Positions 1-64,000 of a stretch of DNA of 64,000 nucleotides are shown in pieces; the stretch's first letter is position 1; each line of letters starts with the position of its first letter. Under the pieces are notes generated by a model. The model searched no databases, was not told where the DNA came from, and saw only the letters and a program-made list of their open reading frames with translations. A program made the translations under genes and the position numbers. Origin of the DNA: Neelides folsomi (Eukaryota; Arthropoda; Collembola; Neelipleona; Neelidae); assembly GCA_034687125.1 (NCBI GenBank), contig JAQGBZ010000034.1, positions 248,001 through 312,000 of the forward strand, in the 5' to 3' direction.

Positions 1-1312
1 CTTACATCAGGTTTAAGGGTAATTTAATGCATACACTACAAACAATAAACGGATCATTTCGCCCCAATGAGGCCCAATCACAACACTTAAAAACCCCAAA
101 GTGCAAAATCCTCAAAGCGCACTTTGCGGTTTTTCGATTATATAATTAATAATTTATTGGAAATATTATTTTATTCTCATTAAACACATTGAATGCATGG
201 TTGTTATTTATAAAATTAATAAATATTTTCTAAATCAACATTAAACCGTTTTGACAATTCCTTACTTTTGAAGATAAAATGCGAATAAACGATTTTATTT
301 TCATTTGTCCAATATTTAAAGGCCCTTTGCTTTGAATTAATACCTAGGTATAGCGTTCATAATTGACTCAATAATTTACTTTTTAATTTGGAAATGCGTA
401 AAATGAAAAATTCTAGAGTTTTATAAGAAATTTATTAATGAAAATACATCAATTGTTTGTAAATTTATATAACCAATCTTAAATACTCATAATATGTAAG
501 ATTGGTTTATTAGTTAACTTCATATATTGATTATTGATTATTAATTACATGATTACAAAATAAAGTAAAAAAAGAGCTGAAATGTAAAAACTCTATATCG
601 GTATATATGTATATATATATATATGTACTCTATATGTAGGTTTTAATGAAGGATTGGTTTTCCTGTTATCACTTTATCACATATGCTAACTAAGTATGAA
701 TTCTGAACGAACAATGAACCAGTCTTATTGATAGTATAGTAAATAGTTAAATACTAAATATATATAGTATATAGCTGTATAGTAATATTAATGTTCATAT
801 AATATATATGTGGTATATATGCTTCAATTGTATTTTGTAATGTGTGGACTTATGGACGTATTGAATGTTAAACCCTTTGCATTGGAATTATTAAATGTTT
901 CATTCAGAACGTCAGAATAAGCGTGTTCGGGAACGTTATAAACATATACGTAGAATATACAGGGTGAACCATTAATAACGCTACATACATTCAATCGGTA
1001 CTCATTTTAATATGTTTAAACAAAAATCTTAAACTAAGGGTACTTGATGGGTAATATGTAAATCTAGAATGTGTATCAAATTATAAGTTGAAATGGTTAA
1101 ACAAGCAGCAAACTGATAGACACTTTCTTTGAGAAAACGTGATTTTCTCTTTAGTTTATTTTACCATTTTAACTATGGAAAATCTTGGCATTCTGGTTAA
1201 AAAGGAAAATGTCTTTGTAATTGAAGACTAAGTAGAAGCTCCAAAAGCCCTTGAACAATTTGCAAATTGAAGGCTGTCGTAGTTAAACTTCCCAAGTCAT
1301 TCCAGTTGTATC
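1..1312. other. AT-rich upstream region without a gene
   Basis: I see no coding exon here on either strand. The stretch is AT-rich with short TA runs near 600-630. It holds one hairpin near its start and an isolated copy of a CAGGGTG end-like motif near 960. It lies upstream of the Piwi gene and is most simply read as intergenic DNA. Confidence 0.5.
90..133. repeat. imperfect hairpin
   Basis: Two 15-base arms, AAAACCCCAAAGTGC and GCACTTTGCGGTTTT, are reverse complements with one mismatch and are separated by 14 bases. Function unknown; it could be the end of a decayed inverted-repeat element. Confidence 0.45.
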
Positions 1313-1663
1313 TACAGGGTGGGCTTGTAAGCTTTGAGAATTTACATTCAACAAGAACTTTTATGTTTATGAACAAATAATCATCGTATTAATTATTCTT
1401 AAGTTGCATTGAATCGAATGCATTGAAATATCGAAAGCTTTTGAGGAAATTCCATTTGAACTGTCTTAAAAAGCATTATTGCATATAATTGAATTTTTCC
1501 TTGTGGCCCTACATTGAGGTCACCGGAGGTCAGTTCTTAAAATAAAATTTAGCCTTCTATAACATGTCATATAAAGAGTATGTCAGCAAATTTTGATGAT
1601 TATTTTTTCATAAACAAAAAAGCTATTGTAGATTGTAAATGCTCAAAGCTTACGAGCCTTGTA
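1313..1663. mobile_element. MITE-like element with terminal inverted repeats
   Basis: The left end (about 1313-1346) and the reverse complement of the right end (about 1633-1663) share a block around GTAAGCTTTGAG and a following ATTTACA, with a few mismatches and one small gap near the tip. The roughly 350 base element has no coding capacity and ends about 245 bases before the Piwi start codon. Family not assigned; exact tips and target duplication are uncertain. Confidence 0.5.
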
Positions 1664-1907
1664 GGCTACAATGCAATAAATAATATGTTAAGCAAAAAAT
1701 CGTTGTGGGCTTTGATTAGTTCGTTTTCACTGTGAGTCGTGAGAGGCCGCTCCAACTTGGCGTCCTTTCATTCCCTTCCATCCTCCCTGGAACCAACACG
1801 CTTCTTTTCTCTCCCGACTTTCCACACAAATTACCCGGACCTTGGTATCCTAATTATACAATACTTGGCTGAATCACCCTGGACCTTGGTCCTGAACATC
1901 CATCGCG

Positions 1908-4900
1908 ATGAATTTCTTCCAAGGTCGAGGTCGCGGGCGAACCAGACCATCCGAACTGAATGTAAGTCCCAGTCCCAGTCCCACTATCTATGACCCATTG
2001 ACCTTTACCCATTCACTCTTTCGTAAACCGAACTTTGTTGGATGAAAAAGACTTATGAAAAAGACTTGAATGAAAGGAATGGATTTTGTAATAATTTGCT
2101 TAATAATAGGAGCCGGGACCAGGAACCCGACCAGAGCCAACCGACCCCGATGAACCCATCCCCATCTCGCCACAGTCGCCATATTCAATCGGGGCTGGAA
2201 GAGGTAAAATTTCCTAATTCACACCGACGTATTTAACTAAATGGCTTATAGTAATCAACATTATCTGTTAAATGGGTTACATTAATCAACATTATCTGTT
2301 TCTGAACAGGTCGTGGTAGGGCGACCGTTCCAATCGGGCTCTTGTACCCAACGGGAGATTTTGTTGGACGTGTGGCTGGATCGGCATCCTCTGGTATATT
2401 TGAAGCTATTGCTCGTCCACATGCGGTCAAGTTTGAAGATGACATTCCTACGGAGTATGCTGGACCGATGGCAAGAGCTGTGGAAGAAGAAGACATGGCC
2501 AGGTCACCTACTCAACAATTGAGTCGTTCTGTGAGCACAACAGACATCTCAGACTTTTCTGACATCGAGTCTGACGGAGGATTGTCAGACACGCCATCGA
2601 CCATCAGCACAGCGGCGACCACCACGACCACGACCACGGTGACAAAGGCTGATTCCAAACCAGAAAGTGGGACAGTTAAAAAGTCCGATTTGTGGACCGA
2701 TTTGACTCATGGGAAGCTCAAAGTTGACAAGAAGGGGAAGAAGGGCGATCTAACGCCATTGGAAACCAATTTCCTCAAATTAACGATCTGTGAGAATAAA
2801 GAGCTTTACCAATACGTGGTCAAGATCGAACCTGAACTGGAAGACGTGAGGAAGATCCGGCAAATCATCTATGCCAATGAAGGTACTTTGGGCAAGGCTG
2901 TTGTGTACGATGAACAAGGAATGCTCTTCTTGCCACACAAGCTTGCCAAAGAGACGACCTTCAGTTACGTTGACCCCTCCAGTAACAACATGCCGATCAA
3001 AGTTAAGGTCACCAGGGTGAAACACTTGCGAATGGACGAAAGCGTCCAATTCTACAACGTCCTCTTCAACAGGGTCAACATCTTCCTCGGGCTTAAAATG
3101 ATGAAGAGACATTATTTTAATTACAAAGCTACGCACATGCTCCCAATGCACAAGTACATAATTTATTCTGCATTTATATTCAAAATAAACATTATTGCAT
3201 TGGATATTTAATACTTGGTTTCATTTTGACTTAGGCTGGAAATTTGGCCTGGATATGTGACCAGCATTGATGTGTTTGAGGACGGACTTCTCCTCTGTAT
3301 TGACACAGCCAGTCGAGTTTTGAGAACTTCGACCGTTTTGGAATTACAGTAATTAACAATATTCTATATTAATCGTATACACTTTCATTCACTAATTGGA
3401 TAATTGGGATGTTAATGGGATGAATCATGGGATGGTAATTTATAAATTCAATTATTTTTTCTTAGCAATGAGATGTCGAGACTGATGAGTGACGAAGCCA
3501 CATTCAGGGAAAAGTTCATGGAGAATGTGGTCGGAACTATTGTAATAACGCGATATACGAAGAACAGCACTCATTACAAAATTAATGATGTTGCTTGGAA
3601 TCAAAATCCGATGTCCACTTTTGTCAAAGATGGGAAAACGGTAAGATGCTTAATTAATAAATAATTGGCTTATTTGTTTGCTTTTGGATAATATGATATT
3701 GTTCGCTTTTTTTATTTTGAATCAGATCACCTTTGCTGATTATTATAAGAACCAGTACAACATTGTGATCAAGGATTTGAGACAACCAATGTTGCTCAGC
3801 GTTTCGACCAGAAAGAGGGACTGTATGCCTGTAAGTATTACTTTTAATATTCCACTACAAATTTAATATAAATCCAATCAAGCAAATTTGAATTGATCCA
3901 ATGAATCTAATGGGAATTGTTTATAGGGTGCGGAACCAGTTGTTTTCAGCATTGTTCCTGAACTTTGCCATCAAACTGGAATGAGCGATGCTCAAAGGGG
4001 CAATTATTCTGTAATGAAAGATGTGGCTCAATTTACTCGACTTGGTCCAAACGAAAGGCAAAAATGCATCAAAACCTATTTGGAGAATATCAGGGGTTAG
4101 TGATAATTCTTATTTGATATTCATTCTAAAATATTGTTAATACATTCAAAATTCTATACCTATTTAATATTGATTTTATATTAAATATTGATCTTAAATT
4201 TTTTATTTCCAAGATTGTCCCAAGGCAATGGAATTATTAGATATGTGGGGAATTGAAATGAATGACTCCCTTGTGAAAATCAATGGGAGAATCGTTGGAC
4301 CACCCAAAATTGAGTATGGGAATGGGCGTGTATCGATCGCATCGGCTGATTTTTCACGTGACTCAACGTCTGGCAGATGCTTTGAGCCTGTAATAGATTA
4401 AATTATCTTGAGTGAACAAACCATATTTGTTAGAATTTGAATCAAAAAAACAATCCTTTTATTTTAAGGTTGAAATCAATCGATGGAAGATTTTTTGTGT
4501 AAAATTTGATAAATCAGTCGTTGACGGGATGATAACTGTTTATCAGCAAGTTGCAAGGTCTTTTGGAATTGGAATGGCAAAACCAGTCGTTCATGAAATT
4601 GTCCCGAGGTCCCGAAATGTGACAGTGACTGAATACATTAAAGCTATTCGAGAAAACGTCCCGAAAGATGTACTTTAAATTTAATAATATTAGCTCCTAG
4701 AAAAATGAAATGTTAACCTCTAACTTTAAATGTTTATTTTAATTATTTTATTGACAGACTCAAATCATCGTTCTCATCTTTCCTATGCAACGCGATGATT
4801 TGTATTCGGCCGTGAAGAAACATTGCCTTTGTGAGAATGCAATGCCTTCGCAAGTTATTTTGACCAAGACGTTGAAGAACGAGAAGCGTCTTCGTTCAGT

Positions 4901-7548
4901 GGTTCAAAAAATTGCTCTTCAAATCAATTGCAAATTGGGTGGTGCCATTTGGTCACTTACGAATCCTCTCGCAAGTTTTTGTTTAAATTTTCACTATTTT
5001 ATTATTATTATTTTACTCTATTATTATTATCCTTGATTTTACTAATCTTCATTCCATATTGTAATATTCATTTGATGAATATCTTATCTTATAGAAAGAG
5101 AAATACATGTTCATTGGATTTGACGTTCACCACGATCCAAAGAGAAAGCTGAAATCGGCATTTAGCATTGTTGCAGTGCTCAACAACTTTTGCACAAGGT
5201 ATTTTTCCCTTGTCAACTTCCATGAGCCACACAAGGAATCAACTGAAAAGATGCAGCAATTGTTTGTGGCAGCACTCCAAGCTTATTACAAGGTACAAAT
5301 TTCTAATTTTGTTCATTCAATAATTTCAACCAATAGTCAAAATTATCTAAATAATTAACCAATGGTCAATATAGTACAGTAAGATCACTTTGATACCTAA
5401 TTGGGACGACCATGTAAAGTAGATGTGGCATGATTTAGAAAACAAGTATCTTATTCGTGCATTACAATAAATGTTGAAAATGATGAACATTTTGCTCTAA
5501 ACATAACTCAACCCTCTTCCTCTGATTTTTAAATACATTGTTTAAAACTTCGAGCGTGATTTGGGCAACTTCTCTCTCTATGTTTTGCTTGAGTTCTTCA
5601 ATTGTTTGGGGATTATTTGAATATATCCTATTCTTAAGGTAAGCCCACAAAAGAAATCCGATGGGGTCAAGTTGGGGGACCGTGGTGGAAAAGGAATGAG
5701 CCGATCTTGAAATTTCCCCCTCAGAAATCTCATCGTCTCAGCAGATGTATGAGCTGTAACGTTATCCTGCTGCATGTAAATCTGCCTAAGTGTTCCGAGC
5801 GGGACATCATCTAGAAAAGTGGATAATCCATTTAAAATTTTTATTGGAATTACCTTTATAAAACGATGAGGATTGATTTGTGACCATGAGCGATTTTGTT
5901 GGCTATTGAGATATCCCCTAAGCAAGAACCAAGCTTCGTCACTCCAAAAGATACCGTCTAATTCATCGAGATCTGGCGAGATATTGGCCATATACCACTC
6001 GCAAAAAAGAGTTCTTGACCCATGATCCCGTGGAAGAATCTTGTGGACCCTCCTGATTTTATAAGGTTTAAATTTCAATCTCTTTAGAGCTTTCAGAGTG
6101 CTCCTGTATGAAATTCCACTTTGAATTGCTAATCGTCGAACTGATTTTCCTGGATTTATTAAAATTGAAGCGTTCAAATCGGCAATTTCTCGTCAGTTAA
6201 AACATGGGGGGTTTTCTTCCCTTCTCGATTTTTAACACTACCTGTATCGTGGAATTTTTTAACTAATTCAAATATTGATATTCCAGAGGGGTAAGCTTTT
6301 CCGTTAAATTTTCGCCTAAAAAGCACATTAGTTTCGTTATAACTTCGAGTAATTAAATAACTTTTTAATATAAATGTCCTTTCGCTAATTGTGAATTTGT
6401 GAGGGGCCATGTTCGCAACTACCCTTTGTTATTATCTTCATATGGCGCTCAAATAAACGTTTTTTAGATGTGAGAAATATGCTATTTGGGGCTGTATGAG
6501 AAATACGATATGCTGGGATGTATAATATACTCTTATAATATACTCTTTACCGAATTAGGTATCAAATTAATCTTACTGTAAAAGTATGTATTATATGTAA
6601 AGTATTGTAAAGTATAAAAGAACATCTTTTGATTTTTAATTAAATAGGAAAATGAGTCTTATCCCGACTACATCATTGTTTTCCGTGATGGAGTCGGAGA
6701 TGGCCAATTGCTCCATGTGAAGAACACTGAAGTTGTCCAACTCGAAAACGCCTGCAAAGAAGTCTGTGGAATTGTTCGGCCCAAAATCACTTATATTGTT
6801 GTGCAAAAGCGAATTGTTGAGCGATTTTTATTCAGGGTATTATCTTAATTTTACTATTTATTTTCCATTTTATTCTTATTTAATAAGTTTTAAATTTAAT
6901 TTAATTTTTAATAATTGATTAATAATTTTTTATTTATACTTGAAGGATCGAGTTGGATATGACAATGCCAAGTCAGGAACGGTAATTGATCACACGGTGA
7001 CTAAAGATTGGTTGTACGACTTTTTTGTCGTTTCTCAGATTACCAGACAGGTTAGACTATTGAATGTGTTGGGAAGATATTTTAATAAATTTAAATTGTA
7101 AGTGAATTACAGGACCAAACCAATCTAAATTACAGAACCAAATAAATTTAAATAATTTGCTAACATATAACCTTCCTATCAAACAATTTGTAATTTAATA
7201 ATTAATTTGTTTTAAATCATTTTAGGGAACGATTACTCCAACTCACTACATTGTCATCCACGATACTGCAGAGAAAGGCCCAGACATGTTGCAGAAGTTT
7301 TCTTATGTTCTAAGCTTCATGTATTTTAACTGGCCTGGAACAATCCGAGTTCCAGCTCCATGTCAGGTAAGAGTTGACAATCAAATATTTAATGGTAGCA
7401 CTAATTATATAAGTAGTTTTATTTAATAAAAAATTTATTTCCTTTTTGTTTGTTTATTTAGTACGCACACAAATTGGCCTTTTTGGCTGGAGAGCATTTG
7501 CTTCGGGAACCGAAGCCACAAGTTTCAAACACCCTTTACTATCTTTGA
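1908..7548 (+). CDS. piwi: Piwi-clade Argonaute protein, 15 exons, about 954 aa
   Basis: Exons: 1908-1961, 2110-2203, 2310-3153, 3235-3348, 3466-3640, 3726-3830, 3927-4095, 4214-4389, 4469-4669, 4758-4970, 5095-5292, 6648-6836, 6946-7050, 7226-7366, 7462-7548; every junction keeps frame and the total is 2865 bases. Piwi proteins load piRNAs and cut or silence transposon RNA in the germline. The start is followed by GRGRGR repeats (exons 1-3), typical Tudor-binding arginines. An S/T-rich stretch lies in exon 3. PAZ covers about residues 320-460 (LEIWPGY, TRYTKNSTHYKIND), then MID, then PIWI from about 650. The slicer triad is present: D725 in GFDVHHD, D795 in FRDGVGDG, H929 in YAHKLAF. The protein ends in YYL. 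One intron is GC-AG and another contains a DNA transposon. Assignment to the Piwi clade rather than Ago is firm; which Piwi paralogue (Piwi/Aub or Ago3 type) is not settled. Confidence 0.93.
2239..2300. repeat. 31-bp tandem duplication in Piwi intron 2
   Basis: Two adjacent 31-base units (2239-2269 and 2270-2300) share an identical 18-base core beginning TAATCAACATT. The second copy ends nine bases before the 3' splice site, so the duplication has doubled the likely branch-point region. Confidence 0.75.
4971..5094 (+). other. GC-AG intron in the Piwi gene
   Basis: The donor reads CTC|GCAAGT and the acceptor TTATAG. No GT donor gives the required phase-0 join between the residues TNPL and KEKYMFIGFDV, which are continuous in Piwi proteins. 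GCAAGT is the usual GC donor context. Confidence 0.8.
5377..6578 (-). mobile_element. Tc1/mariner-superfamily DNA transposon (DUF4817/DDE_3 type), decayed
   Basis: The element is 1202 bases long and lies antisense inside Piwi intron 11, flanked by TA at 5375-5376 and 6579-6580. The ends begin CAGTAAGAT and share TTTGATACCTAATT, with a few mismatches between. Reading leftward from 6410 it encodes an N-terminal helix-turn-helix region (ERTFILKSY, KFHDTGSV) and a DDE-type catalytic region with FWSDEAWF, MQQDN and PSDFF. The last two aspartates are about 35 residues apart. The transposase frame is broken twice by single-base shifts, near 6180 and near 5655, so it is a pseudogene. Without the element and its duplicated TA the intron would be about 151 bases, like its neighbours. 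The clean ends suggest a fairly recent insertion. Confidence 0.9.
5462..6410 (-). pseudogene. broken mariner-type transposase gene
   Basis: Three reading-frame segments (6174-6410, 5578-6177, 5462-5650) overlap by a few to several dozen bases. Together they cover a whole transposase: a DUF4817-like helix-turn-helix start, a DDE_3-like catalytic core and a C-terminal segment (LKNRIYSNNPQTIEELK). The three acidic residues of the catalytic core are visible. The breaks make it unlikely to give active protein. It lies antisense to the Piwi transcript. Confidence 0.85.
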
Positions 7549-8986
7549 AAACTTGGATTTATCAATTTTTACACACTTTATTATAAAGTTTAGTTATTAG
7601 TTGTTCAAATGTTATTATTTTGCTTACTATTTTTTTTTTGAATAGTAGTACTATCAATTTTCATTACTCAATGTAGTTAATTTTTATAACTTAATTTCAA
7701 AAACATTCATTGTTTTATTTAAACCCTTTTCTAATTGCTTATTGAATATAAGTATTAGTAGAGCCATTATCAAATGTTTTTACTCAATGTAAGGCTGAAT
7801 TTATTTATCTAATTTTACGATATATTTGAAACTTATTTTCAAGACTTAATGATTTTATTTTAAAAAATTTAACTCATTTTCCTTTCTATCAATTATTATT
7901 ACTACTCATTGTAAGAAGTTTTCATTGACATTTATCTGTTTTTTACTCGCATTTGATATTCATCTTGATGTAAGTATATGCATCTGGGTATAGTGTCAAA
8001 TTAAATTTTAATTTACATTACTCTTTACTAGCTTAAATTACAAAGATGTTTATCTTAACTAGTTATAAAGAACATATGTACTTTACTTATACAGTTTAAA
8101 GAGTGAGTTAAATGGTTTACTGACTTTGTATTTTAATTTTTGAGTAAACTTTGAGCTCAAATTATTTTCTATTCAATCAAAGCATATAAAATTAAAATCA
8201 TATTTTAATTGTGTAATTGTATGCAAAACGCGAATCTTCATTACGATCAGATTATCTTCAAAGATCTCGTTTCTGTCTATCTCAAAAGCCCCCCCCCCCC
8301 AATTTCATCTTCTTTTAGCCCTGTACATCTCAAGAAAGGATTTATTCTCATTTTCAATAAGTTCATGTTTTAATAATTAATATTTTTTTATTCTATAATT
8401 TATTTTATTCTAAATTTTCTAATACATAGTAATTAATTTAAATGGCATGTTAACTGTATTTGTTTGTCTTTAGATTAAAGAGTTGAGATTAATTGTAACC
8501 AGGGTCTAATGAGACTAAATTGAAGTCTGGGATATTGAAATTGTCTTTATATTCCCTTCTTATATAAAGATCATCTATAAGAAATTGTTTCAATGGGAAG
8601 ATAAATTGAAGATAAGTTGGATATATCTTATCTTTTATGTCCAGCTCAATATTTCCATTGGGCATTAGGTTAATAGAGAAATCACTTATTTCAGGCCGCA
8701 TATCCAAATCATTATTTAATTTTAATGAAAGGAATTTTCATTCTTCAAACCCCGTCTTTCTTCCGCACACTCCCAATAAAGGGAAATTGAAGAATCCGAG
8801 TGAGTCTTTTTTGTAAATAAACGAATCAATTTCTTTGTTAAATTAATTACTCTCATTCATTAAAACAGGTAAATAGAAAACATCAATAAGAATAAGAATA
8901 CAATATAGATTTAATCTGATTTAATAGAAAAAGTGTTGAATTAAGGAAATGTTTAATTATTTTAAGATATTATCACCAAACTCAAA
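7549..8986. other. AT-rich intergenic region between Piwi and the HAD phosphatase gene
   Basis: The first few hundred bases are presumably the Piwi 3' UTR. A homopolymer C run lies near 8290-8301. An unrecognised minus-strand reading frame (8489-8707) is listed separately. Nothing else stands out. Confidence 0.5.
8489..8707 (-). CDS. unrecognised open reading frame, possible gene remnant
   Basis: A minus-strand frame stays open for about 82 codons and ends at 8489. Its first ATG is at 8701; the few codons before it have no ATG. The protein is rich in D, N, I and L with few low-complexity runs and looks more protein-like than most chance frames here (for example PNGNIELDIKD and NFNIPDFNLVSLDPGYN). 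I recognise no family and see no supporting splice sites. It may be chance or a fragment of a lost gene. Confidence 0.2.
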   Translation of the reverse strand: MDMRPEISDFSINLMPNGNIELDIKDKIYPTYLQFIFPLKQFLIDDLYIRREYKDNFNIPDFNLVSLDPGYN

Positions 8987-10449
8987 ATGGACCAAAATGA
9001 CCGTCCTTCGTACGAAGAACTCATGAAATTGACCAGTGGAGAGATTCAGTCTTTAATGAATAATATTGACGCTGTGATGTTTGACTGCGACGGTATTTAA
9101 CTTCCAGCTTTACCAAACAAATTAATTTACTTATTTAATAATCAATTAATGGATTGAAGGTGTCTTGTGGATTGGAAATAAACCGATGACCAACGCTGTA
9201 CAAACCATTGACAAGTTGCGAGTACTTGGGAAAAAAATATTTTTTATGACGAATAACAGCACAAAGACGAGAGAAGAGTTCCTTGAGAAATTTGTCAAAC
9301 TTGGCTTTAAATCTTCTTTGGTAATTTTATTAAGAATCAGAATTGAATAATCATTATTATTTTAGGTTAGGTTAGTTATTGATTTTATGGAAAGATTGAG
9401 TTTAATTAGAAAGATTAAGTTAAATAAGAAAGAATTTTAAAACTTTTGTTCAACTCAGGACGAAATTGTGAGCACATCGTACCTTGCTGCATTGTATTTG
9501 AAAGAAATTAATTTTACAAAGCACGTTTATGTAATTGGAACGACCGGAGTTACTCGGGAACTTAACCAATTTGGAATTCGGACTTTGCCCATTGGAGTAA
9601 ATTATATTTATATTATTTCATTGTAAATTATGAGTGTAAATGTAAATGTCGTTAATTAGTTAAAGGTTAATTCGTTAATTAGAAATTGTTCGTTTTAGCC
9701 TGATGTTATTTCCAACAACTTTACTGATTGGTCTCACGAAAAGATGCATGATACTGAAATCCGTGATGACGTTGGAGCTGTGGTCGTGGGTTTTGATCAT
9801 CATCTCAGTTACAGAAAAATACTCAAAGCCGCGACTTATCTCAATGATCCATCTTGTCTCTTTGTGGCCACGAATACCGATGAAAGATTCCCCAGTGGAA
9901 ACAAATTCATTTTACCTGGTAAGTCCAATTTTAACTAATTATTCATTTCCCCAATGTCCTCAATTTTAACCAATTAGATCTGGATTTGTTCCTTGGAGTC
10001 TAAATGACATTTTAAAATCTTTAGGAACCGGTGCAATTGTGAATGCTGTGAAGACAGCTGCTGGACGAGAGCCAGTTGTCATGGGCAAGCCAGAGACTTA
10101 TCCATTTGAATATGTTCGACGAACACACGATTTGGATCCTTCAAGAGTGCTCATGGTGGGAGATAGGCAAGGAGATATGAAATAACTACTTATGATAACT
10201 ACTTACTACTAATACCAAGTATAGATCATTTTATAAATTAATTAAAGTTAATTAAATTACAGAGCGAATACTGATATACTTTTCGGGAGGAACTGCGGTC
10301 TTATAACGCTCCTAGTGCTAAGTGGAGTCACGACGCTGGATGAGGTCAAAGAGTGGCAAATGTCGAATTCAAAAGAAGAACACAAACTCGTACCAAACTA
10401 CATTACAAGCCAAATAGGAGATTTACTTCCACTTATGGAACATCTTTAA
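8987..10449 (+). CDS. HAD-family phosphatase, phosphoglycolate/pyridoxal phosphatase (PGP/PDXP) type, 6 exons, 317 aa
   Basis: Exons: 8987-9092, 9160-9320, 9459-9596, 9699-9918, 10025-10166, 10263-10449; all junctions keep frame. Family enzymes remove phosphate from 2-phosphoglycolate, glycerol-3-phosphate or pyridoxal 5'-phosphate in the cytosol through an aspartyl-phosphate intermediate. All HAD motifs are visible: motif I D33-C-D35-G with nucleophile D33, motif II TNNST (66-70), motif III K230 in [11 protein letters not shown], motif IV GDR..TDILFG with D255 and D260. The C2-type cap lies between motifs II and III. The length matches mammalian PGP (about 320). The motif I aspartates are joined to their glycine by an intron, and intron 5 is GC-AG. 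The substrate cannot be told from sequence alone. Confidence 0.9.
10167..10262 (+). other. GC-AG intron in the HAD phosphatase gene
   Basis: The donor reads GATAG|GCAAGG and the acceptor TTACAG. The join splits an arginine codon and restores [11 protein letters not shown], the HAD motif IV; reading through meets a stop after a few codons. This is the second GC-AG intron within 6 kb. Confidence 0.8.
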
Positions 10450-11034
10450 TCTCACAAAATGAATTAATTGATTAAAAAGGAATTCTATAAAGCGATGTAC
10501 TTTTAATTAAAATAAAAATCTTCCACAATATAAAATTTTTAACGTATGTTAATGTAATGAATTGTAATGAATTAACTAATGTAGTGAATTTGACTAATGA
10601 CAATGAAGATCTGATTGTAATAAAACAAATTAGAATTTTATTCCTCTTTACGCCATATTGCTTCCAGTATCAAAAGTATAAAGGATTATTTTGTAATATC
10701 CAAAGCGCCTCTTAAATAAATCGGTAGAGATATAAGTAGAGCATCGATTTCATTAAAACATTATGTTTACGATAATATTTAATTATTTAGATAGTCATTA
10801 ATTGTTTAAATTATTCTTCTCTATTGAAGTGTTTGCACATTTGACTCAAACGTTTAAAGAATGAAAGTCGAAGATAAACATATTTGTATTAAATAGACAT
10901 TTTCGATTATTAAATAAATTATCACTTATGAACTTATATGCACGAATGCGATTACATATATGAATTTGGATATTATTTTAAAAGCTATGTACATAAATTA
11001 TTTAGGCGTTTTTAAAGGCGAAAATTCTGAATCA
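10450..11034. other. convergent intergenic region
   Basis: This 585-base AT-rich gap separates two genes pointing toward each other, the HAD phosphatase and WDR45. It must hold both 3' UTRs. A plus-strand AATAAA lies at 10511-10516, and a possible minus-strand AATAAA (TTTATT near 10637) could serve WDR45. Confidence 0.6.
10511..10516 (+). terminator. likely polyadenylation signal of the HAD phosphatase gene
   Basis: Canonical AATAAA about 60 bases after the stop codon. Confidence 0.55.
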
Positions 11035-12620
11035 CTAAATGTCGTCGTCTCCACAAACTTCGAGAAAGACGTCGAAAGACAAACGGCTGCAATGCCCATC
11101 AGAATTGAAAACATACTTGTGAAATGTCCCGTCCATACAAATTGCTAAAACAATTCAAATTATTAATTAACATTTAAGTTAATTTGAGTTATTTTAAATT
11201 AAAAAATACTATTAGTAACATTTTTTAAATTACCAACAACCGAACTGTGTGAGGAAAATGCACAAACACAAGCGCATTCCGGAGGGACTGTAAAATTCGC
11301 TAATGCCCATTGCGACTCCACGTAATTCCCGAGAAATCCGATTTTGGATAACCTAAATAATTATTATTTATATAACAATATGTTCCATATTATATAATTA
11401 TAATTAAATACATATAATTAATATTAATTTCATAATGCAAGTAATACAATTATCCTATTGAAATGTTTACTAAGTTTGTATTGGTGAAACTAAAGTTTTA
11501 AATACAACTTACGTGGAGCGTCGATTGAGATGATGGTCCTTTAGTGCAAAAATATGTATCGTTCCTTTATCACTGGAACAGCAAATGAAGTCTGAATCGT
11601 GACTGAAATTGATGCAGTAAACTGTTGCTGAGTCGGAACCGCGTCTGAGTTCATGAACAAGAGTTTTCTTATTTGCGTCCCAAACCCGAATGAGCGTTCC
11701 TTTGTCAGAGGCCGTAGCAATTAAATTCCCTTGCTGGTTGATAGAAATACAAGCAAGTTCTCCTTGGTGAGCATCGATGGTCGCAGGGCTGCTCGAAACG
11801 GTTGCTTCCGTTGTGGCAAGATTCTAATAAAAATAATATTCATTGGTAAATAAGTTTAAATTTAATAATAAATTTTTAAATTAAGTTTAAATTTGAATTT
11901 AATAATGAATTTGAATAAATTTCTTAATTTTATTGGTCGTTATTATGAATATTACCATAAGCTGAAGCGACCCCAATTTTGATCCAGGAAACACGAGGAG
12001 ATTGCAAAGGCCAGGAGATAATTCGCACAACCCAAGAGGATTAGGTCGAGTTTCAATGGTAAATAACTTCTGAGGATTGTTGGGAAAGGAAAAGATGTGA
12101 ATGCGATTTTTGAGAACGGCGACTAGTCGGTCACGGCGACATCGAACTGAAATCACAGTTTGATTGAAAGTGAATTCGAGAACGGATCGCTTCTTCAAGT
12201 CATCATAGACCAGAACAGAGTTGTCGGCATATTTCGGTCGACTTCCTCCGCTCACAATGGCAAATAAATTGCATCGATAAACCATTTCACAGAAATTGAC
12301 TCCACCAAGAAGCTGCTCATCTGGAATTTATTAAAATATTTCATTCGTAATTGTTAATTAATTAATCGGTTTATTTTGAACATATTTAAACTAATTCATT
12401 TTTATACATACCGTAATGAACTTTTTCCACCAGTGGTTCGACATGATAAATTCGCACTCCGTTTTCCATACAGCACATGAAGCAGCCTTAAAGGATCCAA
12501 AAGTTAGAAAATTCAGAAAATATATAAGTTTAAATACTTTTAATTCCAAATGAAGGGAAACTTACTCTTGTCTTGGTTGAACCGAATGTTGGTTATTTGT
12601 TTCTCGTAGGAAGACGCCAT
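11035..12620 (-). CDS. WDR45: WDR45/WIPI4-like PROPPIN, autophagy WD-repeat protein, 6 exons, 344 aa
   Basis: Exons in transcript order: 12566-12620, 12412-12486, 11956-12320, 11513-11823, 11234-11352, 11035-11144; all junctions keep frame and total 1035 bases. WIPI proteins are seven-bladed propellers that bind PI3P and PI5P on forming autophagosomes and, for WIPI4, partner ATG2. The start matches the family ([20 protein letters not shown] with VRIYHVEPL after it). The lipid-binding LRRG motif is at about 224-227, followed by [19 protein letters not shown]. Later blades read [15 protein letters not shown] and DGTFHKYVF, and the acidic tail GDDDI resembles the acidic end of WIPI4 rather than WIPI3. 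The gene is tail-to-tail with the phosphatase gene and head-to-head with the CDK inhibitor gene. Confidence 0.93.
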
Positions 12621-14226
12621 TTGGAATTGGAGTCATAAAAGATGTTTAAAAAAATGTCTCCTTTGTTTAAAATTGTCTTTTAATCAAGATTTAAAACAAG
12701 AGCGTGGGATTTGAAGGTGGAGCAAATGTTTGAGCAAATGTTGTCAAAGGTTGAGGATTGGAATTGACCCCAAAGGGTTGTTCAATCGAGGTCAAGCAGG
12801 GCGAGATGCCCAGGATTTTTAAAGGACACTTTATGAGGATTCTCTTTATTCTGCGTTGTAATGTTTAAATCTCTTCCGCAGTGGAACGCTCTCCTATAAT
12901 AAACTATTACGACTCCTATTCGCTCATTCACTTTTTCGAGGTTTGGATTCGCACTTGAGTGCAAATTCCCTCTCACTTAAACAAATTTGGTCTTGGAGTT
13001 GTTACAAACAGGTCTATACGCCAAACAAAATCCCCAAGTATTTAATCATTGACTAACTACAATTTTACAATGATCTATCCTTTAATTATAACCTCTCCCA
13101 TCATCCAATCATGAACAATTAAATTGCGGATTAATAACCTATGTAACAATTTTTGCAATATTTATTTAATGACTAATGACTACACCAATATAATTTTTAC
13201 AAAATATTTAAAACACTTTCTTATTTTATTTAAATTTAAAAAAATCTTAGTTAATATATTTATATATTATGATTCTTATTGTCAATAATCTTAGTATTAG
13301 TCAATAGGTTATGTTGCTAATTATAATTATAATTTTTAACGGAATCATGTTCTTGTATTAATCGTACTACTTTGGTTTGTTACATTGGGGAGGAATTTGT
13401 CAAAGTGCACGTGATTCGTTGGTATGATCTATGGAGGCGTAGTACGGAGAAAAATGGTTCTTATGTTGATCCAATGGGGATTCATCAATTTCATGCCCAT
13501 AAAAAATCCATTTCTTTACTCTTTCCAGATTGCTGTCATGAATTAATTAATAACTAAATTAAATATTTAATACTAATTTAAATATTTTCTTCGTCAATTT
13601 TATAAGATTCCAGGAAGGAACGAAGGGGAAATGGATAAATATGGAAACATGAAAGAGAGCGAGAGAAAATGAACCGCATGAGAATAGATTGAGAGAATAT
13701 TTGAATTTAAACCGGTGAAGGAGGAATTTGACATTTGACTTTTGACTCAAATTCAATTTGACAATTGAAATTTCCAACATTGGATAATTAAAATTAAATT
13801 ATATGCAAAATGTGAATATAAATCCCCCGCATCGGACCATAGTGTGCAAAAGGAGTTTAATGGAAAGATTGATTTTATTCGAATTGAATCCTCCTCCAGT
13901 AAGTTAAATTGAAATAAATAATAAGCCCAAATGCATCATTATTTTAATGTATTTTGAATAAAGATTATTTCTTGATCTTCCTTAATAATGATATTAAAAT
14001 GGGATTGTTGGTTTCTTGTTTGTGCAGCGTCAGCGTGTTGGACGGACTTGATCCCATAGGTCATTTCTCCCGAGTGCGACGTAGAAAGAAGTACGAGCTG
14101 ACAACCTCGATGGATGCTGAGATCGCCCTGGGCTCGCCGATGCCCCACCCTCTTGATCCAGAAGAGTCTTGAGGTCTTTTGGGCCGTGGGGGTTGGTGGT
14201 CGGGGGTTGGATCTCCCATCCGGCAG
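12621..14226. other. intergenic region between divergent WDR45 and CDK-inhibitor genes
   Basis: This 1.6 kb region should contain the WDR45 promoter and upstream sequences of the CDK inhibitor. It is AT-rich with a plainer block near 12700-13000. Short open frames occur (for example 13372-13557 +), but none shows family motifs or splice context I can support. Confidence 0.5.
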
Positions 14227-14286
14227 TATAAAGTACTGAGGGCGTACAACCGTCAGTTTACATACAGAGGGAAGTTGAGGGAGTTG
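14227..14286 (+). promoter_or_regulatory. TATA + Inr + DPE core promoter of the CDK-inhibitor gene
   Basis: TATAAA lies at 14227-14232. An initiator matching TCAKTY exactly (TCAGTT) lies at 14253-14258, putting +1 at A14255, 28 bases after the first TATA base. At +28 to +32 (14282-14286) AGTTG matches the DPE consensus RGWYV. The three elements are at the spacings established in Drosophila. The start codon follows 189 bases after +1. Confidence 0.7.
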
Positions 14287-14317
14287 GCTCTGCTGCCTCA
14301 AACTCCTCGGTCGGTCC

Positions 14318-14362
14318 ATGTCCAGACGCTGTGGCGAAGACGAGTGGAGTGCTGAAGAGTGA
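14318..14362 (+). promoter_or_regulatory. upstream ORF in the CDK-inhibitor leader
   Basis: A single upstream ATG opens a 14-codon frame that ends in TGA 81 bases before the main start. No other ATG lies between the predicted +1 and the main ATG, whose context (CACCATGAG) is strong. Human CDKN1B (p27) also has a regulatory uORF, so the arrangement may regulate translation here too; this is inference. Confidence 0.6.
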
Positions 14363-14443
14363 AGTGCGCTGGACGACGAGAGGAATTTCAACCCCGCGGC
14401 CCCCGCCGACGCTTCGACCCTGGGCCAAAAACGGAGTGGCACC

Positions 14444-17400
14444 ATGAGCGCCCGTGTCTGCAGTCCCCCCATGATGGACACCCGGGAGATCCTCCTCAGC
14501 CCGACGTGTCCATCGGGCGGGGGTAACCTCGCGAGCCTTCCGAGCTCCGCGACCCAGCCCGCCCCCAGCCTTCCGCCGACCCTCACCTACTCCGACCTGG
14601 GGATGAGGAAGGCCGTCTCGAGGGCGCTCTTCGGCGACCCCGACCCCGCCAGGACCTCCCAATACGCTCGACAGAAGCTCCTGGAAATCCGAAAGGAAGA
14701 CGTCAACAAGTGGAACTTTGACTTCGAGGCCGAAACTCCATTGGAAGGAAGGTGAGCTGTTGAGGGAAATTGGTCACTTGGATCGTGCCACCAATCCCTG
14801 GCACTTAAGATAACCACAATTTGATAAGGAGTTATTTAAATCTCCTCCTGGTTCCTCCAGACCTCCCTAATCAACATTGAAGTCATCACCTCCCCCCTGC
14901 CTAAGCTCTCTAACTTTACCCCAACTAACTAACTACCTTTTTATATACATTAATACATCCAAATAGGTGGACTAAATTTCAAAAATTATTAAAAATGAAA
15001 TGATCGAATTGAGGCCCCCATTATTTATCTCAATTATTATCTGTATCAATATGTGCCTTCCAAAATATTTTCCTCCATTTCGTCTGCCACATCAAATACA
15101 CATTGACTGATAAAAGGATCTTTAATCTGAACGATGAGTAAATTCCAAAGGGAATAAAATTACGCTCTATCGCAATTACTCAAACTCGTTCAAACTCAGA
15201 TTAATGTCAGTAATACAATGATAGTACATAACTACGTGATTTAAGTTAGTTAGTTACTATGTTAGTTAGTAAGTTAGTTAGTTACTGAGTTAGTTAGTAA
15301 GATCCTAATATTTATTAACTAATAATTAAATAAATGGAGTTGAGTTGTTTTAAAAACCCCTCGTCCTGTTCAATGACTCTGATGGAGATTTTCACCCAAG
15401 GGGGTTTGTTTTCTCACAGAGCGTCTCTGGCAGATGATTCAGGTCATCGTGTGGAGGACTCACATTTTGCACACACAACGACTCGTTCCTCCTCCCACCT
15501 TCTTCCTTGCTCACATCCATTTGCAAACTCCTGCACTCTGCTTGGAAAAGCAAATAAAAAATCCCCAATACATTTTTCCCCTTTGACCATTCAGGACTTG
15601 CCTTGCTGAAGGCGAGTTCTCCAACTCTGAGTGAGACTCTTAGGCTTTGATTTGGATAATAATGATTAAAAGGTTTGTCCCAAGCTTTAGCAGACGGCAT
15701 CGAACCATCTTATAAGGTTTCTCCCATCGGAGAATCTGGATGATAATTAATCGTTCTCTTTGACTAATCGGGGGATTCTCTTTGCTTGACAGATACAAAT
15801 GGGAGGCGATCGAGCGGAGCCGAGAGATGTCAATGAGCAGTGAGTCTAGTGATGCGAAGCTGAGTTCACCAAATCAATTACCGCCGTCTTTCCATTCAAA
15901 ATACTTAACCTCCTCGAGTCCGAAGCTCGAAGTCCGAGATTCGCTTTTGATTGTCCGGACCGGGCCGGGCAGCGCCGCTGGGCGAGACGTGGGCGAGAGG
16001 AGTAGTCAAGAAGGAGCTTCGCCGGGGAGCTCTTCACCCCAAGACCTGTCTTTCCCCGAGTCCACCGACCACGTGCGACTTTCCTCCCCCGGGTCCCCCA
16101 ATTCCGTCACAGTCCGAGTCGAGCCAAAGTCTCACAATAAGCCAAAGACCTTAACAGGTGAGTTCATTTTATCACTGCTTCTACTAAACTGGTCATCCGC
16201 AATTAGCGGCATAAATATTAATAGTAAAATGGCCCATGGGAGCGTAAATCCTTCCCTTGGTGAATCATCCCTTCCCGATGGATAGTAAATAACATAAATA
16301 TGATGAGGATGGCGAGAGGAAGTCTGGTGATAGTGATTGTATTAACTAACCACATAAATAATACACATAAATGTATTATTTATGTGGCTCAGCTCCTTGG
16401 AATTAATACAGTAATAATATTTGTACATTTAAATGGGTTCAAAATAAATAGTTTAAAATACTAAAACCTTTGATAAAGGCCTTTACGGTTTCTTCCGTAT
16501 GTAGTAAGTGTTGTTGATTCCATATAACAAGCCATGCAACATGATTGGTATTAATTCTTATCAATCTCCATTAGTATATTTAACATATTCCCACTAGTAT
16601 ATTTATCCCCACATTAGACTTGTAGATCATTTTGGAATAATTTGTATGATGAACGGAAGGAAATTCCTATCTTGTTCATTTTCTTCAATTCTTCATTGAT
16701 TTGTGTGACCCGAGGTTGATACTAAGTGGGCACGTTGTGAGAGTCTTTATCTCAGCTCCACTTCCTTTCCCACACACCCTCGGACTGAAACTGAGTGAGT
16801 GAATTGAGAGTGATCATGAGCTCTCCACATTCACTTTTTAAACCCATGTTTTGAGCCAGGACGCCGGGGAGATAATGGCCTTAGTTTTATAACCGATGAG
16901 TGGAGGGCCATAATGAAAGGAATTTCAAACCTTATTGATTATTTCAGCTCCACGATTTCCGTTATCTCCACCTTTCCCAACCCTTCAGGTTTCAAAAGTG
17001 GGAACAGTAAGGAAAGTGATTAGACCTCTCTCCTATTTATATATTTGACTTGACCGATGAGCCTCGACCCATGTCTCACACCTATCTTACCCATAATGAT
17101 CCTTTTAAGTCCTCCATTTTTCTCCCTTCGTTTTACTCCCTCCGATCCGGATCGGAATGTGAGGACTTAAGTGCAAAGGTTGATTCCGATAAAGGGAGGA
17201 AGATCGCGGATGCTAATGAGTTCCATTCCTAAAGATCTCTGAGTGACTTAAAAATCCTCTTAGCTAGTGAGTCAGGATTTCCCAATGGCCAATCTCGAAA
17301 TGTCTTTGAGGATTCCTCCAGGTCAATTTTCCATGGGCGATGTTTGTATTTAAGTGGAGTTGTGGAGTTTGTGAATCTGACGGTATTAAAGGGAAGTCAT

Positions 17401-20400
17401 GATGACGAGGAAGAAGGTTGGTGTTTCTCCGAAGTGAGCCAGTTTTTTGTAAGGGGTAGGTAGGTCAGAGCAGGACTCTTCCTTTGTCTCCACACCCACT
17501 CTTGTTTTGTCCGGGTTTGAGCGGGAAAGGAAGGGTTCGTCTGGTTTGGAACATATGGTCCAGGGTCTGTCTCGTAGCGTGCGTAGTAGTGCCCATGTAG
17601 TAATAATAATAGGTGAGTACGGAGAGCAGGGGAGGGGGCCTTTGTGCCCGAGATATACCTATAGACGTCTCCAAGTTGTGAGGGTCCGGAGGGGTTTGGT
17701 CGGACCATCCAGCTGCTCCTTTTGGAGGATTTAAGGACCAGGAACCAAGGACCAGAATGGTGGTGGGAGACGACGACCTTGCAAAGGGACAAGAGACCTA
17801 CTCGTGCATGCCTTCATGGCCGTCTTAGGGGCATATTGTGCCTAGATAGGGACAGACACTGGTTTGGAAAGCATTGTTGACCTGAGGGTCTCCCAGCCCA
17901 GGTGAAGAAAGGGAACTTCTTCGCCCCAACGACAAGGAACCGTCAAAGAGACCCACAAAACTTTTTTCTATCAAAGGTAAAAAGAATGGCCGGGTGTTGT
18001 CCTGCAGGTGTGCACCCTCAAAGGCCTCCCTGTGCTTCCAAATAGAAAACAGATTTGGCCGCCGATTGGCCAACAAGCCCGCCAAAATTACAACTTGACC
18101 TTTCCTCCCTCAGCTCCATTGTTTAACCTAAGCTCCTTGGGCTTCCACATTTCCACAAAGCCCTTTTCCAATGTGCAATTCCCCTTAAGTCTTAAGAATA
18201 CCAAGTTGATCCGATGCTTGTTGGTCCGATGCGAAGGAAAGTGTTCAATCTCTCCAAGACTTGTTCTCTCGGGGAGAATGTTTGTAATTAAAATTGAGCC
18301 TCTCGCCGCGTCCATTATTTAGCCAAAGGGGAACGGCCGGCCCTGTCAAATCATCCTCATTCCACCGTCCTGATTAATGACATGGATTCGGCCATTATAG
18401 GGGCTATTTGGAAAACTCCTTTGTCTTCCAAGAGAATGATTCTAAATTGATGAGTTAAATGAGTTCAAGAGCTGTCGGTCAGTTCGGATCTCCAGACAGA
18501 ACAAAGTAAATCCCGATTTCTCGCTGCATTCCATTGATTGCAGCCATTGAGAAATCTCATTGATCTCTTGGGTTTGGGATTGACCATCCCTTGCACATAC
18601 CTTCCAGATCTCCCATTGAGCTGGACGGTCAACCAATCCAGGCTACTATGAATCACAATGGGGAACTCCATTCATCCTCATGTTTGATTGTAAGGTGAAG
18701 GGCATAAAGAATTCCTCTATTTCCTAATGAACTCTCCAGGTTCCACGAGGTTCTCAATGAATTCCCATCACCCCTCTCTCACTCTTCACAAAGGCAGAGG
18801 TCAAGTTAGGTCCAAAGGGCTCAATGACCATTCCCACCTTTACATTCAACCGTTGTTCCTTTTCTTGGGAGAAAATGACCTTTTCATTCCCACAACTATT
18901 TCACTCTCATAGAATCTGAATGTGGGAGAATTCCACTCACTTTTCAGCTTTTCCACCAAACCCCGTTTTGTCCATTGATTAATTGGGAATTTTAGACCTC
19001 ATATTGCACCTCAAGTTGAAATCATTTCCCAAAATTGTCTTTCTCTCTATAATGCATTTAAAAAAGGACATGGATTGAGATGAATCAATTGGATTCATGG
19101 GGATGTTTCAGCACATTTCACCTCCAGGTTGATTCATGTCATCGGATTTATTTTTCTTTTTTCTGCGAATGAATACATTATAATACTATAATACAATATA
19201 AATACTGTATTATCATTTATCATTTTACTATTACTACGGTCCTCTTTACAATTGAGTGTAACCGGATCGACATACCCAAACCTGTGGAAATTCGACACTC
19301 CAGACGAAGTGTAAGGGAAAGGGTGAAATGTCCTCAACCCCATTTCTTATTTAGGTCATCAAACAAAAAGGAATATTTTGGTTAAATTTGTTTCTAGGAA
19401 GTTCCAATCCCCCCATGTGAGTTAATGGAATCATTTACCAGACCCCTCACTTGTTCTACATAATTCCACAAATAAAGAAAAGCGGGATAAGGAATGGTTT
19501 TTATAAATAATGGTTTTAATGAGTTTGCTATTTAAATTTGGCTCATTCCAATGATCAATGCATTGTAGGAAGAGTTCAAAGTCAAAGTCGTTTATTGAGG
19601 TGATAAAGAAATTCAACTGACAAATATTTCACTTTCAAATAGTAATAATAATAAACTGTTATTGCCTTATTTAAAAATGAGATGTTGAGAAAGGTAAAAA
19701 AAGTATGTAGTATTGTATATTGTATATATGTAGTATTGTATATAATACTATTAGTTTTTATTTGTAACTCAAGCCTTCTTCTGATCATGTGATGTCATAA
19801 AACATGCAGTGTTTTGTATTTTGATCTCTTGGATCATCTTAGGTCGTTGAATGGAAAAGAATAGAATTTTTAATTTTCCCTTCAAGTTTGTCAAGTTATT
19901 CTTAAAAATTGGAATGTCTCTTTTTCTAACCACTCAAACCACTTTCCATTTGTTGATAACTTAAATCCACGTTGTTCATCTGTCAGGGATTAATAGTCCT
20001 ACGCAGTTAGCCGATAGCATTTTTCACTCATTACACCTCCTATATATATTAAATATTACATTAATTTAGCTACAAGTATGTATATTATGTAGGAATCAAT
20101 TAGCCTACAACCAACAACTACAACCTTCCACATGTTCCTCATTTAAAATGAAGGAGGTCTTGGGGAGATCCAAAATCCACTCAAATCCAAATGTTTAGTT
20201 CAACAAGGAAATTTTCCTTTTCTCAAACATGGATCAAACATGTTTAGAAAGGAATTTTCCCGATTGAGTGAATCCCATGAGAATTGAAATTAAATTTAAT
20301 TAACAATTCCCTTCATTTGAATTAATACGAGACAGACACACGGTGGTTGTTTTGGCCAGATTATTTTATGGTAATTAAATTACATGAGCCTACCGTTCGG

Positions 20401-20747
20401 CTTCTAATTATTTCTCGAGTCAGGTGTTCTACATATATGCACACGAGACATACACAAAATCGGAACTTATCTTGTTTGTATCTTCATTTAATGTCTACCG
20501 ACTACATTTGTATCATACAATATCGTATCATATGTTTGTATATCCATTGGGGAACATAGAACATAGTTTGTAGGATTAAGATGTAAAAAGGATTTTTAAT
20601 GGTGTGGATATTGGGTATATGTAAAGTATATTGCAAATATATCTTCTTCATTGAGAATTCTTTTCTTTTCCAGATTACATGCCAATCAGCAAAAAGCGGC
20701 GTGCTCCAGCGGCTACGACGACAGCTGGGAAAAAAGCAGCATTGTAA
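14444..20747 (+). CDS. dap: CIP/KIP cyclin-dependent kinase inhibitor (dacapo/CDKN1-like), 3 exons, 248 aa
   Basis: Exons: 14444-14751, 15793-16157, 20674-20747; both junctions keep frame. CIP/KIP proteins bind cyclin-CDK complexes in the nucleus and stop the cell cycle. The CDI domain spans about residues 55-115: the cyclin-binding RALFG (60-64), the CDK-binding KWNFDF (89-94), then PLEGRYKWE across the first junction. The middle is S/P-rich and predicted disordered. The last exon adds DYMPISKKRRAP, a basic nuclear signal, and the exon 2/3 join makes TLTDYM followed by a basic cluster, resembling the PIP-degron of p21 (MTDFY). The tyrosine-bearing 3-10 helix that p27 uses to fill the ATP site (FYY) is not evident after KWE. 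The very short last exon, 4.5 kb away, is supported by phase, nuclear signal and acceptor. Confidence 0.88.
14752..15792 (+). other. CDK-inhibitor intron 1
   Basis: A GT-AG intron of about 1 kb that splits an arginine codon within the CDI domain. Apart from the GTTA-based repeat it holds a block of more balanced composition near 15350-15720 with no supportable exon. Confidence 0.8.
15244..15300. repeat. 28-bp tandem repeat built of GTTA units
   Basis: Two 28-base units start at 15244 and 15272 and differ at two positions. Each is made of shorter AGTT units, so it looks like nested slippage inside intron 1. Confidence 0.8.
16158..20673 (+). other. CDK-inhibitor intron 2 (4.5 kb) with mixed-composition islands
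   Basis: A GT-AG intron that splits the aspartate codon of the PIP-degron-like motif. It contains islands of more balanced composition (about 16700-17350, 17400-18350, 18720-18960) between AT-rich stretches and a perfect hairpin at 16350-16387. Open frames in the islands occur on both strands and show no family motifs. Regulatory DNA is the simplest reading but not shown. Confidence 0.6.
16350..16387. repeat. perfect 16-bp hairpin in CDK-inhibitor intron 2
   Basis: The arms CCACATAAATAATACA and TGTATTATTTATGTGG are exact reverse complements separated by six bases (CATAAA). Confidence 0.85.
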
Positions 20748-21120
20748 TTCCACCAATTTTCAAGTCCTTTGATCAAAAGAAGAATGGACGTCGTTTAATG
20801 TCACCAGAATGGAAATGAAGAAGAAAGAAATCGGTCCGTATTTTAAACCTATGATTTGGAATTTTAATCCTCGAGTTATTTCCTCCTCAATTCATAATTA
20901 ATTCAGGTGTATTGAGAAAAATTGAATGTTAAGGATCATCATGTTAAGTTTTAAATTGTCAATTGGCATTACAATCCTTTTAATCGTTTAATTAAGTTCA
21001 GAGCCTCGTAGGTTAAAATAGAATCATGTTTTACATTGAGACAATTTTGAGCATGGAGATAATACAAAATTGGATTATTTTAAATTAATATTAATCAATA
21101 AACATTTAGTTGATATTTAA
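20748..21120 (+). other. likely 3' UTR of the CDK-inhibitor gene
   Basis: AT-rich sequence after the stop codon, up to just beyond an AATAAA at 21097-21102. No other feature seen. Confidence 0.5.
21097..21102 (+). terminator. likely polyadenylation signal of the CDK-inhibitor gene
   Basis: Canonical AATAAA about 350 bases after the stop codon. Confidence 0.5.
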
Positions 21121-24100
21121 GAACTTAATTAAGAGTCAGGCAATATTAACTATAGTCACATCACTCTCACGCTTACATGAACGCTTATTGATAGACCAGG
21201 AAAGGGTAAATGTTTTATAACCCTTGGGAGTTGAGCGTCTTTCTTAAGGGAGATTGAATTAGAGGGGGGCTCTGGAATGAATTGGAAACCAAGGAGTTGC
21301 CCCGAGGGTTTCAGGATGAGGTGGAGACCATTTTTTTCATCCTTGGAGATGTGGAGGAGGGAGGGTGCAGAAACCACCGAACATTTGCAAGATCTTGGGG
21401 AATGGCTGTTGTAAGGAGAAGTCCACCATCATGGTGAGCTCATGACTTCCAATGGGTGTTGTGGTTACGTAAGGAGGAATCTTCTTACTGCGTCTCATCT
21501 CCAAGAGATTAATTCTATCATTTGTATGATCATATTCCATGAAGGTCCTTTGGAATTGAAAATCAATTTCAACTAATTTCTAATTGATCTGTTGAAATGA
21601 TCTCTGTAAAATCAAATTGACAATTGAATCATAAGAATGATAAGAATTATAAAATAAAGCAATGGCATTCACCCCATGTGAGAAGGAAATGACCAAAGTT
21701 TCCCATCGTTTAAAATCAATGTGAAAGACTCAAGGAACAGATTTTAAATATTCTTGTAACAAATGATTGTATATATATATATTTATATTTACATATCATA
21801 TATATACGAATTTTAATTATTGAACGACTCTCCTCGACGATTCGCAGCTTATTTTAGAATTATGTTTTAGGAGTGTGATGATTTATATATTTTTTCTACT
21901 GAGAACTCGGGAGGAGTTGTGGGAGAGGAAAGGTGCGTGGAGTAGGGTTAGGTTAACTTCGCTTCATAAATAAATAAATATTAAGAGATGATGATGATGA
22001 TGACGATGGTCGGATAGGTTACGAGGGTTCAATGAGGAGTTTGCGGAAATGAATTGGATTGACGTGGAAGGTCTGACTAATTGTTGAGTAAATATTCATT
22101 AGGATAAGGTGTGTGGAAGGTGGTTGCATTCCAATGTTGCACATTGGTTTCTCAAACTACGGAAAGCTTTAATAGTGACGATATTTTATAGTTAGGACTG
22201 GGCCCCGATAGTTCATCTTTTACATTTAAACTACAGACATTAATTTATGATAATTAGATGTACATAGAGTAATACCAATTTTAGTAATATTTTATTCTCG
22301 GTTCTTGTGGGTAAATTGAGTAGGGATATTTATGATGATTTTAAATACGAACCCCTCAAGTATTACGTACATAATTAAAGACTAATTAAAGTCTCTCAAT
22401 TGGACATAGAGTGATAATTATAATAATTAATTATGAATGGGTGGGATATGAGAGGAATTTTCCAGGGACAGTAATTTGGGTAAGATGGTACAAATAGATT
22501 TTATGATATTTTTTATGGTTAGGTTCAATTGTGCGGGATAAGTGGGATGATTTATTTATTACCGTGTGTGGAATTGATGTGTTTGAATACTATGGAGATT
22601 GACCATCTATTTACCTCGTCCAATGGGAATTTAAAAATGATTAGTGAGGATGGATTGATTTGGGTTTAATGAACGGCTTTGGCAAACAACGGTGATCTCA
22701 TCATCATTTTTCACGAGGCCAAAAAGTCCCCTAATAACCTTTTAGTTTTTCTAATTCCAAGTGTGATGTTTATTTATTTGAGAGCTCTTCATTTGGTCGA
22801 GTGGACTTTATTTAAATGATATTTATTTGTCTCCCTCCCCCCTTCCACCTCTTTTCATTTTTTAGTTTTAATTAGTTGGGCATCTTGAAAGTACAACCTG
22901 TCCGAACCGACCCTTCACATCTCCCTGTTTACAAAATCAAGAAACTGGGACTTTGGACGGCAAGTGAGGTCGGTTCGGGACGAGGGACAAATATATACAA
23001 TTTTAGGAATGAGACTCGCTCCCACGGTTTGGGCCCTCAATGTACAAACGTGGAGCAATCAATCAGCCGGCTTTTGTTGGGGTGACAAATAACGAAAAGA
23101 GTTAATTTAGCAATATAAACAAACGCCCCAGTTTCTTCAGGGAAGAAGAGTCGCGACAAAGAGTATGAATCAACATCTAGAGTACAAAAATTGGTCTCAT
23201 GTAACTACAATTTATGTTTAATGTTTATTCTCCCCGTTGTCATCAAAGAGATTTCTCCTTTGGTTCCACATCTTTCCTCCCAATTGTGCCCAGAGGAGTC
23301 TCCGAAGGGACTTCAACATTTCACTCCTTGGGAACTCCCCGATTCTTTTACACACATAGGTTGAAATAGAAATTAAACCTTTGCATCACAAAGGTCCTTT
23401 GGCCACCCACAAGGTCCGCTAACATCAAAATCCCAAAATGACAAGTTTCTTGACACATCTCACAAATATTATCAACACCCAAAGTCCCATCCAGAGAATT
23501 CAAAGGAATGGGCTTTACCCAATAGGACGACCGTAACTAATGTAGTTTAAAAACTCCAGACACACACACAGAAAGAGATTACAATTTGTTCAAGCTAGAT
23601 CAATTTCCGCGAAGAATAATTTAAGTTCACAGGAATCCTCAATCATCAAATCATTCAATCACAATCTGACAATAATGGCCATCAGTTTGAGTTAGATGAC
23701 TTAAAAACAATCTGTTTTGCAATATATTGAATTAATTTAGAAAAATTAATATTATTGGTATTATGTTTATTATTATAATTTGAAACTCTTATTTGGGTTT
23801 TTATTGGTTTAAGGATTTTATCAAATATTTTAACTGGAAAGGAAAGCCCTCAATTTTTTAATTTTACATCATTTGTATGCTAACGCACTTTTGGTATAGA
23901 TTTAAATTAGCTGGTAACATATTGTAATACATTTAAAATAATAGATACATATTGTATTGGATTTACGGTTTATTAAATAATATATGATGGGAAACAAATA
24001 GGTAATTGCCTAATTAAATGGTTTAATAACTTTAATAATATTTAAATAACAGTACAGTTTGAATAAATGCTTTACATCTCATGTAATTGGTAGTTGAAAC

Positions 24101-27100
24101 CGTGAATGAAATACATTAACTTTTTTAACCTTCAGAGATAATTCACCCACCCACTAAAATGTACACACACTATTTTAATTCAGTCTTTAATCATTTTACT
24201 CTCACTCTCAGTTATTTGTTATTTATTAGTAGTAAATGGTTTCATGGGAAGATTCCGAAATTGCAAACTCATTTCCAATTGAAATACAGTAAATGAAGTG
24301 TGTTGAATTTAAGGATCAATTCGGAAAAGGGAATGTTGTATTTGAAGAATGTTATTTTGTAGTACCTAAGTAAATAATCTAAAATTGGTAATGTACAAGA
24401 TCTATATATTTATGATGGTGTAATGACAGTGGCGAATCTCACTCTAGACGTCACTTCATTTAAATTATTTAATTTATATTTTTAAATATTTAACAATTTA
24501 ATGTCGTTTTGCATATTGGTGATCTCACTTATAACTTGTTAATGGATAGTTAATTGTTTTAATTTTTCACAAAACCCTATTTATTATATTCTCTTTATTA
24601 TGTGTACTCCCCAAGTAGGATCTACTTGTTGTTTATTATTGTTTTACAAAGCTCTAATCCTTTATTTATTATATAATGTCTTGAAAATCCAGATGGGTTG
24701 AATAAAAAGAAATCATTTACATGAGACATGTGCCGGTTTTTCTTCCTCGCTGCATACATACATATAATATATATATATATTATATACTCTAATGTATATT
24801 ATACATATATTATTCATATTATTTATTATACTCTACATATATTATGTATAGGTACATAAACTACCGGGGTTGATACCAGGGCGGATTTTGTCCGTTGAGG
24901 GTTGGAGGACAAGCAGGGTGGGTCGAATAATTGAGTTGGCTTCTTTTTTCCTCCTTGGATGAATAGGGGCCCTTTTTTCCCTCGACCGAAGTCTCGAGGC
25001 TACCTGGAGCTCCAAGGCCTCGAGGGCCCCTTCAAGACTCATAATGAGAAGGTTGTAAATGGAAGGCGTCGAGCAGTCTGAGGGTTCGGTGCTCTACATG
25101 GAGTAAAAATGATCCTCGGACCCTCCGTCGCTCCATCACCATGTCATTCCCATATTTCATGGAGAGAAATAAAATACTTGACAAGAACAGTGTCCAATCC
25201 TCCTCCCTCCGAAGGGGAGAATTATGGGAACCAGCTGAGGCCTCACTTGGGCCAGCCAGGCCATAGGTCAATGTCAATGCCTCTCGACGTCCTTGTTCTT
25301 CCCTGCCCCTCCCAACACTTGATTACGATCCTCATCCCTTTATCACATCTCCATCTCGGACCATTAATCATCAGGGATCCGACCCCTTGGAGCTATCAGC
25401 CAAATCACAATTATTTCCAATCACCAATCCCTAATTATTTTCCATCAGTCACAAAAGTGTGATGGTGGAATTTGGGTGAAGATAACAGAAGATTCCAAAA
25501 CATCACTTGTTGATCCTAATAAATTCAATTCAATTTAATGGGCATTTATGAAGGTAATAAATACATTCAAGAGCCCTATTTGGATAATTGTTAATGTGGA
25601 ATAAATTCCTTTGTGAAATTGGGATATGTGTATTAGTCAACATTTTTTGCATAAGCATAATCAATATTATTATTATGCTAACAGATAAGAATTCCAAACC
25701 CTTGGCTTAACTTAACACTTGGCATTTTTTTATTTAAGATAATCACTGCAAATGTTGTTTAATGTGTGGCTTTGGAATTAAGGAATTGTAGACATTAAAA
25801 GTATTGGTCTAAATTTATTATTTAATTTGGAATCCAATGATATAAATAATAAAATCCTTCCCCATGTACTAATATATTCATGACTACAATATTTAGTCAA
25901 ATAAATATTGGAATGATGTAAAAGTATTATCGATATTTGAGCAGCACTACTAAAGCAATAAGATTGGAACACTTACTACGATTCAAAAATATTTCAACGT
26001 ATCTGTAGATTAGCTATAATAATAATGACTCTCCTTCACTTTTTACGTACAATAAGAGTGCACGCATGCACATGAATTCATACGATATAAATACAATAAA
26101 ATAAATATATACTCGTATGTACCATAATGTATTCAGAGATTTAATCAAACTTATATAGAATTGATCTCGCTCCACAGAGCTTCTTACATTTAGACATTTA
26201 TTGAGGCTTAAGATCAAAGGGCAGATTATTTAATATTATAATATACTATATATACATAGGTACATACGATATAATGGCATAAGTTATATCATATAACTAA
26301 ATGGATGTATTTCTAATTTCTATTTCATCGCACTAATGGAAAAATACTCAAATACATATTATGATATAGATATGAGTTAATACATATTTCATCAATTTGG
26401 CTAATAACGGCATTTGGCATTTATTGATGAAATGCACGTTGTAGTCATTTAGTCATATACAATGTTGTAAATTTTGTATAACATGAAACCCGATGCGACA
26501 GTTTTTAATAGTACAATTTATGCAGTTTTGTATTATAACATTACCAGAGATGCAGAGCGGAATGTTGGATACATTTTAATACACTTTATCTCCATTACAT
26601 AAATCGTGCATTTGTAAATAATCTCTGGGGGAGAGTCATTGGGACTTTTATTAAATCCACACTACACGTTTATCTCATCAAGTTGTAAAGTTGTGAAAGG
26701 GTTAATAAACTCTCATGCGGTTAATTTAAATAATCAAATATTGGATAAAAAGTTGAATCTTGACTCTTTTTTTCCCTCCATGTTTGCGAGTGACATGAAG
26801 TTGGGAGCTAATTTCTCGTGTGCATGGACATACTCGCTGGTATAATTAACGATTAAATAAAGTGGAAAGAGGATTGGAATGATCTCCAATTCCTGAGTCA
26901 GGCAAATGGTTCGGAATGATTGAAGGGGGAAGGAGCATCTGGCCAACGACGGCAAAACTCGTCACTTCATCTCAAGATGAGGGAGGCTGTTAATGTTAAC
27001 GGATATTGACAGTTGACAGAGCGAATGAAGCGAAGAAGTTGATAAATCTTCTCATTAGATCCTTCTTATCATACAAACAATCCAGCTCGCAATTCCCCTT

Positions 27101-30100
27101 CAAATAATTTCATACCATTTTAAATAAAATTGAATAAATGGTCTCTGGAAGATTCTTCTAATTCTCTTTTAATTCTTCCATATACATCCATGGAATAAAT
27201 TTGAATTCTGACACTGGCAAAATATTTAAGTACATAACTATAAGTCTTCATTTTCTCTAAATGTCATCATGGAAATCAATTCGTTGAAGGTGATAGGCAA
27301 ATGTTTTTCATTTTCTCAGTTGAAGAGATTTGGATAAATGTAGGGATTGAAGGCGTTGGTTGATGAATGTCGATTGTTGTTAATTTGTCTAAAGACCATT
27401 TGCCACTCGCTACGAGGACATTCATGAGATCCTCTCAGGGATTCCTAATTGAGGGAAAACAATGAAAACAGGGAAGGAAAAACATTCGCTTTTACCTTTT
27501 TTTCAATGGGGCATGGATTTTTTTAGTTTAGTTTAGGACCTATGGACAATTGGGTTCTCTGGAAATGTTTGTTCTGGAGAGTGAGCAGAGGTTGGTTTGG
27601 TTAAATGGAATTTACCTTAACAACGATAGTTCCTCTTCTTTCAACGACAACAATCAATCTTTAACTTTGTTTGCCTTCCAATGTCTTGCGTTCGTAGTCA
27701 TGGCCTCGTGGAAGATGCTAAAAATATAACCATTGGGTTGATTATTATTATGGAGATATACATATAGGTAACAGATATTATATTGTATGTATTTAATCTC
27801 TCGAGACTCGTAGGGTTCATCTAAGTACACGACCAAATTTGAAAGGATCAAGTGAATAATTCATGGGATTTTATTACAAAGTGCAATTTGAGACATTTCA
27901 TGTTTTATTCATTTGCATGAAATTGTTAAAGTTGATCGAAGTCTTTGTAGCTAAATAACGTATATGTACTTAATGTTAGTTACTTATAAAAACATTACTC
28001 AGAGTCATATGAGTTATATGGCCATATCAATATATCAATTTAGTTGAGGCATTTAAAATAATGTTGACAAAACGATATAATGACAAAACTGTGATTTCTG
28101 TTTACTTCTTTGATACAAATTAGTGAATAAATGAATGAGAGAATTTTCATTTTCTTAATGAACTTGGTAAATGATCAATAATTCAATTGTAATTATTCTC
28201 CCTCTTACACATTCTTGGATCCGCGACAGGAAGGAGCCACAACATACATCTAATACCAAATACATGAAAACAAGACCGTTGGAAGACAATGGACCATGTT
28301 CTTGTACACTCATTATGGATCATGCTAACATTACAAACCCATTAGGGTTGAACAATTTATACAAATACTCATACATTGTAAATATATGTATATTATATTG
28401 TACATGTACTATTAGTATAGAATAGATATAAATGACACGTTGATATTACAAAAATTAAAATAAGTATATTGTATAGGTATTAGGTATACTATATAGTATT
28501 TTGTGTACTGTCTACATATTATTAAATATGTAGTTTGTATATAAAAATAACTAATAATTATAATAAATATACTATTTAGCTAAATGTACAAAACTGATAT
28601 CTATAAATAAGAACAATTGTATTTAAAATTTTGCTCAGTGTTTGTTGGCTATTAAGAAGCTTGGATTTTAATTATAACTACTGATATACCTATGTATAAT
28701 ACTAAATACTATATATGTATCCTACATATTATATTGGTATATATATAATATTGCTTACATTTAGTTTCATTCATTGAGGCGGGAGTTGAAGTTCATTGAG
28801 TAATTAAAAGTTAAACGACCGTCAGGGAGTTGTTTTAGTAGTCATAAGAAATAGGCACATTTTGATAAGTTGCTGCATAAATTAAGCAACTCTCGCTTTC
28901 ATCAAAGAAAATGTTGGTCGTTTCGGTCAAGTGAAAGACATTCATTAACTCCGTCGTTATTTGAGATGTTGGGAATGAATTATTATTAAATTACTTTATT
29001 TAAGGTAGGCAATTGATTGGGATGTTTACCAAGCCAGGCAAGTGAAACTATTGTTCTCATTCACCAAACACATGCCATTAAAAGACAAATGGAGGGAAAA
29101 TGACATCATTTTCAAAACGAGAAAACTATAATTATATTAAATATATAACATGGATCATTATGTAATTATATTAAACTATGGATGGGCGTGTTGCATTCTC
29201 ATAGAATTCATTAAAGTGATTAGGGATCTGTAAATGATTCCTTTTAAGGTTCAAATAGGAGTCAAATCAGTGCATTGATTTTCTCATCTTTTTTGAAAAT
29301 TGGACATTAATAATGTTAATTGGATTTCAGTGGTTCTCGATTGTTATGTATAATGGTTATAATACATGCAGTAATAATAGAGTATGTAATAATGTACAAA
29401 GTGTCTGTAGTTATATGGAAGGAGAATATGTTGAAGTGATTAATAAAAATCGTTCTAAAATTTCATTTTGTTTTGAGGATTGATGGTGGCGGGAATGGGA
29501 GATAGGGAGGTTGGTAATTGGAAATTGGTGGAGAGGGTAAGACTGGTAGTGAGGAAGGCTATTAGGAGAAAAGAAGGTGTAATAAATACAAAGAGACTCA
29601 AGAAACTCCCCATATTAATTGAACGTCTCTCGAGTGAACGGTAAACAGACTACTGGTTATTGTGGGGAAATATTGACAAAATTTATTAGCTTCTCTCCCA
29701 CCAGACAAACTTAGAGGAGTCTTCAGTCTTCCCTTTAAAAGCGACATATTTCAAAACCCTCATCTCACTCCTTAGACCTAATAATACTTAATAATACATA
29801 TAATACATACCTGTATAATACCTGTATGTATACATTTATTGTATACAGCTTGGAGATTTATATTCACCAGACTCATCATGAACCAGGTAAGATGTTTCTC
29901 CCAGACAGAATATACTTAACTACCAAAGTAATAGTAATATGGTAATATCGACCCATGTGTATTTATCAGTATATATTATACTTATATATATATATGTATA
30001 TATTATATATTGTAATACATGTCTTTCCTGTGGTAATGTTTTATATTATTTAAGGGATATCTAATTTAATATAGGATTCATTCATTTGTTGGGGTTTGGG

Positions 30101-30862
30101 GGTCTCTTTAACTCCTTTGGTCTTTCCCTGTCAAAAAGAAGAGAGAAAATCATAATGAATTTCCTCCTCCTTTCCCTCCCAATTCATTTGAGTCCCTCCG
30201 GACTATGTAAACGTAATATGGATGCAAATGAGATTTTTCCCTCAAGGGACTCAACGATGGTCACTTGGACACGAACCCTCGGATTCATTTAAACACAGAT
30301 TGTTGGTAAGTAAAAGTGTACATAAAAGCAAAATGCAAACAGTGATCCTCAAATCTTCATAGGAAATTTCTACTAAAATATTTCTGTACTATCTTGAATT
30401 AATATAACTTTAGCACATATTGGATTGGTTGGTTTTACAATATTCTCATTTGTTTAACAATATTTAATTATGATTAAGGACAAAGGTTAAAATCATTAAG
30501 CCTTTGATCTTGATATCTTGAATCAACATATCTTTGTATAATTTAATAATTTCTACAATGGATTTAACGCTTCTAATCTTCCTTGAGCTTCTATTCCTCT
30601 ATCAATGGAATTATAACTTTGGAAGATAAAGATTACATTTAATACCTTTAGTTTAACTGGCTAATCATAAAGGAACAAAAGAATATTTATATTTTCTCAC
30701 GAATTCATTAAAAATGTCATGAGTCAACTGAAAGTGAATAACAAAGTCGAAGGAATTACGCGGCTTCGGATCTTTTCCATTCAAAATGTTCATGTTGGGA
30801 TGTTGGTGAAGAAAGGCTTTGTTCCTTAAGACCTGTTGGTGGAAAGGAAGGAGCTTTAAAAA
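21121..30862. other. gene-free region, alternating TA-rich DNA and balanced islands
   Basis: I find no gene here. Islands of more even composition lie near 21160-21540, 22870-23100, 23220-23480, 24860-25460 and 26870-27010. Between them are TA-rich stretches, for example around 24760-24850, and a short ATG/ACG trinucleotide run near 21987-22009. Reading frames in the islands are short, overlap on both strands and lack domain motifs. The pattern would fit scattered regulatory elements but is not proof. Confidence 0.45.
24755..24850. repeat. TA-rich low-complexity tract
   Basis: Runs of TATATA and TACATA units with interruptions; similar tracts recur across the window. Confidence 0.7.
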
Positions 30863-31496
30863 CAGTGCTCTCTTAGACATTAGGCATTGCCCAATTAGGC
30901 GTGCTTAATTAGGCATTGGGCAAAAGTCGAATGCCTAATTAGGCAGTGCCTAATGCCTAATTCTCAAATGACCAATTTCATGAGAAATGTTTAATATGAG
31001 ACTAGATTTGGAAACGTATCAAGGCGAATGAATTCAAATAATAAACTTTCAGAGTATTTAAAATTATAAGTTCACATTGTTTAAAGTTCTATGGTATTTT
31101 AAATTTAATTTTTATTTAATTTTTATAATTGCCATTTGATTAGCTTAAATTGTATCTTGATCCTGAATGAGTGAATACGCCGTTTAGACTTATTAACACA
31201 TGTACTACATTTCACGGCGAGGTGTTGATGCACAAAAATAATTATTATAGGTAATTTATAATTTTAAATTATTCATGCATATTTAGAATAAAAATACAAT
31301 TAAAGTTAATCAAATGGCAAGCTTAAAAATATTATTATTTCATATTTTAATTTCTAAAATATATATGTAATATTATTCAACTTTAAATAAAATAATCTCA
31401 TATTACCTCTTAGGCAAAAATTAGGTATTATGCATTAGGCATTATTAGGCAATGCCTAAGGAATTTCTGAATTAGGCTGCCTAATGCAGAGCTCTG
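30863..31496. mobile_element. non-autonomous hAT-type element with TTAGGC-rich subterminal repeats
   Basis: The left tip reads CAGTGCTCTC and the right tip, reverse complemented, CAGAGCTCTG. Both are followed by ATTAGGCA repeats in direct and inverted copies. The flanks are TTTAAAAA (30855-30862) and TTTAAAAG (31497-31504), an 8-base target duplication with one difference, as expected for hAT elements. The 634-base element has no transposase and an AT-rich middle, so it needs help from elsewhere to move. Confidence 0.82.
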
Positions 31497-31504
31497 TTTA
31501 AAAG

Positions 31505-34500
31505 TCAATCTTTAACAACCACGCTACTTAAAAACTAAAAATCAACATTTTTTATAACTTTATTCATCTTTTCTCTGTTATGAGTTGAGCAAAAGTAGAA
31601 CAATTTTCTATAAGAACTACACATTGCTTATTTGCATAGTGACTAAAAATAAGCGTGTAATAAGGTATGATTAAATCATACCTACCTGTATACAATATAC
31701 CTGTATAAGGATCCTTATCTACCTGTACAATATATAAGGATACATAATAAAATCGAATATTCTTGTATACGATGAAAATATAAGTTATAAATATAAGTTA
31801 TATAAGATATAATATATGTTATCTATATGATAAATGCACCATGTGTATAATCCATTATGACTGCCAAATACAAACGTAATAATTGATTTATGTAGTAAAG
31901 TAAAGTTTTTAAAAACTCTTAGCGAGTCAGTGGCCAAATGGAATTGAAAAGAGTTGAATGAATGACATGCATATTTGTATGTATTAGGCATGGACAGAGA
32001 AGATGTGTAAAGAAGTGTGGAGGAGAAACAAAAGATTTTGGAGTTTCATTTCTTCCTTGGGATTGCCGGACACCTGATGAGCCCCAGGTGAGCTTCATCA
32101 TCTTCCTCTCATTGGGATTCGGAGGACTCGGAGGAACCCTGGTCTGGGCATGGAATGAATTGAGGGTCCTTGGCCAATTGATTACTTCCCTCCCTATGGG
32201 ATTAAGGGAGTGAGAAGTTGGAACAACTTGCGAGGCCGCGAGGACCACTCATGCAGATTCGGCCCATTGTTCCCCCCTTTTTGCGAGGGAGAGTCTCCTC
32301 AATATCAAGGATGAGAGTGCAACGGCCCGTTCGGTTCACTTACCCTCTCCATACGCAGCTCCCCCACAGATCAATTTACAGGTGGATTAGCATGCCCCAG
32401 CTCATAAGAACGCCTTAATTACAAATCCTAGGCACATGGGATGACTTCAAGATCAATTTCTTGCCGATGTTGGGGAAGAGGTTCTAATGGGTTCCTTTTG
32501 GAATTCCCAATGGTTGAACCAACGCAGTGGATATATTATACACATGCATTTGGCGAAATTTGCCAGTGGGGATGGAATAGATTATTATTAAATTTATTAT
32601 TCAAACTCCCCTCGACACGTTTGTCCACACAGGAGAGTGTTGAGCCATTTATTAATAAATAACGTGTTGTTGGGGGAAAGTGAGGTTTGACTACTGAGCG
32701 ATGGTTAATTTGGTTTTCGGGCGTTCCGCTTGCGGCCCAAAACGATAATGACCAAGGAATCTGGATAATGAATCTTGGGCTTCTGGAGATTTGAACTTGG
32801 TTGGCTCCTGGTTTGGAATTTTGAACTTGATTCATCGCCCAACGTCACCTCTCAATGATGGTGATGGGGAAGAGATATGGAGAAGTGGGGAAGTGATAAA
32901 TCACATTTATGGCTCCGCCATTGGAAACACGTCGTAAAAGTGTCGATTGAGGTCCGAGGTCCGAGTCTAAGAACGTCCTTCCGATTTACATGATCAAAAC
33001 TCGTCTCGTCCACATTCTCAAATAATGGAGAGACATTTATCATATGATATAATGCAAGTGCGTGAGTGTGTGTGAGTAATGGACCATCGAATTACCTTCC
33101 CAGTATAAATACTTGTTATTCTCAACAGAATGTTTAAAAAACAAAAGTGAATCTCTTGGAGTACAGTTAAATCCGTTTGAAACTACTTTATGTAACATCC
33201 CACATAGAGTATACATAATATAAGTAGAAATTACTTTTACTTACCCCAACTCCATCGTATTAAATTTCCAAAAGGTGTGAAAACTCTATTTGGACCATCT
33301 TTAGAAATGCATTTAAAGGTGTAATTATATGGAGATCATGTATACAAAATACACATCCAGAGTCAAAATACATCTAGAGCCCACAACACACGAAGAGCAA
33401 ATATTTGTACTGAAGAGACGTAGTTGTATAAAGAGAGTGTGGGCGTATGATGAGAGGTCATAAATTCCCTTTTGGATTCTTGTATAGGGATCAATATAAA
33501 AAAAGAGACGGGCGTATGAAATGAGAGCTGTCGCCTTCTCGCTGTCGGACCAACTCATCCAATCTACATTTAATTCCAAGGCGCCCTCACCCATTAAATT
33601 TGGCCGTTGGGGTGGGAAGAGGGTGAGAGGAAAGAAAAAAGTGGGATCGAGAGGTGAAGACTTTTCTTAATGATTCCTCTCAGCATCTTAATATTCAATC
33701 CATTAAATACACATATTAACTATATATCAAAATAATATATATTTAATATTTATGTATGTATATTATACATAATTAGAATATTATAATGTATAATTCTTAT
33801 ATATTACAAAGCTATGTTTAGTTATTAAGTGGAAGGATTGGTTAAATATTTTATAATAAAATAATTCATTCATTGGGATTTATCTCCTCCAATTCCAATA
33901 AATATGGATCGATGAATTGATATGAGATTGGCAAAGGGAAGGAGATATATAATTCCTATAATTCCTACAGGGAGTGAAAAGTGTCGCGTTTGAGTTTAAC
34001 GGCCGAAAGGAACCAGATCCGTTGGGCTAATGGATGTTTAATAGTCTGGAACGAGAGACTCGTTGGGTTGAACGTTGGTCCAAGGAACCAGCCGAGTCAA
34101 GATTCATGATCCGAGAGGGAAAAGGGCAGGTTTGGAAGGATCTCCCCTTCCCTTTTTTCTCCTCGGCTGACTCAGGTGGATCTGAAAAAGGAATCATTGT
34201 GGTCTTCTCCAAGGCCATGGACCACTCTGGCCAACCCCCGACCAACGGCTGCTGCCTGGGAAAATCACCATGTTAAGAACCCTTCGATTATGACTACTTT
34301 AATTCCCTATAAGAATTAAATGGGAATCGTTGGATCAACTTTGACCCCACTTGTTCTAATTCCTTGGCATTCCACTCACCTGTGCCACCTGTTCCGCACA
34401 TGCAGGTGAGACTTTCCTGGTCATCATTTCCATGGGAATAATGAGAAAGCGAGGCGCAGAATTTAAAATGGCATTCTCCTCCCCTAGACGTTAAATACGA

Positions 34501-37500
34501 TGATGTGGAAAAGAAATTCCAAAGGATCTTCCAACAATCTCCTGGACCACAATTTTTGAATTTGGAAGCTGTCAGGATGTGGAAAGACTCCACTTTGTAT
34601 GTGTCTTCTATCCAGTTTACGACCCTCTCACCTGTTCCTTCTCCTCATGGTTCTCGAATCCAAAGGATAATTGGCCCATCACTAAGCCCATGGGAGAAAA
34701 ACTTCCCATCCCTTCAAGTCTCCCGTCTAATTTATGTAACCGAGAGACGGACAACTTCTGACCTCCTCATTTGCATATTATTCTACGGCCAACTCGGAGG
34801 TCCAAAACCCTTCCAACCATCATTCAAATAAACATCCAAATCCATTTCCACGCACTCCACAGTTTAAACATCCAAGGGAAGGAAGGGTCTTATATAACTC
34901 TTATATAACACAATACTACACATATAACAAGGGACACCTTTTTTCTATTGTGATCTTAAAGTTTAGATTCCCTGTATTTATTCCTATCCCTGCTTGTACC
35001 ATATACTATATTATGGTATATATGGTATATTCCATTTGGGAGTTATTTGAACACTGAGATTTCCACCACCTGTTGCACATTTCCCCATTTTCACCCAATT
35101 TTGAGAGGAAAGAAAAGTCAGGAGCTGAACCTTTCAATCACGTTGTTCTAAACAACACCTGTCAATAGAAAACGTGTTCGTTTATGAACCGGAACGTGGC
35201 AAATACATATCCCATATAAATACAAAAATCCCATTGGTACAATGAATACCTAAACACTTACAACTACTATACAACTACTACATTATATCCGAACATGGTA
35301 TAGTAAATATTGTATAAGTATTTATTATGAATTATTTTCTAATACAAAATGAAAATTTTTCTGACTCTTTAAGGGAGAGATTTCAAACAAATGGGCGTTT
35401 AAATATGTAGAACCAACTGTTGCTTTCTTTTCAACACGGCTACCCAATAAGCTACAAAGTAGAAATAGCAAAGATATACCAAACTATTTAGGTCTTTCTT
35501 ACATATTTTACTATATATTTAATAGTAATGTAAAATATATAATAAATAGTAATTTAGCATATAAGTATATGGTATACAGTATATACCATATATAATATAT
35601 TTAATATGTCCATACGTTTTATATTTTACATAATCTCGAGGGTGATCTTGTGAGACATTGAGAAATCATAAATTCCGTCGTTTTGTCAAAGGATCATTTG
35701 GAGGACTGAAAGCGTTTTTATCTGGGATAAATCTCCCACATTGGATCCCCTTCAATTCCCTTCTGCATTGTGATGATCAAAGAATTCCGTGTTGGAACGA
35801 GTCGGTTTAAATACCGAAGGAATATTTGACCCCGAGCGAGCCGAGGAAGGCCAAGTTATTAACCTCCCTAATGGACGTGGAAGTGGTGGGTGACTGCGGG
35901 CGGATTGAAGGGGGCCCTTCCTTGTCATCGCTTCTTTCACTCCAACCCTTCCTACCCCGGGCCTAATGCCATGACTCCTTTCTTACATAAGCCCTTGTTC
36001 GAATGCTCAGGTGGATCAGATGAGAAATCCGAATGTGAATTGTCTACAGGATTATGTCATGTTAAAATTACTTGTGTTTCCCATAGTCTAATGAATCCCC
36101 CATTGTCCAATGACGTTTTGTTCAAATCTCAAATATTCGCGACATCCGTCTCAAAAGCGACACGGGGGTTGTGAGCACAATGCAATTGGGTTTCTCCGAG
36201 GTTCCTCATTGTCACAATCCCACTTTAATCTCAGGCTTTGCGTTGTTTGTGCAAAGGTGTGCAATTCCTGGAGGTCGCAGAGTTCCAACTGGAACGAAAT
36301 GCAAGAAGATGCATTTACGAGGATCTTGATGCAACCAAGGAAGTGTGACCGATTCTCTCAATCCACTTCACGCCAATTCATTAATTTATTTAATTCGACT
36401 CTCTTCATGTGGGCCTTGCATTTAATTGAGCGGAAGGGTGAAATCCACAATGCAATTTTTCCGTATGTTTGGGGAATAACAAAAGGCATTCTCGGTTTCG
36501 TTACGTCCAACATTCAACGACTGCATATAAATACATTCTCAATGTAAACTTGCATTTAAATCTCCATGGATTATATATGTAAGTATTATAATAATAAAAG
36601 CAAATAATCTCCGACTCGCCACTTGTTCCGGTCGATAAAATGAAATTGTTGGACTCCTTCGGCTCCTTTCTTCTTCTTCGACTACAATGGGGGTGTTATA
36701 TTACCGCATTTCCCTTCCCTCTCAATTATCACAATTCCAAGCCCTGTCAATTGTTCTTCTTTACTACGCCCAGTATCAGAATCTCTATCGACTCCTTTCA
36801 TTTTACATGATTTTAACCTCACTAAATGGGGAATACAACCTTTACAAGCAAGTTTACATATGGTACATACACGTTTAAAGACAAGAGAATAGTAAGACTT
36901 GATTTTAAACTATATTGGATCATAAAAGTAATCGTGTCATTACAACTTTATGACGACACTGTAAAAACTGAGTGAGCTTTAAATTTAATTGTAATTTAAC
37001 GCAAGCTATCTGATATCCGATCAAACAATTAATTAATTATGTGTAGGTAAAGGAGTTGTAAAATCCCTTTTGATATTCTTTCCCATTAATCATATGTACA
37101 TATATCATCGATATTATTACTTATTACTTAAAATTACTAATGAATCACTTTTTGAATTACCTCCCATTTTGATAAAAGACCTTGACTTTTTTGTTCACAA
37201 TTATTTCCAATTATAATAAAAGTTATATTATATTTTATATATGTAATATTGTATATGTTTAGTATTTAGTATGCATATAATTTTTGATCGTACAAGTTGT
37301 ATTTATAAGTACAGATATGATAGTGATAATGATAAGTGAGGTGTTTACATGTTTTATAAAGCTAAAACATGAATTAATTTTAAATAAAAATGAAAAAGAG
37401 TGTATGAATTTAACAGAAATTCATTCAATATTTTCTCAATAAAAATGTAATAAATAAAGAAGTTTATTTTTTTGCACCCAATCATTACCATTCATTTGCA

Positions 37501-40500
37501 TATCAATAATGTAGTCAAATAGGTAGATCCACTTCATACCCATTCAATGTTATTAAGAACGTGCTTAAAAGCTCTGAGAGTTATGACTCAATTTGTCCAG
37601 AGGCAATTGGCAAGGTTACATATAAATGACCATTATTGTGACGTTTGGGAGAAATTTGGCAGTAAAAGCAATCACCCCTCGCAAGTAGCAATTATTAGTC
37701 CCAAATGTGATGTGATTAAACCTGTGATTTGCATTATTTTAATACGCTCATCATATTTTCCCTCATATCGAAATGATCAAGGTTGGTGGGTTTTTTCGTC
37801 CGAAGGACTCGTGGGGAATGATGTTATGGGAAAGGGTTGGTTGGAGCCCTGTGATCTTCCAAGGCGGGACTTTCAGAGCTGAGCCGACATTTCCCAACGT
37901 TGGGAAGAATGCGATCCTCCGGTCACGAAGGTGAGGTGAAGGTGACCAACCGACCTCAGAGTCGTTAATAATGAGGATCTGGGAAGTCTGATCCATCCCC
38001 AAATCCACTCTTCCTCATTCTCAAAAGATCCCAGGAACTTTAAACGCCCAGCCTCTTGAAGGGATCAATCGACGTTCTCAGGTGGAGTCGGCATGCGGCC
38101 ACTCTCATTCTAATCATAATCTCCCATGGTCCATTCCCACTATAATCATCTCTTGTTAACCCTTCCACCATAACACCATAACACCATAATATACAGATAA
38201 CATATTCATACATTCCAATATATGGTATACATAATATGTATAGTTATATTTATATTATGTATTTCTACTCAGCCGCATTCTCGGTGCATATTAAACGTGG
38301 AAAGATAATCTGGACCTATTACGGAGATGGGTCACAATGATCGTATTTGTATTCCATAGTTCACCTGTAATAATACTACATGAGAAGCCCTCCAGGGTTC
38401 TCCCTTTTTTCTCTGGCCTTTAAATGAAGGAATGATGATGTTCATCTCGAATTCTTTTCCTCAATCCCCAATGCCCAGTCAGCATAAAAAGATGGACAAT
38501 CGAGTCCTTCATTTCCTATGGATCATCATCATATGTAGTTATAATATGAAACAGGGTTTTGGGCCAGGGAGCCCAGGCGGCTTTATCAGAAGAGCTATTA
38601 GATTCCATTGCATCAGCATTTGTTCTCATCCGGACTCACGTTCTTCGGTCGCCGCCGCTTCTTCATATGATGTCTCTTTGAGGGATGAGAAATTGAAGTC
38701 ATTATTACGAGAAAACTCATCCAGACTTCCACCAGCAGCCAACCAAGAAACCCAATCTCGGCTAATCCACCCCATGAAGGACCAACCTAACAATAAATGT
38801 ACACAAAACTATCTGAACAGTATACATATATCCAATAAATACAGTATGTATTCAATTTACATATGGTATATATGTACAGACATGTATATTTATGTATGTG
38901 TGATGTATGTGTGATGTATCTGTATATATAGTATGTATGTATGATGTTATATATTTAATGTATGGAATGAGATGTATAGTGGACGGGTTTTATAGGGACC
39001 GATATTTGAATATTCCACCTGTCTGGACCGAGCACCATCCATCCGAGTTTCGGAATTTGTATCGGCTCCTTTGTTCTCAGATCGGGGGAATTAAGGTCGT
39101 GAGGAGAAGAAGGAGGTGAAAGCAAATAGCCGCCCGGCTCTTTTAATAACGAGGATTTCACGAGAAAATGAGGGTCGGAAAGAGTGAAATGAGCTCGTGT
39201 CTCACGACTTTATTACCTAGACAATACATGGAGGATTGGAAGGAGTCTCCATTGTGCAGTTACCTTTTATTCTCACTGCCTTTCTTCAACCTGCTAAATC
39301 CAGCCCAATCTCCTCATTCCGGGATCATCTCGGAAGGGTTTAATTCCCACTGGCTCTAACGAGCTGCTGATTTAAATCATTTATATTATTCATCCTAAAC
39401 CACTGTGGAGGAGGAATGTAAAATATTACGTTCTTTATCGTATAAAGTTCTTTATTACGTTCCTTGCTTTCTCTCTCTCGAGATATCTTGGGGGTGTTTG
39501 AATGGAAGAGTCGGAAATCCTTCTTAACGTTTGAGCAGAGTGCTGATGAGTGGCTGAATAATTCAAATCCCAAATTTACAATTTCAGCCATTGGAGATAA
39601 TGGGGAAGGTGTGTGTTTGTCATTAGGGGTGGATTACAAGAAGGAATCATTCCAAATGTGCTGTGTCTTAAGAGAATAAAAAATGAGTTCTTTTGGATCT
39701 TTCATTCCGAATGCTCTCACTTCTAATCACCGTCTTCCCAAACGTCCCTGCATGAAACTGGAAGGGATGTGAGAGGGAAATCCTCTTGAGGGAACGACTA
39801 CCTTCACAGATCCAACAACAATATTACAAATATATAGGTATGTTGGTATTATATGAATTATATCAAAGTTAAATAATAGGAATACCTACATTAGCTACTA
39901 CAGATATATTGAACATCGTAAACATTATTAGTGCGAGTCCCAGGGTGTATATTAATACAATATTTATATAGGTGCAGGTATAGGTTACATTACAGGGACT
40001 AGTGGGTCCTTTGTATGTAGGTTTAATATGAGCCCTCATCTTGTGTCCTCAGTTTTTCTTGTGCAAGTGAGCGGGCTACTGCCTTACGCAATCCCTTCCC
40101 CACCTTTTTTGAAGTTCTTGAGAACGTCTGAGCCGCTCCCTTTTCCTCGTCCCAAATCATCCCTTTCTTTTAAAGACACATTAAACGAGGAACACATTAA
40201 GTGTATTCTCTCACATGGAGCGATACAATGGGGATCCGTAAAGTAGGCAGGAGAGCAACGGTCAAAATATTTTTTTCTCTCGTCTTCACTCTCTCCTTCT
40301 TCAAGGGCCTTTGGAGAAGGGACGAGGAAATTAGGTAATGATAATCTCTCTTTATGAACCCCCACAGGAAATGTATAGGAAGCCCCAATATTTCATCGAC
40401 CCTGATGAGGAAGGAAAATCCCTCCATGGATCAACGGAAGGAGTACTTTAAGTACAGACATTACGGTCCTCTCCATTACAGGACTCTACCTGGCCTTCTC

Positions 40501-40829
40501 CCCATATTTCCTTCAGCTTCTCGCCATGGGCTCTCTCGGGTTGACCAAAAGGGTTTCCCCAACGGCGGGTTTTCTCAACCTCGATGGAGCTTCTGTCTCC
40601 GTCCTTTGTTTTAACCCTTAATTTCTTCATAATTCATCTCTGGGCCCTTCCTATCTCCTTCCTATATCTTTCTTCCTATTTCCCTCGACAGGGTCGCAGG
40701 GCCGGAGAGTAAATCTTCTCCCCCCGCATTTCCCACCAATCAACAAATAAGTACGAGATTCTTTCTTAATTCCATCCTTGGCCAAACTCCCAGTTTCACA
40801 CAGACTCTCCGGCCTGTTTACATTTGACC
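31505..40829. other. gene-free region, alternating TA-rich DNA and balanced islands
   Basis: No supportable gene. Islands of more balanced composition lie near 32030-32420, 32690-33040, 34040-34280, 34370-34860, 35690-36550, 37740-38160, 38390-38780, 39140-39360 and 40020-40820. TA-rich tracts sit between them (for example 33720-33800, 35520-35620, 38820-38960). A 14-base palindrome (ATAAGGATCCTTAT) lies near 31706. The longest frame, 36110-36547 (+), has no recognisable family and no clear splice context. Confidence 0.45.
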
Positions 40830-40831
40830 TA

Positions 40832-41229
40832 TAGGGTTGTCTGTTATATTCGTAGACTTTTGCTAAATGGCTATAATATGACTAAATTATGTTATAAGAA
40901 TTTCATAACTATTCTTAATTTTGCTTTGCAATTAAGCAATTTTAAAATGAACTATAATTTTGATTTAATTGAACAAAGTGTTGTCATAAAGTTTTTAGCT
41001 TTGGAGGGTTTAAGGGGAAAGGCAATTCACTCTCGCTTGCTTAACGTTTATAGGAAAGAAGCGTTAAAATATAAAACGGTTGCAAAATGGGCACAAAAGT
41101 ATCGAACTGGACATCTGAGTATTATTGATGGCCATCGTGAAGGAAGACCAAAATCAATAATTGAATAAATTCTCATTAAAATAAAAATCAATTTTTCATA
41201 AAAGTCTACGAATATAACAGACAACTCTA
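40832..41229 (+). mobile_element. mariner-like element, internally deleted, keeps the DNA-binding half
   Basis: Ends of about 28 bases, sharing GTTGTCTGTTATATTCGTAG, match in inverted orientation with one difference and are flanked by TA (40830-40831 and 41230-41231). The 398-base element carries a 73-codon frame covering the mariner N-terminal double helix-turn-helix. The catalytic region is missing. The near-identical ends suggest it is fairly young. Confidence 0.88.
40947..41168 (+). CDS. truncated mariner transposase, paired helix-turn-helix region only, 73 aa
   Basis: From ATG 40947 the frame reads EQSVVIKFLALEG, then IHSRLLNVY, VAKWAQKYRTGH and REGRPKSIIE. These match the first helix-turn-helix, the second helix-turn-helix and the GRP linker of mariner transposases. 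The stop comes right after the linker, where the catalytic domain would begin; an intact transposase is about 345 residues. If made, it could bind element ends but not cut. The frame is also open upstream to the left terminus. Confidence 0.75.
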   Translation: MNYNFDLIEQSVVIKFLALEGLRGKAIHSRLLNVYRKEALKYKTVAKWAQKYRTGHLSIIDGHREGRPKSIIE

Positions 41230-41231
41230 TA

Positions 41232-44200
41232 TAACCTGTAATCTTTGACTTTTCACTCAACTCTATCTCATATTAACCAAATTACTCCATCGGCATCAAA
41301 TAAATGTAGAATTAATTCATTAGACATTTTAATTAAATTAAAATTTTAAACATTGTTAATACGAAACTAACACTGTACATTGTATACTATACATATGTCT
41401 GTGCCTGTCTCGTCAAGTATACTTTTATATGAGATATCTATGCAAAATGTTAGACCATTTGTAAGTGAGGTAGTGAGACATGGAAATCGGTCCTTGAGAG
41501 TTTTTTAATTAAGAGCTGCCTCATGTCGTCATCTTTTTATGAGGTGGATAAACGGAAATGAGTCTGAAGTGAAAAAAGATTCCTCACTTCATCTAATGCA
41601 GATGAGATGAAAGGTGCCGTCGGTGCAGGTGCCTTCATCTTCTCGCCCATTGCGGTCCACCGCTCAAACGCTCCCATGTAAAAACATTTCACTCTTCTCC
41701 TATGGAAAACTCCACATTTATAAATATGTATACATATACTAACATGTACACACACATATGGTCAGTAATATATCGTATAAGATGTACGCAGGGAGGATTC
41801 GCCTTTACAACAAGTCCTGTTGGTTTCAATCAACCAAACATTTTTAAACATTCACTTTTTGCCCATTTCGCGAAGGTTTTTCATCAACGTGGTTGAGATT
41901 AAAGAGGCGCCAGTAGGACAATCAAACACCGCAAGGAATACATCCAAGGTATTTCAATCTTTTTACCATCAACAACACTAAAAATCAAAAGAGGTTTAAA
42001 ACTTTAAACTTACAAACTTTAAACCCAACGAGGAATTTAATATAAATAAATATATGGAATATGAAGTCATCGACCTAATAAGTAGATAAATAAGTTATTT
42101 AAAATGAATCAACAGGAAGTGCATGTTCATGTCACATTATTTTCCTCCTTATGGGTTGGATTGAAAAAAGAGTGAATTTCATTGATTCTCTGAACTCGTT
42201 TCTCCACATGATCGTGACATTGTAAGAGTTGTAAGCCAATTGATCCCAGAGGTGATTCAATTAAAGTGGAAGAAGATAGGAATAAATGAAAATGGAGATA
42301 AGCCATCTGGGCCTTCGATGAACCCTCTTTGTTCGAGATATGGCGGGAGTGAGAGATACCGGAAAGGACGAAGAAAGTGAATGTGGTGAAGGGTCTCTTC
42401 CGGTGACCTCCTTTCGGCTCCCATTACCATCCTTAAGATTCAACAAGAAACTTCATTTCCATTCCAAACATCTTTCAGCCTCATGTCCCTTTACTTCCAT
42501 TACCACCACCATAATCTTATTAATTTACATATATCATCAATGGAGATTTGAAAACCAAAATAATCAAATTTTAAATATAATTATTCTGAGATTGCATATT
42601 TTATAAATTTAAATATATTATATATTCTTAAATATATTATAAATATCTTAAATGCATAATAAATATCTGTACATAATCAATGTCATTGATTTGCCTCATG
42701 TTTCTTTGAATATCTGATGGACCATTTATTGAGTAATTAAATGGAGGTTTCCTCAGATTTGGGAATGAGTTTGAAGGGAAGTTGTTAAGTCTTTGTAACG
42801 ATACCTGGGAGAAGTTTGACTGGGCCCTGAGAACCCTTGGGAAGGTGAGAGGGCTTAAATGGGAACAGACGGCCCTGCCATGTGCTTCATATCCGCATCC
42901 GTCCGTCCCTTCCTCTTCTCACATTCGTTGGCCTAGGTCATCCCTCTCACCTTCCTCCTTTCTCACAACCATAAAGAAGACCGAAGGCGGGAAAAGTCGA
43001 CCGGAAGAGAAAACCTTTTTTTACTCATCTTCAAGTCTCCAAAACACCGCATGGGAAAGCTTTTCATTTCACTACTACTCACCTTCTCATCCACACCAAC
43101 AAAAAACACATTCATGGATGAATTCCATATTATACTACCCATTTAATATACTACCCATTTAAATACATAATAAATACCATTATTATTTTTAAAGACAGTT
43201 GAACCGCCAAACAAATAAAATTCCAAAATCACTGGACTTTAAACAAATAAGGTATAAAACGGTATAATAAATACATACCATATATGTATACAGATAGTAT
43301 ATTATGTGTCATATGTAATATTTAACCTCTTATATGTAAATGTATAATATGTGTAATATGTCATATTTAACATGTCATATTTAATACAAATATACATGTA
43401 ATATTTATATAAGTAAAGATTGATTTTGTAAGTATTGATTTATATTATTTTTCATATATTTGAAGTTGTTGGACAGAGATTCATTTGAAGGGACCAAGTG
43501 GCCTGCAGACGCGAGCCAGGAAGGGACTCGAATCACCGAATGAATGGTAGTGAGGTCCTCCAGCTGGCTACCGTGAGGAACCCTTGGTCATTATGGTCAT
43601 GGCACGGGAAGGGATCGACAGGTGGTTCCTTGGAGATGATGATCTGATTCCTCCATGTCTTAGCCTCATGTTCAAGGGCTCAAAAAGAGTCCCAAACAGA
43701 CAAAGACTTGCTTTCCCGCTCTTCACTTCCTTTCCTTCATTTCGACCAATGTAGATTTTAAATAAAATTTACAATATTAGTTAGTAAAATAAAGTTATTT
43801 AGATACAGAGGAATTGACAAGTATTTAATAAAATTTTGTAATAAAAAATTGGGTTCATTTAATAATCCAAATTTTCATATGGATGTTTGCCAATGTTGAG
43901 GTAATTTGAATTGAAGGATATTAAAATAATTAAGCCAATGAAGTTGTCAACTTTTCTGTGAGTGAATTTAATATCGTTAGAGTTTGCATGACAGATGTGA
44001 GAATTTGGTTAGTTTGCGATAATCAATGCTTATATAAGCTACACAAAGATCAATGAGCCATTTATTAAATATTTACCTACTCAGATAGCACCTTAATTTC
44101 ATTTGTCGTTCCTTGTTATCATTGGAATATTTGTTACTTTAACACAATTAATTGAATCAATAATCCTAATTTATTCTTTCTCAACAGTTTTAATAAATTA

Positions 44201-44796
44201 CATTTTGAGGCAACTACTTTATTTTCAGATTCTATTATCTCTTATGAATATGACTTCCCATTTCTAAATTTTTCTATTATTTCTCAATTACATAAATTTC
44301 ATGTTACTAATTTTTAATTTCGAGCATTTTATTTTACGCAGTATTCTATGCCATTTTCTTGTGACCATTAATATAATTAAATGTAAGTACACATATGTTT
44401 TAGGAATACGCTAATCACATATTACATAAGAGTACTGTATAGTTTAGTACTTCAATAAACTTGATAACTAACTACGTATGGTATATTGTTAAACACTTAA
44501 TTGCTACTTTTATTATCTTTATATGTATTGTAATGCTTTGTAATTAACATTTATTCAAAACTAAATATCAGTAGATACTATATATGTACTTAATATAACA
44601 TTAAATGCATAAAAACACCATTTATACATTGTGATAATTAAACTTGTAAAATTTTAAATAATACTTTTGGATTTCTGTGAGTGCCATGCATTATGCTCAT
44701 ACGGAGCGAAAATTGCTATTTATGCAAGTTATCAAATATCAAATATAATAAATACAAGAATTATTTAGTTGGTGATGATTCATGCATAAATAGTTA
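41232..44796. other. gene-free region
   Basis: AT-rich DNA with islands near 42290-42500, 42780-43110 and 43480-43740. Short repeats of CATATTTAA type lie around 43330-43400. No supportable exon. Confidence 0.45.
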
Positions 44797-45253
44797 CATA
44801 TGTGTATTTTCAATGTAAAAACGGGTATCTTTTTGGGGGAAATTCGTTAGTAACGAATTTTTTTTAATTGAATTTCCTAAAATTGTGACATACAGGTATT
44901 AGAACAAAAAATGGGGCATGATACGTCAATTAAAATATGAACAAATTAGTATTTATATATGGTATAAATGTCAATTAATGCTGAATCTATATAGTATGAT
45001 ATTTGAATGTTAATTGGCAATTTTAAAGTCTACTTGATAACTTAATTGGTTTTACTAAATGTTATATGCATTTTATTTAGTGCAATTCTTTAAGCAAATA
45101 TTGATAATTTTTGTATTTAATGACAAATTAATTTTGAAGTATTATCATTATATTTATAATATTCTATAAAATTAATTGTTTGATAAAAAAATAAATCGTT
45201 AGAAACGAATCTTTCAGAAAGATACCTGTTTTTACATTGAAAGGTTTCATATG
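44797..45253. mobile_element. MITE, TA-flanked, with internal palindromes
   Basis: In inverted orientation the two ends share CATATG at the tips, a short divergent gap, then TTCAATGTAAAAAC, one mismatch and GGTATCTTT. A palindromic block (ATTCGTTAGTAACGAAT on the left, TCGTTAGAAACGA on the right) lies just inside. TA flanks both tips (44795-44796, 45254-45255), fitting a Tc1/mariner-type MITE of 457 bases. No coding capacity. A shorter element starting at TTCAATG is possible. Confidence 0.72.
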
Positions 45254-45737
45254 TATAATACAATTTAATTGATATTTTTAATTCTTGGTAACTTTATATT
45301 CATATTACTTACATACATTTAATATCTAACAATATGTAACACTTATATGTACATAGGTATGTATATTTGTATATGTATCATACATATCTGATGTACATAT
45401 ACTTACTACCTACTTATTACATTAGTTACTGTTACTAGTTACTTAATGGTTATATCTGTAGGTATTTGTAAATATTTGTTATCTTCTTTTAATTGATTTC
45501 CTTTCTAATAAATTTTGTAATTTTTTTGTTATTCAAGAATATGATTATTGTTTAAATATGGAAATTAGTAAGGTAAGTATATGAATAAACTTTCTTAATT
45601 ATATTTTGCAAAAACAATATTCGTCTTAAAAAAGAATTTCCTGTATATGAATCAAAGACCGAATTCCTTTTTCAAAATAGGTTTCAAATTGGGATTACCC
45701 GATACATATTTCATTTCTAAGATTCCTCCCCTTAGTA

Positions 45738-45743
45738 TTTATT
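45738..45743 (-). terminator. AATAAA overlapping the relaxin stop codon
   Basis: On the minus strand the stop codon and a canonical signal overlap as TGAATAAA; the last base of the stop is the first of the signal. If used, the 3' UTR would be only a few tens of bases. Other signals further on may be used instead. Confidence 0.4.
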
Positions 45744-48099
45744 CAAGTTTTGAGGGATCGACGTGACCGACCGAATCGTCGATGTGTGGGGCAATATTCA
45801 GCATATTCTTCCCAAGTGCAACCTGCTGGACTACAACACTCGTCAGTTATTGACTTGCTCTCTCGTTTCCCTCTGAAAACACAGGTCCAAATTAGGAATT
45901 CCATTAGTGATATTTTGATCATCTAAGGAAATTCTAAACTTCATTATTAACAACACAAGCCTTGACTCAAATCCTTCAAGACTTGTAAATATTCTCACTT
46001 CAACCATTTCTTAATTCTTGTTCAGGGGAATGATTTTTGACAAGTAATTTTGTTAATTGGACGGAAAGGAGTTCGTGAGTTTGGGTGATTAAATGAAAAT
46101 CCATTTTTACCTGTCATATCCACTCCATGGCTTGATCAAATGATTGGCCTCTCGCTTGTCGATGAAGATTTCCTCAAGGGCCTCGTCCGAAGGCTCCTTT
46201 GGAACCTCGTGGGATCTTTTGTCAAACCGATAAATATCTTTTTCACATGCCCAATCCATATGGGTGAGGAGCTGATCTCGGCACCGAACGTGTTTCTCCA
46301 AGTGCCAAGCCGATTTCCATTCATCTTCGTTCCTATTATTCCATGAGATTAGCATTCCCAGAAATCATCTCTTTTTAATCTCCACCCTTGAGGACCAAAA
46401 AGGGCCCTTGGTTCACTGAAGGGAGATTCTCCCACAAACCCTTCTGCCACTCCTTTTACCTTCCTTCAACAAAATCCACAATACCAAACATCCTAGGAAA
46501 TGTGTAAATGAAAAGGTCAATGTATAAAGACTTGTTCATCTCCGGAACAAATTGACTTCTCCCTTAAGTCCCAATGAGACGTTTTTGAGTTAAAGCGTGA
46601 GAAAACACAGGTCGTAAATTACATGGACATTTTAATCACCAATTGGATTATCCTATAGAACATCACCTGGTACTGATAACCTAATAGGATATACTTAATA
46701 ACTACCATATGTATATAATAACAGTATATGTAAATGTACCTGTACCGTATATGTAATACCTACCTAATAGTAAAAGATATATCAATTAGAAGGTGTAGTG
46801 TACAGATATATTATTATGTGTATGCCTGGAATGTAAATACACCAAAGTAATGGGGAAACACACGAGATGAACATTAAGGATGCAGAAGCTGAATCAATGC
46901 ATTTTTTGATCAGGTTGAATAAATGAGAAACATGTTGTTAAAGGGAACTTGGTAATCAATTACGTGTCCACATGGGAGAGAAATCCCAATGAATGAATGA
47001 ATTCCAATTCTTCCCCATAAAAATTTCACTGTCAAAAGTTGGCCAGCCCAGAACAATAAAAGCCGATGAAGATCTCTCGGTTACCCCAGTGAATAAAAAT
47101 CCAGACACGAAGAGTCGGAATGTCTGGAATTCATTGAACAAATCTTTCCCATTCTCTTCATCTCCTCGGTTTGATGGGACTTTGATGCTCCACAACAAAT
47201 TGGCCACCTTCACAAACCTCGCCCATTTCAAAGAGAGAAAAGTGTTGAAAGAATATGTGTTCCGTGGTTTGAATGCCAAATTCCCCTTCTTTATTACATT
47301 AACTATGCAAATTGTTCTCAAAGTTCATCAATATTATAATTTTATAATGTGAGTAAACAAAGAAGCTCTTTAAAAATCATCAACCTTTGCATGGATTCTA
47401 TGTGTAAACTATCGATCATCTTCCAGCCTTTTTTTAATTCCTTTCAGAACCAACACTTTAACTTCTTTCTCCAACACGTTGAAATGGATAAATGGATATT
47501 TGCATAGTGATTATATTTTTTACAAACCTGCGTTTTACGAGGTGCGTAAGAGTGCGAAACATAATAATGAATGATATTGGATTCTAAAGGTTAATTGAAA
47601 GCTTTTAAATTTTTAAAACAAGGCCACTTGCTGTCTCCTATTTCGTTCCACTTACAAGCCAATGCAATGCATGTACATGTATGGGACATGTACACATGTA
47701 TCTGTAAGTTGTATGTAAGTACAAGGTATTAAATTTTAACAACTTTGTAATTTCACGATGGAGAAAGGAAATAAAAAGTGTTTTATGGCATCACATTATC
47801 GTCTAACGGATGACCTGGAGAAATATACATGAATATTGTAAATATAAATAAATTGAAGGAAGTGAGGAATGGGATTGAATCTAATTAAGGAGTCGTCATT
47901 AAGAAGGTCCAGGGGAGTAAACTTTCTCTGAGGGCAGAATTTGAAATGAAGCGTCGTCTAGACGACTGCGAGTTCACCTTAATTGAAAGATCTTCTCGAG
48001 CTGTGCCTCTCGGTCGGTGAATGCCGGACAGGGGAGGAGAGCAAAGGTCGCAAGGACGAGACTCACGCAAAGCAGAGGAGGAGGAAAACTTCTGGACAT
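45743..48099 (-). CDS. Ilp7: relaxin-like insulin-family prohormone (Drosophila Ilp7 type), 3 exons, 157 aa
   Basis: Exons in transcript order: 47978-48099 (signal peptide), 46111-46332 (B chain and most of the C-peptide), 45743-45872 (A chain); both junctions are phase 2 and keep frame. It should be a secreted two-chain hormone; insect Ilp7 is a relaxin-like peptide. The signal peptide has a hydrophobic run (LLCVSLVLATFALLP). B chain: EWKSAWHLEKHVRC, then C-x11-C to WACEKDIYRF, a very conserved family block. Dibasic sites follow (DKRS, DKRE, GKRE). A chain: DECCSPAGCTWEEYAEYC, that is CC-x4-C-x8-C. From memory, Drosophila Ilp7 has nearly the same A-chain block with the same x4 spacing. The tail is PTHRRFGRSRRSLKT. 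A second in-frame ATG 17 codons upstream (48150), after a good acceptor at 48171-48172, is an alternative start. Confidence 0.92.
46333..47977 (-). other. relaxin-like gene intron 1
   Basis: A GT-AG intron of 1.6 kb joining the signal-peptide exon to the B-chain exon (phase 2, arginine codon split). Around 46956-47352 both strands have frames open for about 120 codons; neither resembles a known protein. Confidence 0.85.
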
Positions 48100-48170
48100 T
48101 CCTGGGATGCCGCTCCTCCTCAATCTGAACAAGATAAAATTCCGAGTCATCTTCAATCCAAGATGAGACA
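48100..48170 (-). other. probable 5' leader of the relaxin-like mRNA
   Basis: On the minus strand CCTTTTATTTACAG (a strong-looking acceptor) ends at 48171 and would start an exon that runs into the signal-peptide exon. An in-frame ATG lies at 48150. An upstream non-coding exon is therefore likely but not located. Confidence 0.4.
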
Positions 48171-51100
48171 CTGTAAATAAAAGGAGCCCAAACATTGTTC
48201 GCCTCCTTGTACCCGGTGGTCCAATTGAACCTCTTCCCAACAACATATGGAGATTCACATCCTTATGGGAGCCAACACTGGGCCACTCGACGGACATTCC
48301 AAGGGATCTCTCAGAGATTCTCTCTCAGAAATTCTCGAGATCCAGAGGAATGACACAAGCCTTGTTGGTGGGAATAATTACCAAATCCCACCAAGTGCCC
48401 CACTTCTCCCATCACCCCCGGCAAGTGTGAATAAATTTATTGTGTTGGGCCCTATGGGGAAAATACCGGGGATTCCCTATGTAGATACGAATTCCCTAAA
48501 CGTCTAATCTAAACGGCTCGTGGCTGTGGGCAACAAAAACGCCTTTAACCCTTCCCGTAATTTAATCACAGCTTTCACATCCGCAACCCACATTTTTCAC
48601 TTTATATATTTCTTTCCAATTGACCTTCAATTCATATTTATTCTTCATGATCACAACCTATATTTAACTTCCCTTATATTAACTTAACTGTATTAACTTA
48701 ACCAAAAAATTTCCTTATATAAATAAAGTCAAGATCATTCCACCCCAATGTCAATCACGTAATAATATGTACGGTTTTTTACATCTCTTTTGATCTTACT
48801 ACCAACAAGTGGATCCGCTATAGTCAATACTTGAGACCTTTTAACAATATATAAGAAATTTAGTATTTTTTCCTCCTTCACACCCTGGCTTAAGTATTTG
48901 GTGTTTAGAAAAAGGGTGGATTTTGGAACTTGGGAGATCACTGGGGGCAAGAGGAAATAAAGGTAAGATTTCCAATCTAATCTCCCGTTACTACATGTAT
49001 TCTTAGTAATAGTATTACAAGTACCATAATGCGAGTGAGGGTAATTAGGAAGTTTGAAGGACCCAAGGTTTAAATGAAAAATGAAGGAGTTACGTTTACC
49101 CACCTGTCAAATTCAATATTCCAATTTCCTCCAGACTCAACTGATGAGGAATTTTTTGAACAGCGCTGAGGGAAAGTCAAGTGATCATAATTTGTATTTA
49201 TCTGGAGGGTTGTTGAGAACCATGGGATTAAATCGGCCGGAGTCGAGGACGAGAGACAAATGGGGTTGAGAGGAGGACAGGTGAAAATTAAAAGGCTTTC
49301 CTCAATGACGAGGGCAACATGCGCCAGGACGAGTTGGGACGGTTTTACATATGTTGTGTCGCCAGGGTCGGATGAAGGTGACGTTCCAATTCCGGATTGT
49401 CCGGGAGTTGTGAGGGCGGGGTGTTTTGATGCGTCGTCGTCCTCCTCCGCTGCCCCCAACATTTATTATCCTTTGTTTGAGGACGTAGGAGGAGGTTTGA
49501 GCTACTTTCAAAACAAAGAATCACTTTAATAACAATGTAATAGCCCAAGATTCAATTCCAGGTGTACACACCATTCATTCCATTCTTCCCATTCCCATTG
49601 GACCACATTGACGACGCTTCTTTCTGCCCTGACAACTTAATGGAATCTTCTCACTATCGAAACAAGTAGCTAAATGGTAAATAAAAACGTCTAATTAAAA
49701 TTATAACCAATTTTAACGTCTCGTACAATTTATCATTAAACTATTTTAAGCGGATCCGTCACTTTGTTGACCAATTTATTCTAGGATTTTTATACACGTC
49801 ATATTGGACAAAAAAGATTTACTCGACAGTATGCTAATATGACAAACTCAATTCGTGTTCATGATTAAATCCATATATGTCATATACGTCATACAATACA
49901 TATGTCATATGTCGTATACCTAAGTACTGCATATGTATGTAACAATGTAACAAAGGACTCTAAAAATAAAATGTATATTAAGTTCATGTATTTATTATTA
50001 TTAATTAAATGGAAATATGATAAGATCTTATATATTATGGTAAATACGTATACTGATTGTATTCAATATATATATATTTAATGTATTACATCATATAAGA
50101 ACGGAAATTTTGACTTTTCTCTCATCTTGCGTGAAAAAGTTGGGAGTGAAGTTGAAAGTTTGTTTGGAAGAGGGCGAGTAGTTGAAAAACGTTCCTTTTC
50201 GCTTCTACACATTTCATTCACATTCACATTCAAGTTTAAACATGAAAAAGGGTTTGTCTAATGAAAATTCATTTATTTATTTATTAATGAATGTAAATTA
50301 AATATAATGATGAAATTAATATTATTATTAATTTTTATTACTTATAATAATGTTATTTAACATTATTATAAGTAGTTGATAAATAAATAAATGCTTATCG
50401 ATAAGAATGGGGTTCAAATGATGAGTTCTAAGAGGAGTTTGCTCACAATCAAAGGTCGAGTAAAGATAAACTATAAATTTATTTAATATTTATATGTACA
50501 TACAATATACATGTATATGTAATATATATATGTATGTATATTGAGTATCCATATCTTTATATTATAGTCTTAATTGATATACTGATATATAAACATCTTA
50601 TAAAAATAGAAAAAATGGAATTGGGTATGTTAATGAGTTTTTAAAATGTTCTCTGCGACTCCCCAATGATGATGGATGGTGATTGAATAGTGAGGGGGAT
50701 AAAGAGCTTCCATCATTCTTTATATTCATTATTGGCATTTATTAGTAAAAAGGCCGGGCCGAACTAATTTTGGATAAAAATGTCTTTTATGTGACCCTAG
50801 ATTGGACGTGGACGTGTGTGGAATTGATTTTGCTTGCTAAACCCCCGGGTCCTTCCCATCCCGAACCGAGGATTATTGGAAGCCGAAGTGTTGAATCTCT
50901 TAACAGCTCAATGATCTCCAAGGAGAGAAAAGGATTCCTAATGATGGTCCCGGAGCACATTTAGCCGTCAGGGATTTGTAAGGTCCTTGTAATGTAAGAG
51001 GGATGAAGCCGCACGTTCCAACCCTCACCTTTGACTCCAAAGATTCATTAATATCTCATTGAAAGTTGTTCACTCGGCGTTGCGCTCATTGAAGACCACA

Positions 51101-54100
51101 TGGTTCCTTTTAATTCTCTTTTTAAACATCCGATGGATCGAATCTCTCATCTTTGTGATCAATCACTCAAATCTCTCCCCCAGCACCGGCCTTTATTGTC
51201 CACTCGACTGGATTACATTTCATTACCTTTTCAAGACCTTGACACTCTCAGTCCCTTTCAGACTTCTCCCTCAGGCCCACATCTATCCGATGACTAATAT
51301 TCCATCAAGTGTCAGGAGGGGAATTAGACACGATGGAAATCGGGGCAGGTAGGAGCTATGTTAATGAATTCAATTCCAACTCTTTCAAACTGAATACTCT
51401 GAGTCTCTAAAAATAAATATTTAAATACCAAATACTCATTTACATTTCAAAACACAGTTTACATACATTCCCCATCTATTCAGAATGGATCCAAGGATAG
51501 TCTATATAATGATTAGAATTAGAATATGTATTAAAGTTTTTAATAACTCACACACTTTCCACCTTATGTTTCGCAGAACAAATCCAAGATCCCTTCAATG
51601 ACCTTTGTTGAGTTGAAACGAAAAAATGAAGTTTAAGGGCGATGAAAGAACTTAACATAATGTATGATCATTTCTTTCAAAATCTGTTCCAACTGGATCT
51701 CTGGCTAAACTCATGCAATGCATAGAAATGCAAATATGAATTAATATAAAAGACAACTGATTCTTATTCTAAATACATACCATACATATACGCACTATAT
51801 TATACTATAAATAAGTACATAATGTATATTGTAATTGTATATATAAGAATATGTAAATATTCCTAACTTATAAGTTCAAATGAAATTTTATGAAAAATTA
51901 CTTGTATAACTTATGTATATAAGATATGAATATTACTTTCATCATGGTTGGCTCCTTGGCTCAATAGGAAAAATAATATTAAAATACGACCGAAGTTGGA
52001 TGAATGTGGAATTGTGAAGTGAAAGGTTCTTGCTATATACATACTTATATAAACAGAAATACATACAAGAAAAGTTGATATAGTAAATGTATCATACTTA
52101 TTATATCCATTATGATATGTATCGTATTCTACCTTAGATCTTCATTAATATGGATTAATTTGAAAGGATTTCTCGTCCAACCGCCCTTCAGCGCCGTTCA
52201 ACCCAAGTGGCTCTTGAGAATGTGAAGAGTTGAATGGGAATCAATTTCTCTCTTCGCCTCCCGGTTGTCACTCTCCGGGGACGGACGGGTGTGAAGAAGA
52301 ATTATTTTCTAACATACACGGCTAATTGACTTTCCCTTTCAACTTTACTCAATTGGCCCTTGTGGACTTCCACCGGGAAACAAAAGCCGAAGGGGCATAG
52401 AAAACCTAAAACTAAAATTTAAACTCTACAATGATGGACAATTGAAAGAGTCAGATGGCCAAAACATAGAAGTCGTACTTTGAACATTGATTCAAGTGAT
52501 ATTTAAATTTAAAATGTTCCCGTTCCGCACGTCCGTTCCTCAAGGGTTCAACTCAATGGTCAACATTTTTTGCATGACAATTTTGACTTACTGCACATGT
52601 GTCTATTTGATTAAATCAACAGCTCCCCTTGTCAAGTAACTTGATTCACTCAATTCTCCTCTCATACAATTTTTTATTTCGGGGAAAGGAGAAACATGAA
52701 CTTTTGGAATGGTTCTCTGGGCTGGAATTGACATTGGCCGTCATCCCAATCATAACTCATTCCTTTGAGAGGAATTTGAAGTCCGTTGGTTTGGAACAAC
52801 GACTTTGCCCCATTTTTTCATTTTTAAAAACTGGTGGGCTCGAGTATTTAATTTGTCATTCTGTATAAACAGGGATAGTTTCATTTGATACGTAGCCTAC
52901 TTGCGTGAGGTCATTTGAGTAGAAGGAGGGACAACGAGGGATTTGTATGTCAATAATCTGTAACTGTCAGGACGAGGATTGTGATGTAACAAAATGGTCA
53001 TATTTAGACTACACTCATATTTACTCAGGTAGGTTTAGGTTCAATACTTTTCCTATCTATCAACCTAATAGTCATCCATAGTCCATAGTTGTAATCGAGT
53101 GGAAAAAAGGTGAATGGGCTTTCATTTACCTAAATTGTTAATGGACGAGTAGCCTGGAAGTTCCATTTACATTTATTCACAAATGTAAAGTCAACAATTG
53201 AGGAAATTGGATCCAAATGAAATACAAGAACAAATACAACCAAACGTTCGACTTATTTCACAAACACGCTTCTTGGGCTTCATTATCCAATTACCATCCG
53301 GGTGGTCGACGTTAACGGCTAACGTTCAGTTATTAATTCAACTAAATTGTTGTCAAAAACCGCAAAAGCCGGAGTTAACCATTTATTTATTTAAATTAAA
53401 TGAATTATGTTTAAACTAACAATAATGTTTAAACTAAATTTATTGTGTTTAAGCTAATGCCGTCTATTTATGATATTTATGAATATGGATCACAAAATGA
53501 GTGTTAGCTAACTGCCATAAGTTATCCATGAGATAACATAAGAATAAAGTAATTGATGAAAAATGGTGAAATAAAAACACAATTTTCATTTGAAATTTTA
53601 TTGCGAGCTTTGAACGGTTGGGCGGTACAAATAATTAAAAAATAATCATATACATTTGAGTATTAAGTCAATTTAATATTTTTGAGTTAAGTCTTAAATA
53701 ATCGTAAGAAATTAAATATTCAGTCACCAGAATAATTGATTCTATTAACGAGATTCTTCATTACGGAGTCGCAAAGGAATTCAATCACTAATTATAAATT
53801 AATTAACTGGAATCTTTAACAGCACATTCCGAAAGATGGGCACTCACACACACAATGGCAGTCTTCTCTCAATGGATGTAAACAAATGTTATTTAAGGCC
53901 ACAATCAATTCGGAACAATTATAAAACTATTTTAAAGTAATGTTAAAAAGTAAAAATATTAAGTTAAAGGTACGAGTACCCTAAAATTTGATTTGTTACA
54001 AAATCGATAAAACTAAGGCTGGTAAGGAACTTGATAAAATGAAGTTTTATTATCAATATATAATTAACATACCATGTAGTTATATTAGGTAGAAAATAAA

Positions 54101-54297
54101 TTTAATTTAATTGAGTAAATGACAATTGATCAAACACTAAGGTTAGGAACTTAAAAATTAATTTTATGACTTACAAAGGTCAGAATATTAAAAAGGGGGG
54201 AAAGGTATACATAAAAAGCATAAATAACCATCATGAAAAAGAAATTGATATAAAAATCAAGATGGCTGCTAAGAGAAATACAAATTGGAATTGTGTT
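48171..54297. other. gene-free region between the relaxin-like and HP1-like genes
   Basis: No supported gene. Balanced-composition blocks lie near 48180-48560, 49190-49640, 50740-51350 and 52150-52420; the rest is AT-rich. A plus-strand frame from about 49190 to 49529 stays open for roughly 110 codons and has a serine run, but I recognise nothing in it. The 3' UTR of the HP1-like gene must lie at the right end. Confidence 0.45.
50339..50374. repeat. near-perfect 36-bp palindrome
   Basis: Arms of 17 bases (TACTTATAATAATGTTA and its exact reverse complement) flank only two bases. The first arm overlaps AT-rich low-complexity DNA, but the exact match over 17 bases stands out. Confidence 0.85.
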
Positions 54298-56287
54298 TTA
54301 TACAACAACTGTACTAGTGGGAGGAGAAATGAAATATTGAGTTTTCATATAATTCCCAGATTGGGGCCAACTAGTCTTTGACTCGTAATAGTCGATAATT
54401 AATTGAGGGAAATCATCCCGAATGTTGGATGACAAAACGATATCTCTATAAGCTGATTTACTCCACTGTACAAGATACATCACTTCACCCATCCCGTTTA
54501 CAATAGCTCCATAAATTTTGTAAGGTCGAAGAGAACGTTCAGAGCCGCTCCTTCCGTTCTGAAAAACAAAAAAGAACTCAAAAATTAAATAAAAGATTCC
54601 AAATTGGGTTAGGTTAAATTATTAAAAAATAAAGATAATAATAATATATATGTAACATTTATATATCCAACATGTTTAAAATATATTAATTAAAGATGAG
54701 AAGGAATGAAAATGAACTCTTACTAACGTTAGCCGGCTCTTTGTTAATCTTGGAAGATTTCGGGCCCGGCTTTATTTTTATCTGAATTTTCGGCTTCGTC
54801 TCGCCCTTTTTCTTCACCTCTGGCTCGCCCTTGTACTTCCCGCCAGTCTTTTTTGCTGACTCGGTGACTTTAATTGGGCTGAGAGGGAGAGTTTTACTCT
54901 TAGGACCAGGTCGCTTAGTAATCGACTTCTCAGGAGTGATTTCCTTTTCAACAACATCCCAATTATCCTCATCGTCATCTTCTGACGTTTGGTCTTTAGT
55001 GGATTTCTTGGAGTTCTTTGGAGTCCGTTTGCCCTTTTTCTCAGATTCCCGTTTAGTCTTCGAATCCTTCGAAGTCTTTCGTCCAGCATTTGAACCTGGT
55101 TTTCTCTTTTTCTTCATTTCTTGCTGTTTCCGTCTCCACTTGACCTCGAACTCATCGATCAGGTCATCGCATTGCAGTCCCTCATTACGCTTTTGCCACG
55201 TATTGTCGCAGCTAGAAGTAATCGAAATTTTATTAAAATAAATATAATTAAGAATATAATCTTAATATATAATGGAAAAGTTTAATTAATTTTAATTAAA
55301 AGCTTACTGGTCCCATCCAAGCCATTTTACTTCGTAATAAACGTTGGGCTTATTCTTCCCATTCTTTCCCTTGACGTATTCAGTCCGTTTGTCCAGAATG
55401 GCTTCGACCACCCATTGCTTCTCTCCATTCTCGTTGACTTGATAAGCGTCGGGTTTCACTCCAGTGTAATCGTCCAGGTCAGGGAATGGCTGAAGAATGA
55501 TAGGCGATTTTGGCCTCGGTTCCTCCTCCTCCTCACTCTGTTCGGGAGTTGGAGGTCTGGTCGACTTTCGTTTCTTCGTCACAGACTTCTTCTTCGGCTC
55601 ATCGTCCTCCTCCCTCTCGACCTTCACTTCGGAGTAGTCCGCTGAGACTGACTTACGATCAGACTTTTTCTTATTCTTAAAGCGTTCTTGAGTCGACTCC
55701 TTGTCGGAAGATTCAAGATGCTTCTTATTCGAGGCAATGATCCTGGCCCGAGTCTTATTGGATCGCTCCTCCTCCTCTTCCGGGGTTTCTTCACGTCTCG
55801 CCCGTTTATCCTTCCCATTCATCAAAGGCGTCTTTTGCTTCTTTTTGGGTTGGACGGAGTCGGCCGACTCTTCGCGTCTCTTCTTTTTCCCTCTTTTCAC
55901 CGACTCGTCATCGGAAGACTCATCGCGGCGACTCTTTCTCTCTGATGCCTTCCACCTGGGTGGAGATTCCTCAGAAGATGACTCGCGCCTTTTCTTACTT
56001 TCAACCTTCGACTTGACCTTTGACCTTTCCTCGACCGACTCTTCGGACGAGTCCCGCCCCTTTCGGCTAGCCCTCACATTGGCCTTTCGTCGTTGTTTCT
56101 GGTAAGCCTCCTCAGATGAACTGCGTCCCTTTTTCGTTGCCGACTTGGGGCCCGGCTTTCTGGCTCGCCTATCATACGACTCCTCAGACGATTCCCGCCT
56201 TTTCTTTCTTTCCACCAGGGCCGGGGCCTTCCTGTCGGATCCCGACTCCGACTCCTCCGAAGCTTCTCGCTTTGACCGCTTGTCCAT
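54298..56287 (-). CDS. HP1-like chromodomain/chromoshadow protein with long charged N-terminal extension, 3 exons, 574 aa
   Basis: Exons in transcript order: 55308-56287, 54728-55211, 54298-54558; junctions keep frame. HP1-family proteins bind methylated histone H3 in heterochromatin and dimerise through the chromoshadow domain. Residues 1-290 are highly charged with about seven units of a basic cluster followed by SSEE or similar (KRRESSEES, KGRDSSEES, KKRRESSSEES), likely CK2 targets. The chromodomain starts at WVVEAILDKR (292) and runs across the first intron to DDLIDEFEVKW. Cage positions are aromatic (W292, W322, W325), and a lysine- and glycine-rich insertion of several residues sits between the first strands. 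The hinge is lysine-rich with repeated PGPKS. The chromoshadow domain is in exon 3: YKIYGAIVNGMGEVMYLVQW and, later, FPQLIIDYYESKTSW. Ordinary HP1 lacks such an N-terminal extension. The exact subfamily is unknown. Confidence 0.88.
55840..56275 (-). repeat. coding repeats, basic cluster plus SSEE
   Basis: About seven copies of a degenerate unit ([KR][KRG]R[ED]SSEES) recur in the first 140 residues of the HP1-like protein. The spacing is about 15-25 residues. In DNA the repeats show as GACTC-TC-GA-GA blocks, which also open chance frames on the other strand. Confidence 0.75.
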
Positions 56288-59200
56288 TTCGAGAATGATT
56301 GTCGGTGTCGAGTGTCTCTACTTGGTCAATGCGCAGTACCTAGGGATATAAATAGCCTAAGTATATGCAACAGGTTTCTCTATATGCACGTGGTATCTCA
56401 CCTTCAATTCCCCGACTCCGAAGCCGGTCAAGTGGAGAATGACGCACCTGGGTCGGGAAGTGACTGTGGAGGAACTTCAATTACCTCTGGAGTGAAGATG
56501 TGACTTGCCGTTGCAGAACCGGAGGGTTCTGAGAATAAATGACGCCGAATTATGAAGCCGTCGTGTCGTGGCCTGAAGAGAAAGTTAAGCCACAAATTGG
56601 AGGGATTTTATTTCGCGTTCTTCATCCTCCCAATCACTCACTTTTCTCAAGTCTCCCCGTCTCATACAAAAATGTCTTGTATTTATTTATGACCACTGCA
56701 CTTGATAAAACCAAAATGCTGGACCAAATATTCCAAAGACGGCTCCTTTGGTCACTTAAAAAACAAACGAAGAATTAGGAACCTTAAAAGACCTCCAAGG
56801 GTTTTTCGAGCCCTTCTAACATTGAACAAGGTTTTATTTATTCCTAGGTTTATTTATTCCTAGCTATGTGTCACACATTTTATTTTCAGAAGGGCCCCTT
56901 ATTAGTAGTTTTTCAGTACAATAAATATTATAACTGTATTCTAATCTTACAAGATGTAATGGAAAATAATAATTTAACTAATTTGATATTTTATGATTTT
57001 CTTTCTCATTGGCTTACATTTAGTAAATACATTGAATCAGTCATAGTGAGTCAAAACAATGGAGCTAATACTTATGTAATTTGTAATTCCATGTTACTTT
57101 TATGTATCTGATAGGAATGTACATTAGTTTGGATTTATTTGAATTGAATTTGGTTCTACTGGTCAACTAGGTTCCCTGGTGAGACTTTCTCAATGTGACT
57201 CTTGTGAATATTGACAATGACATTTCCATCACTACAATCCTCATGTACTGAAAGGGAGTTGATCAAAGGTGAAGGATCGAAGATTGGAAAAAGTCTAAAT
57301 CTCGGCCATTGAAGGGTGATGAGATGTGAAGTGTCGTGAAAGAAGGGCTCACTTAAGGGCGCTCCGAACCAATGGACCCGAAGGAGAACCGGCTTTGGCC
57401 CGGTCGAGAATCCCCAATCCTTTGTGTCCCGACTCCTCTTCATATTATTTAACTTCCTCTTCATATTTAGCTGAGGGAGGAGGTCTGCATAGTAATTGGG
57501 GCTGTAAGAGTAATTGTGTGAAAAGGGCAGGGCGGGGAAGACCGCGTGAAGTTGTCAAATAAATAGATGAGGGCCAGATGGGTTAGTGGTCACTCACTGA
57601 GAAGGTGGGACCGGTGAATTAAAATTCCAAATTGGGCTTTTGTCCTCACAACTTGACTTTCCTAACCGAACCGAACCGAACCACCCAGGGAGGACTCCTC
57701 GGCCTTTCCACACGCCCCTTCCCCATTGAGGGCTCCTCTCAGTCCAACTCTCGTTCCAACTCTCTTTCATCAAATCACATAATAAATGAGAGGGGAAGTT
57801 TGAGTCCACAACTCCCGGGTCACTCTTTTATCCCCATTGTCGGAACATTGGCCCTCTTCTTTAAAGTCCTTGTAAATGAAGCTTTTGTTCGATCCTGCCC
57901 CATTTACCAAATTAGGACTCGGGATATGTAAAGAACTCCCTTTTGTCTCTACCAGAGCTTTTCATTAAAGGGACTCTTTGACCTCTTCAATGATCCCAAA
58001 TTGCCTCTCAAACTCTTTCATCCCCTCCAATGTGCTGAGTGGGGAGAGCATTGGGAATTGATTTATTGGCTTGGTCCAAGACCCTCGTGGAGCTCATTCT
58101 ATACCTTAATTATTCCTAATTGCTCTCGACCCAACCGTTGATTCTTATTATTACGACCGTTTTCATCCATTTGGCTTTCATCTCCCATCCATTACCCTTT
58201 CCCCCAATCTCCCATTGTTCCAAAGACAGATTTCCCCTATTTTAACTCCACTAGTTTAATGCCGGCTATTAAGATTAAATTTATGATCTAACCATTTAAG
58301 ATTTAGTTATAACTCATACTGATAATCGACATCAAAAAATTTCCAATTTGATTCACTTCAGGGTCTCAACTTTGTTGCAAGTAATTAATAGTATTAAAAT
58401 ATTGAGAAAACAATTTCATACATCAACATTTGCCATTACCACTGGCTATATGATGAATTTGCATTTAATAAAATTAGTAAAGGATTCATCAATCGAATCT
58501 TAAATCAGCGTAATTTGACATAACTCCCCATTATGGTATTGACATCTCTCAACATTAGCTGACGACAGAAATGAGTAAATTATAGACTTTGCTATAAAAT
58601 AGACAGAAGATTGAGACTTGGGTGGAATGAATTGATAATGGCGAAAGTAAAATGTTGAGTTTAATGCAATTATTGTTTTGTTTACTTGATTCAAATAAGG
58701 ACTTATTCCATGCTTCCTTTGTTTACTTAATCTTTAAACGAAGCTTGAAGGAGAAGCTCAAATTTCACAATTGACTAATTTCCATTGGATAAATTCTCCA
58801 GTTGCTCTTTTCCCTATTCTCAAATTTCACAATAATACATTAAATACAATGTTAAGAATGAGTTTAACCTTTAGGTTCAGTTTCGCTAACCAATAACAAA
58901 ATCGTTATCAATGTTTATCAAACCCATAAACTTATAAATATGGCACGATAACCTTAACAATGTAGACCCAATACATATATCATTATCATACATATCGTTA
59001 TCATTTTACTTTTATTAAAAATGATTTACTAAATTGGTTGTAAGAAGAGTAAAGGAGATTTAATTACTAAAAGGAAAGTTAATGAATATATATCGGAAAG
59101 TTAATATATATCTAAAGGTACATTTCTTAAACCATTAAAGTTGAATCAATGTATTAATACATATGAATGAAAAACATTTTATTTCACGGTGGAGGAACTC

Positions 59201-60966
59201 ATTCGAGCCCAGGATGACTTTCAAGACTTGTGAACGTAAAAAAGGGAAGGATTTGTTTACCGACCGACATTTGTCCGTTGATGTTTTTTGTGCGGAAGAG
59301 CGTCGGTCAGCGGCAGTCGGCAGCCTGTGACGATCAAATGCATTGTTAAGCTCCCATCCGAGTCTCCTTGGCTCAAAAACATCTTTTCACCACTCCAGAG
59401 ATCCTCGGGGATAAGGGCTGGTTAAGGCCCATGCCCATGTGTGTTCGGAGGGAGGAAGCGGATTGAAGCTTGATTGCTCATCCCTGAACTTCTCCTCCTG
59501 GTCCAGCAAATCCACCACAAATCTCAGACTTCTTTGCCTACACAGGAAGAGGAAAACTCTCCAGACCCATGGGAATTGATCCGTTATTTAAATCATCCAA
59601 CATTATTAAATATATTACATGAAGAATATGTTAATACACCATTTAGAATATGTACATATCTATGTATAATAATATTATATGTATCTGTATTTAAATGTTA
59701 GTGGAACTGCATGCTGCAGTCAGCTCCCAATTGTGCAACTCGAGCAGAAAACTCAATTGCGAGACCCGTTGATTTAAATCACATTTAACTACATTGACTA
59801 TTTCTAAAATACACACATGGAATATTTATTTTATTTTCATGATTTACAATGTCTATGTATTGTCAGTTTTTGAAAGCCGGTTTCAATGTTTAACTTAAAT
59901 GCATGTACAGATATACACATATGCAATGTATTTGTATGTAGATTAATGTATTATAGATATGTATCTGTAGTTTTAAAAGAGTGTAGTATGTATATGTATA
60001 TGGGATTATGTATGCTTTTATAAATAAGATATTTATTGATAAAAATGAAAACCGTTTAGACCATTTTTTCTCATGTTCGGACGGAGAATGAAAAACAAGA
60101 GGAATTGATAACAAACATTAATTTTTTATCTGAAAGTATTTAAAATCTCTGAATGAAGACAAATCAACAACAAAGCCTATAAATATCATTAATTTTATAC
60201 AATTATCTTCTGTATCCTTAAGCTTTTTTACCAAGCTAGAATAAACAGATTCTATATATATTAATCTCTGGACGTTTGAACAATGTTAAAATTAAAATTA
60301 AAGATGAGAAAAATATATTCTATCGACTCGACGCTGAACTTAAATTATAAACTAATGTAAAATAAACATTTCGGTAGTTAATGACTTATGACTACACAAC
60401 TTCTCAAGTATTTAGAGACACAATTTCTAAAATATACATTTTCTGGATTTCTACATACAATTAGATAAAAAATTATCGACTAGAAATTATTGATATGATT
60501 CGCGTAACTTGGTCTTTGCTTTGTTATAAAACGCGTCTCGATTGAACAAAAGTCCACATGAATAAACTTTTTAGGAAACTCATTGAAAGGAAAAAGAAGT
60601 AAATTTTTGATTAAGGATTTGACTAATTACTAAAATTAAATTGCAACATTTTTTGACTAATAAAGAAGAGTTATAATTGACGCCTTTTCATATCAATCAG
60701 TCTAAAAGATAAAAATGATAGCATATATTACTGAATACAACAGTAGGAAATAGGCTCTTGTAACGATTGTACAAATGACTATTAAAGTGTAAATCTTTCA
60801 GTAAAAAAACTTTCATCGCAAACTAACATAGGTAATTGAACTAATATTAGCTTAGGGATAATCAAATTTGAATTTGATTCCTGAACAAGAATCCTACAAA
60901 TGAAAACTAAACTTATAAAACTACTCTTAATGTGAGTTAATAGAGAGAGATAGACAAATATCAATT

Positions 60967-61038
60967 AATTAAAAGGTAATCTGTAACTAAACTTAAACTG
61001 TAATTAAAAGGTAATCTGTAATTAAACATTAAACTGTA
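60967..61038. repeat. 35-bp tandem duplication
   Basis: Units starting AATTAAAAGGTAATCTGTAA at 60967 and 61002 repeat with period 35 and a few differences. Confidence 0.75.
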
Positions 61039-61474
61039 CTTAAATTCTTTAACTATTCTGAATATTAATTCTAAAAGTTGTGAATAACTGTAAATTATGA
61101 TCTGAATTGATAGTGAAAAGAAGGTGTTTAAAAAGTGAAGAATTAAGGAAGTGGAGGATCGAGGAGACGTTTGGATTTGGTTCATCACAGCACATCAGAT
61201 CTTCTTCGCCCGATTGGTTTTTTTGATCTTCATGTATTCTGGAAGTGAAAAGAATGGTTATTGGTAAGAAGGGGAGATTTGGAGCGGAACATAAAAATGG
61301 TTAGCATATGGCTTGTAGACACAGATCTTTAAAAGGCGGATGCATTTCTTTAAATGTCCAACTCTCGGGTTCTCCGAGACGGACCGAGTTAACATGACCG
61401 ATATGAGTCAAAAATGTGGACCAATGGATCATTCCAGACACTCCCTCAGACAAAAAAGGGCATATAAATATACA

Positions 61475-61700
61475 AGTACATATATACTAGTATATATATA
61501 TATACATAGTTATATGGTCTGGTAGTAAATACTACGTCCTGGACTTCTTTCTACCCCTCGCCAGTTATTCTCATACACACCGGATCTATCTTCTACGCAT
61601 ATGAGTTGGACATAATATATAAATATATATACATACCTATGTTCCTAGATAGTATATGTATATATGTACATATAATACAGTAAATATATATATAAATATA
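61475..61700. repeat. TA-rich low-complexity tracts
   Basis: Two stretches of TATATA and TACATA units (about 61475-61515 and 61610-61705) separated by a plainer segment. Confidence 0.65.
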
Positions 61701-63173
61701 TGTAGTATATATAGTCCAGACACATGGATCAGCTTTTGGATGTCCAGTCCCCTTTTTGAGCCATCCACACATGTGGATGTTGAAATGGTCTTTGTTGAAG
61801 CTTCGTTAATTTTCATAAGGAACATATGCTCATAATAATTCCGATTCTACGGATTGACCCTCCAAGTCTGGGTCGGACTGGTCCACGGAATGACGGAGGA
61901 TGATGAAGAGGGAAATTCAACTCTTCCGAATGTCACGTAAGAAGGAAGGCAATTAGATAAGGGATCCCTTGTCTCAAACCCTCAGTTGTAATTACTCATT
62001 TCGGACAGACGTCCAAAGACATCTCTAGTTCGAGAAACATGAAAACACCGTCCACCATGATGGACCGATATACCCTCACAGATCACTTACGCCACGAGGT
62101 TGTAATAAAAACACCAAAATGTAAATATGTCTTGGGCCAGAAAAGAGACGAGTTTTTGGGGGCTCCTCATGGGGTCCAAAATGTACCTGGACACTACAAT
62201 ATGAAGTTCTTCGAGAGACATTTCCAAGAATTACGTTCCTTTCATATTTCACAAGAACATGATCTCTAAAACCCCAAACTTCATCTCAAGACTTTAAATC
62301 ATTAACCCTTCTCCCATAAAAGAAATGCCCTTATTGGTAAAACATTTTGGTGGTCCCTTCAATCCCAAATCAACTCTTTGGACTTTTTTAACTCCTCGGT
62401 CGGTGTGTGGAAGCGGATGGAAAAAGGTCCCAGGAAATACCTCCAATTTGTTTGTTCCAGAACAATAAGTTATATAACCTCAACATTGTCCCTCATCTCT
62501 CTCCACACACATAACCTTCCTCAAAAGTGAAGAAATAACATGGACAAACACTTGTGAATTTGTGACTCATTCTCGAGTCAGTGGGACAAGCCAATAAAAT
62601 CAGGTCCCATAAAAGACAATCGAGAAGAGATAAGAATTCCCTCCAAAACTGGACCCTGGAGCGAAACATGACATATCAAGTCAATTGATTGGCACGAGGG
62701 CCAACTCCACACATTTACATTACATTCAATCTTGTGAGCTCGGACAAACAACGTAAGATAATGAGGAGGGCAAATACACTCACTGGGGAGAGATAAACAT
62801 AAAAAAACTGGCCAGAGCTCGAGTAAATGTAAAATGCCGAGAAACATGGACAATCAAATATTCGCTCATTTTTAATCGCCATTTGGGTTGATTATGAATA
62901 TCATACATTACAAGGAATTGTATTTATGGTACAATTAGACTTTCCACACATGTGTATTGTACGTTTCCAAATACTTTTGATATTTCCAAGCCCTCCATTT
63001 GACAGTTCTGGGTGAGCTGTGGAAGTCCCTTTTAGAGATATGGAGCTCCATTGCGTAATCCACACAACCCTCCGATCACTTAAATAATGCCTCTAATGAC
63101 GCGTAAAGGGGAAATTAGATTCGAGAATGAATAGGCCGAACATTTGACTCGAATTATCCCCATAGTCAGAAAG

Positions 63174-63212
63174 GGAATCAAATCCTATTTATTTCAAATA
63201 GGATTTGATTCC
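63174..63212. repeat. perfect 17-bp hairpin
   Basis: Arms GGAATCAAATCCTATTT and AAATAGGATTTGATTCC are exact reverse complements separated by five bases (ATTTC). It lies in a non-coding region with no associated element. Confidence 0.9.
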
Positions 63213-64000
63213 GGTGGTCACAATTGGGCTCATGAGACTCATGAGGTAAAAAGAGATGAATTTGGTGTAATTGTGGATGGAATATAACAGGTAATAATAA
63301 ATGCTCATCTCTCGTGCTAAACAAGTGAAGGTCTCTGGAGGCGCAGATTTGAATATCTACCTACATGGAGCATATTGAGAATTATGAGAAGATCCTTGGC
63401 CGAGTGAACGTAGGAAGATGTGAAGTTGTTTCTTCCTGGTGTGCAAATCCCCAGTCTGTAGGTCACCAAATCCCACTCAGAGCGGCAACAACTCCCAGGT
63501 TGTTTTCTTCATGAATGTGAATGTAGGTGAGGTGTTGGTCCCTTTCTTCCAACACTTTCCCGCGAACAAACGGCCTTGTCGCGTTGAATGAATAATAACA
63601 CCATTAGATATTACTCCATTCCCTCACTGGCAAATATAGGAAAAACTCGTTGCCTTGGATGGAGGAATTCTGGAATTTGCGAGTGGTTCGCGAATCGCAA
63701 TTCATTCATATAGCCATTTACCACATATTTGTATGTCAATGCGGAGAATCCAACCACGTGGAGTAAGAGCGCCGAAGAGATGAAAAAAGAACAAAGGTCC
63801 GCGGCAATTAAAACAACTGATGAAGAAGATGACAATGAGTTTCATTTTCCCTCTCTTTGTTCCGGGAAGGTGAGAAAGGACGTGGAATCAGAAAAGGATG
63901 TCAGTGTGTTAATGAAGTCAAACAGACGGAACATTGCGAGAACTCCCGATTACTCAACACACTCAACAGAGACCTTCTCGAGATGACGAGGGGAATGACG

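Follow-up and report, generated by a model that had tools for sequence, protein, structure and literature searches.

The question raised by this locus, which lies on the minus strand of a 64,000-nt window (the whole stretch of DNA that was analysed, on the 340-kb contig C34), is whether three small exons form a functional gene for an arthropod relaxin, a hormone of the Dilp7/Ilp7 type. Judged by its sequence, it is almost certainly such a gene. The three-exon model of the original prediction was reproduced in its coordinates, strand, exon lengths and splice sites: the minus-strand exons 48099-47978, 46332-46111 and 45872-45743 (122, 222 and 130 nt) join in frame across GT-AG introns to 474 nt encoding 157 residues, and the exon phases are compatible, as had been claimed, with introns 1 and 2 both in phase 2 in the best model. 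Coding exon 1 (47978..48099) provides the ATG, the leader LLCVSLVLATFALLP, whose hydrophobicity suits a signal peptide, and the start of the propeptide, and ends at ATTAAG/GTGAAC; its length of 122 nt makes intron 1 (46333..47977) a phase-2 intron. Within the searched limits, two in-frame GT-AG pairings are available for this intron, and the sites are better in the pairing of ATTAAG/GTGAAC with AATAATAG/G, in which the acceptor (CATGGAATAATAG/G) shows a poor pyrimidine tract. Coding exon 2 (46111..46332) encodes the B chain CRDQLLTHMDWAC, which includes WACEKDIYR, as well as the larger part of the C peptide together with its KR sites, and ends in phase 2 at TGACAG/GTAAAA. Intron 2 (45873..46110) lies inside the C peptide, is of phase 2 by its best splice sites and has CTAAT and TGTGTTTTCAG near the acceptor, while coding exon 3 (45743..45872) holds a GKR site, the A chain ECCSPAGCTWEEYAEYC, a basic tail and the TGA stop. 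The start codon is uncertain, as the exon 1 reading frame continues without a stop upstream of the selected ATG (window 48100-48324, minus strand) and contains further in-frame ATGs.

Hydrophobic leader, B chain and A chain are thus distributed over exons 1, 2 and 3, respectively, and both chain signatures are present as described beforehand, namely C-x11-C (46245..46283, minus strand) with WACEKDIYR in the B chain and CC-x4-C-x8-C (45791..45838, minus strand) with CTWEEYAEYC in the A chain. Nowhere else in the window, read in all six frames, does the A-chain motif occur; in 100 Markov-1 simulations of the window, matches averaged 0.02 (x4) or 0.03 (x3 or x4), with a maximum of 1. The C-x11-C spacing by itself is uninformative, with 29 occurrences observed in the window versus 28.0 expected from Markov-1 simulations. 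The leader consists of a single strong hydrophobic stretch (mean Kyte-Doolittle value 2.47 over residues 8-22 or 9-23), with C11 and C24 located within it or at its end. It is followed by six cysteines (residues 58, 70, 127, 128, 133 and 142), and dibasic sites are found at residues 79, 100, 117, 146 and 152 of the precursor. The hydrophobic stretch ends at residue 23 and the first cysteine of the B chain is residue 58; the 34 residues in between would, with putative cleavage sites, fit the spacer polypeptide that separates the signal peptide from the B chain and by which Dilp7-type precursors are recognized in passages of PMC11863921. Leader and C peptide, together with B and A chains that share a six-cysteine insulin core, compose the layout of a Dilp7-type precursor, at a Pfam score below the cut-off.

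The introns bear on the assignment in two ways. In passages of PMC11863921, Dilp7-type genes are told apart from relaxin/Dilp8-type genes by a phase-2 intron that separates leader and B chain, and excerpts of PMC8286064 on ambulacrarian orthologs describe the same intron in Dilp7-type genes; by the predicted splice sites, the window gene possesses it. According to the same parts of both papers, Dilp7-type genes, that of the fly included, have a conserved phase-1 intron within the C peptide, which has been reported for hemichordate, starfish, annelid, mollusc and fly; being present in relaxin/Dilp8-type genes as well, this intron is not distinguishing. In the window gene, the best pair for the C-peptide intron is of phase 2. 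Ranked by a simple home-made consensus score, the nine in-frame pairings are topped by TGACAG/GTAAAA with TGTGTTTTCAG/A (total 13.7), followed by the same donor with another acceptor (9.3) and the phase-0 pair 46206/45922 (8.7), with the best phase-1 pair at 5.0.

Among the alternatives, the one that survives best, though it is rather unlikely, retains an arthropod relaxin whose C-peptide intron is spliced as the weak phase-1 pair with donor 46124 and acceptor 45870. Such splicing would cut five C-peptide residues with both chains intact and is a variant of the main reading rather than exclusive of it. The pair is in frame, phase 1 is the state described as conserved among Dilp7-type genes (PMC11863921; PMC8286064; both in excerpts), and phase-1 pairings score best for the insulin gene on contig C142 of the same genome. 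On the other hand, its donor CATGGA/GTGGAT is poor (2 vs 9 for TGACAG/GTAAAA), its acceptor would bypass a good TTTTCAG two bases upstream, and it is outscored even by the phase-0 pair, which is itself below the best one. On balance, we favour the view that the phase-1 C-peptide intron has been lost or displaced in the Dilp7-type gene of this arthropod lineage, which would have a phase-2 intron in its place and unchanged hormone chains, while the insulin gene on C142 appears to retain phase 1.

Membership in the insulin family was borne out in part by a protein search of the 157-residue product. Pfam named one family, Insulin/IGF/Relaxin (PF00049, residues 58-142, E 0.0051), though with 18.2 bits below the cut-off of 23, but a PDB sequence search with the full precursor provided no convincing relative: four matches were obtained to E 10, the best of which (E 0.94) is not insulin-like, while the best insulin-like match is a viral insulin-like peptide (E 1.4), which has the x4 spacing too. 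The proposed closeness to Drosophila Ilp7 emerged as a strong match, 40% identity over 124 residues, to a provisional fly core sequence, a comparison which serves as a lead and not as a test; the similarity to this sequence spans the exon 1/exon 2 junction. WACEKDIYR and CTWEEYAEYC match Ilp7 in this comparison, and the x4 A-chain loop is presumably a feature of fly Ilp7 as well. The A- and B-chain peptide strings did not occur in the literature text searched. Relatives were confirmed neither in genome_contigs (111 pattern matches) nor in viral_contigs (6), two collections that would not be expected to contain animal genes.

As a member of the insulin superfamily according to Pfam, with a six-cysteine core common to the insulin, aIGF, gonadulin and IAG families, the window gene could in principle encode one of these hormones (insulin, aIGF, gonadulin or crustacean IAG) instead of a Dilp7-type relaxin, which we consider very improbable. 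Scanned with PF00049, the genome (75.1 Mb in 840 contigs) yielded three other insulin-family places (C142, C258 and C330; L002, L003 and L004), all above the cut-off. They share the family with the window gene, but their A chains show CC-x3-C (CCLKPC, CCHNPC and CCHQGC) and they are without WACEKDIYR or CTWEEYAEYC, so that the x4 loop marks the window gene out within its own genome. A hormone of these other types is also argued against by the phase-2 intron that parts leader from B chain, by a precursor without long C-terminal extension and without extra cysteines past the leader, and by WACEKDIYR and CTWEEYAEYC, which match the provisional Ilp7 sequence.

When the genome was searched with the 157-residue product, four places were returned: the three exons themselves on C34 and, on C797, a weak match with E 0.025 and 43% over residues 18-52, which lie outside both cysteine cores; no second copy was therefore found. 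The window gene is absent from the list of the exon-by-exon PF00049 scan of the genome to E 10, with no match listed on C34, which fits the expectation that the A-chain exon is easy to miss. In cockroach, termite and stick insect, relaxin, gonadulin and aIGF are adjacent according to passages of PMC7357564. A second A-chain pattern was found neither in the window nor, on C34, in four flanking stretches of 10 kb each (L041, L042, L043 and L052), a pattern that a divergent gonadulin could escape; by this simple pattern scan, the window gene thus differs from those insects, in which aIGF and gonadulin lie beside relaxin.

Other features of the window include two transposase-like stretches, one at 40770-41168 (plus strand) with a match below cut-off to the Mos1 HTH family PF17906 and one at 5578-6192 (minus strand) without Pfam match, which by eye we take to be mariner-like. 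A cyclin-dependent kinase inhibitor domain (PF02234, E 4.3e-12) is encoded at 14363-14755 (plus strand), and Pfam matches slightly or somewhat below cut-off indicate an argonaute N-terminal domain at 2306-3211 (plus strand), a PROPPIN (WIPI-like) at 11899-12327 (minus strand) and a chromodomain at 55304-56317 (minus strand). The genome holds 17 cuticle-protein matches at E<=1e-12, consistent with an arthropod.

Every genome with an ilp7 ortholog is stated to have an LGR4 ortholog, and vice versa, in passages of Veenstra (2020; PMC7357564), and LGR4 is the presumed Dilp7 receptor. A scan of the genome for seven-transmembrane domains produced 148 matches at the level of exons. Thirty of them were taken as loci, and a leucine-rich-repeat GPCR motif occurred at three places over those loci, only that on contig C234 being in the receptor frame. 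This RXFP1/LGR4-like receptor gene (L039-L040; C234 about 25,580-37,897, minus strand) combines one LDLa with leucine-rich repeats and seven transmembrane helices, its exons having been read separately. For TM3-7, the best PDB match is relaxin receptor 1 (E 1.7e-44), followed by the thyrotropin receptor (1.1e-21), and for TM1-2 relaxin receptor 1 is again best (4.2e-14 vs 4e-8). The LDLa (37775-37897) lies upstream on the same strand and was found with the Pfam profile (150 of 278 candidates scored). A first, strict LDLa pattern had given nothing over 40 kb of C234, being too strict, and a loose pattern revealed no second LDLa on the minus strand of C234:10000-59999 (50 kb). Two leucine-rich-repeat stretches, found by pattern, are situated near C234:33,719 and 33,256, upstream on the same strand. 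An RXFP1-class seven-transmembrane domain, leucine-rich repeats and a single LDLa are the composition of an LGR4-type receptor.

TM2 and TM5 of the C234 receptor each lie within an unbroken open stretch, as reported for LGR4-type genes, which are without introns there, while introns in TM2 and TM5 are reported in passages of PMC11863921 for RXFP/LGR3-type genes of human and starfish, and in TM2 also of an annelid; none of these contrasting genes is from an arthropod. A phase-0 intron following TM7 is reported for LGR4 genes; after TM7 of the C234 receptor there is no GT donor directly, and a possible GC donor CAACAG/GCAATT would be of phase 0. With TM3-7 of this receptor as query, the genome search returned four places, which are the query gene twice and two weak matches, C127 and C52. 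The C127 place (L051, about 118,200-119,530, minus strand) was rejected as a second relaxin receptor, as its TM1-3 best match the LH, TSH and FSH receptors (E 3.6e-32) and are thus of glycoprotein-hormone type, and C52 was rejected with the alpha-1A adrenergic receptor as best match (E 1.4e-17). With both excluded, one LGR4-like receptor and no LGR3-like one were found by the TM3-7 search. The Ilp7-type relaxin identity put forward for the window gene is hence supported from several sides, by the cysteine spacing, the x4 loop, the phase-2 intron that divides leader from B chain, the finding of no second copy and the RXFP1/LGR4-like receptor. A decayed pseudogene is extremely unlikely, with three open exons, intact splice dinucleotides, a full set of six mature cysteines plus the dibasic sites, and, elsewhere in the genome, a receptor gene composed as expected.

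Most likely, the arthropod relaxin precursor would be secreted and cleaved to a two-chain hormone that signals through the LGR4-type receptor. The C peptide would be excised at the KR sites FDKR and GKR, three disulphides would link B chain and A chain, and the mature hormone may act, by analogy with Drosophila, on the leucine-rich-repeat GPCR encoded on C234 of the same genome.

Compared with known systems, the window gene shares with Drosophila Dilp7/arthropod relaxin the six-cysteine core, a phase-2 intron separating leader from B chain, the finding of no second copy and, presumably, the x4 A-chain loop. It differs from Dilp7-type genes, in which the C-peptide intron is reported to be of phase 1, by an apparently phase-2 intron. 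Decapod relaxin, which has seven cysteines according to passages of PMC7357564, belongs to the same family, but its seventh mature cysteine has no counterpart among the six that follow the leader here. With vertebrate relaxin and RXFP1, the system has in common an RXFP1-class leucine-rich-repeat GPCR and, as predicted for the product of the window gene, a two-chain hormone of the insulin fold.

The known picture of the family is left unchanged by this gene, which illustrates that an exon-by-exon Pfam scan can overlook the hormone. What is gained is a predicted new arthropod relaxin gene together with an LGR4-type receptor that matches it, both within one compact genome, which, as no LGR3-type receptor was found by the searches used, would make a tidy case of ligand-receptor co-occurrence.
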